A stretch of DNA of 64,000 nucleotides, from contig NC_088911.1 in assembly GCF_963576675.1 (NCBI RefSeq), forward strand, positions 77,715,256 through 77,779,255, given 5' to 3'. Shown here piece after piece: positions 1 to 64,000 of the stretch (position 1 is its first letter; the number at the start of each line of letters is the position of its first letter). A program made the position numbers and the translations under genes. Origin of the DNA: Euphorbia lathyris. Its lineage: Eukaryota > Streptophyta > Magnoliopsida > Malpighiales > Euphorbiaceae. Under the pieces are notes generated by a model that saw only the letters and a program-made list of their open reading frames with translations, had not been told where the DNA came from and did no database searches.

Positions 1-1829
1 AATTTAACAATTTCTAATTTAAAAATCATGAAACTAAATCTATAAATAAAATAAAGAATAAAAAAACTTACTTAAAGTTAGAAGTTGAGTGAAAATAAAA
101 ATTAATTGATCAATTGAAATTTCAAAACAAATAAGGATCAATTTGAAAAATATCCAATGTCAAAACATTTTCTTCCTTGCTTTCTCTGGGTCGAAAGAAA
201 AAAAAAAGAGAAAGCAAAAGTAAATAAAAAGAAAGAGATAGGAAGGGCATCTCTTTCTTTTTTTAACCCGCAACAGCCCAAAACGACGTCGTTTTGAACT
301 GTTTAGGGTTAAAAAAAATAAAATAAAAGATGGAAGGGGGAAAATGCCCTTCCCATCTTCGAAGAAGAAGACATCTCTGTCTTCTTTTTCTTCAGCCGTC
401 ATGGCTGGAGGGGCTCCAGCCATGGCGGCCCCTGGTAAAGCCAAGATTCAAAACCCCCATTTAGGGTGTTTCTGGCGGAGCCGGAGGATTAGACGACTCT
501 CCCCGCCCCTTTGGTTCCGCCCCTGTTAATATATGATATGCAATAAATTTCTCTAAGTTTATAAAAATGACTCAATCTTACTTTTAAAATTCAAATCTAA
601 CTTAATTTTAAAAGGTTTTACATTCGTAGGTAAAAATTGATTTTGAACCATTCAAATAATATATATATATATAAAATTGAACTTCAGCAAATTCATTTTA
701 GCAAATTTTTTTACATACAAACATAAAAAAGTTGGCCCCTCTAATACACCAATTTCATATTCGCCTCTAGCCACAATGTAAGAAGAAATTATATGGTGCT
801 ATGGCAATCTAGAACACAATTTGTGAGTCGCATAATAAAATTTGTGAGTCACATAATCAATGCGGTTATACGATTTAACAAAATTTAGGTACAATTTTTT
901 TAATTTGTGAGTCACATAATCATCCATCCAATTGGATAATACAATTGAATGACAACTTTTACAAAATTTAGGTACAATGGAAGACTTTTTTTTTTCCTTC
1001 TTTCTTCTTCTTTTCTTTCTTTTATAAGGTAAAATGAAAGACTTAAAATCATAAATATGATGCAATTGAGGAATGTAAATAAAAATTTAAATAATACAAT
1101 CAAGAATTATAATTTTAAATTTGGGTGACGAATATAATTTTAATTTCGGTCATATTCAATGACCAATACTGAAATGTTTCGCTAAGAGGCAATTCTACAT
1201 CTATGTATATAATTTTGTTCTTCACGATATAAAATCTAATTATATTTTTCTCGACCAATTTTTATTTAATCTCATTTTACATATTTCTCAGTTTAAATTT
1301 TTCTCAAAAGATAATTTGGCTTGTACTCTCAACTCTCAGTCTTTCGAAAACAGGGGAACCAAAACCATCCCTAATATCTACACCCCTAGTCATACTTTTA
1401 ATTAATATGAGTTATTAATATAAATAAAGATGTTATATGCATATTGATAAAAAAAATCTATTTTTAATTATATAAATAGATTCATATATAATAAGTATAT
1501 AAATATCTATATTTGATTGTTTTTGAAGCTCACATAGATATATAAATAAAATTTTAACACCTTTTTCATTTCAAACATTATTTGTTCCTTCATAAACTAC
1601 ACTAATTTTATCTCTCAATTTATTTTGATATAGGATGAAATAAACAGGCCTACACCGAATCGGTGAATTGGGCTTACACCATAGGCCCACACTGAATGAA
1701 ATGAATAAGTTGTAACATGTGTAACGGTTGGGAGCTTTAACATGAAGGTTAACCATCTTAACTAACTAGATACGTGGACCAATAGACATTTATGATTTCA
1801 AAAATACGCTCCCTTTCTCTAGAACACGT
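1..1829. other. gene-free AT-rich flank
   Basis: No coding region is supported here. The short open frames are low-complexity or purine-rich and resemble no protein family I know. Visible structure is limited to a 16-bp perfect palindrome at 280-295 and short direct repeats at about 820-975, where a GTGAGTCACATAAT-type unit appears about three times and an ACAAAATTTAGGTACAAT unit twice. Otherwise I see nothing in it. Confidence 0.6.
280..295. repeat. 16-bp perfect palindrome centred on GACGTC
   Basis: The sequence AAAACGACGTCGTTTT is its own reverse complement and is flanked by a partial outer inverted repeat (AACAG / CTGTT). The ACGT core is a bZIP-type recognition core, but no gene lies nearby, so function is not claimed. 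Confidence 0.5.
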
Positions 1830-2205
1830 CTTGAGATCATTTACAATAGTCAATGTATTCATCTCTCGCAAGCCAAGTATGCGGGTGACATAATTGATAG
1901 GGTCGAGATGAAGGATTATAAACTGTGTGCTACACCCATGGCCACAATCCCGAACTTATCACGTGAACATGGTTCTCCATTGGCATCCAGGGATGAATAT
2001 CGGAGTATTGTTGGTGCATTACAGTACTTAACATTAACTCGATCTGATATTGCCTTTTCTGTTAACAAGCTATGTTAATTTCTTCACAAACCGACAGATG
2101 AGAATTGTAACGGGGGTAAAACGTGTTATTCGCTATTTTTATGGATCTCAAACCCATGGTATTTCTTTCTCTTCAAAACTGATTCATGATATTCACTGTT
2201 ATTCT
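1830..2205 (+). pseudogene. Ty1/copia polyprotein fragment, left half (reverse transcriptase C-terminus)
   Basis: Translation gives copia signatures in order: an LSQAKYAGDII-like block, a YKLCATPM-like block, then YRSIVGALQYLTLTRSDIAF, the conserved stretch before RNase H in copia Pol. A stop and frame changes near 2075 show it is dead. The frame is cut at 2205 by the CACTA insertion and resumes at 38913: joining the flanks with one copy of the TCT duplication reads through into YSDSNWGGC, the expected start of copia RNase H. The 5' part of the element (LTR, gag, integrase, most of RT) is absent, so it was truncated before or during insertion. The left limit is approximate. Confidence 0.85.
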
Positions 2206-2579
2206 CACTATACTATGTTTCCTTTCATATGACACAAGATACATAACAAATATTTCTTTTCGTGTCGTCTGATTGTTTTTCGTGACAATATATTAAAATT
2301 ATGTCATCTGAAAGCTTAATTGTAAACCAGCTAAATTCACATGTGGCCTTTCAATGACAGAATTCTCTCATCTAAAGAAAACACGTGTTTAATTAAAAAG
2401 TTACTTAACCATCAGATGACATTTGTGATAAATGACTGTCATTGTATTCAGAAAACAAAAAAGGCGGCAAATGAAATTTCACTTACGCGGCCAGCTAAAA
2501 CGGGTCCCAAATTTAAGGTGCTCAAAATGTTTGACTAAAATTTTAGCTCATATATAAAGCATAACTTAGAGACTAAATT

Positions 2580-3180
2580 AGGTTTTGCCTTCAGGTCAGG
2601 CTTCATCTCTCTCACCCCTCTCTTTGGCTATCTCTGGTTGCTTCTACATGCAAATCACTGAGACTGAGATCAAAACACGGTAATGGTAAGCCATATTTAC
2701 TTCGTTCCTCGATGTATTAGAGTTTCATTGTTCCTTCATCTATCTTTTCCTCATCCGATTTACTCTTGAGGATGTGGATTTCAGCTACTAGAATAAGGAT
2801 CTATTAATTTTGAAAGTTACCGTTGAAAAGGTTAGATCTCTCGCTTAGATACACTAATTTTACTGTATTCATTGTGAGATTCACCAATGAAAACTTGGGT
2901 CTTTATCTTACAGGTGGGCAATATACTCCATGATGTTGTTATGTGTGATGCTGAGATAAGTAGATCTTGCTCTTCTTATTTGCAAATATTATTAACAATA
3001 AGGATTATGAACTGATCCGATTCCCTTTTTATTTGAAAATAATATTTGCAGGGATAGTAAGAATGCTTATGTACATAGGAAGGTTGATGGAAGAGATGGT
3101 CAATCAGTTCATGCCTATAACATGGGAAAAATTCTTATTGAGTATGTGCATGAAGCTTGTATGTTAGCTTGTATGAATAT
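2580..3180 (+). other. conserved coding-like segment in the 5' half of CACTA A (unknown product)
   Basis: This stretch is shared, with exon-like and intron-like parts, by all three related CACTA elements (A here; B inverted at about 23040-23480; C at 25560-26075). Exon-like blocks are separated by sequences with GTAAG-type donors and TTTCAG-type acceptors. The last block translates as IVRMLMYIGRLMEEMVNQF in A and IVRMLQYMGRLTEEIVNRF in C. I do not recognise the protein. It may be an element gene, a second captured host fragment, or only conserved untranslated sequence. Reading frames differ by single-base indels between copies, so none is clearly intact. Confidence 0.4.
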
Positions 3181-4105
3181 GTATGTGCATAAAGCTTGTA
3201 TGAATATTGGTATGAACTGCCAAGTAAAGGGTTATGTATGAAGTTTGCATGTGAGTTATATTACAATGAACTGATTTTGTTTGTATACCTTAATCAGGCA
3301 TGAGTATGTAAGAACTGAACATGCATGTATGAAGCACAGTCATATAGTGAAGGGTTGTGTATAAATCATATTGGGTTATATTGTTATGAACTGATTTCGC
3401 ATGTATACCTTAACCACACATGAATATGTAGTGGAGGGTTGTGTATAAAGCATAGTCATATAGTTGTGTATGAAGCATAGTCATATAGTGAAGGGTTGTG
3501 TATGAAGTCATATATGCACAAGTTAGACAAAACAAGTTAGTTGATTATCATGATCTGGTTTCATTAACTTGAATAAGTATGCTGCAACTAAATAAAGAGT
3601 CACATATCTTCTAGTGTGACTTGAATAAGTATGCTGCAACTAAATTGGGTATGTGTACAAAGCTTGCATGTGAGTTATATTGCTATGAACTGATTTCGTT
3701 TGTATACCTCAGTCAGACATGAGTATAAACTGAACTTGCATGTATGAAGCATAGTCATCTAGTGAAAGGTTGTGTATGAATCATAGTGGGGTATATTGGT
3801 ATGAACTGATTTCGCTTGTATACCTTAACTAGACATGAATATGTAGATAAGGGTTGTGTATATGAAGCATAGTCATATCATTGTGTATGAAGCATAGTTA
3901 TATATGAAGCATAGTAAATGGATATATATGTTTCATTCACTTGAATAAGTATGCTGCAACTAAATAAAGGGTCATATATCTTTTGGTGTGACATGAATAA
4001 GTATGTTGCAACTAAATAAATGGCCATACATCTGGTTTCATTCACTTGAATAAGTATGCTGCAACAAAATAAAGAGTCATATATATGTTTCATTGACTTG
4101 AATAA
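3170..4105. repeat. diverged tandem repeats in CACTA A
   Basis: Two unit types recur: a block with ATGAACTGATTTCG...TATACCTTA and ATGAAGCATAGTCATATAG (several copies, 3180-3920), and a block GAATAAGTATGCTGCAACTAAATAAAG (3570-4110). CACTA B inserted inside the last unit. Removing B restores a full unit across 4110/23872. Confidence 0.7.
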
Positions 4106-4362
4106 GTATGCACTACGCCAAATAGCTTCTCAGACGACGATTAAAAACCGTCGTCCTGCGAGATATAAAACTGTCATGGGGCTCGCTGCCATCTGTTGCC
4201 CCGTCAAACGACGGTTAGGTTCTGTCATGTGAAGGCACGACACATGATATTAGCTCATTTGCGTACGGTCATCTTACTCTTGTTACGATGCAGCTTATTT
4301 ATTACTACCATCACTTTTAATGTCATCGCATAACATACTAATAATTAAAACCGTCAAGTTGA

Positions 4363-6179
4363 TGATAGGGGTATTTTACCCCTATCTTTTAGCGTGATTT
4401 ACGGGTTAATTTTAGAAGAAATAAATAAGTTTAATTGCAAAAATAGAGTGTTTTGAATAAAATAACGAAATAATAATAAATTCTGTATTTTCGGATAAAT
4501 TCCCTTGTTTTTGATATATTTAGGAAATAAAAACGTCAAGCTAACTCGGCTCTCAAGAATTGTATTTCAGGTACAAGGAAGAAGCAAAATTCATGCCAAT
4601 ACGCAGGGCGTATCATCCTATACGCGGGGCGTGAGACATAAAGTCAGAAATGATTGCCCTATCCACAGACGCCGCGTGGTATCGAGTCAGCATACGCGAG
4701 GCGTACGCCAACTTACGCGAGGCATATAAACATATGTCAGAAATAATTGCCTAATCCTGAAAGTCAGACTGCATTGTCTCCTGAGTCAAGGATCCATACG
4801 CGAGGCGTACCACCTTACACGAGGGGCGTGTAAGGGAGTTCGTCAATACAAAAAGTTCAGAGACTCATTTATGCAGGGCGTGCCTCAAGCTACGCGCGGC
4901 GTAAAAGGCTCAATTCAAGCAATAAAATCTCAGAGACTCAAACACGCGAGGCGTATCCCAATCAACGCGGGGCATGTTTGAGACAACAAGATCCGAATTG
5001 GTCCACATGCAGGAGATTTCTGACGGAATGGGCATACATGCAGGGCGTACACCACCATACGCGGGGCGTATCATGGGATTTCTGCACAAAATACTGTTCC
5101 TCCATGCTTGCACCTTGTGGAATTACAAACTTGCCCCTAGCTTGATCTATAAATAAGAGTGTCTAGCACTCATTTGAGGAATATACATTAGAGATAGCAA
5201 AAACTATACTTGTTTGGATTGTTGTCGTATAGATTTGTTTTTAGGCTTTGTGTAACTAAACTCTTCCATCTCGAGAGCTTGTCCGTTGCTCCCGATATTT
5301 CATCAAAGTCCCGCTCCATCTCTGCACACCAAGCTCGAGAGCTCCACCATTCAAGTCCTTAGAGACGGCTTTTGAGTCCGGTTAGCTAGTTCCGAGGGTG
5401 GATTCTTCCCTTTACACTTGCTAATTAGCTTGATCTCATCCTATGTACTAGGCTTGTTTGTAATCCATATTTACACTTTCCATATTTATAATTTATGATT
5501 CGTAATCTTCTTTTCTATATATGTGTTGATGTTTGTTACTTGTTTTGATATTTATAATTGATTGTTGTGTAAGAGAACGCGACTTCCGACGCCATTCGGG
5601 CTATTTTTAGGGATTCATATAGGTGTTGCCTTACCGGAAGTGACAAATCGGAAACCGTAGGAATTGACAAACCACGGAACTTACGGGCCCTAATTTCTGG
5701 TCCCAAGCATTAGACACGCCTTGACTAGGAACCACGTAGTCTAAGTACTTCACGGGTCGGTTTCTCTACACGTAGTCGTCTTTGCACGAGCAAACCATCA
5801 ACCGTATAAACATTAGAAGTCATTATTTGTCATAGTTATAACTTATCGCATTCATATCACTCCATAGAGTTTCGTTATATAAATTCGCCTCACACGTAGT
5901 AGGAGTAGTTTGTAGTTGTGTCTCACACCAACCTCAAAGTATTCACCGCTTAAATAACGTATAAAACCGAGTCGTCTAATACTTGCAGTTATAAATCCCG
6001 TGGATTCGATACCCGGTCTTAACCGGATTATTACTTGATACGACGGGGTACACTTGCCCCTAAGTAGTGACATTTAGTAGATATAAAGCACTTAGAAAGA
6101 CCACACCCATAGTCATAGCGTAATCATCGTGATATACATTTCGTCGTTAAAAAAGAACACTACTAGGTGACACGCATCA
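4363..6179 (+). mobile_element. solo LTR, 1.8 kb
   Basis: The element starts TGATAGGGG and ends ACACGCATCA (TG...CA), with a perfect 5-bp duplication GTTGA at 4358-4362 and 6180-6184. No internal retrotransposon sequence is present, so it looks like a solo LTR from LTR-LTR recombination. The first bases form a perfect 10-bp stem with a 3-nt loop (4364-4373 with 4377-4386). The left third contains about a dozen CpG-rich near-palindromic repeats. I could not assign the lineage with confidence; Ty3/gypsy is likely from length and ends. Confidence 0.85.
4595..5075. repeat. dispersed CpG-rich near-palindrome array (ACGCGRGGCGT)
   Basis: About twelve copies of a short motif close to TACGCGGGGCGT or TACGCGAGGCGT occur in 480 bp, often in pairs about 20-25 bp apart. 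Examples lie near 4601, 4618, 4692, 4711, 4796, 4815, 4871, 4892, 4943, 4965, 5037 and 5057. The ACGC...GCGT arms are inverted repeats. The ACGCGG / ACGCGA cores resemble CGCG-box sites, but binding is not shown. They sit in the 5' part of the solo LTR, where U3 enhancers would lie. Confidence 0.75.
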
Positions 6180-6769
6180 GTTGACGTATGGGAAATTGGC
6201 ATATTGAATTTGCGATGACAGTTCGTATAATAATTTCTCTCATTCTAGCTTGTTTTAGATGGTATAGGTCTTAATCAATCATGTCAATGGATTTAATTTC
6301 AGATGATAGATTCGTTCATTTTATTGTCTTTTTATTGTTGTTTAGATGACATTTTTAAAAATAAAATGTCACTTTTTGCCTTCTTCGTATAAATTTCTGG
6401 TTTTTACCTGAATAATGAAACATACTCAAATGAACATGAAATTCTATATCAATGGTTTTAATTTTATTAGAGACAAATGCTCATAATCTGTTTACATTTG
6501 TACACATAAATTTCTGGATTAAAACTAAAAAAAATACTGTCAATACATATCCAATTTCTGAAACAAATCGAGATCTTGATGTATCTATAAAACCCAAAGC
6601 AGGTCATTAATACACTAACATCATTACACAAAACCCTAAACGCACTAAGGACCCTTCCCCTTTCACTTAGCCACTATCACATCAGTATAAATAATAGGCA
6701 TTATTCAATTGTTCAGTTCCATACATTGTCAATCCATATACATTCAACCCAGAAAACTTACATTGTATA

Positions 6770-7495
6770 ATGGATCCCCTTGCAAGTGTTTAGGAACAGG
6801 TCATTTCTGACCTATAAGATTTGTACCTCGAGAACCCAGGGTGGCTTCTGGCCATCGAAGGTATTACATTGTCAATCCATATTTTCTTCTTTAACTCTTC
6901 CTGATTTCTTCTTTCTACTTGTAAAGATTCTTCTTTGATGATAACATATCCTTTGGATGATAGCATGTTAAAATAGGCAGTCATAATAAAAGGTCCTCAA
7001 TACACCCCATATGAAAGGGTGTATTTGAAATCAGAACCAGCTACCCTTTGGAGTTCCCAAAAATACCTCGAATAATAATATTAACTTATCTCATTAAGAT
7101 ATATGGAGCTACATGACATTGTATACACATACACTAATCAATGTATCCTTTTATTCTCAGTTTCGCTTCTGGAATAAGATCTATTATCTTAACGTGGCTC
7201 CTGAGGAGATGATTTATCTTCCCCGTCTCCTTACTCACCCTCCCTATCCCACTGCCACAGTATAGACATAGCACAATTTATCTAGTCCATTTGATAAACA
7301 CTTAATCATGTTTGTGATCTAATTATTTTATGCATTTTGTAGATGTTGTGGCACATATATGATCTACTACTACATCCCCACACTGAGGTGCCATTTCCTG
7401 GGCAAGAAGAAGTTGCTAAACAATACCTCAGCAACAAGGTAAATTATGGTAGGATCGCCTGGAGATGGACTGAGGAGCATGCACTGTGGATATGA
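6770..7495 (+). pseudogene. E2 (ubiquitin-conjugating enzyme)-like gene in CACTA B, broken copy
   Basis: Four exons are readable: 6770-6860, about 6981-7068, 7161-7259 and 7343-7495. They match in order and nearly in size the gene in CACTA C. Exon 2 encodes a GPQYTPYERG-type block, the E2 segment with GP...PYxGGVF. Exon 3 has IYYLNV where E2s have the HPN motif. Exon 4 encodes the C-terminal helices and is fully open to its stop. Two in-frame stops in exon 1 and a 1-nt deletion in exon 2 kill it. The residue aligned to the catalytic Cys is Tyr (TAT). In the element's own orientation the gene runs antisense, as in A and C. Confidence 0.8.
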
Positions 7496-7659
7496 GCTCC
7501 AAATGAGGAGAATCAGAAGGTAACACTTGTCCCCCCTTTTGTAATATAATGTAGAGCTTGCTATTTAGTTCATATGTATATGTATATTCAAGTCATATCA
7601 AAAGAAATCTTATCGTCTGCAAGCCATATCAGAACATACAAGTAGCCTAAATTGACCCT

Positions 7660-8790
7660 TTACTACAAGGTAAAGAAGTTTATGATGTTCAATGACCCTT
7701 TTACAATGCTCAATGACCCTTTTACAATGTTCCTGCCACTTGGATTATAGTCGTTGAACAATGAACATGGTGACGAAGTTTTTGATGATGTCACCACAAT
7801 GGACTCTCTATATGTTGAATGCATCATAAACCTATCACCATGCTGAATGTTTTGTTGATGATAACAAGCCAAGTGAAAAGAACATCGTAAGAGTATGGCC
7901 AATCACATGCTTCATTCACATACACATACTCAAAACTTGTGCTGATAGCATCGAAAACCCATCACCATTCTGAATGGTTTCAGTTAGATAACAAGCCAAG
8001 TGGAAGATATATCGTAAACCTATCTCAGCATCACCCACAACAACATCATACATGTAACCAATCAGTTCAAACCAACATAACAATATATATACTCAATAAG
8101 TGAAAGAAATCTTCCCATATCACAATGAACATTCATAGCTTTAGACTAAGCCTAATCAGCTACATGCCCAATGAACATGCATACACATACTCAATCAGTT
8201 CTAGCTTCCTAAACATTTAATAACAATGCACATACATAACCTTTTACGATATACTTGCCACTTGGATTGTACTCGTTGAAAAGTGAGCACAGTGATGAAG
8301 TTTGAGATGTTGTAACCACAAGTTCATAACTTATGCTGATAGCATCGAAAACCCATCATCATTCTGAATGGTTTCAATCAGATAACAAGCCACATGGATG
8401 ATATATCGTAAACCTATCTCAACATCACCTACAACAACATCAAACATAAACATTCTTCATACACATACTCAATTAGTTCTATCAGTATAGCTCGTAGATA
8501 TAAGAGTCTTCCCATATCACAATGAACATTCATAGCTTTAGAATAAGCCTAATCTGCTATATGCTCAATGAACATTCATCACATACTCAATCAGTTCTAG
8601 CTTCCTAAATAGAACATCAAACATAAACATGCTTCATACACATACACATACTCAATCAGTTCTATATGTATAGCTCGTAGGTATAAGAGTCTTCCCATAT
8701 CATAATGAACATTCATAGCTTTAGACTAAGCCTAATCAACTACATGCCCAATGAACATTCATACACATACTCAATCAGTTCTAGCTTCCT
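7660..8790. repeat. diverged tandem repeats in CACTA B
   Basis: A unit of a few hundred bases is repeated about three times. It includes GCATCGAAAACCCATCACCA, AACAAGCCAAGTGGAAGATA and CATACACATACTCAATCAGT. It continues after the Athila insertion at 22727-23030. It corresponds to the reverse complement of the repeat zone in the middle of CACTA C. No gene is supported. Confidence 0.65.
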
Positions 8791-8792
8791 AA

Positions 8793-10640
8793 TGTTAGGC
8801 GAATTCCGCAAGTGAACGATTTCGCTTGTAGTAATAAAATATCGATCCCACAGAGAACGTATGATAATTTGATTAGAACTTATTGTCTTGATTACATTCG
8901 TTTTCGCGAGGTTTATAAGAAATCGTTAATGGTTTAAAATGTTTTAAATTGGTTTCTAATCCTAATTTTGGTTATAGTTAAGATTGCAATTTATAGCAAT
9001 TATGTTTAGGTTAAAATAGAATTCAAGACTTGTTTACGCAAAGAAAGAAAGCAACTTATAACTTTGATCAGATTATTAAGATGTAACAATTTATCTAATA
9101 ATGCAACTACTGGGCTTCGAACTGCAGACAATCTTTCTACGGTCGGAACAGATTGCTACCTTAATCAAATTAGTGTTCTATGTTTGATAAGCCGAGCTAT
9201 CGATCATATCAACCATAAATCCTAATTCTTTTAAGTGTTAAACAAAGTTTCCATTGAAATATATTTTGTGTAAAAAGGGTTTTATTGAAAAAACAAGTTT
9301 ATTATTTTGAAGAACATTTGTTAGAACAGACTTCAAAATAACAACATTAAACATAAATTGAATTGAAAAGATATATTATTAATGAACTGTGAATCGTCAC
9401 AAGTTCACAGAGAAGAAGAAACATGGATAGCATTTTAACTAATTTGAGTTCCGGGTTGTCAATCCTTTCCTCAAACTTCGTAGGTTTGTCAGACCTTGGG
9501 GCGCTTCAGCCGCTAATTCTTCTCACTGAATCCTCGAAATAGAGATCGCTGAATCCACTATCAGAGTGTAAACTCATCTTCGAACAAAACTCGAACTCCA
9601 AACAACAACTATAATAACTAGATATTGTATCTCAAACTATTTACACAACTTGTAACTTTATAACAAGTTTGTGTAACAAAACTAACATAAATTAGAAACA
9701 TTCAACTGATTAACATTAATTCTGAATTTTTACATCTATTTATAATATTCCAAAAGGTGTGTTTGAAGGGTCGTATCCGTTAATGAAGAGTCGCTTCTAT
9801 CCGGATGAACAGACGTGTTGTTTCGAATTAAAACATGTGAAATATGTGCAGGAAAGTTGTTGTTTCTGTCGAGATTCTTGGAATCTCGGTCGCGGCTTTG
9901 GGTTGAGGGAGAATGTTGTATGAACACGCGTTTTCAAGTCTGAAACACGCGTGTCGCGATCGAGATATTGGGAATCTCGGTCGCGACAGAGACTTTTGTC
10001 TCCGTTCGTAGATCGTTTCCCAACTCTTTGTTTCGGCCTCTAAAATGTACGTGCCTTTTAGCTTGTAAATTAGATTTCTCTCTCGTTTTTGCTCCGTTTT
10101 TGCTCCTATTTGAATTTTTCCAAATAATTAAGTACCTTGCATAATAGAAACAAATATAGACGTCAAAATATTCTAAATGAATATAATTAACATGATTTTA
10201 ATACAAAACTAATGTAATTATTAATGATAGTTTAGGTATATTTTGGGTTAGGGCCGTCTTAAACATTTTTGGGACCCTGTGCTAAATGAAAAAAAATTGG
10301 ATTCTATTCATTAAAAAAATTAAGACTTTCATATAATAATAATGTTTCTATAAAATGAAACACCAAAATACTTTTAACTTGATTTTTAGCATTATAAATA
10401 TATAAAAAATAATTAAATTAGACATTTGTATAATAACAATAAAAAAATTGGACCCCTTAAGACTCTTATAGCGTTAATTTTTTAGATAAATTAATATTCA
10501 TTTAATTTTTCACATAATAATTAATAACAAAACTTTATTTAGATTTGTATAATAAAAAATTGGACCCCTTTAAATTTGGGGCCCTGTGCGGGAGAGTTCC
10601 TTGTACACCCTTCTCCTACTCCCCTGTTTTGGGCTTATCA
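8793..10640 (-). repeat. 3' LTR of the Athila-type element (with MITE insertion)
   Basis: It aligns end to end with the LTR at 21260-22721. The 386-bp excess is explained exactly by the MITE at 10248-10626 plus its 7-bp duplication. It contains two copies of a GAGATT...GAATCTC inverted-repeat motif followed by GGTCGCG (near 9870 and 9960). Confidence 0.88.
10248..10626. mobile_element. hAT-like MITE
   Basis: The insertion begins TTAGGGCCGTCTT and ends about TCCTACTCCCCTG. It interrupts the LTR at TTTTGGG, which is repeated on both sides (10241-10247 and 10627-10633; 7 of 8 bp if an 8-bp duplication is assumed, as in hAT). Subterminal blocks GGGACCCTGTGC and GGGGCCCTGTGC recur. It has no coding capacity. 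The superfamily call rests on the duplication length and GGGCC-rich ends and is moderately sure. Confidence 0.65.
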
Positions 10641-10683
10641 CACTCCCACACTTAAACTTTTGCTAGTCCCGAGCAAAATTATC
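10641..10683 (-). other. polypurine tract region of the Athila-type element
   Basis: The reverse complement reads a GGGACTAGCAAAAGT block, then TTTAAGTGTGGGAGTG directly before the LTR start TGATAAGCCC. This purine tract next to the 3' LTR is the expected plus-strand primer site and fixes the minus orientation. Confidence 0.75.
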
Positions 10684-11094
10684 ATTAATTTTATCCTTCA
10701 AATGATCTTTGAAATTAGAATACATTTCCACATAACCATTTTTAAATTAGTTAAACCAAAAGATAAATCTTATAAGGTAAATTTATACACAAAACATCAA
10801 ACTAGCTAGGATAAAAAGTGACTATCATCTGTCTTGTATTGCAATTTTTATATTGAAGCATTAGCGGAAATCGTATTACGTTTTCTGGCTCGCCATCTCT
10901 TTCACCTAAACTCTAGGTTTTCTCTCAAACTCTCTCATTGTTTTCTAACAATTGATCTGTCTAAGGTTGAAGTCGATTTACACTTTAGGGTTTGTTGAAA
11001 TCGACTTGAATGGATTGAAGGTTTCTGATAATTCAGTTTAAATATCAATTCATAGTCTAAAAGATCAAGGATTAAGCTGAGATGCGATAACCGA

Positions 11095-12384
11095 TTGATG
11101 TCGCCGTCGTCATCCACCGCTGTTGCCGGAGAAGCGCCGTTTGCAATAGCGCACCTCTTCGATCGAGCATCGTTCTCCCGATTCACTTCTCCGAAAGCCG
11201 ATGATGGCTCTAAAATCCCTGCGAAGTCTTCTTTTGTTGATGTGCTAAAGGGCGCGATCCCTGTGGAATCTTTATCACCGCGACAGCCGTTGGTAACTAA
11301 AAAAGGTGGATTTAAGGTGCATCAGGATATCTATGAAGAACGGGTTAGGTCTCTTCAGAACTCGGTCATTAGTCGTCTCTCGTTGAGCAAGGGTGACCGC
11401 CCATGGAGACATGCTGAATTAAAGCAAAAACTGAGCCAGGTATGGAAATGCAATTTAGATTGGAAATTGATTTCTCTTGGGAAGGGGTTTTATCAGATTA
11501 TAATGCCTAATGCATCTGCAATCCAATTAATTTGGGGAAATGGACCTATCTCGCTAAAACCAGGCATCATAAGGTTTTCACCCTAGTCCCCTGGATTTAA
11601 TCCTGATATGCAAAAATCTACTTCAGCCCAAGTCTGGGTGAGATTTTACAATCTTCCATGGGAATTCTGGGATACGAAAATAATTGCCAGCATTGCAAGA
11701 GCCGCTGGGGTTCCTATCAGATTTGATCAGAACACAGTAAGTGGAGAGTTTGGACACTATGCCAGGGTCCTCATTGACGTTGAGCTGATAAGGGAAATCC
11801 AATCAAAGATTTGGGTGGACACTGACAATCAAAAGCACTGGGTCTACTTAGAATATGAACATCTTCCGGTGTTATGTGGCTCCTGCTCTGCAATTGGGCA
11901 CTCTTCTACGCAGTGCAGACGGAACACGGAACCTAGCAAGCCTCAGGCCCCGAAGAAAAGGTAGACTAAGGAAAACAATGTCACTGATCGTAAGTTCTCT
12001 GCTGCTGAAAAAGCCAAAGCAGTGACAACAGATGAGCCACACAGAAATGATGACTCGCTACAACTGGTAGTTCACCAAGCGACCCAGGATAAGGAGCCTA
12101 TCAGAATGAATTCTTGGGGTGACTGCTATGAGGGAGAGGATCAATCGGCTTCAGAATCCGAAGGCTACACTCTGCACTTGACTTCAGCCCTGCCAAAGGA
12201 GGTAAACTTCCTGTGTGACTCACCAGAATGGGTGCAGCATATGATGAGATCCAATAACACGAAAATGAATGACATGAACAGAAATGAAGGAACTGAATGG
12301 ATTACAATGAGGAAAAAGCCCAAGGCTAGGAAAACTATTTCAAATTTGAAGGGAGGGGCTAGTTCTTCCACCATTTCCGCATGA
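11095..12384 (+). pseudogene. LINE ORF1 (gag-like nucleic-acid-binding protein) with two TAG stops
   Basis: The frame spans 430 codons from ATG at 11095 to TGA at 12382-12384. In-frame TAG codons occur at 11584 and 11962, and there are no frameshifts. The middle (residues about 55-260) resembles the DUF4283 region of plant LINE ORF1, with WVRFYNLPWEFWD-type sequence. It is followed by a CCHC zinc knuckle, CGSCSAIGHSSTQC (CX2CX4HX4C, residues about 261-274), which binds nucleic acid. A basic tail follows. The first stop falls where LINE proteins usually have Trp (FSP-stop-SPGF). The last codon overlaps the ORF2 start in ATGA, suggesting coupled translation in the ancestor. Confidence 0.88.
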
Positions 12385-15300
12385 TTACTCTGTACTAGAA
12401 CTGTCGAGGCATCAATAATCCGGGCACACAGAGAGCCTTAAAGCTCCTATGCAGTAATAATCGACCGGATTTAGTATGCATCTCGAAGCCGATGGTAGAA
12501 TTTAATTCAGTCTCTTCTTCTTTTTGGATTTCTCTTGGTTTGCAATTTGTCTCACAAAACGACAACAACACTATCTGGATTTTCTCCAGAATTGAATCTG
12601 CAGTTCGGTGCTCCATCATTACTATCCATGATCAGCACATCACTATAAAGTACAGTTTGAATGGGGCTGACTATCAGATTTCCTTTGTCTATGGTAGCAA
12701 CTCCTCGCGTATGCACCAGTTACTTTAGGAATCAATCTTAGCTATCAGAGGAGGCGAGAAAAGACTTGTCCTGGGGGATTTTAATGTTGTGACGGGAGCC
12801 CATGAAAAAACTAGCATCCCACCGTCAGCCAGCAGCTATCGTGACTTCAGGAACTTTATCAGTAATGGCAATCTAACTGAAGTTGATAATCTGGGCCTTC
12901 AATACACCTAGTCTAATGGGAGATTGGGTTCTCGACATATTGAATGCAAGCTGGATAGAGCTCTGGTTAGTGACGCTTTTATTGATGACTGGGATAGGCT
13001 TAGTTGTTTGGCCCTGCCTCGAAGCAATTCAGACCACAGTCCTATTATTCTCTCCTGTTCCTCAGGTATCTCCAGAAAGGCTCGATTCAAATTCCTTACC
13101 ATGTGGACCACGCACAGCTCTATCCACAAGCTGATCTCTGACCACTGGAGGGATAGTCATCTCTCGCTTCCTCCTGCCCAGCTTCTTTACCACAAGCTTA
13201 GAACACTTCGGCCTAAGCTTAGGACTTGGAACGCTGATGTCTTTGGTCATACGGATAAAAACATTGCAGCGGCTCTGGATCGTCTAGAAGAAGTTCAAGC
13301 GTCCATCTCCAGTAATGGCCTAAATGAAGATCGTCACGCTCAAGAGATGGCGGCTAGACAGGATCTTGATTTACAGCTATATAGGCAAGAACTGCTATAC
13401 AGAGATAAGAGTAGAGAAAAGTTGCTGGCTGCGGGAGATCGTAAATCAAGCTTCTTTCACCGAGCAGCAAAAATAAAAACGGTGCATTCCTCCCTCAACT
13501 CTATGCTAATTAATGGAAATATTGAGAGCAACGAAAATGTAATCTCACAGCACATTGTGCAGTATTATACGTCCCTTTTCACAGGAAGCAGGAGAATAAT
13601 AGACTACTCTGCTATCAACTCAGTCATCCCTCATGCTGTCTCTGATTTAGACAATGAAATTCTCACTAAAAAACCTACGACTGAGGAGATTAGAGATACT
13701 GTCTTCAGCATGAGCCGTGACAGTTCGCTTGGGCCTGATGGATTCGGAGGGGTGTTCTATCAGCATTTTTGGGATATTGTTGGACCTGATGTATGTCGAA
13801 TGGTCTTCAGCTTTTTTGATACTGGATGTATGCTCCCAGGTATGAATTCCAGTATTATTGCGCTTATTCCCAAGGTGGATGGTGCAAATGAAATTCAGCA
13901 ATTCCGCCCTATTGCCATGGGAAACTTCAACTATAAGATCATTTCAAAAATTCTATCTGATAGACTAGCGAGTATTGCTGCTGGTATCACTTCTGACAAT
14001 CAATTTGGTTTCATCTCTGGCAGAAGTATTCACCACTGTATTGCTGCGGCCTCAGAAGGAGTAAATCTATTGAAAAAGAAGTGTTATGGGGGTAATATGG
14101 CGCTGAAAATTGATATTAGGAAAGCATTTGATACCCTGGATTGGAATTTTCTTTTGGGAGTCTTGGAAGGGTTTGGTTTCTCTCTAAAGTTCAGAAGCTG
14201 GATATTGGAAATTCTTAGATCGGTAAGAATTTATGTCGCCTTTGGAGGCGGCTTCAAGGGTTTCTTTGGCTGCTCCTGTGGCGTTCGTCAGGGTGACCCA
14301 CTGTCATCCACGCTGTTTGGTCTTGCTGAAGATTTCTTGGGAAGATGGCTGTCCAAATTGGTTGGGGAAGGAAAATTTGATCCAATGTCCTACACTGGTA
14401 ATGTTGCCTTCCCTTCTCACCTTCTATATGCAGATGATATGATGATGTTTGGGAGAGCCTCTCTAAAAAACATGTCCTGTGTCAAAGACCTTTTTACTCT
14501 ATATGTAAGCATCTCGGGCCAGGAGGTCAACTGGGACAAGTCTCAAGTTATTTTTGGCATCTCGGTCACTGCTGCCCGCAGAACTCGATTGGTTGATGTC
14601 CTCGGGATTAGACTAGCCTCCTTCCTATTCAACTATCTTGGGGTTCCTATCTTCCAAGGAGCTCCAAAAGCACGCTACCTACAGCCTCTTCTTGACAGGT
14701 TCCTCAACAAATTCAGTATCTGGAGGGGGAAATCTCTATCCTTCGCAGGTAGGCTGACTTTGATAAAATCTTCACTGACAGGAGCTCTAATCCACTCCTT
14801 TCTAATTTACAAATGGTCGTACAATCTCATCTCGCGTGTCAATAAAGCAGTTAGAAACTTTCTATGGACAGGAGACAGAGATAGAAGAAAGCTAATAACA
14901 GTTCCGTGGAAAGTCTGCTGTCAGCAGCTTCAGCATGGTGGGTTGGGAATTAAAGACTTCAGAACTTTCAATGCTGCTCTGGTTGGAAAACTAAGCTGGG
15001 AATTAATTCAGGGCCGGAGTCATATTCCCTCTCTTCTCCATTATAGATTCCTTGAGAAGTCGAGATTAGCCAAGAACTGTATCTCAAATTCCTCTATCTG
15101 GACTTCCGTGAGGCCCATTTTCAACCAAATCCGGCTCAACGTCTCTTAGTGGTTCAGTGAAGGCTCAAATCTAAACTTCTGGACAGACAGATGGATTTTA
15201 CCTTCTGTTGCTGATCAAATTGGGATTGAAAGAAAGCTTCAGAGCAAGCTTTTTAACCCCATTCATGAATATAGACTCAATGGAAGCTGGTATGGTCTGC

Positions 15301-16391
15301 AGTCGCTCGCAGCTCAAGTTCAAAGCAACATTAATAGCATTCAATGTGTTACTAATATCGCAGATACTTGCATCTGGCAGCCTTCCGATTCCGGCAAGCT
15401 CTCAGTAAAGCTCCTTTATCTCACTCTCAATCTAGGGACTCCTGTTGATTGGAATAAACTTTTATGGAATCCTCACGTTCCTCCCAGGCGTGCGATGACC
15501 TGTTGGATGCTTATACATCGCAAGCTTCCGATTCAGGACCTGCTGCAATCCCGTGGCCTGTGCTTGGTGCAGCGGTGTGAACTTTGTAAGCAGCATGGAG
15601 AGAATATTGACCATTTATTCCTTTTTTGCAGCATAGCTTGGAGCCTTTGGAGAGTGATCTTACAGCTCTTTGGCATGGCGTGTTTCACCAGCGCTGATTT
15701 TGCCGAATTCTTTGCTAAAATCAGAACTGTGCGGATTAGGCGTAACTTGAGAATTGGTTGGAATTGTGCAGTGATTACCTGCATTTGGTATATCTGGACT
15801 ACCAGGAACAAAGCAATTTTTGATTCAGAGCTCCCCTCAATCCAAATTTTGTGCAGCAGGCTTCTGTTCTTTGTTAGAGAATGCATGCCCTCTTTGCCTA
15901 ATCACAGCCAAATCAAAGACCCTGATTTTGCTCTCGTTAGATGGATCTCGCCCCCTTGTAACTGGCTGAAAGTTAACACAGATGGTGCAGCTAACAACCA
16001 ATCCGGTAATGCAGGTGCTGGAGGAGTTTTCAGAAATGCTAGAGGCTTCGTGGTTGGCTGCTTCGCGTTTCCTATCCTTAATGCACAGGCTCATATGGCA
16101 GAACTCCGGGCAATTATCTTTGCAATTGATGCAGCCTGGGATAGAAATTGGAGAAGTCTATGGATAGAATCAGACTCAACTTATGCGGTTCGGCTTCTTA
16201 ATTGCAACTCTCTCGAGGTTCCTTGGATAGTTAGAAGAGATTAGATCCGCTGCCTCCACAGATTAGCCTCTATGCAATGGAAAATCACACATATTTTCAG
16301 AGAGGGAAATCAAACTGTAGATCAGCTCGCAGGCTTTGGTAAAGCTGCCAACTCTTTGACCTGGTGGCACTCGGCTCCTCATTTTTGTTAG
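12381..16391 (+). pseudogene. LINE ORF2 (endonuclease, reverse transcriptase, RNase H) with five TAG stops
   Basis: One continuous frame of 1337 codons runs from ATG 12381 to TAG 16389. Domains in order: an APE-type endonuclease (NCRGINNPGT near the start, GDFNV, SDHSPI); reverse transcriptase with FRPIAMGN, FGFISGRS, KIDIRKAFDTLDW, GVRQGDPLS and the catalytic YADD at residues about 683-686; a zf-RVT-type C-terminal segment; and an RNase H domain (VNTDGAA, GGVFRNARG, AELRAI, ESDS). Internal stops are all TAG, at 12396, 12726, 12909, 15147 and 16242. At 12396 and 12909 the family residue is clearly Trp. Catalytic residues are otherwise kept. The RNase H tail after 16242 is still readable to the true stop. 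Confidence 0.92.
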
Positions 16392-16619
16392 GCTTTAGTT
16401 TTTGATGACATTTGCAATGTAGCGCATATTCGTTTCTTTTAATTTCTCCTCTCTCTCCCTCCTCCTTCTTTTCTTTTCTCTCCCTATCTCTTTGTACAGT
16501 TTTCCTTTTTTATTAATAATATTCGGGTTGGTGGTCTGCGCTGGGGGTGCCAACCTAGTTGGGATGTCCAGTCGGCCGCCGCGTCCCATTCTTCGATTCA
16601 AAAAATATTGAAGCATTAG

Positions 16620-18150
16620 GGACGGGTATAAGCACACATGTCTTTGATCTTCGGTCTCAAGGCATTTATAAGCACAAAATTTCCTTTTTCCAAACTTATA
16701 CTAAGATTTATAAATATGAATTTAGGTTTCTGTTAACTTAATTGCTAGTCACGCCCGTGATAAGGGTGGTCTCGATCGTGACTTATAAATATTTTATTAA
16801 TTTGTGTCCGTTTAAGAGGTCTCGACCATGCCATGGGTGGACGCAACCGTGACTTTAAACTTTAGACACGTTATTTTGCTTTTAATTTATATTTTAACGT
16901 TCCTTTCATACCTCGATCGTGATAAGGGTGGTCGCAATCGTGGTCAAAAGTACCATTTTACTAATTGTGCTTCCCTTTCATACCTCGACTATGACATGGG
17001 TGGTCGTAATCGTGGCCAAAAGTTAAGATTACTATTACTTAATTAAATTAATATGAGTTAAAAATAAAATTTTAATATGGGAAAGAAAAATAGTACATTC
17101 ATCCTCTATTGACTTAAATCAACATGTATTATGACTATAGTTTCCTTAAAAACTTCAATTGAATTACTTAAAGTAAGATGGAATCAAATCAAGCAAAAAG
17201 TGTTAGTTTGATTAATTCCTATAAACCTAATTGAAAAATAGAAATAAGAATTATACTATCATGCATTAGCATAAAAGAAAAGAAAGATCCAAATAAAGAA
17301 TTTATTACTTATATACATTTACTCGAGACTTTTTCTTTATAAAATTATTTCGGAGATGTTTTAATAATATTCAATATTGTTGCCCTTGTAGAAATATTTA
17401 ACTATTTCTAGCATATGTAATATGTACTAAAAAAAATTTACGTAGGCGAAAATATGTATGTAAAAATAATATGACAAACATTCGTACTCAAAATAGGATA
17501 AGTGAACTATCTCCTCCTACACTTAAATTGGAGAATGTCCTCATTGTGAAAAAATTGATAATTCATAAAAGATAGAGTACGAAGTTATAAAACGAAATAA
17601 AGTAGTACTAAACAAGCATAAAATGAAAATAAAATTTAGTCCAAATAATAAGGAAAGATAAAACCTGAATGTGAAGGAGAATCCGTAAGTAAAAATATGG
17701 AGATTGTGTCGACTCAACTCCTTAGCGGTGGAAATATGATAATGACCGATGACGAGTGGAGTTATGTTCCTTACGCAAATGATTGATGTGTTCATCTACC
17801 TCATCGATGCTTAAGTTCGTTTGTCTATTGTTGGCATTTATTTGCGCCAAAAACTTGTTGTTTGCTTGTTGCGGGAATGGCTCTAATAACCGTATACTTG
17901 ATCCAAAACCCATTGCCAACCCACAACTTCATCTACATTGTCCCCGACGTCCTCATGTGGTGCCTCATCTTCGTGCCTTTCTTCATCCTCACCAACATCT
18001 GCATCCTCATCCTCTTCCTCTTGAATACCTTGCCCATGTGAACTCGAAGTACCAATATCGGAAAATAATCATCATAAGGAAGTGATTGAAACTGCTCCAA
18101 ACTACCTGTAGCATCCAAAACAATACTCGTAATCAAAGTACCCATAGGAA
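16620..18150. other. non-coding remnant of the Athila-type interior
   Basis: No domain is recognisable between the LINE duplication and the ORF1-like remnant. A four-copy repeat lies at 16740-17040 and is listed separately. The rest is AT-rich sequence with many stops on both strands. It occupies the place where protease, RT and integrase should be. Confidence 0.55.
16740..17040. repeat. four diverged copies of a GATCGTGA...GGGTGGTCGCAATCGTG unit
   Basis: Copies start near 16745, 16810, 16910 and 16980, each roughly 45-65 bp. Each has a TCGATCGTGA- or TCGACYATGA-like left half, GGGTGG in the middle and a CAATCGTG- or CAACCGTG-like right half, so each unit is itself a loose inverted repeat (TCACGATCGAG against GATCGTGA). 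They lie in the interior of the Athila-type element. Confidence 0.65.
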
Positions 18151-18179
18151 CCTGCTTATTGGTTGAAATGGAGGCTCGA

Positions 18180-18660
18180 TTTAAATTTGTCAAAAATCAT
18201 CCCAATGCTATCTACCACAAAACCCTTTTAAAAATGCAATCGAAAACGAACAAATCCCGATGTCGAACCTTCTACCCTTCAACATGCCCAAAAATAGAAT
18301 AGGATAAAAATATATGAAAATAGAAATTACAATGATCCTTAATGAACTTGCTAGAAGTGTTCTTGGGATTAAATTCATCCAAATTCGTCAAATATTGCCA
18401 AACCAGATTGGTTTGAAAATTGTTTAGGCTTATCATAAAAAAAATTTGCGTAGGAAAGCCAAACCAATAACCTATCTCCTCATACACAATTTTCATAAAT
18501 TTTACCTAAATCCCTAAATGCAATCCTCTCATTCTTTTTAGCATAGGAAAGAGTAATCAAAAGTCAATAATGTCTGTTTCATAAAAATGCTTCTACCACT
18601 TCCCTTTCTCATCTGAAATAATGTCGAATGGATCTATATTCAACATGCAAACGATTGTTA
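18180..18660 (-). pseudogene. Athila ORF1-like remnant
   Basis: The minus-strand translation gives EIGYWFGFPTQIFF, then LTNLDEFNPKNTSSKFIKDH, then FLSYSIFGHVEG. The pattern GFP, FNPKNTSSKFI, HR(V/I)LSYSIFG is that of the ATHILA ORF-1 family of gag-like proteins. Stops and frame changes flank the best block (18272-18496), so it is dead. It supports the Athila assignment made from the primer-binding site. No protease or polymerase follows it. Confidence 0.65.
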
Positions 18661-18954
18661 GAGGTGGAGGAAACTTTGTGAGTAACCTTTTTAGTGTATA
18701 AAATTTCGGACTTTATGAGAGAAAAAGATAGAAAAATGGAGGATTAGGTTATGGAGTTTATGTTTGGGGAAAAAGATGAATAGTAAAAAGGTGTATTGAA
18801 AATCAAAAATTAATATATAGGAAGAAAAAAAGTGTGTTGGATAGGTGAAAAATTGGTATAAACTAAAGGTGATTTGATATGGAAGAAGAAAAAGTATTTG
18901 AATGAGAGAAGACAATGGAAAAAGATCAAATTTAAGCAATTTTTTTGCCGAAAA

Positions 18955-20200
18955 TCGAAAATCTCGACTGAGATTTTTTAAAATCTCGATCGCGATAGAG
19001 ATTCTCATTGAGAAATAAATTCCTGCTTAAGTTTCTGACTTGCTGTTTCTGTAGAGATATTGATAATCTCTACAGGGATTTTTGTGCTGTTAGGCCAAAA
19101 ACTTGTATTTTTACATATTCAACTTATAAAAACTATTTCTTCTTGCAATAATGTTCCTGTAATGATATTTTAAACCTGTAAAAACTAAAAAACAAAACTA
19201 AAAATTAAATAAAAAGTTAGCCTTAAGGGCTTTCCTAAACTAAGAGTTATAAAATATATAATTACATTAACATGGAACATATACACAACCACAAAAATTG
19301 AAAGATGTGCAAACAAAAATATAGAAACATATTTACAGAGAATAACATTCTAAATACAACAAAACAAATCTAATCTTCATCTTCATTAATTGAAAATTCC
19401 TCGTGCTTGAGCCTTGTTTATTTACATGAATTGTGTACTGTCTTTCTTTTGAAGAAAGAAACCAAGGACCAAGACGAAATAGTTAATATTCATGTTTGAC
19501 AAATCATTCGTTCTCCAAGAACATGAAATGAAGGACGGAGAATGGTTAATAATTCTAATATACAACAAATAAAATTTCCAAATCCAATTTTCTTGTTCTT
19601 CGAACGGGAAGTAGATATCAACCTTCTATTTAATGTTTGTGAAGAATCCACAATATTACCTTGAAAGAATTTTTGGTGTTTAAAACTGATGAATTAAAAC
19701 AAAGATTTCAGAAATTCTAAGAATTAAAATTGTAAGTTTGAAAAATATGTCAAGTTTTTAATTTGTAAGTTTCTAACCAAAAATCGTGACTATTTAAAAA
19801 TGAAAAGGTGTCTTTGGTGAAAAATTAAAATTAAAATTCGAAATTAATGCATAAGAGAAAAAGGGAAAGAGGAGAAAATAAACTCACCAGCGCAGAAATA
19901 ATACGTGTCGTGGTCGAGATTCTGGGAATCTCGGTCGCGATATGCTTTGCCCACTGGCAAAGACATGCGCGCTGGACCTCCCTAAATCTCTATAGAGATT
20001 ATCAAAATCTCTACATGAGCAGAAACTTACTAACGACTTTAAAACAAGAATCTCAGTTGAGATTTTAATAATCTCTGCTGAGATTTTACTCTAAGGATGA
20101 AAAATAAAAATCTCTGTTGAGATTTTGATAATCTCTGCATGAGCAGAAATTTATAAAACTTCAAACAAAAGTCACTGTAGAGACTTTTTTTTTTTAATTT
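18955..20200. repeat. recurrent hairpin motif GAGATT...AATCTC in the Athila-type element
   Basis: At least six copies of an imperfect inverted repeat, GAGATTnTnnnAATCTC, often followed by GGTCGCG or CTGC, occur at about 18961, 19042, 19915, 19986, 20050 and 20108. The same motif occurs twice in each LTR (near 9870, 9960, 22337 and 22425). No protein-coding sense is apparent. Confidence 0.7.
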
Positions 20201-21231
20201 CTATACAAACAGAAACTTTAATTTTTTTTTTAAATCTAAAGACACTTGTTCTAATTAATTACAAATAGTTAAGATACATAACAATGTTTTTGGTATCTTT
20301 CAATAATCAAAAATCATTATTAATCTAAGTAAACTAAAGACTAATGTGTAAACTAAACTAACTATGAAATGTAAAAATCAAAATACGAAAAACTAGAAAC
20401 TAAAAATGTGATAATCCTTAAGAATTCCCAAGGAGAATCAAAATCATGGACAAAATCAATTACTTGGATCGGATTTAAATAATGGTCTCATCCATTTTAA
20501 CTTACCTGGAAACAATCAATCGGGAATTGAAAAGTAAAACTTTATCCCCAACTTCGAATTTATTTTTTTTAAGCGTTTTCTCAATTTAAGGATCTAGTGA
20601 TTCCGGTTAAATGCACGAACTTCTAGTTCTGCGCATGAACAGGAACTACGCGCATGAACTGAAACTTTCAAAATTATGTTAAAAGTAGACAATTCCTTCC
20701 TAGTGGATAAAATAATTTCAATGATTGTATTCCTCATTCCTACTTTCTGATATATCTGTCTGAAAAGAGTTGATTTGCTATTTCTTAGAAAGATAAATGT
20801 AGGTGTTTAACGAAATGATATGATAAAAGAAGAAATTATTTAGTTTTAATGTACGATTTGAATAAAATTTTTGCAAAGAGATATGATGTTTTGGTGAAGG
20901 GTTAAGTTTATAGAAAAAAGTTAAAGGTGTTTGGAAATAGATTATTCGAATTTCTCTTCCATGATGTATCTGCATGCTGAATTTCTTTTCTGTAGACTTC
21001 TTTTGTGAATTTGTACTGATGATCAAATCTCCTGTTCATCTTTGAGAAAACTTGGATTTTTTTTTATCTACAAACATCTAAATGCAAACGTTAATTAACA
21101 ACGAGGATTTAGTCCTAATGACCATCCTCAATAAAAAAACTATGAAATAAATTTATACATAAATTAAAAATAAGTCTATAAACCAAGATTCGGAATAAAA
21201 TAAAACAGTAATTAAAAATCAAATATCAACA

Positions 21232-21254
21232 CCGTTACCCGGCAACGGCGCCAA
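21232..21254 (-). other. primer-binding site of the Athila-type element
   Basis: On the minus strand, five bases after the 5' LTR end, the sequence reads TTGGCGCCGTTGCCGGGTAA. It is complementary to the 3' end of plant tRNA-Asp, as is usual for Athila and Tat elements. It confirms minus orientation. Confidence 0.8.
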
Positions 21255-21259
21255 AAACT

Positions 21260-22721
21260 TGTTAGGCGAATTCTGCAAGTACACGGTTTCGCTTATAGTA
21301 ATAAAATATCGATCCCACAAAGAACGTATGATAATTTGATTAGAACCTATTGTCTTGATTACATTCGTTTTTTCAAGGTTTATAGGAAATCGTTAATGGT
21401 TTCAAATGGTTTAAATTAGTTTCTAATCCTAATTTTGGTTATAGTTAATATTGCAATTTATAGCAATTATGTTTAGGTTAAAATAGAATTCAAGACTTGT
21501 TTACGCAAAGCAAGAAAGCAACTTATAACTTTGATCAGATTATTAAGATGTAACAATTTATCTAATAATGCAACTGCTGGGCTTCGAACTGCAGACAATC
21601 TTTCTACGGTCGGAACAGATTGCTACCTTAATCAAATTGGTGTTCTATGTTTGATAAGCCGAGCTATCGATCATATCAACCATAAATCCTATATTCTTTT
21701 AAGTGTTCAACAAAGTTTCCATTGAAATATATTTTGTGTAAAAGGGTTTTATTGAAAACACAAGTTTATTATTTTGAAGAACATTTGTTAGAACAGATTT
21801 CAAAATAACAACAGTAAACATAAATTGAATTGAAAAGATACATTATTAATGAGCTATGAATCGTCACAAGTTAACAGAGAATAAGAAATATGGATAGCAT
21901 TTTAACTAATTTGAGTTCTAGGTTGTCAATCCTTTGCTCAAACTTCGTAGGTTTGTCAGACCCTGGGGCACTTCCGCCGCTAATTCTTCTCACTGAATCC
22001 TCGAAATAGAGATCGTTGAATCCACTATCAGAGCGTAAACTCAACTTCGAACAAAACTCGAACTCTAAACGACAACTATAATAACTACATATTGTATCTC
22101 AAACTATTTACACAACTTGTAACTTTATAACAAGTTTGTGTAAAAAAACTAACATAAATTAGAAACATTCAACTGAACAACATTAATTCTGAATTTCTAC
22201 ATCTATTTATAATATTCCAAAAGGTGTGTTTGAAGGGTCGTATCTGTTGGTGAAGAGTCGCTTCTATCCGGACGAACAGACGCGTTGTTTCGAATTAAAA
22301 CATGTGAAATCTGTGCAGGAAAGTTGTTGTTTCTGTCGAGATTCTTGGAATCTCGGTCGCGGCTTTGGGTTGAGGGAGAATGTTGTACGAACGCATGTTT
22401 TAAAGTCTGAAACATGCATGTCGCGATCGAGATATTAGGAATCTCGATCGCGACAGAGACTTTTGTCTATGTTCGTAGATCGTTTCACAACTCTTTGTTT
22501 CAGTCTCTGAATTGTATGTGCCTTTTAGCTTGTAAATGTGATTTCTCTCTTGTTTTTGCTCAATTTTAGCTCCTATTTGGATTTTTCCAAATAATTAAGT
22601 ACCTTGCACAATAAAAACAAATATAGACATAAAAATATTCTAAATGAATATAATTAACATGATTTTAATACAAAACTAACGTAATTATTAATGATATTTT
22701 AGGTATATTTTGGGCTTATCA
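21260..22721 (-). repeat. 5' LTR of the Athila-type element
   Basis: This 1462-bp LTR runs from TGTTAGGCG to GGGCTTATCA on the plus strand. It lacks the MITE present in its partner at 8793-10640, so it shows the empty MITE site. Confidence 0.88.
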
Positions 22722-23039
22722 CCTAAACAGTTAATAGCAATGCACATGCATAACCTTTTACGATATACTTGCCACTTGGATTGTACTCGTTGAAAAGTGA
22801 GCACGGTGATGAAGTTTGCGATGCTGTAACCAAAAGTTCATAACTCATGCTGATAGCATCGAAAACACATCACCATTCTGAATTGTTTCAATTAGATAAC
22901 AAGCCAAGTGGAAGATATATGGTAAACCTATTTCAGCATCACCCACAACAATATCATACATGCAACCAATCAGTTCAAATCAACATAACAATATATACAC
23001 TAAATAAGTGAAAGAAATCTTCCCATGAGTTGATTGACA

Positions 23040-23480
23040 ATCTCTTCAGTCAGCCTTCCCATGTACTTAAGCATTCTATTATCCCTGCAAATATTATGTT
23101 AAAATACAAAAGAATTAGATGAGTTCATAACATTTTCAACATCACGCACTATATTGCCCTAGGTTAAAAAAGATAAAGACTCAAGCTTTTCATTAGTGAA
23201 TCTACCAATAAATACAATAAAATCAGTGTATCTAAGCGAGAGATCTAACCTTTTCAACAAAAGGTCTGAAAATTAATAGATCCTTAATCCAGCTGCTGAA
23301 ATCCACATACACAAGAACAAATCAGATGAGGAAAAGATAAATTAAAGAACAATGAAACTCTAATACATCCAGGAACGAAAAAATATGGCTTACCAGTGCC
23401 GTGTTTCGATCCCACTCACTCATAGTGATTGCATGTAGAAAGCAACCATGGAGGTAGAGAGGGATGAGAGGGATGAAGAT
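23040..23480 (-). other. conserved coding-like segment in the 5' half of CACTA B (unknown product)
   Basis: This is the inverted B copy of the segment described at 2580-3180. Read on the minus strand it contains MSEWDRNTAL, then a GTAAGCC donor, a later block SSWIKDLLIFRPFVEK bounded by a TTTCAG acceptor and GTTAG donor, and YMGRLTEEIVNQ. The conserved exon-intron order argues for a real ancestral gene. I do not recognise the product. Confidence 0.4.
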
Positions 23481-24323
23481 GGCGAAACCTAAAATGGTGT
23501 TTGGAATGAGAGAGAGGGGTTTATATATGAGTTGTGAAAGGGAAGTCAAACGATTGAGCGCCTAAATTTGGTATATGTTTTAGTTGGCCGCGTAAGTGAA
23601 ATTTCATTTGCCGTTTTTTTTGTTTTCGTATACAATGACAGTCATTTATTACAAATGTCATCTGATGAGTTAGTAAATTTTAACGAAAATACGCGTTTTC
23701 TTTGGATGACAGAATTGTGTCATCGGAAGGCCACATATGAATCGAGCGCATTTTCAATTAAGCTTTTAGATGATAGAATTTTAATATACTGTCATGAAAA
23801 ATAATTAGACGATAGGAAAAAAAATCTCTGTCATGTAACTTGTGTCATGTGAAAGGGAAAATGGCATAGTGATGCTACAACTAAATAAAGGGCCATATAT
23901 CTTCTAGTGCGACTTGAATATACATATGCATCCCTCCTTGCATGCTATTCGCACATCATGCCCCCCTTGCATGTTATTCGCACATCATGCCCCTCTTGCT
24001 GGCTCTTATGTCCATCTCTTTGAGTGTTGCCTTTCGGTTCTCCTTGAAATTCCAAATCTTCTATACTATGTACCTTCCACTTGGATTGTTATCTTATAGA
24101 AAAACATTCAACATGGTGATAAGTTTATGATGTTATCACCACAAGTTTTAAACTTGTGGTGACAACATCATAAACTTCATCACCATGCTCACTTTTCAAT
24201 GAGTACAATCCAAGTGGAAGGTACATAGTAAAGGAGATTTGGACAAAAAAAAGTTAAGCAGCACACACTTGAAAACCAAGGGGAACTTAATCTTTGAGCT
24301 GTGGAACTGCTTAGTGTTTTCCC

Positions 24324-24692
24324 TCATGCCCACTTTTCATGCTTATGAGTCCATCTCCTGGCAGTTGAATCATAATCTGCCTTATTGCTGAGGTATGCTC
24401 GACAACTTCTGCTTGCCCAGGAAATGGCTCCCCAATGAAGGGTTGTATTAGCAGTGCATATATATACCGCAACATCTACAAAATGCATAGACTAATTAGA
24501 TCACAAACATGATTAAATATTTATCAAATAACTAGATAAATTATGGCAAATCTAACCGTGGTAGTGGGATAGGCAAGGCAAGAAAGGAGATGTGGAAGAG
24601 AAAGCATCCCCTGAGTAGCCACATTAAGATGATAGATCATATTCTTGAAGTAAAACTGAAAATAGGAGGATCGTTTCATTAGTGTGTGTGTT

Positions 24693-24766
<74 letters not shown>

Positions 24767-25117
24767 CAATATGATTTAGGGTCATATGTCTTAATGAGAT
24801 AAGTTGTTATTACTATTGGAGGTCTAGCTCGGAACTCCAAAGGGTAGTAGATTAAAGTTTGAAATCCACCCTCTTCATAGGGTTGTATTGGGGGCCTCTT
24901 ATCTTGACTCCCCATTGTAATATGTTTTCATCCAGAGAACATGTTAGCATTAAAGATCAGAAGAATCATTACAGGTAGAAAGATGAAATCAGGAAGAAAG
25001 AAGAAAATATGGATTGACAGTAATACCTTCGATAGCGATAAGCCACCCTGGGTTCTCCTGGTAAAATCTGCATAGGTCTAACAAGACCAGTCTCTGAACA
25101 CGTTCATAGAAAGCCAT
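24324..25117 (-). pseudogene. E2 (ubiquitin-conjugating enzyme)-like gene in CACTA A, broken copy
   Basis: Four exons are readable on the minus strand: 25027-25117, 24820-24907, 24557-24655 and 24324-24475. Exon 1 starts MAFYERVQRL and ends in ENPGWLIAIE, as in the other copies. Exon 2 has a 1-nt deletion inside the GPQY...PYEEGG block. Exon 3 reads YHLNVATQG, where E2s have HPN, and has Ser (TCT) at the catalytic Cys position. Exon 4 has another 1-nt deletion, so the final helices are read out of frame. Intron 2 has acquired a long GT/AT microsatellite. It is a pseudogene of the family whose best copy is in CACTA C. Confidence 0.8.
24681..24768. repeat. (GT)n(AT)n microsatellite
   Basis: Two GT runs alternate with two AT runs. 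The array lies in intron 2 of the broken E2-like copy of CACTA A. It creates the spurious His-Thr and Tyr-Ile repeat open frames on the minus strand. Confidence 0.95.
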
Positions 25118-25559
25118 TATACTGTGTAAGTTTTATGGGTCTGAATGTAAAGAATGTTGTAAAACTGAACGAGTAAAAAGCTTAATATTTATATAATGTT
25201 TGAGAGTGACTAAAACTATGCCATTTTCCCTTTCACATGACATAAGATACATGACATACATTTTTTTTCGTGTCGTCTGAATATTTTTCATGACAGTGTT
25301 TTAACTGTATGTCATCTGAAGGTGAAATAAAAAATGCGCTCGATTCTCATATGACATTACGATTACAGAATCTTGTCATCTAAAGAAAATGCGCGTTTTC
25401 GTTAAATTTGATGCACTCAACAGATGACACTTCTAATAAATGAATGTCATTGTATGTCGAAAATAAAAAAGCGGCAAATGAAATTTCACTTACACGGCCA
25501 TACCAAATTTTAGGCACTCTATATCATTTGACTAAAATTTCAGCTGATATATAAACCCT

Positions 25560-26075
25560 CTCTCAATCCCAAACCCCAGTTTAGGTTACGCAAGCTTCAT
25601 CCCTCTCATCCCGCTCTATCTCCATGGTTGATTTGAACATGCAATATTCACTGGGTGAGCTCGAAACATGGTACTGGCAAGCCATATTTTCTTCGTTCCT
25701 AGCTGTATTAGAGTATCATTGTTCCTTACTCTATCTTTTCCTCATCCGATTTACTTTGGTGTATGTCGATTTCAGCAGCTGGTATAATGATTTTGTGATT
25801 TTCAGACCTATCGTTGAAAGGTTTAGATCTCTCGCTTAGCTACACTGATTTTATTGTATTTAGATTCACTGCTGTAAAGCTTGGGTCTTTATCTTTTTTA
25901 ATCTAGGGCAAGACAGTGCCTGATACATTAGATGGTATGAACTCATCTGATTCCTTTTTATTTGAACACTATTTGTAGAGATAGTAAGAATGCTTCAGTA
26001 CATGGGAAGGCTGACTGAAGAGATTGTCAATCGGTTCATGCCTTTAGCATATGGGAAGATTTCTTTAACTTACTG
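25560..26075 (+). other. conserved coding-like segment in the 5' half of CACTA C (unknown product)
   Basis: This is the C copy of the segment at 2580-3180. Possible exons encode MVDLNMQYSLGELETWY, SWYNDFVIFRPIVER and YMGRLTEEIVNRFMPLAYGK. The first donor is GC (TGGCAAGCC) where A and B have GT. Joining the blocks does not give one clean frame in every copy. Identity is unknown. Confidence 0.4.
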
Positions 26076-26360
26076 AATATATATTAATGTTATGTTGGTT
26101 TGAACTGATTGGTCATGCCTTTAGAAGTGATTGTGTATGTTTGATGTACTGTTTTAGAACATAGAACTCATAGATTTAGGAAAGTAGCCTGATTTAGTAT
26201 ATATATTGTTATGTGGGTTCGAACTGAACGATTACATATATGTATGATGTTTTGGGTGATGATGAAATGATTGGTATGAACTGATTGGTTAGATATAACT
26301 GTTTAGGAAGCTAGGACTCATAGAGTTTATGTATGAATGATCATTAAGCATGTGGCTGAT

Positions 26361-26858
26361 TAGGCATACTCTAAAGCTTTGAATGTTCATTGAGATTGGC
26401 ACTACTCTTACACCTATGAGTTATACTGCTAGAAGTGATTGAGTATATGTATGTGTATGAAACATGCTTATGTATGATGTTCTGTTGATGTTTATGTTTG
26501 AGGTTCTGTATGAGTATGTGTACGATTGTTCATTTGGGCATGTAGCTTATTAATCATGCATCAAGTATTAGAGGAACATTGTAAAAGGGTCACTAAGCAT
26601 GTGGTTGATTAGGCATACTCTAAAGCTTTGAATGTTCATTGAGATTGTCACTACTCTTACACCTATGAGTTATACTGCTAGAAGTGATTGAGTATGTGTA
26701 TGTGTATGAAACATGTTTATGTATGATGTTCTGTTGATGTTTATGTTTGAGGTTCTGTATGAGTATGTGTACGATTGTTCATTTTGGCATGTAGCTTATT
26801 AATCATGCATCAAGTATTAGAGGAACATTGTAAAAGGGTCATTGAGCATGTATGAAGC
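26361..26858. repeat. 249-bp tandem duplication in CACTA C
   Basis: Two adjacent near-identical units begin with TAGGCATACTCTAAAGCTTT at 26361 and 26610. Both contain a CATTAGAG/GAACATTGTAAAAGGGTC-type tail. The high similarity suggests a recent duplication within the element. Confidence 0.85.
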
Positions 26859-27009
26859 ATGTATTAAAAGGTAAATTTAGGCTAATTGCATGTACTGATA
26901 TAGCTTGCAAATGATAAGATATCACCATACTCTTTTTTATTTGAACATGACCTATTATGATAAGTAAGGAATAAGTTGTCTTGAATAAGTAAAGAATAGA
27001 CATGCACGA

Positions 27010-27145
27010 ATAAGTTGTCTACTTGTTATAGCATGTTCACTTGAATATACATGTCTACTTGAATAAGTTGTCTACTTATTATAGCATGTTCACTTGAATA
27101 TACATGTCTACTTGAATAAGTTGTCTACTTGTTATAGCATGTTAG
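27010..27145. repeat. short tandem repeat, about 64 bp
   Basis: Two to three copies of a unit containing GAATAAGTTGTCTACTTGTT and ATAGCATGTTCACTTGAATA follow each other. They lie in the central non-coding part of CACTA C. Confidence 0.75.
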
Positions 27146-28085
27146 GCATACTCTTAAAGCTGAAAATGTTATGAACTCAACAGGCTCATTTTTATTCGAA
27201 ATGATAAGTAAGGATTCTGAATGCAATTCGTTTATGAAGCATGTATGAAGCATGTATTAAAGGGTAAATTTAGTCTAATTGCATGTACCGATATGGCTTG
27301 CAAATGATAAGATATATTTTGATTAGATAGAATATACATATACATACGAACTGAATAACAAGCTCTATATAAAGCCTTATGTATGTGCATTGGCCATACT
27401 CTTACTATGTTCCTTTCCACTCGATTTGATATCGTAACAACAACATTAAACATGTTGATAGGTTTATGATGCATTCCGCAGAAACAGAGTCCCTTGTTTT
27501 GACAGCATCATAAACCTCATTACCAAGTTTAGAGTACCACGAGTACAACCCAAGTGGAAGGAGCATTGAAAAGGGGTCAGTTTAGTCTACTTGCACATAC
27601 ATACAAACTGAATAGCAAAGCTCTACGTTATATTACAAAAGGGGGGATGAGTGTTGCCTTTCGGTTGTAATTGAAAGTCCAAAGTTCCTTAGCTGTTTTG
27701 ACTAGTGAAAAGAAATTTGGAATTGGAATGAGAACCACATTTGGATATCACATTGCCTTTCAATTCTCCTTTCACTTAGCCAAGATAGCTTAGGAGATTT
27801 GAACACCCTTCATATTCAACACAAACAGAGTCCCTTGTGGTGATAGCATCATAACCCTCATTACCAAGTGGAAGGAGCATTACAAAAGGGTCAGTTTAGG
27901 AGCACAAAGCTCTACATTATATATTAAAAAAGGGGGGGGGGGGGGAATTAAAGGTCCAAAGCTCCTTAACTATTTTGACTATAGAAAGGAAATTTGGAAT
28001 TGGAATGAGAACCACATTTGGAGCTCACATTGCCTTCCGATTCTCCTTTCTCTTAGCCAAGATAGTTTAGGAGATTTGGACACCC

Positions 28086-28802
28086 TCATATCCACTTTGC
28101 ATACTCCGCAGTCCATATCCAGGCGATCCCCTCATACTCTTCCCTATTGTTGCGGTATTGCTCAACAACTGCTTCTTGCCCAGGATATGGCTCCTCGCTG
28201 TGGGGCTGTAGAAGTAGATCATATATGTGCCACATACACTACAAAATGCATAGAATAATTAGAACAAAAATATGATTTTGTATGTTTATCAAATGAAATA
28301 GATAAATGGTTGTATTATACCGTGGCAGTGGAAAAGCGATGGTTATTAAGGATACGGGGAAGTTGAATCAACCCCTGAGGAGCCACGTTAGGATGATATA
28401 TCCTATTCCGGAACCAAAACTGAGAATAAGAGGAGAGATTTATTAGTGTATGTTTCATGTAGTTGATTATATCTTACTGATCTGAGTTAATATTATCTTG
28501 CAGGCCTGTTTGGAAAATCCAGAGGGTAGCTGATTCTGATTTCAAATACACCCCTTTCATATGGTGTGTATTGGGGGCCTTTCATCCTGATCGACCATGT
28601 GAAGAAGTTACCATCGAGAGGACCTGTACGTTATCATCCAAGAAGAATCATTAAAAATACACAGAAGAAACCAGAAAGGGTTACAGAACAACTATGGATT
28701 GACATACGTACCATTGATGGCCAGAAGCCACCCTGGGTTCTCATTGTACAACGTATTCAAGTCATCAATTATGTCTCCTAGAGTTTCAACAAGGGGATCC
28801 AT
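28086..28802 (-). CDS. E2 (ubiquitin-conjugating enzyme)-like protein without catalytic cysteine, open copy in CACTA C
   Basis: Four exons on the minus strand, 28708-28802, 28502-28586, 28321-28419 and 28086-28238, join in frame to 143 residues, the size of a minimal E2 fold. The order matches E2s: N-terminal helix (DIIDDLNTLYNENPGWLLAI), MKGPQYTPYERGVF, YPLDFPNRP, YHPNV (HPN at residues 69-71), GLIQLPRIL, then C-terminal helices ending IAWIWTAEYAKWI. E2s have Cys eight residues after HPN; here it is Gln79, so it should not form a ubiquitin thioester and could act only as a UEV-like pseudo-E2. Introns 1 and 3 are GT-AG. Intron 2 needs a GC donor (CCT/GCAAG), unusual but known. The family is inferred to be a host E2 gene captured by the transposon. 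Expression is unproven. Confidence 0.72.
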
Positions 28803-29679
28803 TGTTGGTAAGTTTTCTGGTTGTTGAAGGTATGATTCTGAATTATGATGCATATATTTATAGTGATATGATTGTGGTAAGTGAAAGGCTGTGAAAGGGG
28901 AAGGGTCATGTAATTACTACTGAGTTTAGGGTTGTGTGTAATATTAATGACCTGCTTGGCTTTTGCAGGTACCAAGACCTTTGGGATTATAGGCCTAATT
29001 ATTACTCTAATATATAGATTAACTTATGGAAGATTGGTTATTTTTTTACATGTTTTAATTCAGAAATGTATTGGTTCTTCAAGATATGGATTGACGTTAG
29101 GCACAAATGTAAACATATTATGAGTATTGGTCTCCAATAAAATTAAAATCATTGATATACATAATTTAATCTTCATATTTTAGAATGTTTCTGTGTTCAG
29201 GTATAAAAACCAAAAATTCAAACAAAGAAGAAGGCATAAAGTGACATTTTAATTTTTAAAAATGTCATCTAAACAGCAATAAAAAGACATTAAATTAATG
29301 TGTTTGTCACATGAAAAAAAATCCTTTGACATGATTGATTAAGACGTGTGTCATCTAAACAGGCTATAACGGCAGGAATTATTATACGAACTGTCATCTC
29401 AAATTAAATATGTCAATTTCCCACACGCTAACCTGACGATTTTAATTGTAAAAATGTCATTTGATGACATTAAAGGTGACGACAGTAATAAATAAGCTGC
29501 ATCGTAACAAGGGTAAAATGACAGTAAGAAAATAGGCTAATGTCATGTGTGATGACGAATCATGACAGAACCTGACCATCGTCTGAAGGTGCAATAGACG
29601 GCAGCGAGCCCCGTGATAGATTTATATCTCGCGGGACGACGGATTTTAACCGTCGTCTGAAGAGGGTTTTGGCGTAGTG

Positions 29680-29873
29680 AAGGTCATTGAAGGGGAAAGG
29701 GTAGTGCGTTTAGGGTTTTGTGAAATGATGTTAGTGTATTAATGACCTACTTTTGATTTTGCAGATATCAAGATTTGAGGATTATAGGCCTAATAATGAC
29801 TTTAAGATATGCAGATACATCAAGATCGATTTTGTTTCCCATTGGATATGTGTTGCTTATTTTTTTGATATTA
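29680..29873 (+). other. part of CACTA A 3' region, between C and D
   Basis: This 194-bp piece matches C's own 3' region near 28880-29040 and continues at 38355 after element D. It shows that D inserted into A, not into C. Confidence 0.75.
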
Positions 29874-29924
29874 CACTAGTACAGAAATAGCCTATGGCCA
29901 CGCCTTATTGGCTACGGTTATTTA

Positions 29925-30300
29925 AAAAACCGTGGCTACAGGTCATTAGAGTCGGTTATTTAAAAAACCGACTCAAATAAATATGTTATTAGGGTCGGCT
30001 TTTAAAAAAAACCGACTTTAAATGTGATTTTAAAAAATGGTCAGCGGTTGACCGATCATTGGCTTCGGTTTGGCCGGTCATTGGCTTCGGTTCTTATTGA
30101 ACTGAGGCCAATGACCCAATAATCAGCCTCGGTTTACGTTAAACCGAAGCTAATTAATCAGTAATTGGTGTCGGTTCCGCTTGAACCAACGCAAATTACT
30201 GAGTTAATTGCCGCCAATTACTTGATTAATTGGGTCGGTTCAACTGAAAACCGACGCCAATTCCTCATTAGAGTCGGTTAATAACCGACTCTAAAATCCC
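29925..30300. repeat. left subterminal hairpin array of CACTA D
   Basis: At least seven short inverted repeats occur in succession. Examples are AGTCGGTT...AACCGACT at about 29950, GGTCGGC...ACCGACT, CTTCGGTT...ACTGAGG, CCTCGGTT...AACCGAAG, GTGTCGGTT...AACC, GGTCGGTT...AACCGACG and GAGTCGGTT...AACCGACTC. Subterminal repeats in CACTA elements bind the TNPA-type protein, and these palindromes are the likely sites. Confidence 0.85.
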
Positions 30301-31080
30301 TGTTAAGCACGAAATATCGTGCTCCTCCTTTCTTCTACTCTCCTTTGCGCAACCTAGCAGCTTTCTCGTCCTTCCTCTCCTTAGCTCGGTTTGAAGTTTC
30401 ATCCACTAGTTTCGTTCGTGTTTCATTGCGGCAAAAGCAAAAGAAAAGAGGTTAGCGTGGGTTTGATTTATGGATTTTGTATTCTATCTTCTAAGTTGCT
30501 TTATGATTTTGTTTTTTTATGTCGTTTCTTATGGGTTTAATTGAGTTTACTGGTGTTCGAACTTCTGGATTCCGTTCCGGGTTAGTGTTGATTCTTCTGG
30601 ATTTTGCTGGTTTTGATTTTCTGGGTTCTGTCCATGTTCATGTTCGTTCTTTAATTTCTTGTTTCAATTTGTGTCTGAGCTTCTTGACTACTCTTCAATC
30701 TTCTTTCTAAACTAGGCGAATTTACAATCCTCATTATGTCGATGCCATTCAATATAGCATTGATTTTCTAGGGATTGCTGATAACGATAATCCAACACTG
30801 ACTCTAATAACCCCCAAATTATCAGCCACGTGGATGATATTTAACTTTTGGATTAAATCCACAGCTTTGATAATTAAGTATGATTAATTTTGATAATATA
30901 TTTTTAACACTTCCCTCTACTCCATTTATATACACAGTCACATTATATTTAACTTTTGGATGTTGAATCTGTTTTTGATGCGGTAAGATAGAGATAGATA
31001 CAATTTTGTATAAATAAGTAGAAAGAAGATGGAAGTCTATCTTATCTTGATTCCGTGAACACCGGATCTGGAACAAGGGA
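30300..31080. other. 5' non-coding region of CACTA D
   Basis: It holds a GCACGA/TCGTGC hairpin at about 30306-30321 and a pyrimidine-rich stretch (30325-30400) that looks like a leader. No convincing coding exon is seen. A promoter for the downstream plus-strand gene is plausible here but unproven. Confidence 0.4.
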
Positions 31081-31082
31081 TC

Positions 31083-32284
31083 TTACAAAATGAATGAGAT
31101 CCATAAGCACTTAACCCCCTTGTTGTGGCTGCTACTTTTAGTTGCATTTCTGCTATGCCACTGGGCATCAATTCTTCCCATTGAAAACAGTTCTTTACTA
31201 TCTTCATACCCCAATGCTGATGAATTCACAAGAGGCCCTATGAAGCATGGATTTGGGGTTCTTTGAGCATTTGCTGGAACATAACTGAAACTACTTTGTC
31301 CAAAATTCACTAAAACAACTATCTCATTATTAGCTGCAATTGTTCTTCTTATCACATATTTTATACATATATTCTAACATTGTCTTTTTCCTGAGCAAGT
31401 CAATGACTTACCAAGTTCAACTCAATTATATTAATTATTAGTTGGGGGTTTGGTATATCCGGTTTTGTTGCATAATGATATGTTTTCCACTTCATGTTTT
31501 GCTAATTTTTTAGTTTTTCCACAAATGTGTGAATCAATACAAGCTTCCTACTGACAACAAGTTATAGTTGAAGGAGACTTTGAATCCATAATTTTTTCAC
31601 TCCTATACAAGATCTCCCCAATTTGCTTGATTTCAGGAGGAAGTGATGAGAGATGAACATAAATTGAGTAAAGACCCTCAAGAATCCAGGGCTCTCTTGA
31701 GAGAAAATCATACCTTTTTGGCCTTATATTTTCTCATTCAATTGTATCTAAAAGGCTAGTTTGAGTGCAATTATGTTAAACATCCATAATCAGAGTTCAC
31801 GTTTAAGGTCGTTGTATTGTAGTTAAAGAATCTGAAAACAACTTAACTTGCAACTTGTGATGCATTGATTGCTTTCATAACCCATGTGGAGATGGTTGTT
31901 ACTACTTCCATTACGCCTCCAATGACTTTTCCCATTCTAATTTCTAAGTTTGATACCAATTTTCTTGCTTCTGACATAATGTGGTTGTGGTCAGACTTTC
32001 ATATATTTATAAGTACTGCAATGAACCCATTAATTCTTACAGCTCACATGTTCAATTCAATTATTTTACTATTACATCTTCTGTAATGTAAACATATGAA
32101 ATGGGAATTCCTCTGTTTTGCAATGAATAACTTGTACTACTTCTCCATCTATTGTGAAAAACACTTTCTTTTCCCTTGGATCATATCCACATCCAATTAC
32201 TTCGTTCTTTCTTGCCCACTCTCCTTTCTCTGATTCAAACACTAGTTTAATCCCTGCAAATAACACAAAATTATAAACAAACAA
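31083..32284 (-). pseudogene. captured SPRY-domain protein gene fragment in CACTA D
   Basis: Two minus-strand blocks encode parts of a plant SPRY-domain protein. The upstream block (about 32072-32265) reads KLVFESEKGEWARKNEVIGC then GYDPREKKVFFTIDGEVV, the core beta-strands of SPRY. The downstream block (31083-31355) reads IVVLVNFGQSSFSYVPANAQ, then NPCFIGPLVNSSALGYEDSK and ELFSMGRIDAQW, the C-terminal region. The 700 bp between may be intron. N-terminal exons are missing or unrecognisable, so it is a fragment and not a working gene. Its antisense position to the Ulp1 gene and location inside intact D termini indicate capture by the transposon. Confidence 0.75.
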
Positions 32285-32947
32285 TTATCACCTAGTTCAC
32301 TGAATCCATCCATTATCTTAATTTTGTTGGTCAACTGCTTCATACCTACTCCTAAAACATTGAAGCATGTCAAGTTTAAAGAATTATTTTGTCTCCATTT
32401 CATAATTGATGACTTAGCTATTTAGTGGACCACTTTCTCTTTAGTTTTCATTACCATTTCATCATGTATTAGGTTGGAGATTAATTCACTAATGTCATTG
32501 TCGACTTATTTTAATTAGGGCCACTGCACATGATCAATATCTTGCATTCGAGAGAAATTTCAGTATACATGTCTCACATTATCTCGTGCACCTGACTTTC
32601 TTGCCCAGCCGTCCTCATCTGCCTTCTGTTGGATCCTCCTAATGCTATGAATCAAATTAAATGATGGGTCCAAGGGGTCAAGAGACCTGAACATCAAAAT
32701 ACTACAGATTTTTTTTGAAGTTTGCCAAAAAAAGCAAATATAAGGGTGTTAGAAATCCAAAATTGACAAGTTAAGGGTGGCAAGCCGCAAAAAATTACAA
32801 ATTTAAGCGTGTGATAGGTCCAAATATAAGTCCAGGTACCAAATGGAAAAACGTCACAAGTTTAGGTATGTAATTATGTAGTAAGCCATGATTTAACAAG
32901 AAAGAAAGCTTCATAACTTTTTATCCCTATAGTGAATCCAATGATGT

Positions 32948-33138
32948 GAGGGCGAGCCTTGTTGCAACGGTAAAACGTTGTTGTCGTGTGACCAGAGGTC
33001 ACGGGTTCGAGTCTTAGGAGCGGCCTCTTGCCAATTAAATTGACAAGGGAAGGCTTGCCCCCAATACACCCTTGTGGTGGGACCCCTCCCCGGACCCTCG
33101 CTCAGCGGGGACGCGTAATGCGACCGGGCCGCCCTTTT
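32948..33138 (+). mobile_element. Au SINE (tRNA-derived)
   Basis: The 191-bp element is flanked by a perfect 17-bp duplication AGTGAATCCAATGATGT (32931-32947 and 33139-33155). It starts GAGGGCGAGCCTTG, has a pol III B box GGTTCGAGTC at 33004-33013 within GGTCACGGGTTCGAG, and ends GGGCCGCCCTTTT, all characteristic of the angiosperm Au SINE family. The intact duplication and high match suggest a fairly young insertion. It interrupts captured sequence in CACTA D. Confidence 0.95.
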
Positions 33139-33214
33139 AGTGAATCCAATGATGTCAATAAAGGTGAGATACTTACCAAAGACTATTACCAAACTTCAAC
33201 TAATTGGCAGCAAT

Positions 33215-33750
33215 TATTCTTCCACAGATAAACGCTTGAATTTCAGATGGGCTATGCACCTGATTTTTTCTTCATCAGCAGGAAAATTATCCATCAAACT
33301 CTTATCAAGATCATCCACTTTTTCAGTCGCAATGCAAGTCCTTATTAATCTATGATACATATCTCTTGTTAAAAGTTCTAAGCTCTTCAATGACTTGATG
33401 AGTTCCTCCATTCCTTCAACATCTCCTTGTACTTCCAATTAGTCCAAACAAGCGCCGATAACGCTCTCTTAAACATTTTAACTGCCTTGCATATTTGATT
33501 TCACTCTATATATCCCCTTGCCAATATATTCCAAGTACTAGCACAAGGTGTTCTTCACTCTGCACCTTTCCCTACAGCTGCTTCAGCCTTTCCCAATAAC
33601 CCCTTTTTACAATAACTGATAAGAAGGCTATTCAGTACTCGGAAGTTATAATCTGTGTCATCGGGACTCCCACTCTTCAAAGATCCTTTCAGAACCCACA
33701 AGTAACATGGCATTAGAGTCTTAGTAATTTTATAATTTGTAGAGATCAAA
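33215..33750 (-). pseudogene. captured PPR protein gene fragment in CACTA D
   Basis: The minus strand encodes the C-terminal part of a P-class pentatricopeptide repeat protein: LLISYCKKGLLGKAEAAVGK, then TPCASTWNILARGYIE with KAVKMFKRALS, then DVEGMEELIKSLKSLELLTR and DMYHRLIRTCIA, and FPADEE near the end. This order is typical of mitochondrial PPR proteins of the Arabidopsis At2g20710/At4g21705 kind. Stops and frame changes (near 33555 and 33440) make it a pseudogene. The N-terminal repeats are absent. It was captured by D together with or separately from the SPRY fragment. Confidence 0.75.
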
Positions 33751-33789
33751 ATATAAATAAACTAAAAAGGACTGAATTCATAATTGTTA

Positions 33790-34870
33790 AAGTAAAAGCA
33801 TTACTGATCCTGTATCTAAGAAGGAATTCTTTCCCAAAGCTTTATCCGCAGCTTTCTTATTGTATGATACCCCAAGTTCTTTTGACTTCTTAGTGGGACT
33901 TCGCTCTGTGAGCCTTAGCACTCCTTTTTCTTCTTTGGTAAGAACTGCAGTTAATAAAACAATCTTTCGAACATATTTCTTTTTAGTTCTCCAACTAAGC
34001 AAAAGTGGTCAATCCTAACTAGCTCAAGCTAGTGCCCGTACCATAAGTGCTGCAGTTTGAGACGCTAGATGCGCCTCATCTGGCACACATTTATACTACA
34101 GAAAGTAACTAACTATATTTAGACACAACCTATCTAATGGTTAGCTACAACTTTTTACTTCAAAGTAACAAGTAAATGGCATCCATTGGGATGCTTTTAC
34201 AAGCACTTCATTACATCTGCTAGTAAACTTAGCATGGCTGGCACAATTACAGACTACAAAATATAATAACAGAGGCCCTGAGATGCATATATTAAATATT
34301 GATCCTTTTGTCGTGTACCTCCCACTGAGTTTGCATTGAGATCCACAAAGATTGTAAAATTTGTTCTGAAACATAAAAAGCATGTCACATGTCACAAGGC
34401 CCCCATGTCCCTTCTGTTATAACAAGCTTATGTTCATTGCTGCTGCTTGCCCCTAGACAATTAGGGGAGACCTAAACAATTTTTTATTTTTATTTTTCTA
34501 TTTAGAAAAAACTGTGCATTTGCTTTGGAATCTCCATGCCAAAATAGACCAACTGGAGTATGGAGACCACATGTTCTGATGATTACCTTTAAAAAATAAA
34601 GGAAGATGCAATAGAATAGAATCTGAAATGACAAGATACTAAAGTAACTCATTTTGAGATTTAACTTTTTTGGCACTGATTGCAATAAAATAAATGTATG
34701 TGCTTGAACAATTTTCTAATGGTTGTCTGTTTTTCTGTGTAGCAAGTAGTTATTGGAAAGCTTAGTTATAGATTCAGCTTCCTAGTACTTCATCATGTAA
34801 TATCTGTAGATGTGAATAGATCTATGTGTTTTCATGCATCAACAGTTATATATAAACCTTTCCATCATCT
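33790..34870. other. unassigned interior of CACTA D
   Basis: A minus-strand open stretch at 33787-34002, with TKEEKGVLRLTERSPTKKSK, looks protein-like (lysine-rich), but I do not recognise it. It may be a third captured fragment. The remainder shows nothing definite. Confidence 0.35.
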
Positions 34871-34875
34871 TACAG

Positions 34876-36719
34876 ATTTGAAAAAGAAAAAGGATAGCAT
34901 TAATTATGAAAATGGTTATGGAGATTTACCTGTGCCAGTGCCATCAGAACATATTCAAATTCTCGGTGAAGCTAGTGGATCTTTCACACAGTGGCCAAAG
35001 AATTTGATTCTGCTTTTAGGAGATAAGGTAATAACTAATTCACATTGTTAATTAAATTTTGATAGTTTAATCATTTTATATGGTTGTGGATGTTTACTAA
35101 TATCTATTAATTAATCGGTTATTATAGGCAAGCTATTCTAAGGGGGATACAAGTAAAAAGAAACATGATCAAAGTGGAAATGAGTCGGTAATACAACCAA
35201 AAAAGTTAGATCTTAATGAGGTTGCGTTACCAAAGTTGACTAAGAAATGCAAATATATGCGGAGAATGTTGGATGAAAATCCCACACATGATATGTTTGA
35301 GATGCTTGATGACCATGTTTTTGGGAGTAAAGAAGAGATTCAGATTTTTATTGGAAGAGAAGATGTGGATCAGCTACTACATGGAGAGTGGCTCAGTACT
35401 TCAGTGTTGGAAGTGTTCATTACGTAAGATAACACTTCAACTTATTTTTGTTTCCAATTTTGAGTATTTCCTTAAATATCTATCTCTCTTATTATATATT
35501 ATTACATAGTGGTTTGAGAACTATGCACAATCGTCTTCTTGACTCTATTGGATTCATGTGCCCACATTTGATTTCGGCTACCGCGATAAATTCAAAGAAG
35601 GAAGTCGAGTGTAGGAAATACATGATAGACGCATTCATAAAATACAAAGGCAAACGTCTCATCCTTTTTCCATACCATGAAAGGTATATCTACAAACCTT
35701 CATCAACCTATTATACCTCTAATTTTATTATGTTTATACAGCATTTTCTTCGCTAAAATAGGGTGTGCTGGGATCATAGAATCGCTTAATTGTTTATTTT
35801 AAAATTATAATGTAAAAACGACATTGTATATGGTCAAAATTAGTTGCATATGCAGATTGAATAAAATCGCAATTGGTTCCACTATCTTGCTTTGCATTTT
35901 GTATGATTAATCTGAAAGGCTTCTACTTAAGAAGCAAGGGGTCTTATTATTATTCTTGTCCAGTAACTTTTGACATTTGATAGGAAATTAGAGATTGGAC
36001 CAATTTTGTGCTATGCTCGTTTTCTAGCAGCCACGTTGGATATTTTTGTGCAGTTGCAGAGTGTTACTTTAGTTTAATAAAGGGCATGTCGTGAATGAAT
36101 GTGTACCGTATTGTGATTACAAAATTAGTTATTTATGGATAAACCACTTTCATCAATACTCCAACATGAATTAATGCTCCCTTTGCCTTTAATGTAGCGC
36201 TCATTGGATTCTTCTTGTGCTATGTACGGAGAATAATGAGGTCTACATTTTTGATCCAAAAAGGACTTCGCTGAAGTTTGTAGGCAGTCCAATAAAGGAA
36301 CACATGAATAGCGCTTTCTTGGGATATCAACAGATGGAATCTAAAAGGAAGGCTAAAACACCGTTGAAATGGACTGTTGCAAAGGTACGTACCTATTAAA
36401 GTTTGTTTAGTTTGTGGTTTGTTGAGTCGAATTATATAATTGTATACAGAGTGTGGATACTTTGTAATGCGATACATGTTGGATATAATTTTGCAACACC
36501 GTGATTCTCAAGAGTTACAAAATGTAAGTTTTGTTGTATATATTTTAATTTGTATCCTTATTTATGTATATCACTTTTGGATAATGTATTTACATTTTAT
36601 CTTTTCTACTTAATAAGGTTTTTGGAAGAACTTCACCATATACCGAGGACGAGCTTAATGAGGTTTTGGATATTTGGGCATCACGGTTTATGTCCTTTTT
36701 ATGTTGCGTCATGAATTAG
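34876..36719 (+). CDS. Ulp1-type (C48) cysteine protease protein of CACTA D, partial
   Basis: Six exons are readable: 34876-35028, about 35130-35423, 35511-35680, about 36199-36384, 36452-36521 and 36619-36719. Exon 1 encodes VPVPSEHIQILGEASGSFTQ, typical of the linker before the protease in plant CACTA-borne Ulp1 proteins. The protease core follows: HWILLVL with catalytic His, VYIFDPK with Asp, ECGYFVMRYMLDII with Cys, then a C-terminal helix to TAG. Ulp1 enzymes cleave SUMO conjugates; the role in CACTA elements is unknown. Joining the exon ending WTVAK to the Cys exon with the obvious splice sites shifts the frame, so a small exon or splice site seems lost. The N-terminal transposase-like half is not seen. 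Probably decayed or partial. Confidence 0.65.
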
Positions 36720-37970
36720 GTATGTTGTAATGTAATACTGTTCTTAAGCCATTATTATTGCGAAGTTCATGTTTATATTATTATTGTTTTAATGTAATAT
36801 TTCTTATGGTAGCTACTAGCTTTAGAAGAAAATGATAGAGATGAGACTTCAGATCTCAGGTTTTCTGTTTCTGAAATATTGGGAAACAGGTTATATTTTC
36901 TTTTCCTCCAAAGTTCTGCATAAATAAATCATAGAGAGAGTGAGTTCACTGTTTGATAGCATTAGAGTTTTCCTTTTAGTCGGATGGAGCTGGTAGATAC
37001 ATAACAAAAAAAAGCAATTTACAAAAGTGAATGAATATAAACATGTCTAGATACATCACTTTGTCCAATATTAATTGTTGTTATCCCTCTTAATTTGGCT
37101 GCCTCTTCACAATTTATCACATGGCTATGTCACCTCCATGGTTGCTGAAATATGATGGTTATGGTGTAATTTTCTTCAAAGGATTCTGTAGTATCGACTC
37201 TTTTTTTCGGGTATAGATCGTCTGAGAATTGACTGGGGGCAAGTAGTATTAGAATTTAGGGTCTGCTGAAGATTATTTGCACGTAATTGAAGCATTAAGG
37301 TATATGTATTGACTTGTCCGTAGAAGTTATTGTCACATGAATTTATTTTTGTATTAAATAATTGCATCTCTATGTTTAGCTTGAAATGCACGATGCTTTA
37401 TAGTCTTTGTCGTTTTCTTTTGTTTATCAATTAGCGTTTGGAATGCTGATTATACTTCAATTTTTGTTTTGGGTCAGGTTATGGAGAAAACTGAAAAGCG
37501 TGTTAGGATCAAGAGAAGGTATTCACTATTCAGATTCCAAAATTAAAGTTTGATTTATGGACAGGGAAATACTGCTCATGCGGGAAAATATATGAAGTTG
37601 AGTTAGATTAGTGACTTATCAAAAGAAACAAAGAAATATAGCTATTTTGACATTAGCATGTCTAGAGTAGTATGATAGAGAACTAGTATATCTTAGTTTT
37701 TTTTTTTTTTTTGTGTTTACATTAATATGCAGTTGGTTAAATACTTGAAAATACTGTGAATATTGAATCAATATTTCTTGATTAATTAATTACCTATATT
37801 TGTGTACATTTTTATTCATTTTGCATTTAATTTCAGTCATACATCAGGATTAATTTTTGTTACAGTAAATGACTGAGCATAACAAATCTTGTTTACCGTT
37901 AATTACGGTAATACAAAAAAAACAGAGTAGGTTTAATTTGAATCTGCTGATTTTAAATTGTTAAAAACAA
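36720..37970. other. 3' non-coding region of CACTA D
   Basis: No complete gene is present. Short coding-like pieces (ALEENDRDETSDLRFSVSEI at about 36820-36890 and MEKTEKRVRIKRR at about 37480) may be remnants of another exon or gene. The rest is AT-rich. Confidence 0.35.
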
Positions 37971-37974
37971 TAAC

Positions 37975-38330
37975 ATTAGCCACGGTTGCAAAACAACCGA
38001 CTCTAGTGATTAAAGCATTGGAGTCTGTTGTTTCCACAACCGACTCCAATGCTTTTATCATTAGCCACGGTTCTTTTACAACCGACTTTAATGATCAGGG
38101 CATTGGAGTGGGTTGTTATGAAAGACTGTGGCTAAAGACCCCCTTTAGCCACGGTTTTTCATAACAATCATGGCTAAAACATAAAACATTAGAGTCGGTT
38201 ACATGTAAAAACCGACCCTAATGCCCTTTTGGTCACGGTCGAACAACCGTGGTTAAAGATTCCAAGCATTTGCCACGCCTCTTTTGGTCACGGTCGTGAA
38301 ACCGTGGCTAATGAGGGTAAACGACCGTGG
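37975..38330. repeat. right subterminal hairpin array of CACTA D
   Basis: It mirrors the left array: repeated CCACGGTT...AACCGAC, GTCGGTT...AACCGAC and CACGGTC...ACCGTGG units run up to the terminal repeat. The paired arrays define D as a compact, internally consistent CACTA family. Confidence 0.85.
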
Positions 38331-38912
38331 CCATAGGCCATTTCTGTACTAGTGTTACATTCAAAAATTTATTTGTACAAATGTAAATAGATTATGAGCA
38401 TTGGTCTCCAATTAATTTAAAACCATTGACATACAGAATTTCATGTTCATTTGAGTATGTTTCATTATTCAGGCAAAAATCAGAAATTCATTCAAATATG
38501 AAAGCAAAGAGCCACATTCAATTAAAAAAATATCATCTAAACAACAATAGGAAGACACAAAAATAAACAAAGTCTAATTATTGAGGAATAAACTACAACG
38601 ACAGCAATTATTATACAAACTATCATTGCAAATACCAAAAAGCCAATTTTCCATATATCTCGTTGACGTTTTTAATTATCAGGATGTCATGAAATGACCG
38701 TATAGGTGACGGTAATAATAAATAAGTTATCATCATAACACGCATAATATGCTAACCTACAAATAGGCTTATGTCATGTGACGTGCATTCACATGACAAA
38801 ATCCAACCGTCGTCTGAAGGTCCATCAGACAGCAGCGAGTCCCGTGGCAGTTTTATTTCTTATGGACGACGGTTTTGAACCGTCGTCTGAAAGGCTTTTC
38901 GGCGTAGTGTCT

Positions 38913-39375
38913 GATAGTAATTGGGGTGGTTGTCCCGATGATCGTTGTTCAATTGGTGCATTATGTGTTTTTTCTTGGCAACAGTCTCATCTCTTGGCAC
39001 ACTCGAAAACAACCCACGATTGCTCGTTCTTCAACTGAGAGTGAATACAAGGCAATTGCAAATGCCACAACTGAATTTTTATGGATCCAATCTCTTCTCA
39101 AGGAACTAAGATTTCAAATTCCTCGACCTATTTAGTTGTGGTGTGATAATGTTGGTGTTATTTATCTCACTGTTAATCTAGTTTTTCATACCCGCACAAA
39201 ACATATTGAGATGGACTATCATTTTGTTCGTGAACAAGTTGCTAGTGGTTTTCTCTCAGTTCGTTTCATACCGACTGATGATCAGATTGCAGACATATTA
39301 ACCAAGCCTCTATCGAGCACTCGATTTCTTCTACTTGAGGATCGCCTGCGCTTAGATCCTCCGCTATCGACTTGA
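38913..39375 (+). pseudogene. Ty1/copia polyprotein fragment, right half (RNase H)
   Basis: This resumes the frame cut at 2205. It encodes [33 protein letters not shown], the W-C-D-N motif (LWCDNVGVIYL), HTRTKHIEMDYHFVREQV and ADILTKPL, the classic copia RNase H order. A 1-nt frame change near 39030 and a TAG at 39133-39135 show decay. It ends just before the polypurine tract. Confidence 0.9.
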
Positions 39376-39547
39376 GGGGGATTGTTAGTACATAGACTTC
39401 CGGTGTAATTACTCTTCCTCAATAATTATCATGTATACTTATCTTTTATCTAGGGTTTACTTTAGACTTAGTATAAGTTTATAGCTCTTTAGGTATAAAT
39501 ATACTCTTCTTGTAAACCCTATTAATACAATTACAATTATTCATTCA
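39373..39547 (+). mobile_element. copia polypurine tract and 3' LTR
   Basis: The tract TGAGGGGGAT (39373-39382) is followed by TGTTAGTACATAGACTTC, the start of a short LTR that probably ends in TTCATTCA near 39547 (about 165 bp). A TATA-like stretch (GGTATAAATATACTC) lies inside. The matching 5' LTR is outside the element's surviving part, so the right boundary is estimated. Confidence 0.6.
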
Positions 39548-41108
39548 ATTATTATCTTAAGCTTTAAGCTTTACAGAAAGTAGTGGGGCATTAAATGATT
39601 AATAAAACCAAAATTTTAAAACAGCATGCATGCAACAAACATTTAAAGAGATGGAATATATATATGTTATAAAATTAATTAGGTAATGAAATGGATTGAG
39701 CATTTGGATCTAAGTTTTTGCTTGATTTAAATAATATGGGTCACAAACTTTTCTTTAGTGAGAGTGTGATCTGACTCAAAGTTGATTGTTGAAGCCGATA
39801 ACATTTTTATTATATTTAAATGTAAAATTATTACTGCATATTATAATATAAATACTCAAAATCTTAATTAAGTAATCAGCCAGCCATAACATATATGTAA
39901 TATTCTCATTTTATTCCTGCAAATAGTTGAATTAATATAAAAACAGAAAGAGATACGAGACTACGTCACCTTATAAAAATAAATCAGAATAACTTAACTT
40001 GCAAAGATATAATGCAATCCAACTGGGCCATGATCATGATTTTAAACTAATAAATTTGGCTTTTTAACTATTATTAAAGGAATTTCAAGGAAATAAGATA
40101 ATGTAAAGAGAAACAGAATGAGAAAATGATTCATTCATAAATTGATATGGCAAACAAGAAAATTCTTTTTTATTTATTTAGGTCATTACAAATTAAAATG
40201 CATATATTCTTATTACTTTCATATTAAAAAAATATTAGAAGAGATTTTACTCTTTCTAGTGTATTATGTTATTCAAGAGCGGACCAATAATTTAATATCA
40301 TGTTATATTTTAGTCAATGATACAATTATATATTTTTTAATTGATTAGTTATATAATATAAACTTTGGAGTCTAAAAATATAAATCTCAAACCGTAAATT
40401 ATAAATTATGGATCCTAAAATATATAACGTGTTTTATCAAATTATTATTTGAGTACATATGTCGGACGCAATAATAGATCAAAAGACGAAGAGGGCTTGA
40501 GTTGGTTGAAAAGCGCAGACTAACTTTATGGAAGTTATTTTTATAGAAAAGCACTAATAGAGCACCTCAAGTCATCAAATTTCTCCAAAAGGAGTGATTG
40601 CAAGTATAAATAAGAGCTGATTGAAAGTAGTTTTTTAGAGGGGGGATATAGTAGGCAATTAAATAAGTTTGGTTGGCAGACAGAAGCAGAGAGAGACAAT
40701 CGTCTACATTATCTTGTATGATTTTAATTTTAGTTTAAATTTTAATTTACTTCTCACACCTTTGATCATTGTTTATTTATTTATTTTATCACATTAAATA
40801 ATATGATAAATTACTTGGTTAATAGCTCAACTATTTCAATTACGGACATATTTGCATATATTCAACTAATGACAAATGGTAGAAATGTAGGATGACACAC
40901 ATAGTCTATGCTTGAGGCAAATGGCACCTTTTATTATTTTAATTTGGCAAAAATCATCCTCAAATATTGATTGTTTTGGTTTTTATTTTCATTTTAGTGG
41001 ATTGAAGTTTTCATTGGAGAGGGTAATAACATTGGATGAGGTTTTTGGGTACCATTAGTTTTTCCGTCTACCCCCCTAAATATTGGTTTGTATTTAACTG
41101 ATGTAGTA
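39548..41108. other. gene-free AT-rich region
   Basis: No gene or transposon termini are recognised. A TATAAATAAGAGC motif near 40605 resembles a core promoter, but nothing coding follows it. Confidence 0.5.
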
Positions 41109-41117
41109 TTATTTCAA

Positions 41118-41698
41118 GGGTTAAGGTGTAAAAATATCCCTAACATTTTGGATCATGAGCAATTTTACTCTTAACGTATAAAATTGTGCAATTTTACCCC
41201 TAACGTTGGAAGCCAAGAACAATTTTACCTCTAACGTTGATAAATTGGGTCAATTTCAGACACTATTATAAAACAACGATATTTTTGTTCTTTATTCTGC
41301 ACCAATTGTATAACAATTCATTCTAGAAAAAAGGATTTCATGTTTTTTATAATTTAATAATAGAATTGGAGATTAATATTTAAAAATTCGGTGAACTTTT
41401 TGAATTTTTTTTGTCTAATTTGTGCAAAAAGACAGTATATTTTATTTTATTTTCACATCCCAACATATGTTTGTGATTTGTTACTGATAAAATAACACAC
41501 GTTTGAAGTTTAGATGATAAGATTAATGACCGAGAAGATAGTGTGATGAATTATTTCTCAAATTGACCCAATTTATTAACATTAGGGCTAAAATTGCTCG
41601 TGACTTTTAACGTTAGGGGTAAAATTGCACTATTTTAAACGTTAGGGGCAAAATTGCTCCTGATCCAAAACGTTAGGGGTATTTTTGCACCTTAACCC
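41118..41698. mobile_element. Mutator-like MITE with long terminal inverted repeats
   Basis: A perfect 9-bp duplication TTATTTCAA flanks the element (41109-41117 and 41699-41707), as in Mutator-like elements. Both ends start GGGTTAAGGTG and form inverted repeats of about 150 bp. The arms themselves contain a repeated phrase, CAATTTTACCCCTAACG, three or four times. It has no coding capacity. Confidence 0.9.
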
Positions 41699-41875
41699 TT
41701 ATTTCAATAATTGAAGGTAATTGCGTTTGTTTAAAAGCTTTATTCTAAAGTGAGAGTCATAGATTCAATCCCCACCAAACTTATTTAGTTAAAAAAAAAA
41801 AAACTTTATTTATTTGAACTTTATTTTTCTAAATGAGCTCTTTATTAACATAGAATTTATTAAAAAAAAAAAAAA

Positions 41876-42335
41876 GACTCACATAACTTAATTGTTGAAT
41901 TAAATTTTATGTTTTGGGATGCAACACGAGGACTTCCCAAAAAGTAATCCATTTTAGTACTAGTCTTACCCAAGCACGTTGAACTTCGAAGTTCTGATGG
42001 GATCCGGTGCATTAGTGCTGGTATGATCAGATCCATTATATCTCTTTTTTTAGAATTTATTATATCTCATTTTCATAAAAAAAAAACAAATTTTTACATT
42101 TGACATTCAAATAACTTAATTTCTGAATTAAATTTTATGAAAATTATAAATAATTTATAGCTAAAAATAATAATAAAAAAAAGTGTAAAAACATACCAAA
42201 ATCACAAAGTTTTAGTGTGTTATGGCTAAATTTTTTTTGCTATTATCTCATTTTCATAAAAAAAAAAAAAAATCAAATTCTTATTTTTGAGACTCAAATA
42301 ACTTAATTTTTGAATTAAATTTTATATAATTTGTA
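41876..42335. repeat. direct repeats around the 5S-like sequence
   Basis: The phrase ACTTAATTNTTGAATTAAAT, followed by TTTAT, occurs at about 41886, 42115 and 42301. The last two copies extend over about 185 bp, including TCTCATTTTCATAAAAAAA and AGCTAAAAATAA. This may be the remnant of a short 5S-containing retroelement. Confidence 0.55.
41916..42034 (-). pseudogene. 5S rRNA-like pseudogene
   Basis: The reverse complement matches plant 5S rRNA over its full 119-nt length: ACCAGCACTAATGCACCGGA, then CCCATCAGAACT, CGTGCTTGGG, and GGGAAGTCCTCGTGTTGCAT at the end. The box A and box C internal promoter regions carry several substitutions (for example GGATGGGTGACC is replaced by AAATGGATTACT). It stands alone without tandem copies, so it is a dispersed pseudogene or part of a 5S-derived retroelement, not a working gene. 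Confidence 0.88.
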
Positions 42336-42833
42336 GCTAAAAATAAAAGTGTAAAAATGTTATAATTTTTTTTACCAACATATTAAAATCACAAAATTTT
42401 AGCTAGCGCGTGTCGGAGGCTAAAAAAATTCTGCCCATTCCTAATGGCCTAGACTTCGAAAAATTACTCATAACGATAAAGCTAAAATTAGTCATGAGAT
42501 ATAGATTTGTAGCTCCGTCGCTAGGGCAGGCATGCATCTTAATATTAATATAAGTTGCAAGTTTCCAGTGTGGTAAGTAGGTTGGTTTGTCGAACAATAG
42601 ACGGGTAAAACATTAATGTTGTAATTATTCATATTAAGAGAATATTTGGTTTGCGTTTTTTATTTAAAAGAAATAAATAAAAAAGAGTGAAAAATGGGCA
42701 TAGAATCAGCAGTATTCGAAATGGAAAAAAAGAACATGATACCAAGTTCAACATGGCATGGCACAAGAATCAAGGTGTCCTCTATTTTGCTCATTTTCAG
42801 GTATATATGTACAAAGAAATTAAGGAAACAAGT

Positions 42834-45337
42834 ATGAGAATTATGGCGATGAAGGAATACAAAGCACATCTGCTGATGGTAGCTGCACAGATTGGCTATA
42901 CTTTGCTTTACATAATCACAGAAGCTTCCTTCAAACATGGCTTGAATCCTCATGTCTATATCACTTATCGCCATATCGTTGGTGGTTTTGTTATGCTTCC
43001 TTTTGCCTTTTTCCTTGAAAGGTAAATAACTATCTGCTTCTGCTTCTGCTACTACATGTACATAGATAGATACGACCTCACTAGCTAGCTATCTTTCTTT
43101 CCTGCAGAAAGCAAAGGCCAAACCTCACTTTACCTCTTTTCTTCGAGATTTTCGTCCTTTCTCTCTTGGGGTAACTATTCTGCCCTCTAATACCAACAAC
43201 AAGAATGTTTGTTTTGAATGATGATTTGGTTTGCAGGGTGGGATTAACTCTCAACATGTATTTTGCAAGCCTCAGATATACTTCTCCAACTTTTGTTGCA
43301 TCCATGGTTAACACCATTGCTTCTTTAACCTTTATTATTGCTGTCGGTTTAAGGTATTCCTCTTTTATTATTCTATCTTATCTTTCCTCAACATTACATA
43401 TCACATAATTCTATATCCAGGGACAGGCCTAACTCATCAGAGAAATAAATAATAACCCTATCCATCGCTAAATGTCTACTTTCGCCATCAATTTCAATTT
43501 ATTTGGCATCCGTCACTAATGCTAACTCTTAAAAAGAATCTATACCTTAGTACATTAACATTATTTTGTTCTGATTATGACACTATGCAGGATGGAGGGT
43601 CTTGATCTTCGAAATCCTAGGGGAATAGCAAAACTTATGGGGACCTTGATCTCCTTGTGTGGTGTAATGACTATGAGCTTATATAAGGGGCCTATTATGA
43701 AAAATGTACGGAAACCCTTGATTCATGTTCATGGAAGTCTCTCCAACAATACTGAAAGCTGGTTAAAAGGTTCAATTCTTACAGTTGCAAGTTGTATAAC
43801 ATGGTCCATATGGTATATTATGCAGGTTTAACTCTGCATCCATCAATCATCTTATTAGTTACATCAATCAATCAATTACGAAACGTTGCTAATTTTGAGA
43901 CTAAATAAAATCAAATTCAGGCATTCACCTTAAAAAGGTATCCAGCTCAACTATCATTGACAACATGGATGAGCTTTATTGGGGCTGCACAATCAGCTTT
44001 TTTTACAGTGATTGTACAACATACAAAATCTGCTTGGACAATCGGCTTCGACATTGACTTGTGGTCCATTGTGTATGGTGTAAGTAGGATTAATTAACTC
44101 AGTAATGTTCTGTTCGGTTCTGCGCCAGATTCTTGAAACCAATCAGGGGGCGGAGTGACTGGGTCAACCAGTCATCCCCGACTTTCAGAAAAAAATGAAA
44201 AAAAAATATGTAGGGATAAATTTTTGTACTAACATTTTGAGAAAGTGCAATGATACCTCTAACGTAATGATATTTCTAAAATTTTGTTCTTAAAATTTTA
44301 AATTTGGAGCAATTATGGGCTGAGGTAATAAAACTCATAGAAACTTTTACTTTGATCCAAATGTAGAGGTAGGGGACGGAGCCATAATGGCAAGCCTCAG
44401 CTATCTAGAACTATCCCTAAAACCAACTCTTATAGAGATAGTTCTGCTCCTGAGTACCCTCTTCTTTATTTGCAAAGTTATTGGTCGCATCCCTCGTAGA
44501 TGAAGGGCAATGCATTTTATTTTATTGCCCCAGCCCCTTAATGCCATCGTCTTTTTGTAGGGCAAAAGAATTGAAGCCTAGTTTATCTTTTACACTCCAA
44601 GTAGTTAAAGACTAACTCCATCATTATTTACGCACAAAGTTGCTTCACATTGAAAATGTTGAGGATAAAATTTTACCATTTGTTACTTCGGAGGTACATC
44701 TGCACTTTCCAAAAAAACGTTGGACAAATTTGGACTTCTAAATAATGTAGAACGTACGTCACTAAATATATAACTCTCATCGATAATTTTGATTGGAATT
44801 GATATCAGTGATAGAGTCTTGATGGAGTTATCCGTCACTGATTAAAAAAATCTGTAATGTTTTCAGATTTTCATCCATTAACCCCTAAATATTTGTTTCT
44901 TAATCCGTAGCTAAAATCAATGTTATATTGGATGATGAATTATGGCAGGGAGTTGTGGTGTCTGGTTTAATAGTTTTCGTTCAGCTGTGGTGCACAGAAG
45001 CAAAAGGTCCAGTTTTTGTGACCATGTTCAATCCTCTTTCAACAATATTAGTGGCAACTCTCGCATACTTCGTTCTCGGTGAAAAACTTTACCTGGGCAG
45101 GTAAATTTAAGTTCAATGTATATACCAGTTTGCAGGCAAATAGTAATTCTGAAATATACAATATTGTGCAGCATAGTGGGAGCTGTGATTGTCATTATTG
45201 GCTTATATTTGCTGCTGTGGGGAAAAGACGATGCCCAACAATCTAATAGTTCAACCAACATTGATGCAAACGAGAACAAGATAAACAGAGATTCTTCGTT
45301 TGAAAAAAGAGTAACACCTGGGGAGGGGGTACCTTAA
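42834..45337 (+). CDS. WAT1-related protein (EamA/DMT-family transporter), seven exons
   Basis: Exons 42834-43021, 43108-43170, 43237-43353, 43591-43825, 43921-44079, 44949-45100 and 45172-45337 all have GT-AG introns and join to 359 residues, the normal size. The protein is a ten-helix drug/metabolite transporter of the plant WAT1 (nodulin MtN21/UMAMIT) group, which moves amino acids, auxin or related metabolites across membranes. Signatures: HLLMVAAQIGYTLLYIITEA in helix 1, YRHIVGGFVMLPFAFFLER, NMYFASLRYTSPTFVASMVN in the first EamA repeat, then WCTEAKGPVFVTMFNPLSTI, LGEKLYLG and IVGAVIVIIGLYLLLWGK in the second. The cytosolic tail is Ser/Asn-rich. An in-frame ATG at 42687 exists, but 42834 gives the usual N-terminus. 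Substrate cannot be told. The gene converges with the bHLH gene. Confidence 0.92.
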
Positions 45338-45769
45338 TCCATGTTATCTGAAAAACACACCCAAAATTGCCAAAGTCCTATCTGGTTTGGATCAATTCTA
45401 CTCATGTCAGTCACGATGCTCTCGCTTCACAAAGCCCTTGTTAAGCCATGCCTCGGCTGAAATAGGTGAAAATGTTCGTGGATGGGATTTATGTCCACTT
45501 GTCAAACATGCTTTTTATGATTTTTGACACATTTATCCCACTACGTATTTGTCATTTTACCTTTTCTACTTCAGTTAAACTTGTACTCGGCATATTTCTG
45601 CACCTCAATTTTGTACACTTGACTTTTTCTACTTTAATTTCTCATCAATTCTGAGCTTTAATTCATCTTTTCCACAAACTTATTTAGTTCATTTGTTCAT
45701 ATACGGTTACGGTGGAAAAACAAATACAATAGAAAGTTTTTCTTATAAATTAACAGGTTACAAGCTAAA

Positions 45770-46210
45770 ACATTGTTGGAACAAAAAATATCTGAAAAAA
45801 TAGCCTTTTGAACTACCGAATGAGCTAATCCAATTATAGAACCTATGAACCAACCGAAAAGAAACGGACTTGAAACCAGTAGACAACTACAAATATCAGA
45901 AATAATAACATTGATAACCCGAAAACTACTTAATAGGTTTGATGAATAAAGAAAATCACCTTCCAAGTCAACTTTAGATACCCTCTTTTCAAGACCAAGC
46001 AAAACACCATCTCACATAGCAAGAGTTTCAACCATCAAACAACTAGAAGACAGTGAATACTTGCGACCGGGCATGGTAAAACAGCACCTTTATAATCACA
46101 AGCCACCATATCACCCCTTTCTTCCAGATATTGTTCAATAAAACCCTATCAAGCATTGAATTTTATCCAACCAAAACAAGGCTTTGACCAAAACATATTC
46201 AACTAAAATC
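45770..46210 (-). pseudogene. LINE RNase H remnant between the two host genes
   Basis: Minus-strand pieces read KPCFGWIKFNA, then MVETLAM followed by DGVLLGLEKRVSKVDLEGDF, and a C-terminal block FGWFIGSIIGLAHSVVQKAI. The pattern (GWIKFNxDG..., AEALAxxxG...E.D, NxxAHxLAK) is that of the RNase H domain at the end of plant LINE ORF2. Frameshifts and stops interrupt it. Confidence 0.6.
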
Positions 46211-46823
46211 AGGCTTGCACCAGGAGAGAAATTGACGATTATCAGATCATTAGCAGCCTGGGGGGATTAAGACTCGCAGTCTTGAAGGATAGAGAATAAG
46301 AGCCAAAATCACCCTTACAGTGTACATGATAAACTATTATTAAAACTGTATCAATTATCAAATTTTAAAAAATACTATAATAATACAGATGTCAAATGTA
46401 CCAAAGTTAAAATATAAAGTAACAAAATGATAAATTTTAGTAAGTAAAAAAGAATTGTTTTTTTTTTTTACTTTCTCATACTATCGCACTTCAAATAATT
46501 AATTAGCGAGAGCAATGACATTAATCATCTCTGACTATCTCTGTTTTGGTGAACAGAAGGTTGAAGTAGAAAAGCTACCTAGAATGAGAAGTTTCATCAA
46601 GATCATGAGGAGAAGATACCATGAGATTCATTTGAGAAAACAATTGCCGTCTAACTACATTTATTGTCAATCCCCAACAAAATGTTTGCGAATAATCAAA
46701 TGTCAAAATCAGGAAGTGAACAATCAGTAGTTATATTTACATTTGATGAGGCAAAAGTTGTTGGATGATTGAAGAACAAAGCATCCATAGCTAAGAGAAT
46801 ATTGATTGAAAACGGACACCAAC

Positions 46824-48691
46824 TTATGCAGCAGGCGGCCAGTACTCATGATCTTTGGACGTATCACGGGCAGCTGGAGGCAGCCACATAGGTATCATAC
46901 CATAGCTCGGAAAAACAGCTAACTTATTCATCCCAGCTTGATAGGCTGTTGGATGGGTTGGCATGAATCCAGGTGGTCCAACTGCCATTATCTTCAATTG
47001 TTGCTCCATCCTTTCTTTATCTGCCTTTAGGGAGAGTTTCTCTTCGCGAAGTTCATTTTTCTCAGTCTGTTGCAAGGCCAAAAAATTTAGAGAGCTAGAA
47101 CTTGAAGGAATATCAGTCATCACGACGACTCGAAATCAATTTCATTGTATATTTCATCAGTATCATATTTGTATGCAACAAAGAATATGGTCTGGAATAC
47201 TACCTTCAGGTTTTTAATTTCTTCTACTAGCTTTTCATTTGTTTCTTTGAGCTCTTGGGCTTCATTTTTCAGTTGATTCAGAACTCTAATTGCATCATCA
47301 AGTATGCCCGGTTTATCATTTCTAGCAGATCTCCCAGGTTCCAAAACAGAGTTCAAATCCTGAAACCTGCCGTCATTGTATATTCATCTAGTCAAAATGT
47401 ATTTATATACTAATTTCTAGGAACAAACCAAAGCTTCAACAACTGCAACAAGGTGCTTAGACACTAATCTTCTATGCATTTATAAATCAAAATGTTCTCT
47501 TTAGAAGCAAACAAGGCCATGACATGAATAAAGAATGTGATCCATAAGAAGCATGCCTGTCATTCAATTTCTCCCTCCGCAACTTCTCACGACAAGCCTT
47601 AGTCGTGGAAGTTGCTTTGCTGCAAGAATCAGTGCGTCCCCTGTATATTGTTAACAGAAACAAAATTAGATACAAGGCCCGCTAATACAATAACATGGAT
47701 GCAAAAATTCATCATAAGCAACATAGAATGTGGGAAGAATTGGTTCATTCACTAAGGACAAATCAAAGTCAGTCTGTGCATAACTTACTTACAAGTTTTC
47801 TTCTTGCTAGAACAACAGGAATCAACTTCATTTTATAAAAGGGTAAAGTTCACAAACTAATCTGAAGAAGATGGAGTTAAAGGAGATGTGAGAACCCATG
47901 TATGGATGCAGCTTCTAAAGGTTATGCATATTTTACCATCTCTGAATATTTAAAAGACGACTAAAAGTTGTCCTTTTACATATTAACAGTCAATTAAAAA
48001 TCTATACTTAGCATATAAATCAAGCAGTCACAGAAACAAATCTATGCATAATGATAAATTGATAATCAGAATGCTACTCTTGGCTGAGAAATTTCAAATT
48101 TCATATATGAAAAGTACAATGAATGAAGATAATAATAAACAACATATATAGCTGTTATTCAACAGAACTTGGAAAAAAAGTTGTTAAAACTCATATAATA
48201 AATCATCATAAGCAAATAGAGGAATATGCTCCAAAGAAAATCCAATCATGTTGAGCTCGAAAATCAAGGACAGAAAAGTATACCTCTTTCGCGAGCTCTG
48301 GTTTTCATGCGATAAAACTCCACCAGATGAAAAATCAATGTCCACGCCACCACTGCAGATATTTAATATGTCAAAAAAATTCAAAAACTTGACTCAAAGC
48401 AATTCTTAAAAGTAAGCACAAGGGAGTTTAAAAGAAACCCCTAATTCAATCCCACGAAACGAAAATATTGGGTTAGAGCACATGGATTAATCAAATTACA
48501 AGCAATCGAATAGAAGGTTGATGAAATGGAAAAGTGATTGCTGAAAATTAACAACCTTGGAAAGGAAAAGAGAAGCAATGAAATTACCTGTGAGTATTAT
48601 TCGGCCATAGGAAATCAGAAGAGGTTGTGGTTTCCTCGATGAAGTCGTAATCAAGAAAATCCCAGCAAGAACCTTCCTCCAACGAATCCAT
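46824..48691 (-). CDS. bHLH transcription factor, subgroup IVc (bHLH34/bHLH104/ILR3-like)
   Basis: Five exons on the minus strand, 48588-48691, 48284-48352, 47557-47640, 47204-47366 and 46824-47066, join to 220 residues. The basic region is KACREKLRREKLND (about 72-86), helix-loop-helix through NDKPGILDDAIRVLNQLK, then a long leucine-zipper-like coiled coil (TEKNELREEKLSLKADKERM). The C-terminus FPSYGMIPMW...HEYWPPAA matches the bHLH34/bHLH104 type. Subgroup IVc proteins activate iron-deficiency genes such as subgroup Ib bHLH and PYE and are controlled by BTS-type E3 ligases; this role is from the family. Intron 3, inside the bHLH, has a GC donor (GACAG/GCATGC). Start chosen as the first ATG before the conserved acidic N-terminus. 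Confidence 0.93.
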
Positions 48692-48862
48692 ATCTATGGA
48701 TTTGGGTATGCGAAATTGGAAATGAGTCGATTCAGTTACAGATTTTTGTTTCAAAAATAACAAGGAAGATAGTATGAGGTTGGGAACTGAGGAAATTGAA
48801 TTTTGGGAAGGGAGGAAACAGCAGAGGCTAGGTTAGAAAAAAGAGGTCCAATAGATATGGAG

Positions 48863-48868
48863 CACGTG
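48863..48868. promoter_or_regulatory. G-box upstream of the bHLH gene
   Basis: CACGTG lies 172 bp upstream of the bHLH start codon. G-boxes are bound by bHLH and bZIP factors, so cross- or autoregulation is possible but not shown. Confidence 0.5.
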
Positions 48869-48930
48869 GAAGAATAAAACATGATTGGTTTTGCGCGCCG
48901 CCGCGTCGCGTTTTAAGGACCGAACGTAGT

Positions 48931-48950
48931 GAGCACTATATATTGTGCTC
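48931..48950. promoter_or_regulatory. inverted repeat with TATA core upstream of the bHLH gene
   Basis: GAGCAC at 48931-48936 and GTGCTC at 48945-48950 flank TATATATT. The element is 240 bp upstream of the start codon, next to an unusually GC-rich patch (CGCGCCGCCGCGTCGCG, about 48894-48910). Confidence 0.45.
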
Positions 48951-49495
48951 TCCAATGGTGCATCAGAGGCTATGGTCATAATGGGGCTGCGCCAACCCAT
49001 AATTACTCACCTATTAACTGGTTGACCTTGCCACTTGTAAAATTTTGTTTCTTAAAAATATCCTCATTTGAGGGATTCTGATATGTCTTTAAAAAGAATA
49101 TATTTGCATCCACTCAACAATATAATCTACTTGATGGAGATAGAAAAACTATAATCCCATTTATTTTGCTGATTCTTTTAAATATATATACATCAAATAA
49201 CTTTCATTTTTTAAAAGATACTTCCTCTATTTTTTTTTTTTTTATATAAGTCATTCTAATATTTCATATAAATTAAAAAATATATTAATTAATTAAAAAA
49301 AATTCTCTCATATCACTATTAGGGAATAAGCATTGGAATATTAAAAAACACATATACCAATATAAAAAATTTTAATATTTATTTGGACCAAAAAACTAAA
49401 CTAAAAATTCTTGAAATCCTAGAATAACTTATATTTGACGAAAAACTAATTTGCTAGAATGACCTATATAAGTGAATAGAATGAGTATTTATTTT

Positions 49496-50603
49496 GAGTT
49501 GTATATAACATTTACATTGTTTCCCATTTTGATGTACAAATTTCATTTTTACACACAAAATTGTACGAACTTATAGTGACATCTCACTAAAGTGTACAAC
49601 AGGTAAAAGTGACCGTTCAACCCAGTCAAACTGCCACATCACCAATTTTTAACTCAATTTTAATAAAAAAAATGGGATCCACCATCTTCTTCAACCTTAT
49701 ATTTTCATCCTCGTTTTCTCTCTCCTACATTTTCCTTTTACAAACATCACTCCTCTCTCTAATTCTCATGTTCTATCTCTAACTCTCCTCTCTCTCTAAT
49801 TCTATCTTTCTCTCTCTAAGTTATATTAAACTATGTGATGTTATCTGTTAATTTTACATGGCAATGTTATTACTGATATTAGTGCCGTTTGATACTTATA
49901 AATTGACTATGAAATATTAATTAACGCAATTGCAGCTGGTGACCCCAAAACATCAAAATATGCTTCCTTTCACATCCACCACATCAAGATAAAATTCAAT
50001 CCATCAACTTGAAAGCGAGTCACTATTCTAGAGATAGGATAGATGTAATACACACAAACACATAACACGTGAGTCACTATTCTCCTCATATCTGTTATCC
50101 TTCATATCATCATCATTTGTGTGCTGAGAAATGCTTCTTCATTTCCATCTCCGATCATCAATGGTCACCATGCTAACTATAATTGTTTTTATAATGATAA
50201 ATAAGCAGGATTTTAATCTTAATAATAATTACGTTATCTTCGTGTAGATATGCTCCAACTTATGCCTTGAGTTAGAGAGAGAAAGATAGAATTAGAGAGA
50301 GAGGAGCATTAGAGAGAGAAAGAGAGAGATGGGAGAGTTAGAGAGAGAAGTGATGCTTGCAAAAGAAAATGGAGGAGAGAGAAAATGAGGATGAAAATAT
50401 AAGGTTGAAGAAGATGGTAGGTCTCGCTTTTTTATTAAAAATTGGTGATGTGTCAGTTTGACTGGGTTGACCGATCATTTTACATGTTGTACACTTTAGT
50501 GAGAGGTCACCATAAGTTCATACAGTTTTGTGTGTATAAATGAAAGTTGTACACCAAAATGTGAAATGGTGTAAATATTGTACACCACGTATGCAATTTA
50601 CCC
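49496..50603. mobile_element. Mutator-like foldback element, copy M1
   Basis: Two arms of roughly 300 bp are inverted copies. Each runs from TTTAC-type sequence through TGTACACTTTAGTGAGAGGT and CAGTTTGACTGGGTTGACCG, then into CT-rich (left) or GA-rich (right) tracts. The right end is the family terminus GCAATTTACCC. The left end has lost about 15 bp, so no duplication can be read. No protein is encoded in the 0.4 kb centre. Confidence 0.75.
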
Positions 50604-50819
50604 ATTAAATATATCTTATCTAAGTATCATAACATTTATAAATATAATAAATAAATAGAAAATTAGATGAGGAGCCTTAACTATGAATAAACCACAATCA
50701 TAACTATCTGAATAAGAATACTTGTAGTTAGTCATCTAAGAAGTATCATATGTTTAAAATATTTTAATTTTTTTCTCAAAGTAAGATATGTAATTGATTT
50801 TTTTGTATCTTTTCTCATA

Positions 50820-53500
50820 GTTGTCGTGAGAGCGAGGGTTTTACTCTCCGTTCTTGAGAGTTTTTGTTTTGATATCATGTTTCCCTTTGCTTGAGCATGT
50901 TAATTATGGAATTTGGAAGACATGTTGGCTAATCTTTCACTCCAAGAGGATAAGGCGGAGGAGGTGGTGCTGGAAACTGATAAGAGGACAATTGTTATCA
51001 CCGTTGTTGTGAGAGCTAGGGTTTTTCTCCCCGCCCTTGAGATTTTTTCTATCAATTTCATGTTTCCCTTTGCTTGAGCGTGCTAATTATGGAACTTGGA
51101 AGACATGTTGGCTAATCTTTCAATCTAAGAGGATAAGGCGGAGGTGGTGGTGCTGGAAAATAATTCTGTTAAGAGGACAATGTTGGAGTTTATAAAGTGT
51201 CCTAAAAATAATTGTTTTAGGATATAAATATTAATGAATAAATTGTTTATTTAATCATTTGTTTAGTCAGATATATAATATTAAAATGTAACTATATATA
51301 TAGGCACAAATCTTTCATTAAGAAAGTAATCCCAAGTTTGTTTAAGTAATTATAAAGTGTTCATACAAGAATGAAGTGAGAATGTACTTTAAAATAAGAT
51401 CAATAAACTTAAAATCAACCCAAGTCAAGTAATATGTTATAAGGGTTGGCATATCACTGTTGAGACTTGCATGTAACAATGTTTTCTGTCGAGACAGAAA
51501 GCTGATCTCACAAGCTTTAGATATTTAGATATCTAGACAGTTACATGGATCCGGTGAAGGAGTTTAGTAGGATTGGGACCCGACTTGAGATAACAGTATG
51601 GATTAATTTATCTAAATATGTCAATTGTTCATCTCATTGGTATTAGTAGGTATAACTAATCCTCAGACTCAAACATTCGATTAAGTAGTGATTCTATATT
51701 ATGGAGTGTGATACTTTGATTCTGTGCGAGCACGATCCACTACAGGTGAGAGCCTGGGGTGTGTGAGAGCATGGTTGGGTATCACATAAAGTAATTGCAG
51801 AATAGTTAATATCGGATTGAGCATTCGTCATTCCTGATAAATGGGAGATATATCCAAATGGCCGCTTGTGGTGAATTAACTGAAATCCTTGCAAGGTGAT
51901 AGAGTTAAGAGTAGAAATAGATATTTCACTTAACTTATCTTTCAGAGTGAATTCAACCTGTACAAGTAAAACGGACTCTTCGTTATATGTAACCTTGACA
52001 CGTTCCATGGTTATAAGGAATTGACCAATAGGATATAGTTGATGAAGGATCGTATTATATTGTACCTAATGCAGAAAGGTTAAACGTCAGTTATCAACCT
52101 GACTTCTTAATTGCCCTGGGGGAATATCATAGGTTCTGCTAGTAACAACTCGCGACAGTATTCCGTTATATATATGTTGGAATTAATCATGATGAATTAA
52201 TTTCAAAGGATATATACGGCTAGTAGCAATAAAGGACCTAATGGGTCGCATATGGGACTTGGAACCAGATGACAAAAATGTAATTAGTGAGACACTAATA
52301 TATGGGTTGAAATTTGTAATTAAATTAGGGATAAATTAATTTGATCAATAATTATAAATTAGATTATAATTGTGAATTAAATTAATAATGATTATCTGAT
52401 AATTAAATTACTAATTTGATTAGTGATATTATCTAAATATAATTAATTATTATTTAGATAATAATAATAAGTGTTTATTTAATTATCTAATTAGTAATTC
52501 TATTCCGAATAAGATTCTAATTAATTAATTAACTAATACAACTAGGATTAGGGTTTTGAGAAGTCTATAAATAGACTCCGTAGGCCCTATATTTCGACAC
52601 ACTCAATAGAAGAGGAAGAGGAATCGTTCCGTCTCCGTCTCGGCTAATTTACATTATTTCTTACTCTCTCTCTCTTTGATCTCGTATCGATTCTGTTAGA
52701 GACAATCATTGCGATTGTTTATTATTAAGGTTGATTACTGATAAGTTATTGTTTTCTTTGTTGAACAAATCGTTCGTGGCTCACGGATTAAATATAAGAA
52801 GTTGTGGGAACTTCGTTTGCAACTGTAGATAGTTCTTCAGAAAAGGTATTTCATTATATCCCTCTTTATATGAAATAACAATTAACAGATCTTGGAAAAG
52901 GGAAATAGATAAAATTTTATTATTCTGCTACGCCTAGGCTTGTCTATTTTCCTACAGATAATTAGTATCACCATTGTTGTGAGAGTTAGGGTTTTTTCTC
53001 CCCGTCCTTGAGAGTTTTTTATATTGATTTCATGTTTCCCTTTGCTTGAGCGTGCTAACTATGGAACTTGGAAGATACGTTGGCTAACCTTTCACTCCAA
53101 GAGGATGACACAAAAGAGGTGGTGCTAGAAAATAATCCTGATAAAAGGACAACGGTTATCATTGATCACTGTCTAGTGATTTCTGTTCTTAATGATCGAT
53201 ATGTGCATTTTGCCTCGATGCAACACTCGTTGGGTAGCATATGTTGACCTGGAAAGGGATTGTGTACCCATCAAATACCGAACTAACCTTTTCATTTTCA
53301 ATTTTTCCATATGGTTGATGTGAATGGAGTTCTAAATGGTGGAACATGGGTTTTTGATAGCCACCTTCTAATTCAATAGAAGTTGAAGAGTGGATATGAT
53401 CCAAATACAATGGAGTTTTCTTCAATTATTATTTGGCTACAAATCTACAACCTTCCAATGGGTTATATGTTGTTGGCTATGGGTTAGTAGTTAGGGGGAT
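50820..53500 (+). pseudogene. LINE ORF1 (DUF4283) fragment with a tandemly repeated 5' end
   Basis: A unit of about 180 bp beginning GTTGTGAGAG and containing CATGTTTCCCTTTGCTTGAG and DMLANLSLQEDKAEEVVLE occurs three times: 50820-51004, 51005-51180 (interrupted by the solo LTR) and 52972-53150. After the last copy the frame runs into a DUF4283 domain: DHCLVISVLNDRYVHFASMQ, FHFQFFHMVDVNGVLNGGTW and IIIWLQIYNLPMGYM (to about 53470). Stops are present. This is a dead LINE 5' end. Confidence 0.75.
51181..52956 (+). mobile_element. solo LTR, 1.78 kb
   Basis: It begins TGTTGGAGTTTATAAAGTG and ends CTTGTCTATTTTCCTACA. Flanking 5-mers are GACAA (51176-51180) and GATAA (52957-52961), a duplication with one change. 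A second, inverted member of the same family starts at 63127. The long LTR and TGTTGGA start recall Angela-type copia LTRs, but that lineage call is weak. No internal sequence is present. Confidence 0.8.
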
Positions 53501-53504
53501 TTAT

Positions 53505-53707
53505 GGGGAAATTTGAAGCCTAATGTTGATGCTTCTTGTCATCCAAACATCAGTACAATCGGCTTGGGGGTATTTGTGGATCATATGGGTCTATTTAGTA
53601 GTGTCTTTTCCAATCCTAAAATGGAATGCTTCTCTCTAAGAATTGTTGAACCTCTTTTATCTAAAAAGATAGTACTATACTTGAAACAAACAATGCATGA
53701 ATCATAA
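53505..53707 (+). pseudogene. LINE RNase H remnant fused to the DUF4283 fragment
   Basis: The frame reads KPNVDASCHPNISTIGLGVF then VDHMGLFSSVFSNPKMECFS, the start of a LINE RNase H domain (K.NVDGA...GIG.V..D..G). In a normal LINE this lies about 4 kb downstream of DUF4283, so ORF1 and the end of ORF2 have been joined by a large internal deletion. Confidence 0.65.
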
Positions 53708-53709
53708 TT

Positions 53710-54116
53710 CATAAGTAACCTATCAATTTATGAAATCTAAAAATAAATAAAAAATTATCCAAATATAAAAAATTAAACATCTAAAAAAATTCGTATAAAT
53801 ATATAATTTTAAGAATAGACATGAGACATTCTTATGGGGACATGGTATGGGGATATAGATCACCATGTGATGGGATAGAGGTCCCCGCCTCTAGGCAATT
53901 TTTTCCATCCGATATGGTAATAATTGAATGGGCTAAACGTTTGGATTTCGGTTAAGGCATGAATCTAGCATTTGGGTCCAAGCCTATGAAAGAATACATT
54001 AGGTTATATAATGGATGAATAAAGCTTCGGTTAGGAGTTTCCTCAAGGGACACGTGAACCAATAATCACTCTAGATCCCAAAGGCATGCTCCGCCAACTC
54101 ATATTTGACACAAAAC
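53710..54116. other. gene-free region
   Basis: AT-rich sequence between the LINE remnant and element M2. I see nothing in it. Confidence 0.5.
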
Positions 54117-54230
54117 AGAAAGATAGGGTAAATTATATACATGGTGTATAATCTTTACCTGTTATCACACTTTGGTGTATAACCTTCAATTTTGCACACT
54201 AAAATGTACAAACTTCAGGTGACCTCCCAC

Positions 54231-54953
54231 TAGGGGTGGGCAAAAAAACCGATCAAACCAGTAACCGAACCAAAAACCGGTAATTCGAACCGAAAAAGAC
54301 GGTTAACTGAACCGATGATTTTCTTAATGGTTAAAAAAATATATAGGTACCGGTTTCGATTTCGAGTTAGAGTTTCAAAAACCACGGTTAACGGTTAACC
54401 GAACCTTTTAATAAATATAATTTTTTAAAAAAAAAATTAATATATAATTATATAACATATAAGATTAAAAAAAAAAGTCTTTAACATAGATTATAACATA
54501 TATTAATATAAATATATAACATAGATTGTACTTGAATGTAAACTTGATGGATTAATGTTGTAATAAGTACTTTGACGAAATATTATTTACATTTCTTTAT
54601 GTTTTAAATTGTAAACTTGATGGATTATTTTTTTAGTTCGGTACTTATGTTTGAATTATGAACTTTTATATGAATTCATTTCGTTTGAATTTTTAAAATT
54701 ATGTTATTTTAATATTCTTTAAAAATTTAGGTTTGGGTAAAAGTTATGGTTAACCGTTGATTTTTAGTTAACTGGTGAGAATTGGTTAAAAACCGTTAAC
54801 TGAAAAACCTAACCGAAATTAATGGTTAACCGGTTGTATGGTTAACCGATTGATATGGACCGGTTTCGGTTTGGATGGTTAAAAAACCATTGATAACGTT
54901 TCGGTTAATTTTTTTGCCTAATGGACTGGTTAACCGAACCGTGCCCACCCCTA
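54231..54953. mobile_element. hAT-type MITE rich in GGTTAACCG palindromes
   Basis: Terminal inverted repeat TAGGGGTGGGCA / GTGCCCACCCCTA, typical of hAT elements. Flanking 8-mers CCTCCCAC (54223-54230) and TCTCCCAC (54954-54961) agree at 7 of 8. Many GGTTAACCG, AACCGG and CGGTT motifs crowd both subterminal regions. No coding capacity. Confidence 0.9.
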
Positions 54954-56033
54954 TCTCCCACTAAAGTATATAGCCGTTTTTTATGACCGGTCAACACAGG
55001 TCAACGCTGCCACATCAGCAATTTGACTATTCTAAAAGTCAAAAATTGACACCCTATTATGAAATTACTAAAATAGTCTTGTCACCTTCCTTTGCAACTC
55101 CTCTCTCACTCTTTTCCTTTCACTCTCTAGATCCTCTCTCCTTAACTCATCTCTCTCTCATATTTATCTATCTAACAACTCTCTCTAAGTTTCTCTCTCT
55201 CAAATCCTTGCTGACTATGGAAACATTGGTTGCTTCCCCAAACACAGAACCCGATTTAGCGTGATTTTCTTCTCAATGATGCATTTGATCAGCAGCATGA
55301 AAAAAAACAGGGACCTCGAGGTGCTTTTTAAAATTATAAACCCTCTCTTTCAATTTACAAACCCTCAGCAGTCACCACTTCTTCCACTTCCCTGCCTTGC
55401 TTCCAATTTCCCAACTGGCAAATCGGCGCCGATAATCTTCAGTTATAACCGGCTTTCCTAACCTTTACTGGTCCTTCCCTGAGCTCCTTCAGTATATCAG
55501 TTCCTTACCTCTATCGCTCTTTTCTTCGTTGATTCTTTCTATTGTTGCTGGATAAATCCACTCCTCCTTCACCGCTTCCAAATCCAAGTGGGTCTTATTA
55601 ATTTTGCTTCACACAAATTACCTGCTTTGTGTTAGGGTGTTTTGGATCAAAATTAAGAAGTGGAAGAGTTTAGCCAATGTCTGCATCGTTTTGTTTTTGA
55701 TATAGTCGGTGGATTGCACGGTGTTGGTGTTAGGGTTTTTTTGGGATCAAAATTAGGAAATTCCCCAGCATATTGTGTTAGGGCCTTTCTTCCATCACTA
55801 ATCCATGATCTAGGATCTAAAGATTTATCTGTTGTCTGCTTTCATGATTTATTCAAAGGGTTTATTCTTATGCTTGACAGCCTTTACTCTTTTAGTGAGT
55901 TGAAGAAACCATATTTAAGAGAGAGAGTTGAAGAAACCCAGATTTTAGAGAGGGAAAGGGAGAGAGAAGTTGCAGAAAAATGAAAAAATTGCAAAGAGAG
56001 AGAGGGGAGAGAGGTTTTAGAGAGATAATGTTG

Positions 56034-57339
56034 GGGGTAAATTATATACGTGGTGTACAACATTTACCCCAAATCACACTTTGGTATACACGCCCAAAAT
56101 TTTGTCACACTAAACCGTACGAACTTCAGGTGACCTCCCACTGAAGTGTACAATCGATTTTTGTGACTGGTCAACGCTGGTCAACTATGCCACGTCAGCA
56201 TTTTTCATTGTATAATTAAAAAAAGTAGGACCCACTTTTTATGGAATGACTAATATAGCCTTATTGTTTATAAATTTACTAAAATACCCTTATCTTCTTC
56301 CTTCAACCTCTCTCTCTCATTTCTCTCTCTACATCTTCTCTCTCACTCCTCTCTCAACCATTTCCCTCTCAACGTCTTCAACCCTCTCGCTACCATTAAG
56401 AATTAGAATAAAAAAAACCACATCGACCATGGCTTAATATCGATTCCTAGAGCAATATGACAGCAGTTGATGATTTACATATCTCTTAGTATTAAGCAAA
56501 TATTTAATGATGTCCTAATAGCAATTGATGAATGTTCAAAACCTTTGTTTATGTAGCATTATATTAACTGGTGGGAGCACATTATTTCCTCGATTTGCTG
56601 AGAGACTGTATGTTGATGTTCTTGCATGTGTTATTTTATACTATGAACATTTATTGACATTTGGACAATAGATTATATCAGTGGATAAAATTATAGAGAA
56701 ATGGAGCTCCGACCTCTTGTCGCAGATGAGTATCAAGTGAAGATAACTACACAAGAAAAGTAAACTCACTTTTGGAAAGTGTTAATTTGTCTCTTAATTT
56801 TCACACTGATTCTTATTTGGTGGTCTTGTGATGCTTGTCCAGTCCCATACTAGGTGTATGGAGAGGTGGGTCGCTTTTGGTGTCAAATCCTGACTTCGAA
56901 TCAATGTGTGTCAATAAGTCTAAGTATGAGGACCCTGGATCTACTCGATGTCGCAAAAGATTCTTTCAATAAATTCTCAATGGTAGAGAGAGGGTTGAAG
57001 ACGTTGAGAGAGAAATGGTATAGAGAGGAGTGAGAGAGAAGATGTAGAGAGAGAAATGGGAGAAAGGGGTTGAAGGAAGAAGATGATGGTATTTTAGTAA
57101 ATTTATAAAGAATAAGGCTATATTAGTCATTCCATAAAGAGTGAGTCCCACTTTTTTTAATTCTACAATGAAAAATGCTGACGTGGCATAGTTGACCAGC
57201 GTTGACCGGTCACAAAAACCGGTTGTACACTTTAGTGGGAGGTCACCTGAAGTTCGTACGGTTTAGTGTGACAAAATTTTGGTTGTATACCAAAGTGTGA
57301 TTTGGGGTAAAGGTTGTACACCACGTATGTAATTTACCC
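56034..57339. mobile_element. Mutator-like element M3, nested in M2
   Basis: Ends GGGGTAAATTATATACGTGG and CACGTATGTAATTTACCC, with long inverted arms (about 400 bp each, ending in CT- or GA-rich tracts). A perfect 9-bp duplication ATAATGTTG flanks it (56025-56033 and 57340-57348). The central 0.5 kb has no recognisable gene. Confidence 0.92.
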
Positions 57340-57945
57340 ATAATGTTGGACAAAATAAATTTTAGGAGAGAGAAATGAAAAATTCTTTTTATTAAGGACA
57401 TAAAAGTAACTTAATAATATGTGGGGATCATTTTTAATTTTTAAGGAGTGAAAATTGATGAGGTGTAACGTTGACCAAGTGGTTAATAGGGTTGACCGGT
57501 CACAAAAAACCGGCTGTACACTTTAGTGGAAGGTCACCTGAAGTTTGTACACTTTAGTGTGAAAAATTTAAGGTTGTACACCAAAGTGTGATAACATGTA
57601 AATGTTGTACACCATGTATGTAATTTACCCCAGAAATATATGGTTTAAAGATCAATTAAATGTTGCCACGTGTCCATGTACACACTTTCTTACATATAAA
57701 ATAGCTTGGGAATCAGAGCTAAAAGTATGTAATCACATATACATTCTCTCTTACTTAATTTCTTTCAAGTTACTTAATACTTCCTCAAGTATTCTTCTGA
57801 ATTAAGCATCAGAGAGGGTTCACCGGTCCTCTGGCCCCTTTTCTGACGGTTGTTATCATTTCAAGTTACCAGAAACAGCTAAGGGACAGATTGTAAAAAG
57901 GAAGACATCATTTGGTGTGGTGAGCATAGACATTTTTCGTATAAA

Positions 57946-59740
57946 ATGGTCCATGTTCAGAGTTCAGTTTCTCATCTTGTAATTCAACCTACAGTCCAGT
58001 CTGTAGTTGAACCGGTAATTCATCTTAATCAAAGACTTGAAGATATTTTGAGTACTTCAGCCGCATTTCATCGTGGCTTGGTTAATTCTTGTAATCATCC
58101 ACTATTGAAACTGCTTGTTACACCAACCTTGGACCAGAGGATTGACGCCTTCCTCGGGTCATTAGATCCTAAACAACATAGTTTTATGGATGGTTTGACA
58201 AGGCAGTTAATCTACAATATGGGATCTGTTCAAGAGTCAATGAACAACCTTCGAGTTGATCATGCTACGCAAATGGAGGTTATGCATATGAAGTTGAAGG
58301 AGGCAATGGATGCTGGTAGACATAGTGATCGAAGAGGGTCAGTTGCTTGCTCTATTGGACATCATGTTGCTCAAACATGTCTTAGGAAGCGGGGATTTTC
58401 TGAAGAATATCAGCCTAAGGTATTTAGAGGAAGATCAAAGAAAAGGCCTAAATGCCCTTCACATCGAAGGCGTCACCATTCAACTTCGCCTAATAAGCAT
58501 GTTCCGAAGCTAGAAGGATCTAGGTCCCTAAAGCGGTGTATGGGCATTCGTTATGATTCCACCGAATCTCTGATTTGTCGTTACAAAGCTCATAAGAAAA
58601 AGTTGGAGGTTTCTAGATCTCTTGAATATCATGACCGAAGGCAATCGAAGCCAAATGAAAAGGAATATTCTCTTAAGGAAGAAGTTTATAACCTCATCAA
58701 GAGTGAACATCGGCAAGTGATAAAGGACTAAGGACCAGAGTCCAGGATGCTAGAAACTATGGATGTGGACACTCCTTTAAGTGCGGAGATAATGAGTCAG
58801 CCAATTTTGAGGGGATTTGAATATCCTCTACTTAAAGATTACAATGGTATGACAGATCCAACCCTTATTGTGAAGAATTTTCTTAGAACTACAAACCACT
58901 ACATCAACTGATGCACTCATGTGTCGTTTATTTTCAACGACACTAAGAGATTCGGCTGCTTATTGGTACGACCAACTCTTGTCAGGCTCTATTAGACCTT
59001 TTAAACAAATGTCTAAGGAGTTTGCAGATCATTTTATCACCTCTATTCCTGAGAGCAAAACAATGCAAGATCCTAGCTCTTTGGTGGAAGAGCCTAATGA
59101 ATCTTTAAAGGAATGGGTTGAATGTTTCCAAAGAGTGGTTATTCAGACTAAGCATATGAATGTTGATGGGGCGATGGAAGCTATGGTAAGTAATTACTGA
59201 AGCAAAAATTTATCCAAGGAACTAACCACCCGAAGCCCAAGGAACTTCCCAAATTTGATGAGAAGTGCTAGAGAATTCGTCAAATGGGATAGTCATAAGT
59301 TGAACCCCTTGTTTAAGGAGAGATTGAGTTTGATTCATCAAGCGAATGAGTCCAAGAGCGAAAAAAGTAGAGAGGATAATAAACGATCCAAAGAACACTC
59401 GGATCGAAATTATACTCCTCTGAATGCTCCTTGAAAAGAAATCTTTTACTTGGTGGAAGCAAACAGACAGCACATTCAGTATCATCTGAATCTAAAAACT
59501 TTTGGCCAAAGGCATAACAACCTGTATTGTGAGTTTCATAAGAGTGAAGGCCATGCATGATATGAAAGATTATAGACAGCTAACTATGGAATTGAATAAA
59601 ATGGCTGAAGCAGGAAAATTGGACAAATTCTGGAAGAATATAATCAAGTCAAAAGATTCAAAAGGTAAGCAATATGAAGAAAGGGCTTCTCGTGAACTCA
59701 TTAATATCATTGCTTGACGGCCTAAGAAAGCTCTTTCAGC
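57946..59740 (+). pseudogene. gypsy gag remnant (Retrotrans_gag)
   Basis: The first frame (57946-58731) is a coiled, basic leader. After a TAA at 58729 the frame continues with PILRGFEYPLLKDYNGMTDP, then shifts into MCRLFSTTLRDSAAYWYDQL, SIRPFKQMSKEFADHFITSI and ESLKEWVECFQRVV, the Retrotrans_gag core of Tat-type gypsy elements. Near 59520 a CEFHKSEGH-like motif marks the region before protease. Several stops and frameshifts make it non-functional. Confidence 0.8.
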
Positions 59741-59780
59741 AAAAAGATGGAGGATTCATAAAGACTAAGAAAGAATTGCT

Positions 59781-61054
59781 GGGTAAATTTCACCAATGGT
59801 GTACAACTTTTGCCCTATTTCACACTTTGATGTACAACCTTCAATTTGTCTCACTAATATGTACGACCTTATAGGTGACCTCCCACTATGGTGTACAGCC
59901 GGTTAAAATGATCGGTCAACGCATGGTCAACGCGCCACCTCATCATTTTTTTCATCCTACCCATTTAAAAAGTGGGACCCACTCCTTCTACAATTATAAA
60001 AATACTCTTATTCCTAATATAATTACTAAAATACCCCTATCCAACTCATCTCTCAATTTTTTGCTTTTCCTGTATTCCTCTCTCTCACTCATCTCTCTCT
60101 AAATTTACTTTTCTTGAGTGGATCTGGAAACATTTCTCCATAGAATTCATGTTTATTTTTTTGTTTCATACAGATTTTAAGTATTTTTTTCTATTCATCT
60201 TTTACATTTTTGTTTTTGTTCTTATATAAAACAAATAAAAACAATTTTTTATTTCTGTTAATTTTTATACATCTCTCAATCAATCAACTACTTTGAGATT
60301 ATTTTTTTTTTAACCAGTTCTACTTTGAGATTTATTTTCTATATCCAGCAACCCTTGTTAATTTCAAATGAGTTTTCATCGCCCACGTTCTGCAACAGCT
60401 TCTTCAGCAGAGGAGAAGTTCGACACGGAAGCGGCGTTTACACCTTCGAGGTTCTGCAACAACGTCCTTAGTGGAGGAGAAGTTCGCTACGGAGGCGGCG
60501 TTTGCATCTCGGACGTTCCGCAATAGCTTCTTCAGCAGAGTAGAGGCCCAACATGAAGGCAGTGTTTGCATCTCCGACGATCTAACATCTTCAGCGGAGG
60601 GGAAAGTATAGCTCCGGCATATGGGTAAAAGAGAAGATGATGAAATTGGGTTGGATAGGTGTGAAATTTGATCACTAAAACCAGGCAATATGAATCTGGG
60701 GTTTCAAAATGAATTGGGTTTGCATATGGATACTATAGAGAAGAGTGGAGAGAGAGAGGAGTTACAGAGAGTGGAAGAGTGAGAAGTTGGGGGAGGAAGA
60801 AAGATGGGTTTTTAATTAGGGGAAAACAAAAGGTTATAAAAGTAATTTTAATTAGTGGTCTAACAATTCAATTTTTTTGGAGTTAAAAAATGATGAGGTG
60901 ACGCATTGACCAAGCGTTGACCGGTCATTTTAACCGGCTGTACACTATAATGGGAGGTCATCTATAAGGTCGTACATATTAGTGAGACAAATTGAAGGTT
61001 GTACACCAAAGTGTGAATAAGGCAAAGGTTGTACACCATTGATGAAATTTACCC
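59781..61054. mobile_element. Mutator-like element M4, inserted in the gypsy element
   Basis: Ends GGGTAAATTTCACCAATGG and GATGAAATTTACCC. The flanking repeat is AAGAATTGCT on both sides (59771-59780 and 61055-61064), a 9-bp Mutator-type duplication plus one matching base. Excision restores the gypsy frame (KKELL / NQSLSFL). Arms of about 250 bp are inverted copies. A 64-bp tandem repeat lies in the centre. Confidence 0.9.
60387..60577. repeat. 63-64-bp tandem repeat inside M4
   Basis: About three units start GTTCTGCAACAGCTTCTTCA (60387), at 60451 and at 60514. They include GCGGCGTTTGCATCT and are much more GC-rich than their surroundings. The minus strand is open across them, but no protein family is recognisable. 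Confidence 0.8.
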
Positions 61055-61064
61055 AAGAATTGCT

Positions 61065-61495
61065 GAATCAAAGTCTGAGTTTTCTTTCGGTAATTTCAGG
61101 CGACAAGAACATAACGATGCCTTGGTCATTGAAATTTTGCTGGAAGAATCAAAGTTTGTAGGGTATTCATAGATATAACAACCATCGTTAAAATTATTAC
61201 CTGTAAGGCCTACGAGGCATTGTGTCTTGAAGATGATAGGCTTGTTCCAACTCCGTTACCACTGGTGGAGATATCAAGGCATTCAGTACCTCTTCTTGGC
61301 AGTGTACAGATGGTCGTTTCTATTGGGGACAGTCCGGTTAAATGGCATTCTAAGGTCGAGTTCTTGGTGATTGATTATGTACTACCATACAATTTCATAA
61401 TTAGACGTCCGTTTCTGTCTGAATCGGCAGGTGCTTTGTCAATACATCATTTGGCATGGCAGATTCGAACAAAAGTAGGTATGGTAGTTGCTTAA
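61065..61495 (+). pseudogene. gypsy aspartic protease region remnant
   Basis: The stretch from 61220 reads LVPTPLPLVEISRHSVPLLG, then VKWHSKVEFLVIDYVLPYNF and IIRRPFLSESAGALSIHHL, matching the C-terminal half of Tat gypsy protease (FLVVD...YNAILGRPxL). The N-terminal active-site DTG region is not intact. Confidence 0.7.
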
Positions 61496-61613
61496 GGAAA
61501 TCAAATTGTAGCTCAGGCGACTAATCTGGCCTCTTTATACATGAAGCCAGCACAAGATCCTATGGAAGAAGAAAGAGAGCGAGCTGAGCCAGTAGGGGCG
61601 CACTGGAGACTTT

Positions 61614-62596
61614 ATGGTTAGTGAGGGAAAGTTTGTCAAAATTGCTTTAGAAATCCCAGAACAGCCGAAGGCAAATATTGTTTCAACATTGAAAGCAAAC
61701 ATCGAAGCTTTTTCTTGGACCCCAATGGATATCACTAGAATTTCTCCAGATCTTATGATGCACTCTTTGAACATTCAAAAGGATGCTCCTCTTATTAAAC
61801 AAAATTAAGAAATCATGGTCTAGAGAAGCAAAAAAATCATTAAAGTCGAAGTAAAAAAAAGTTATTAGACTGTCATCACATCAAAGAAGTAATCCATGTG
61901 AAGTGGATAGCCAATGTGGTCTTGGTGAAAAAGGCTAATGGTAAATGGCTTGTGTGGGTAGACTTTACGGATCTCAACAAAGCATGTCCTATAGATTCTT
62001 ATCCACTACCATGCATCGATATGCTTATCGATTCAACAGCAGGCTTCGCCATTTATTCCCTTTTAGATGCGGTAGCAGGGTATCATCAAATCCCAACGGA
62101 TCCCAAAGATCTCTTAAATACATATTTCAAAACAGGCGAAGGAACGTACAGATACAATGTTATGCCATTCGACCTAAAAAATACAGGAGCAACTTACCAA
62201 CGACTAGCAAACAAAATTTTTGGAAACCTTATTGGAGATAAAGTTGAAGTATATATTGATGATATGATCATAAAAAGTAGGTCAGTAAAAGAGCATGTAG
62301 CAGACTTAGCCACAGTTTTTTCCATATTGCAAGAGCATAACCTTAAGTTGAACCCAGAGAAGTGTACGTTCAGTGTTTCTTTAGGGAAGTTTCTGGGTTT
62401 TAGGATATCTCAGAGGGGCATAGAAGCAAATCCTGATAAAATTCAGGCCATAGTCAACATGGAACCTCTAAAGAAGATCAATGATGTGCAGAAGCTTAAC
62501 AAAAAGATCAATGTCTTGGGGCATTTCATTTATTGTTTGGCCAAGTGTTGTATGCCTTTTTACAAGAGCCTAAAAAGGGTAAAAAAAAAAAATTGA
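61614..62596 (+). pseudogene. gypsy reverse transcriptase remnant
   Basis: A pre-RT block at 61614-61808 (NIEAFSWTPMDITRISPDLM) is followed, after a stop at 61806, by the RT frame 61898-62596. Motifs: VVLVKKANGKWLVWVDFTDL, NKACPIDSYPLP, SLLDAVAGYHQI, PFDLKNTGATYQRL, and the catalytic YIDD in VEVYIDDMIIKS, then HNLKLNPEKCTF and GFRISQRGIEANPDK. The YIDD box and order are typical of Ty3/gypsy. The frame ends in a run of lysine codons at a probable A-tract indel. Confidence 0.88.
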
Positions 62597-62600
62597 CTAG

Positions 62601-63126
62601 ATGAATGAATGCCACATGTCATTCGAGCAATTAAAGAGCTTTTTTGCTTTACCTTCATTACTTAGTCGGCCTTTGCATGGTGAAATGTTATATTTGTATA
62701 TAAGTGTAGTCGAGGATCCGATTGGCATGGTCTTAATTTGGGAGGAGGTAATAGAGCGATTGCATGTGTATTATATCAGTAGAGTTTTGAGGGATGCAGA
62801 GGTCATATATCCGAAACTTGAAAAACTTGCTTTTTGTGTGGTTATCACTGCACAATAGTTAAGGCATTATTTTCAGAGCCATTCTATTGTTGTCAGAACT
62901 GATATGCCTTTAAGGAAAATCCTACATAGGCCTGAAAGATTGGGGAGAATTGTTGAATGGGCTTTGAAGTTAACGGAGTTCGACATCTGATTTGAACCTC
63001 GAAGGCATTTAAAGGAAAAATGTTAGCTAATTTCTTAATTTAAATTTCGGAGGAGAAGGGTCTTATCTCAAAGATTTCAAATATCTGGGAAATCTTCATC
63101 GATGGCAGCTCAAATAAGGAAAGGGT
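62601..63126 (+). pseudogene. gypsy RNase H remnant, truncated by an LTR insertion
   Basis: MSFEQLKSFFALPSLLSRPL, LYLYISVVEDPIGMVLI, YYISRVLRDAEVIYPKLEKL and HSIVVRTDMPLRKILHRPER are the RNase H of Tat-type Pol. A TAG at 62856 and others break it. A second RNase H-like start (WEIFIDGSSN, about 63090) is cut at 63127. Confidence 0.8.
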
Positions 63127-63909
63127 TGAAGGAAAATAGACAAGTCTAGGCACAGCGGAATAATAAAAATTTTATCTATTTTATCTATTTCCTTTTTTCC
63201 AAGATCCGTTAATCGTTATTTCATACAAAGAGGGATAGAACGAAATACCTTTTTTGACGAACTATCTACAGTTGCAAACGAAGTGCCCACAACTCTTAAT
63301 CCGTGTATCATGAACAATGATCATAACAGAAAAGAAAAGTGATTAGTAATCAACCAATGAATAGCAATCTAAATTGATTGCCTCTAAAGGAATCGACACG
63401 AGATCAAAGAGAGAGTAAAAAAGAGAGTAATTTAGACGGGATGATTTCGGAATAATTCATTAGCCGCTGAACTATGTTGGCCAAATTTTCTAGGGTGAGG
63501 GGTCTATTTATAGACTTCTCAAATCCTAACCCTAGTTGTATTATTTAATTAATCAATTAGAATCCAATTCGGAATAGAATTACTAATTAGAAAATTAAAT
63601 AAATACTTATTATTATCTTAATAATATCAAAATATATTTAGATAATAATTCTAATCCAATTAGATATTAATTTAAGTTAGGGATAATTAATTAGAGTTAT
63701 AATCACATTAAAATTTCTAATTAATATTATCAGATAATCATATAATTTAATTTACAATTATAATCCAATTATAATTATTAATCAAACTATTTTATCCTTA
63801 GTTCTACTATAAATTTCGGCCCACTATATTAAGTCCCTCTAAATTACAGTTCCGTTCTCTGGTTCCAAGTCTCATGTGCGACCCATAAAGATGTTTATTT
63901 CTACTAGCC

Positions 63910-63992
<83 letters not shown>

Positions 63993-64000
63993 CTGTAGGT
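63127..64000 (-). mobile_element. LTR of the 51181-52956 family, inverted, running off the window
   Basis: The first 250 bp (TGAAGGAAAATAGACAAG, then CTATCTACAGTTGCAAACGA and later AGACTTCTC) match the reverse complement of the solo LTR at 51181-52956. It therefore lies in minus orientation with its LTR end at 63127. Whether it is a solo LTR or a full element cannot be seen. Confidence 0.75.
63909..63991. repeat. (TA)n(GA)n microsatellite
   Basis: A pure TA run of about 50 bp is followed by a GA run of about 32 bp. The solo LTR family member at 51181-52956 has only a short TA tract at the corresponding place. Confidence 0.95.

Follow-up and report, generated by a model that had tools for sequence, protein, structure and literature searches.

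A ubiquitin-conjugating-enzyme-like gene without its catalytic cysteine, most likely a decaying captured gene, in CACTA transposons of Euphorbia lathyris

A 64,000-nucleotide stretch of the Euphorbia lathyris genome (the window; contig NC_088911.1, positions 77,715,256 to 77,779,255) contains three copies of a gene with a ubiquitin-conjugating enzyme (E2) domain, each situated in a transposon with CACTA-type ends and each lacking the catalytic cysteine. Most probably these derive from a cysteine-less E2-like gene that was transduplicated, spread as CACTA cargo and is now a decaying passenger.

Gene structure of the three E2-like copies

The copy from which the analysis starts (c3) is composed of four minus-strand exons. 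Two further copies (c1 and c2) are identified by tblastn and blastn searches of the window and are located in two sister elements. Coordinates are as follows.

28712..28802, minus strand: exon 1 of c3, with the ATG at 28802 and a GT donor at 28711-28710
28502..28623, minus strand: exon 2 of c3, preceded by AG at 28625-28624 and ending before a GC dinucleotide
28321..28419, minus strand: exon 3 of c3, which encodes HPN and, where the catalytic Cys would lie, Gln (CAA)
28086..28238, minus strand: exon 4 of c3, encoding the C-terminal part, with the stop
6770..7495, plus strand: E2-like copy c1, with Tyr at the Cys site, three stops and one frameshift, and lacking the intron 1 acceptor AG and the intron 2 donor GT
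24324..25087, minus strand: E2-like copy c2, with Ser at the Cys site, two frameshifts, no intron 1 acceptor AG and its first ATG at ~25117

A reading of this DNA made from the letters alone (the sequence-only reading) had described four minus-strand exons joining in frame to a product of E2 plan with Gln in place of Cys, and this description is borne out; it had missed c1 and c2. The joined exons of c3 encode 154 aa with no stops, the product matches the Pfam UQ_con profile (E 7.7e-21; 74.6 bits, the cut-off being 27), and its alignment with E2s shows HPN to be kept and Gln, codon CAA, to stand where the catalytic Cys would be. The junction originally given for intron 1 (28708/28586) is wrong, however; with 28712/28623 the E2-like segment GPLDGNFFTWSIRMKGP is restored and the product is lengthened from the earlier 143 aa, which scored 68.8 bits (4.9e-19). 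The exon 2 start at 28586 is therefore rejected, as it drops this segment and scores lower in Pfam. The best solved-structure matches to c3 are UBE2D2 chains (1.7e-18, among the best 60 of 258 matched sequences), and a profile of the three copies likewise matches UBE2D2 (2.1e-19) and 'Ubiquitin-conjugating enzyme E2 8' (4x57_A; 2.3e-18). A large protein collection searched with the E2-like queries yielded no homologues at E 0.001, and the queries had words in common with just 6 and 329 of its proteins; this blank says little because plant proteins seem scarce in that collection.

The GC donor that had been assigned to intron 2 of c3 survives only in part. There is no GT donor in c3: the sister copy c2 has a GT (GTAATA) 6 nt further on, such that its exon would end in PPI, and the aligned place in c3 contains none. 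The GC site itself (CCT/GCAAGA) is poor, matching five of nine donor consensus positions, and 543 of the 3866 GC dinucleotides that the window has on its two strands equal or beat its score. This crude nine-position score discriminates weakly, the other donors of the E2-like genes scoring 5–7. At the remaining consensus positions GC donors show a closer fit than GT donors (PMC2490688). Should the GC site be unused, the frame reads CCT GCA AGA TAA and ends in a stop. The site could be usable at a low level, although c3 probably makes no full-length protein, its intron 2 donor having been lost.

CACTA elements and their nesting

That c3 lies within a CACTA transposon, as had been proposed, is confirmed by an element with CACTA-type ends surrounding it. 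This element is one of four relevant to the region.

25214..29679, minus strand: element 2, CACTA-type, carrying c3, with ends CACTACGCC (29679) and AACTATGCC (25214)
2206..38909, unstranded: element 1, the outermost CACTA of the E2-carrying family, carrying c2, with duplication TCT; broken by elements 2 and 3 and another CACTA
4111..23871, unstranded: element 3, a CACTA of the E2-carrying family, carrying c1, with duplication ATG; broken by an insert at ~4360-6184 and an LTR retrotransposon at 8793-22714
29874..38354, unstranded: a CACTA of another family, with CACTAGTACAG ends and duplication TTA, nested in element 1

The three CACTACGCC ends are at 4111 (+), 29679 (−) and 38909 (−), and their partners, CACTATGCC or variants of it, are at 23871 (−), 25214 (+, AACTATGCC) and 2206 (+, CACTATACT). 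Elements 1 and 3 have both the CACTA ends and a 3-bp duplication (TCT and ATG, respectively). Element 2 has both ends with one terminal base changed, and its flanks (AAG versus ~AAA) form an imperfect duplication. When these flanks are joined, the resulting promoter can be aligned with that of c1, which is unbroken; element 2, together with c3, therefore inserted into the c2 promoter. Without their inserts the elements are 3996, 4466 and 4015 bases long, element 2 being the one of 4.47 kb and its sisters ~4.0 kb each.

Three E2-like copies inside ~22 kb might also represent an unremarkable group of clustered host E2 pseudogenes that transposons have entered, none of the copies being cargo. The reading direction of each copy, however, runs inward from a CACTA end of one and the same type, within an element bounded by matching ends; elements 1 and 3 have matching 3-bp duplications, and omission of element 2 yields an uninterrupted promoter. 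On the element ends and the empty site of element 2 a host pseudogene cluster is rejected, and we regard it as extremely improbable.

The organization favored here is a CACTA family, with an own length of ~4.0–4.5 kb, that probably bears a transduplicated E2-like gene near one end, together with the promoter region of that gene and its three introns. No transposase is recognized: only two stop-to-stop frames of at least 95 aa touch the elements' own sequence, and neither matches Pfam. One (27803-28258, +) is antisense to exon 4 and lies inside the elements' own sequence, and the other (38748-39038, +) crosses the end of element 1. The elements may have been mobilized in trans by an autonomous relative, none of which is seen in the window, with the E2-like gene carried along as a passenger and c3 probably its least decayed copy.

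Several other features accompany these elements. At the far end of each (2206-3136, 22965-23871 and 25214-26113) there is, by eye, a TATA-like box with exon-like pieces of a second gene read inward, which looks decayed in all three copies. Judging from its flanks, element 1 seems to be inserted in a copia-like polyprotein gene. The LTR retrotransposon in element 3 (8793-22714) has long repeats that are 94.4% identical and contains a LINE-like reverse transcriptase frame (12912-15149; RVT_1 5.5e-28), and the other insert in element 3 has many near-repeats of type TACGCGAGGCGTA at 4600-5100 (by eye). The CACTA of the other family carries a decayed Ulp1/C48-like gene at ~35128-36720 (+), with a Peptidase_C48 match of 1.4e-4 (22.2 bits versus 20.7) when exons are joined by eye; the stretch around its catalytic Cys appears to be deleted. 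A further reverse transcriptase frame at 61844-62596 (RVT_1 3.9e-23) probably belongs to an LTR retrotransposon.

Loss of the cysteine and divergence among copies

All three copies score above the UQ_con cut-off, c3 at 74.6 bits and the other two at 49.8 and 45.3 (c1, 3.4e-13, with stops and gaps as X; c2, 8.4e-12, with gaps as X). None has the Cys after HPN that is characteristic of active E2s, the codons at this site being CAA (Gln) in c3, TAT (Tyr) in c1 and TCT (Ser) in c2. Loss of the Cys before the copies split would be the simplest reading, because TAT is the codon closest to all three and is one step from a Cys codon; the ancestral cargo would then be an E2-like gene with its Cys already lost or being lost. 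At the acceptor position of intron 1, neither c1 nor c2 has a counterpart of the AG of c3. Damage is present in every copy, c3 having no stops but lacking a GT donor for intron 2. A frameshift common to c1 and c2 in an automatic alignment is rejected by eye, since the one-base deletions of the two copies fit better at separate positions, and these deletions are placed by hand for the codon comparison.

None of the three copies shows the properties of a functional E2 variant, namely an open, spliceable and constrained gene. By counting, with gap and stop codons excluded, dN/dS is 0.99 for c3-c1 (bootstrap 0.60–1.70; 149 of 155 codons used), 0.97 for c3-c2 (0.61–1.50; 151 codons) and 1.33 for c1-c2 (0.80–2.32; 147 codons); the ranges are wide, all span 1 and, with three copies, a constraint near 0.6 is still compatible with them. 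Neutral evolution with random stops, the outcome that the sequence-only reading had set as contradicting its proposal, is what is observed, as far as three copies can show.

Exons and introns diverge by 22.2 versus 18.2% in c3-c1, 32.5 versus 24.9% in c3-c2 and 25.3 versus 13.7% in c1-c2. With the hand-set exon alignment the exon excess has p values of 0.16, 0.055 and 0.0011, respectively, and is significant for c1-c2 only, where 113 of 460 exon sites differ as compared to 29 of 213 intron sites; for transversions alone p is 0.075. The upstream stretch diverges by 22.7% (c3-c1), 34.6% (c3-c2) and 17.8% (c1-c2), and in the c3 pairs the exons are about equal to it. These exon differences fit an absence of selection, as judged from the alignments of the copies. 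In c1-c2 synonymous sites are raised as well, and diversifying selection is set aside as the cause of the exon excess; composition is a possible, unproven cause.

The 154 codons of c3 free of stops, together with the best Pfam score of the three, count against a reading of pure decay. The c3 frame remains stop-free in 22–29% of simulations with 29 random substitutions and in 5–11% of those with 58 (4000 runs each), a range chosen because 58 changes (45 nonsynonymous and 13 synonymous) divide c3 from the state shared by c1 and c2 and the share on the c3 side is not fixed. Over 15 to 75 substitutions the stop-free fraction is 3–52%, and as the simulation includes substitutions only, without indels and splice sites, neutral survival is overstated. 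One stop-free copy among three is not remarkable.

The copies were compared with four human E2s including UBE2D2, to which they are 24–34% identical. The majority sequence of the copies matches UBE2D2 at 20 of 25 positions on which the four agree, versus four of 34 positions specific to UBE2D2 (p 1.2e-7), in a count that omits gapped and no-majority positions, the Cys position being one of those omitted; with the omitted positions scored as lost the values are 20 of 30 versus 4 of 55 (p 1.2e-8). For c3 alone they are 18 of 30 versus 9 of 55 (p 6.7e-5). The loop that follows the active site has a conserved tryptophan, which in active E2s is situated next to the RING-E3 contact, and in the same alignment it is absent from all three copies. 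The E2 fold appears from the retained universal residues to have been under past selection, possibly inside the transposon, although a source in some E2 family outside the four would bias the comparison in the same direction. Because the universal residues are largely kept despite an identity of 24–34%, the gene would have diverged while it was a genuine E2-fold gene, whether in the host or in the transposon, and before the copies separated. With either source, the E2-like gene seems to have diverged from canonical E2s with its fold kept, and the constraint to have gone later.

The retention of universal residues bears on the proposal that the pseudo-E2 is kept as a working decoy, binding E3s or an E2 partner and hindering the ubiquitination of transposase or silencing factors. 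Such a role is consistent with that retention, with an E2 domain in all three copies and a Cys in none, and with the open frame of c3, but not with dN/dS values near 1, the damage to every copy (in c3 at intron 2) or the missing tryptophan, and we consider it quite improbable. Of the earlier proposal, a transposon-borne E2-type gene without its catalytic Cys stands, and its retention as a working decoy is not supported.

The decaying-passenger explanation has a version in which capture was late and the donor was a divergent, catalytically dead host E2-like gene, such that the fold constraint was the host's and none of it the transposon's. We lean slightly towards this version. Three features agree with it: universal residues that are mostly retained although identity to the four distant E2s is low, copies that differ as if unselected, and introns and a promoter region of the kind that capture of genomic DNA would bring along. 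On the other side, the protein collection yielded no match at E 0.001, and a living E2 family outside the four compared is an equally possible source. Alternatively, the CACTA family may have carried a Cys-less E2 long enough for its identity to canonical E2s to fall to ~30%, with its fold selected inside the transposon and the protein acting in trans on ubiquitination, by analogy to the way that Ulp1-carrying VANDALs may profit from a captured SUMO-protease domain; live members would then exist elsewhere in the genome, the copies here being dead. We view this as very unlikely.

Relation to known systems

Host E2 variants such as UEV1/MMS2 and COP10 have the E2 fold without the active-site Cys and are conserved genes with known partners. 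Compared by description only, the gene in these elements resembles them in fold and in lacking the Cys, but it is a transposon passenger of low identity whereas they are conserved host genes.

The capture of gene pieces by CACTA elements is well documented (PMC8903248, PMC8978399 and PMC13317346), and Pack-CACTA or transduplicated fragments in CACTA elements also appear in PMC1947982; captured pieces usually end up as pseudogenes (PMC13317346). The elements described here are similar to Pack-CACTAs in having CACTA ends around a putatively captured gene piece of host type that is present more than once; by Pfam the E2 domain is that of a host-type gene. They differ in carrying a complete E2-like gene that includes its introns and promoter region and lacks the Cys in the three copies seen. 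An E2 carried by a CACTA element was not seen in the literature searched, most subscription papers lying outside it. Two candidates are rejected as captures: PMC8495827 concerns a Gypsy insertion into a ubiquitin-conjugating enzyme gene, and PMC4429473 concerns PHO2. Within the literature covered, the Cys-less E2 cargo is new and CACTA gene capture is of an already known kind. The E2 case is real, once corrected, and most likely ordinary, that of a decaying captured gene. What is unusual is its cargo, a Cys-less E2 in all three copies that bears traces of an earlier constraint on the fold.

Ubiquitin- and SUMO-pathway domains in plant DNA transposons have precedents in the same literature. Ulp1 domains occur in KIU/Kaonashi VANDAL elements, which are MULEs (PMC13317346), a Peptidase_C48 domain occurs in CACTA elements (PMC8978399), and the Ulp1 domain of these non-TIR MULEs is described as strongly conserved in eudicots (PMC13317346). 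The E2-carrying elements are like these in being plant DNA transposons with a domain of this pathway, but the Ulp1 domain of those MULEs is described as conserved, whereas the E2 cargo has no detected constraint among three copies.

An open frame in one transposon copy can look meaningful until its sister copies are compared, and c3 is a clear example. Should there be live copies, plant DNA transposons would carry, in addition to Ulp1, a further ubiquitin/SUMO-pathway activity in the form of a pseudo-E2.
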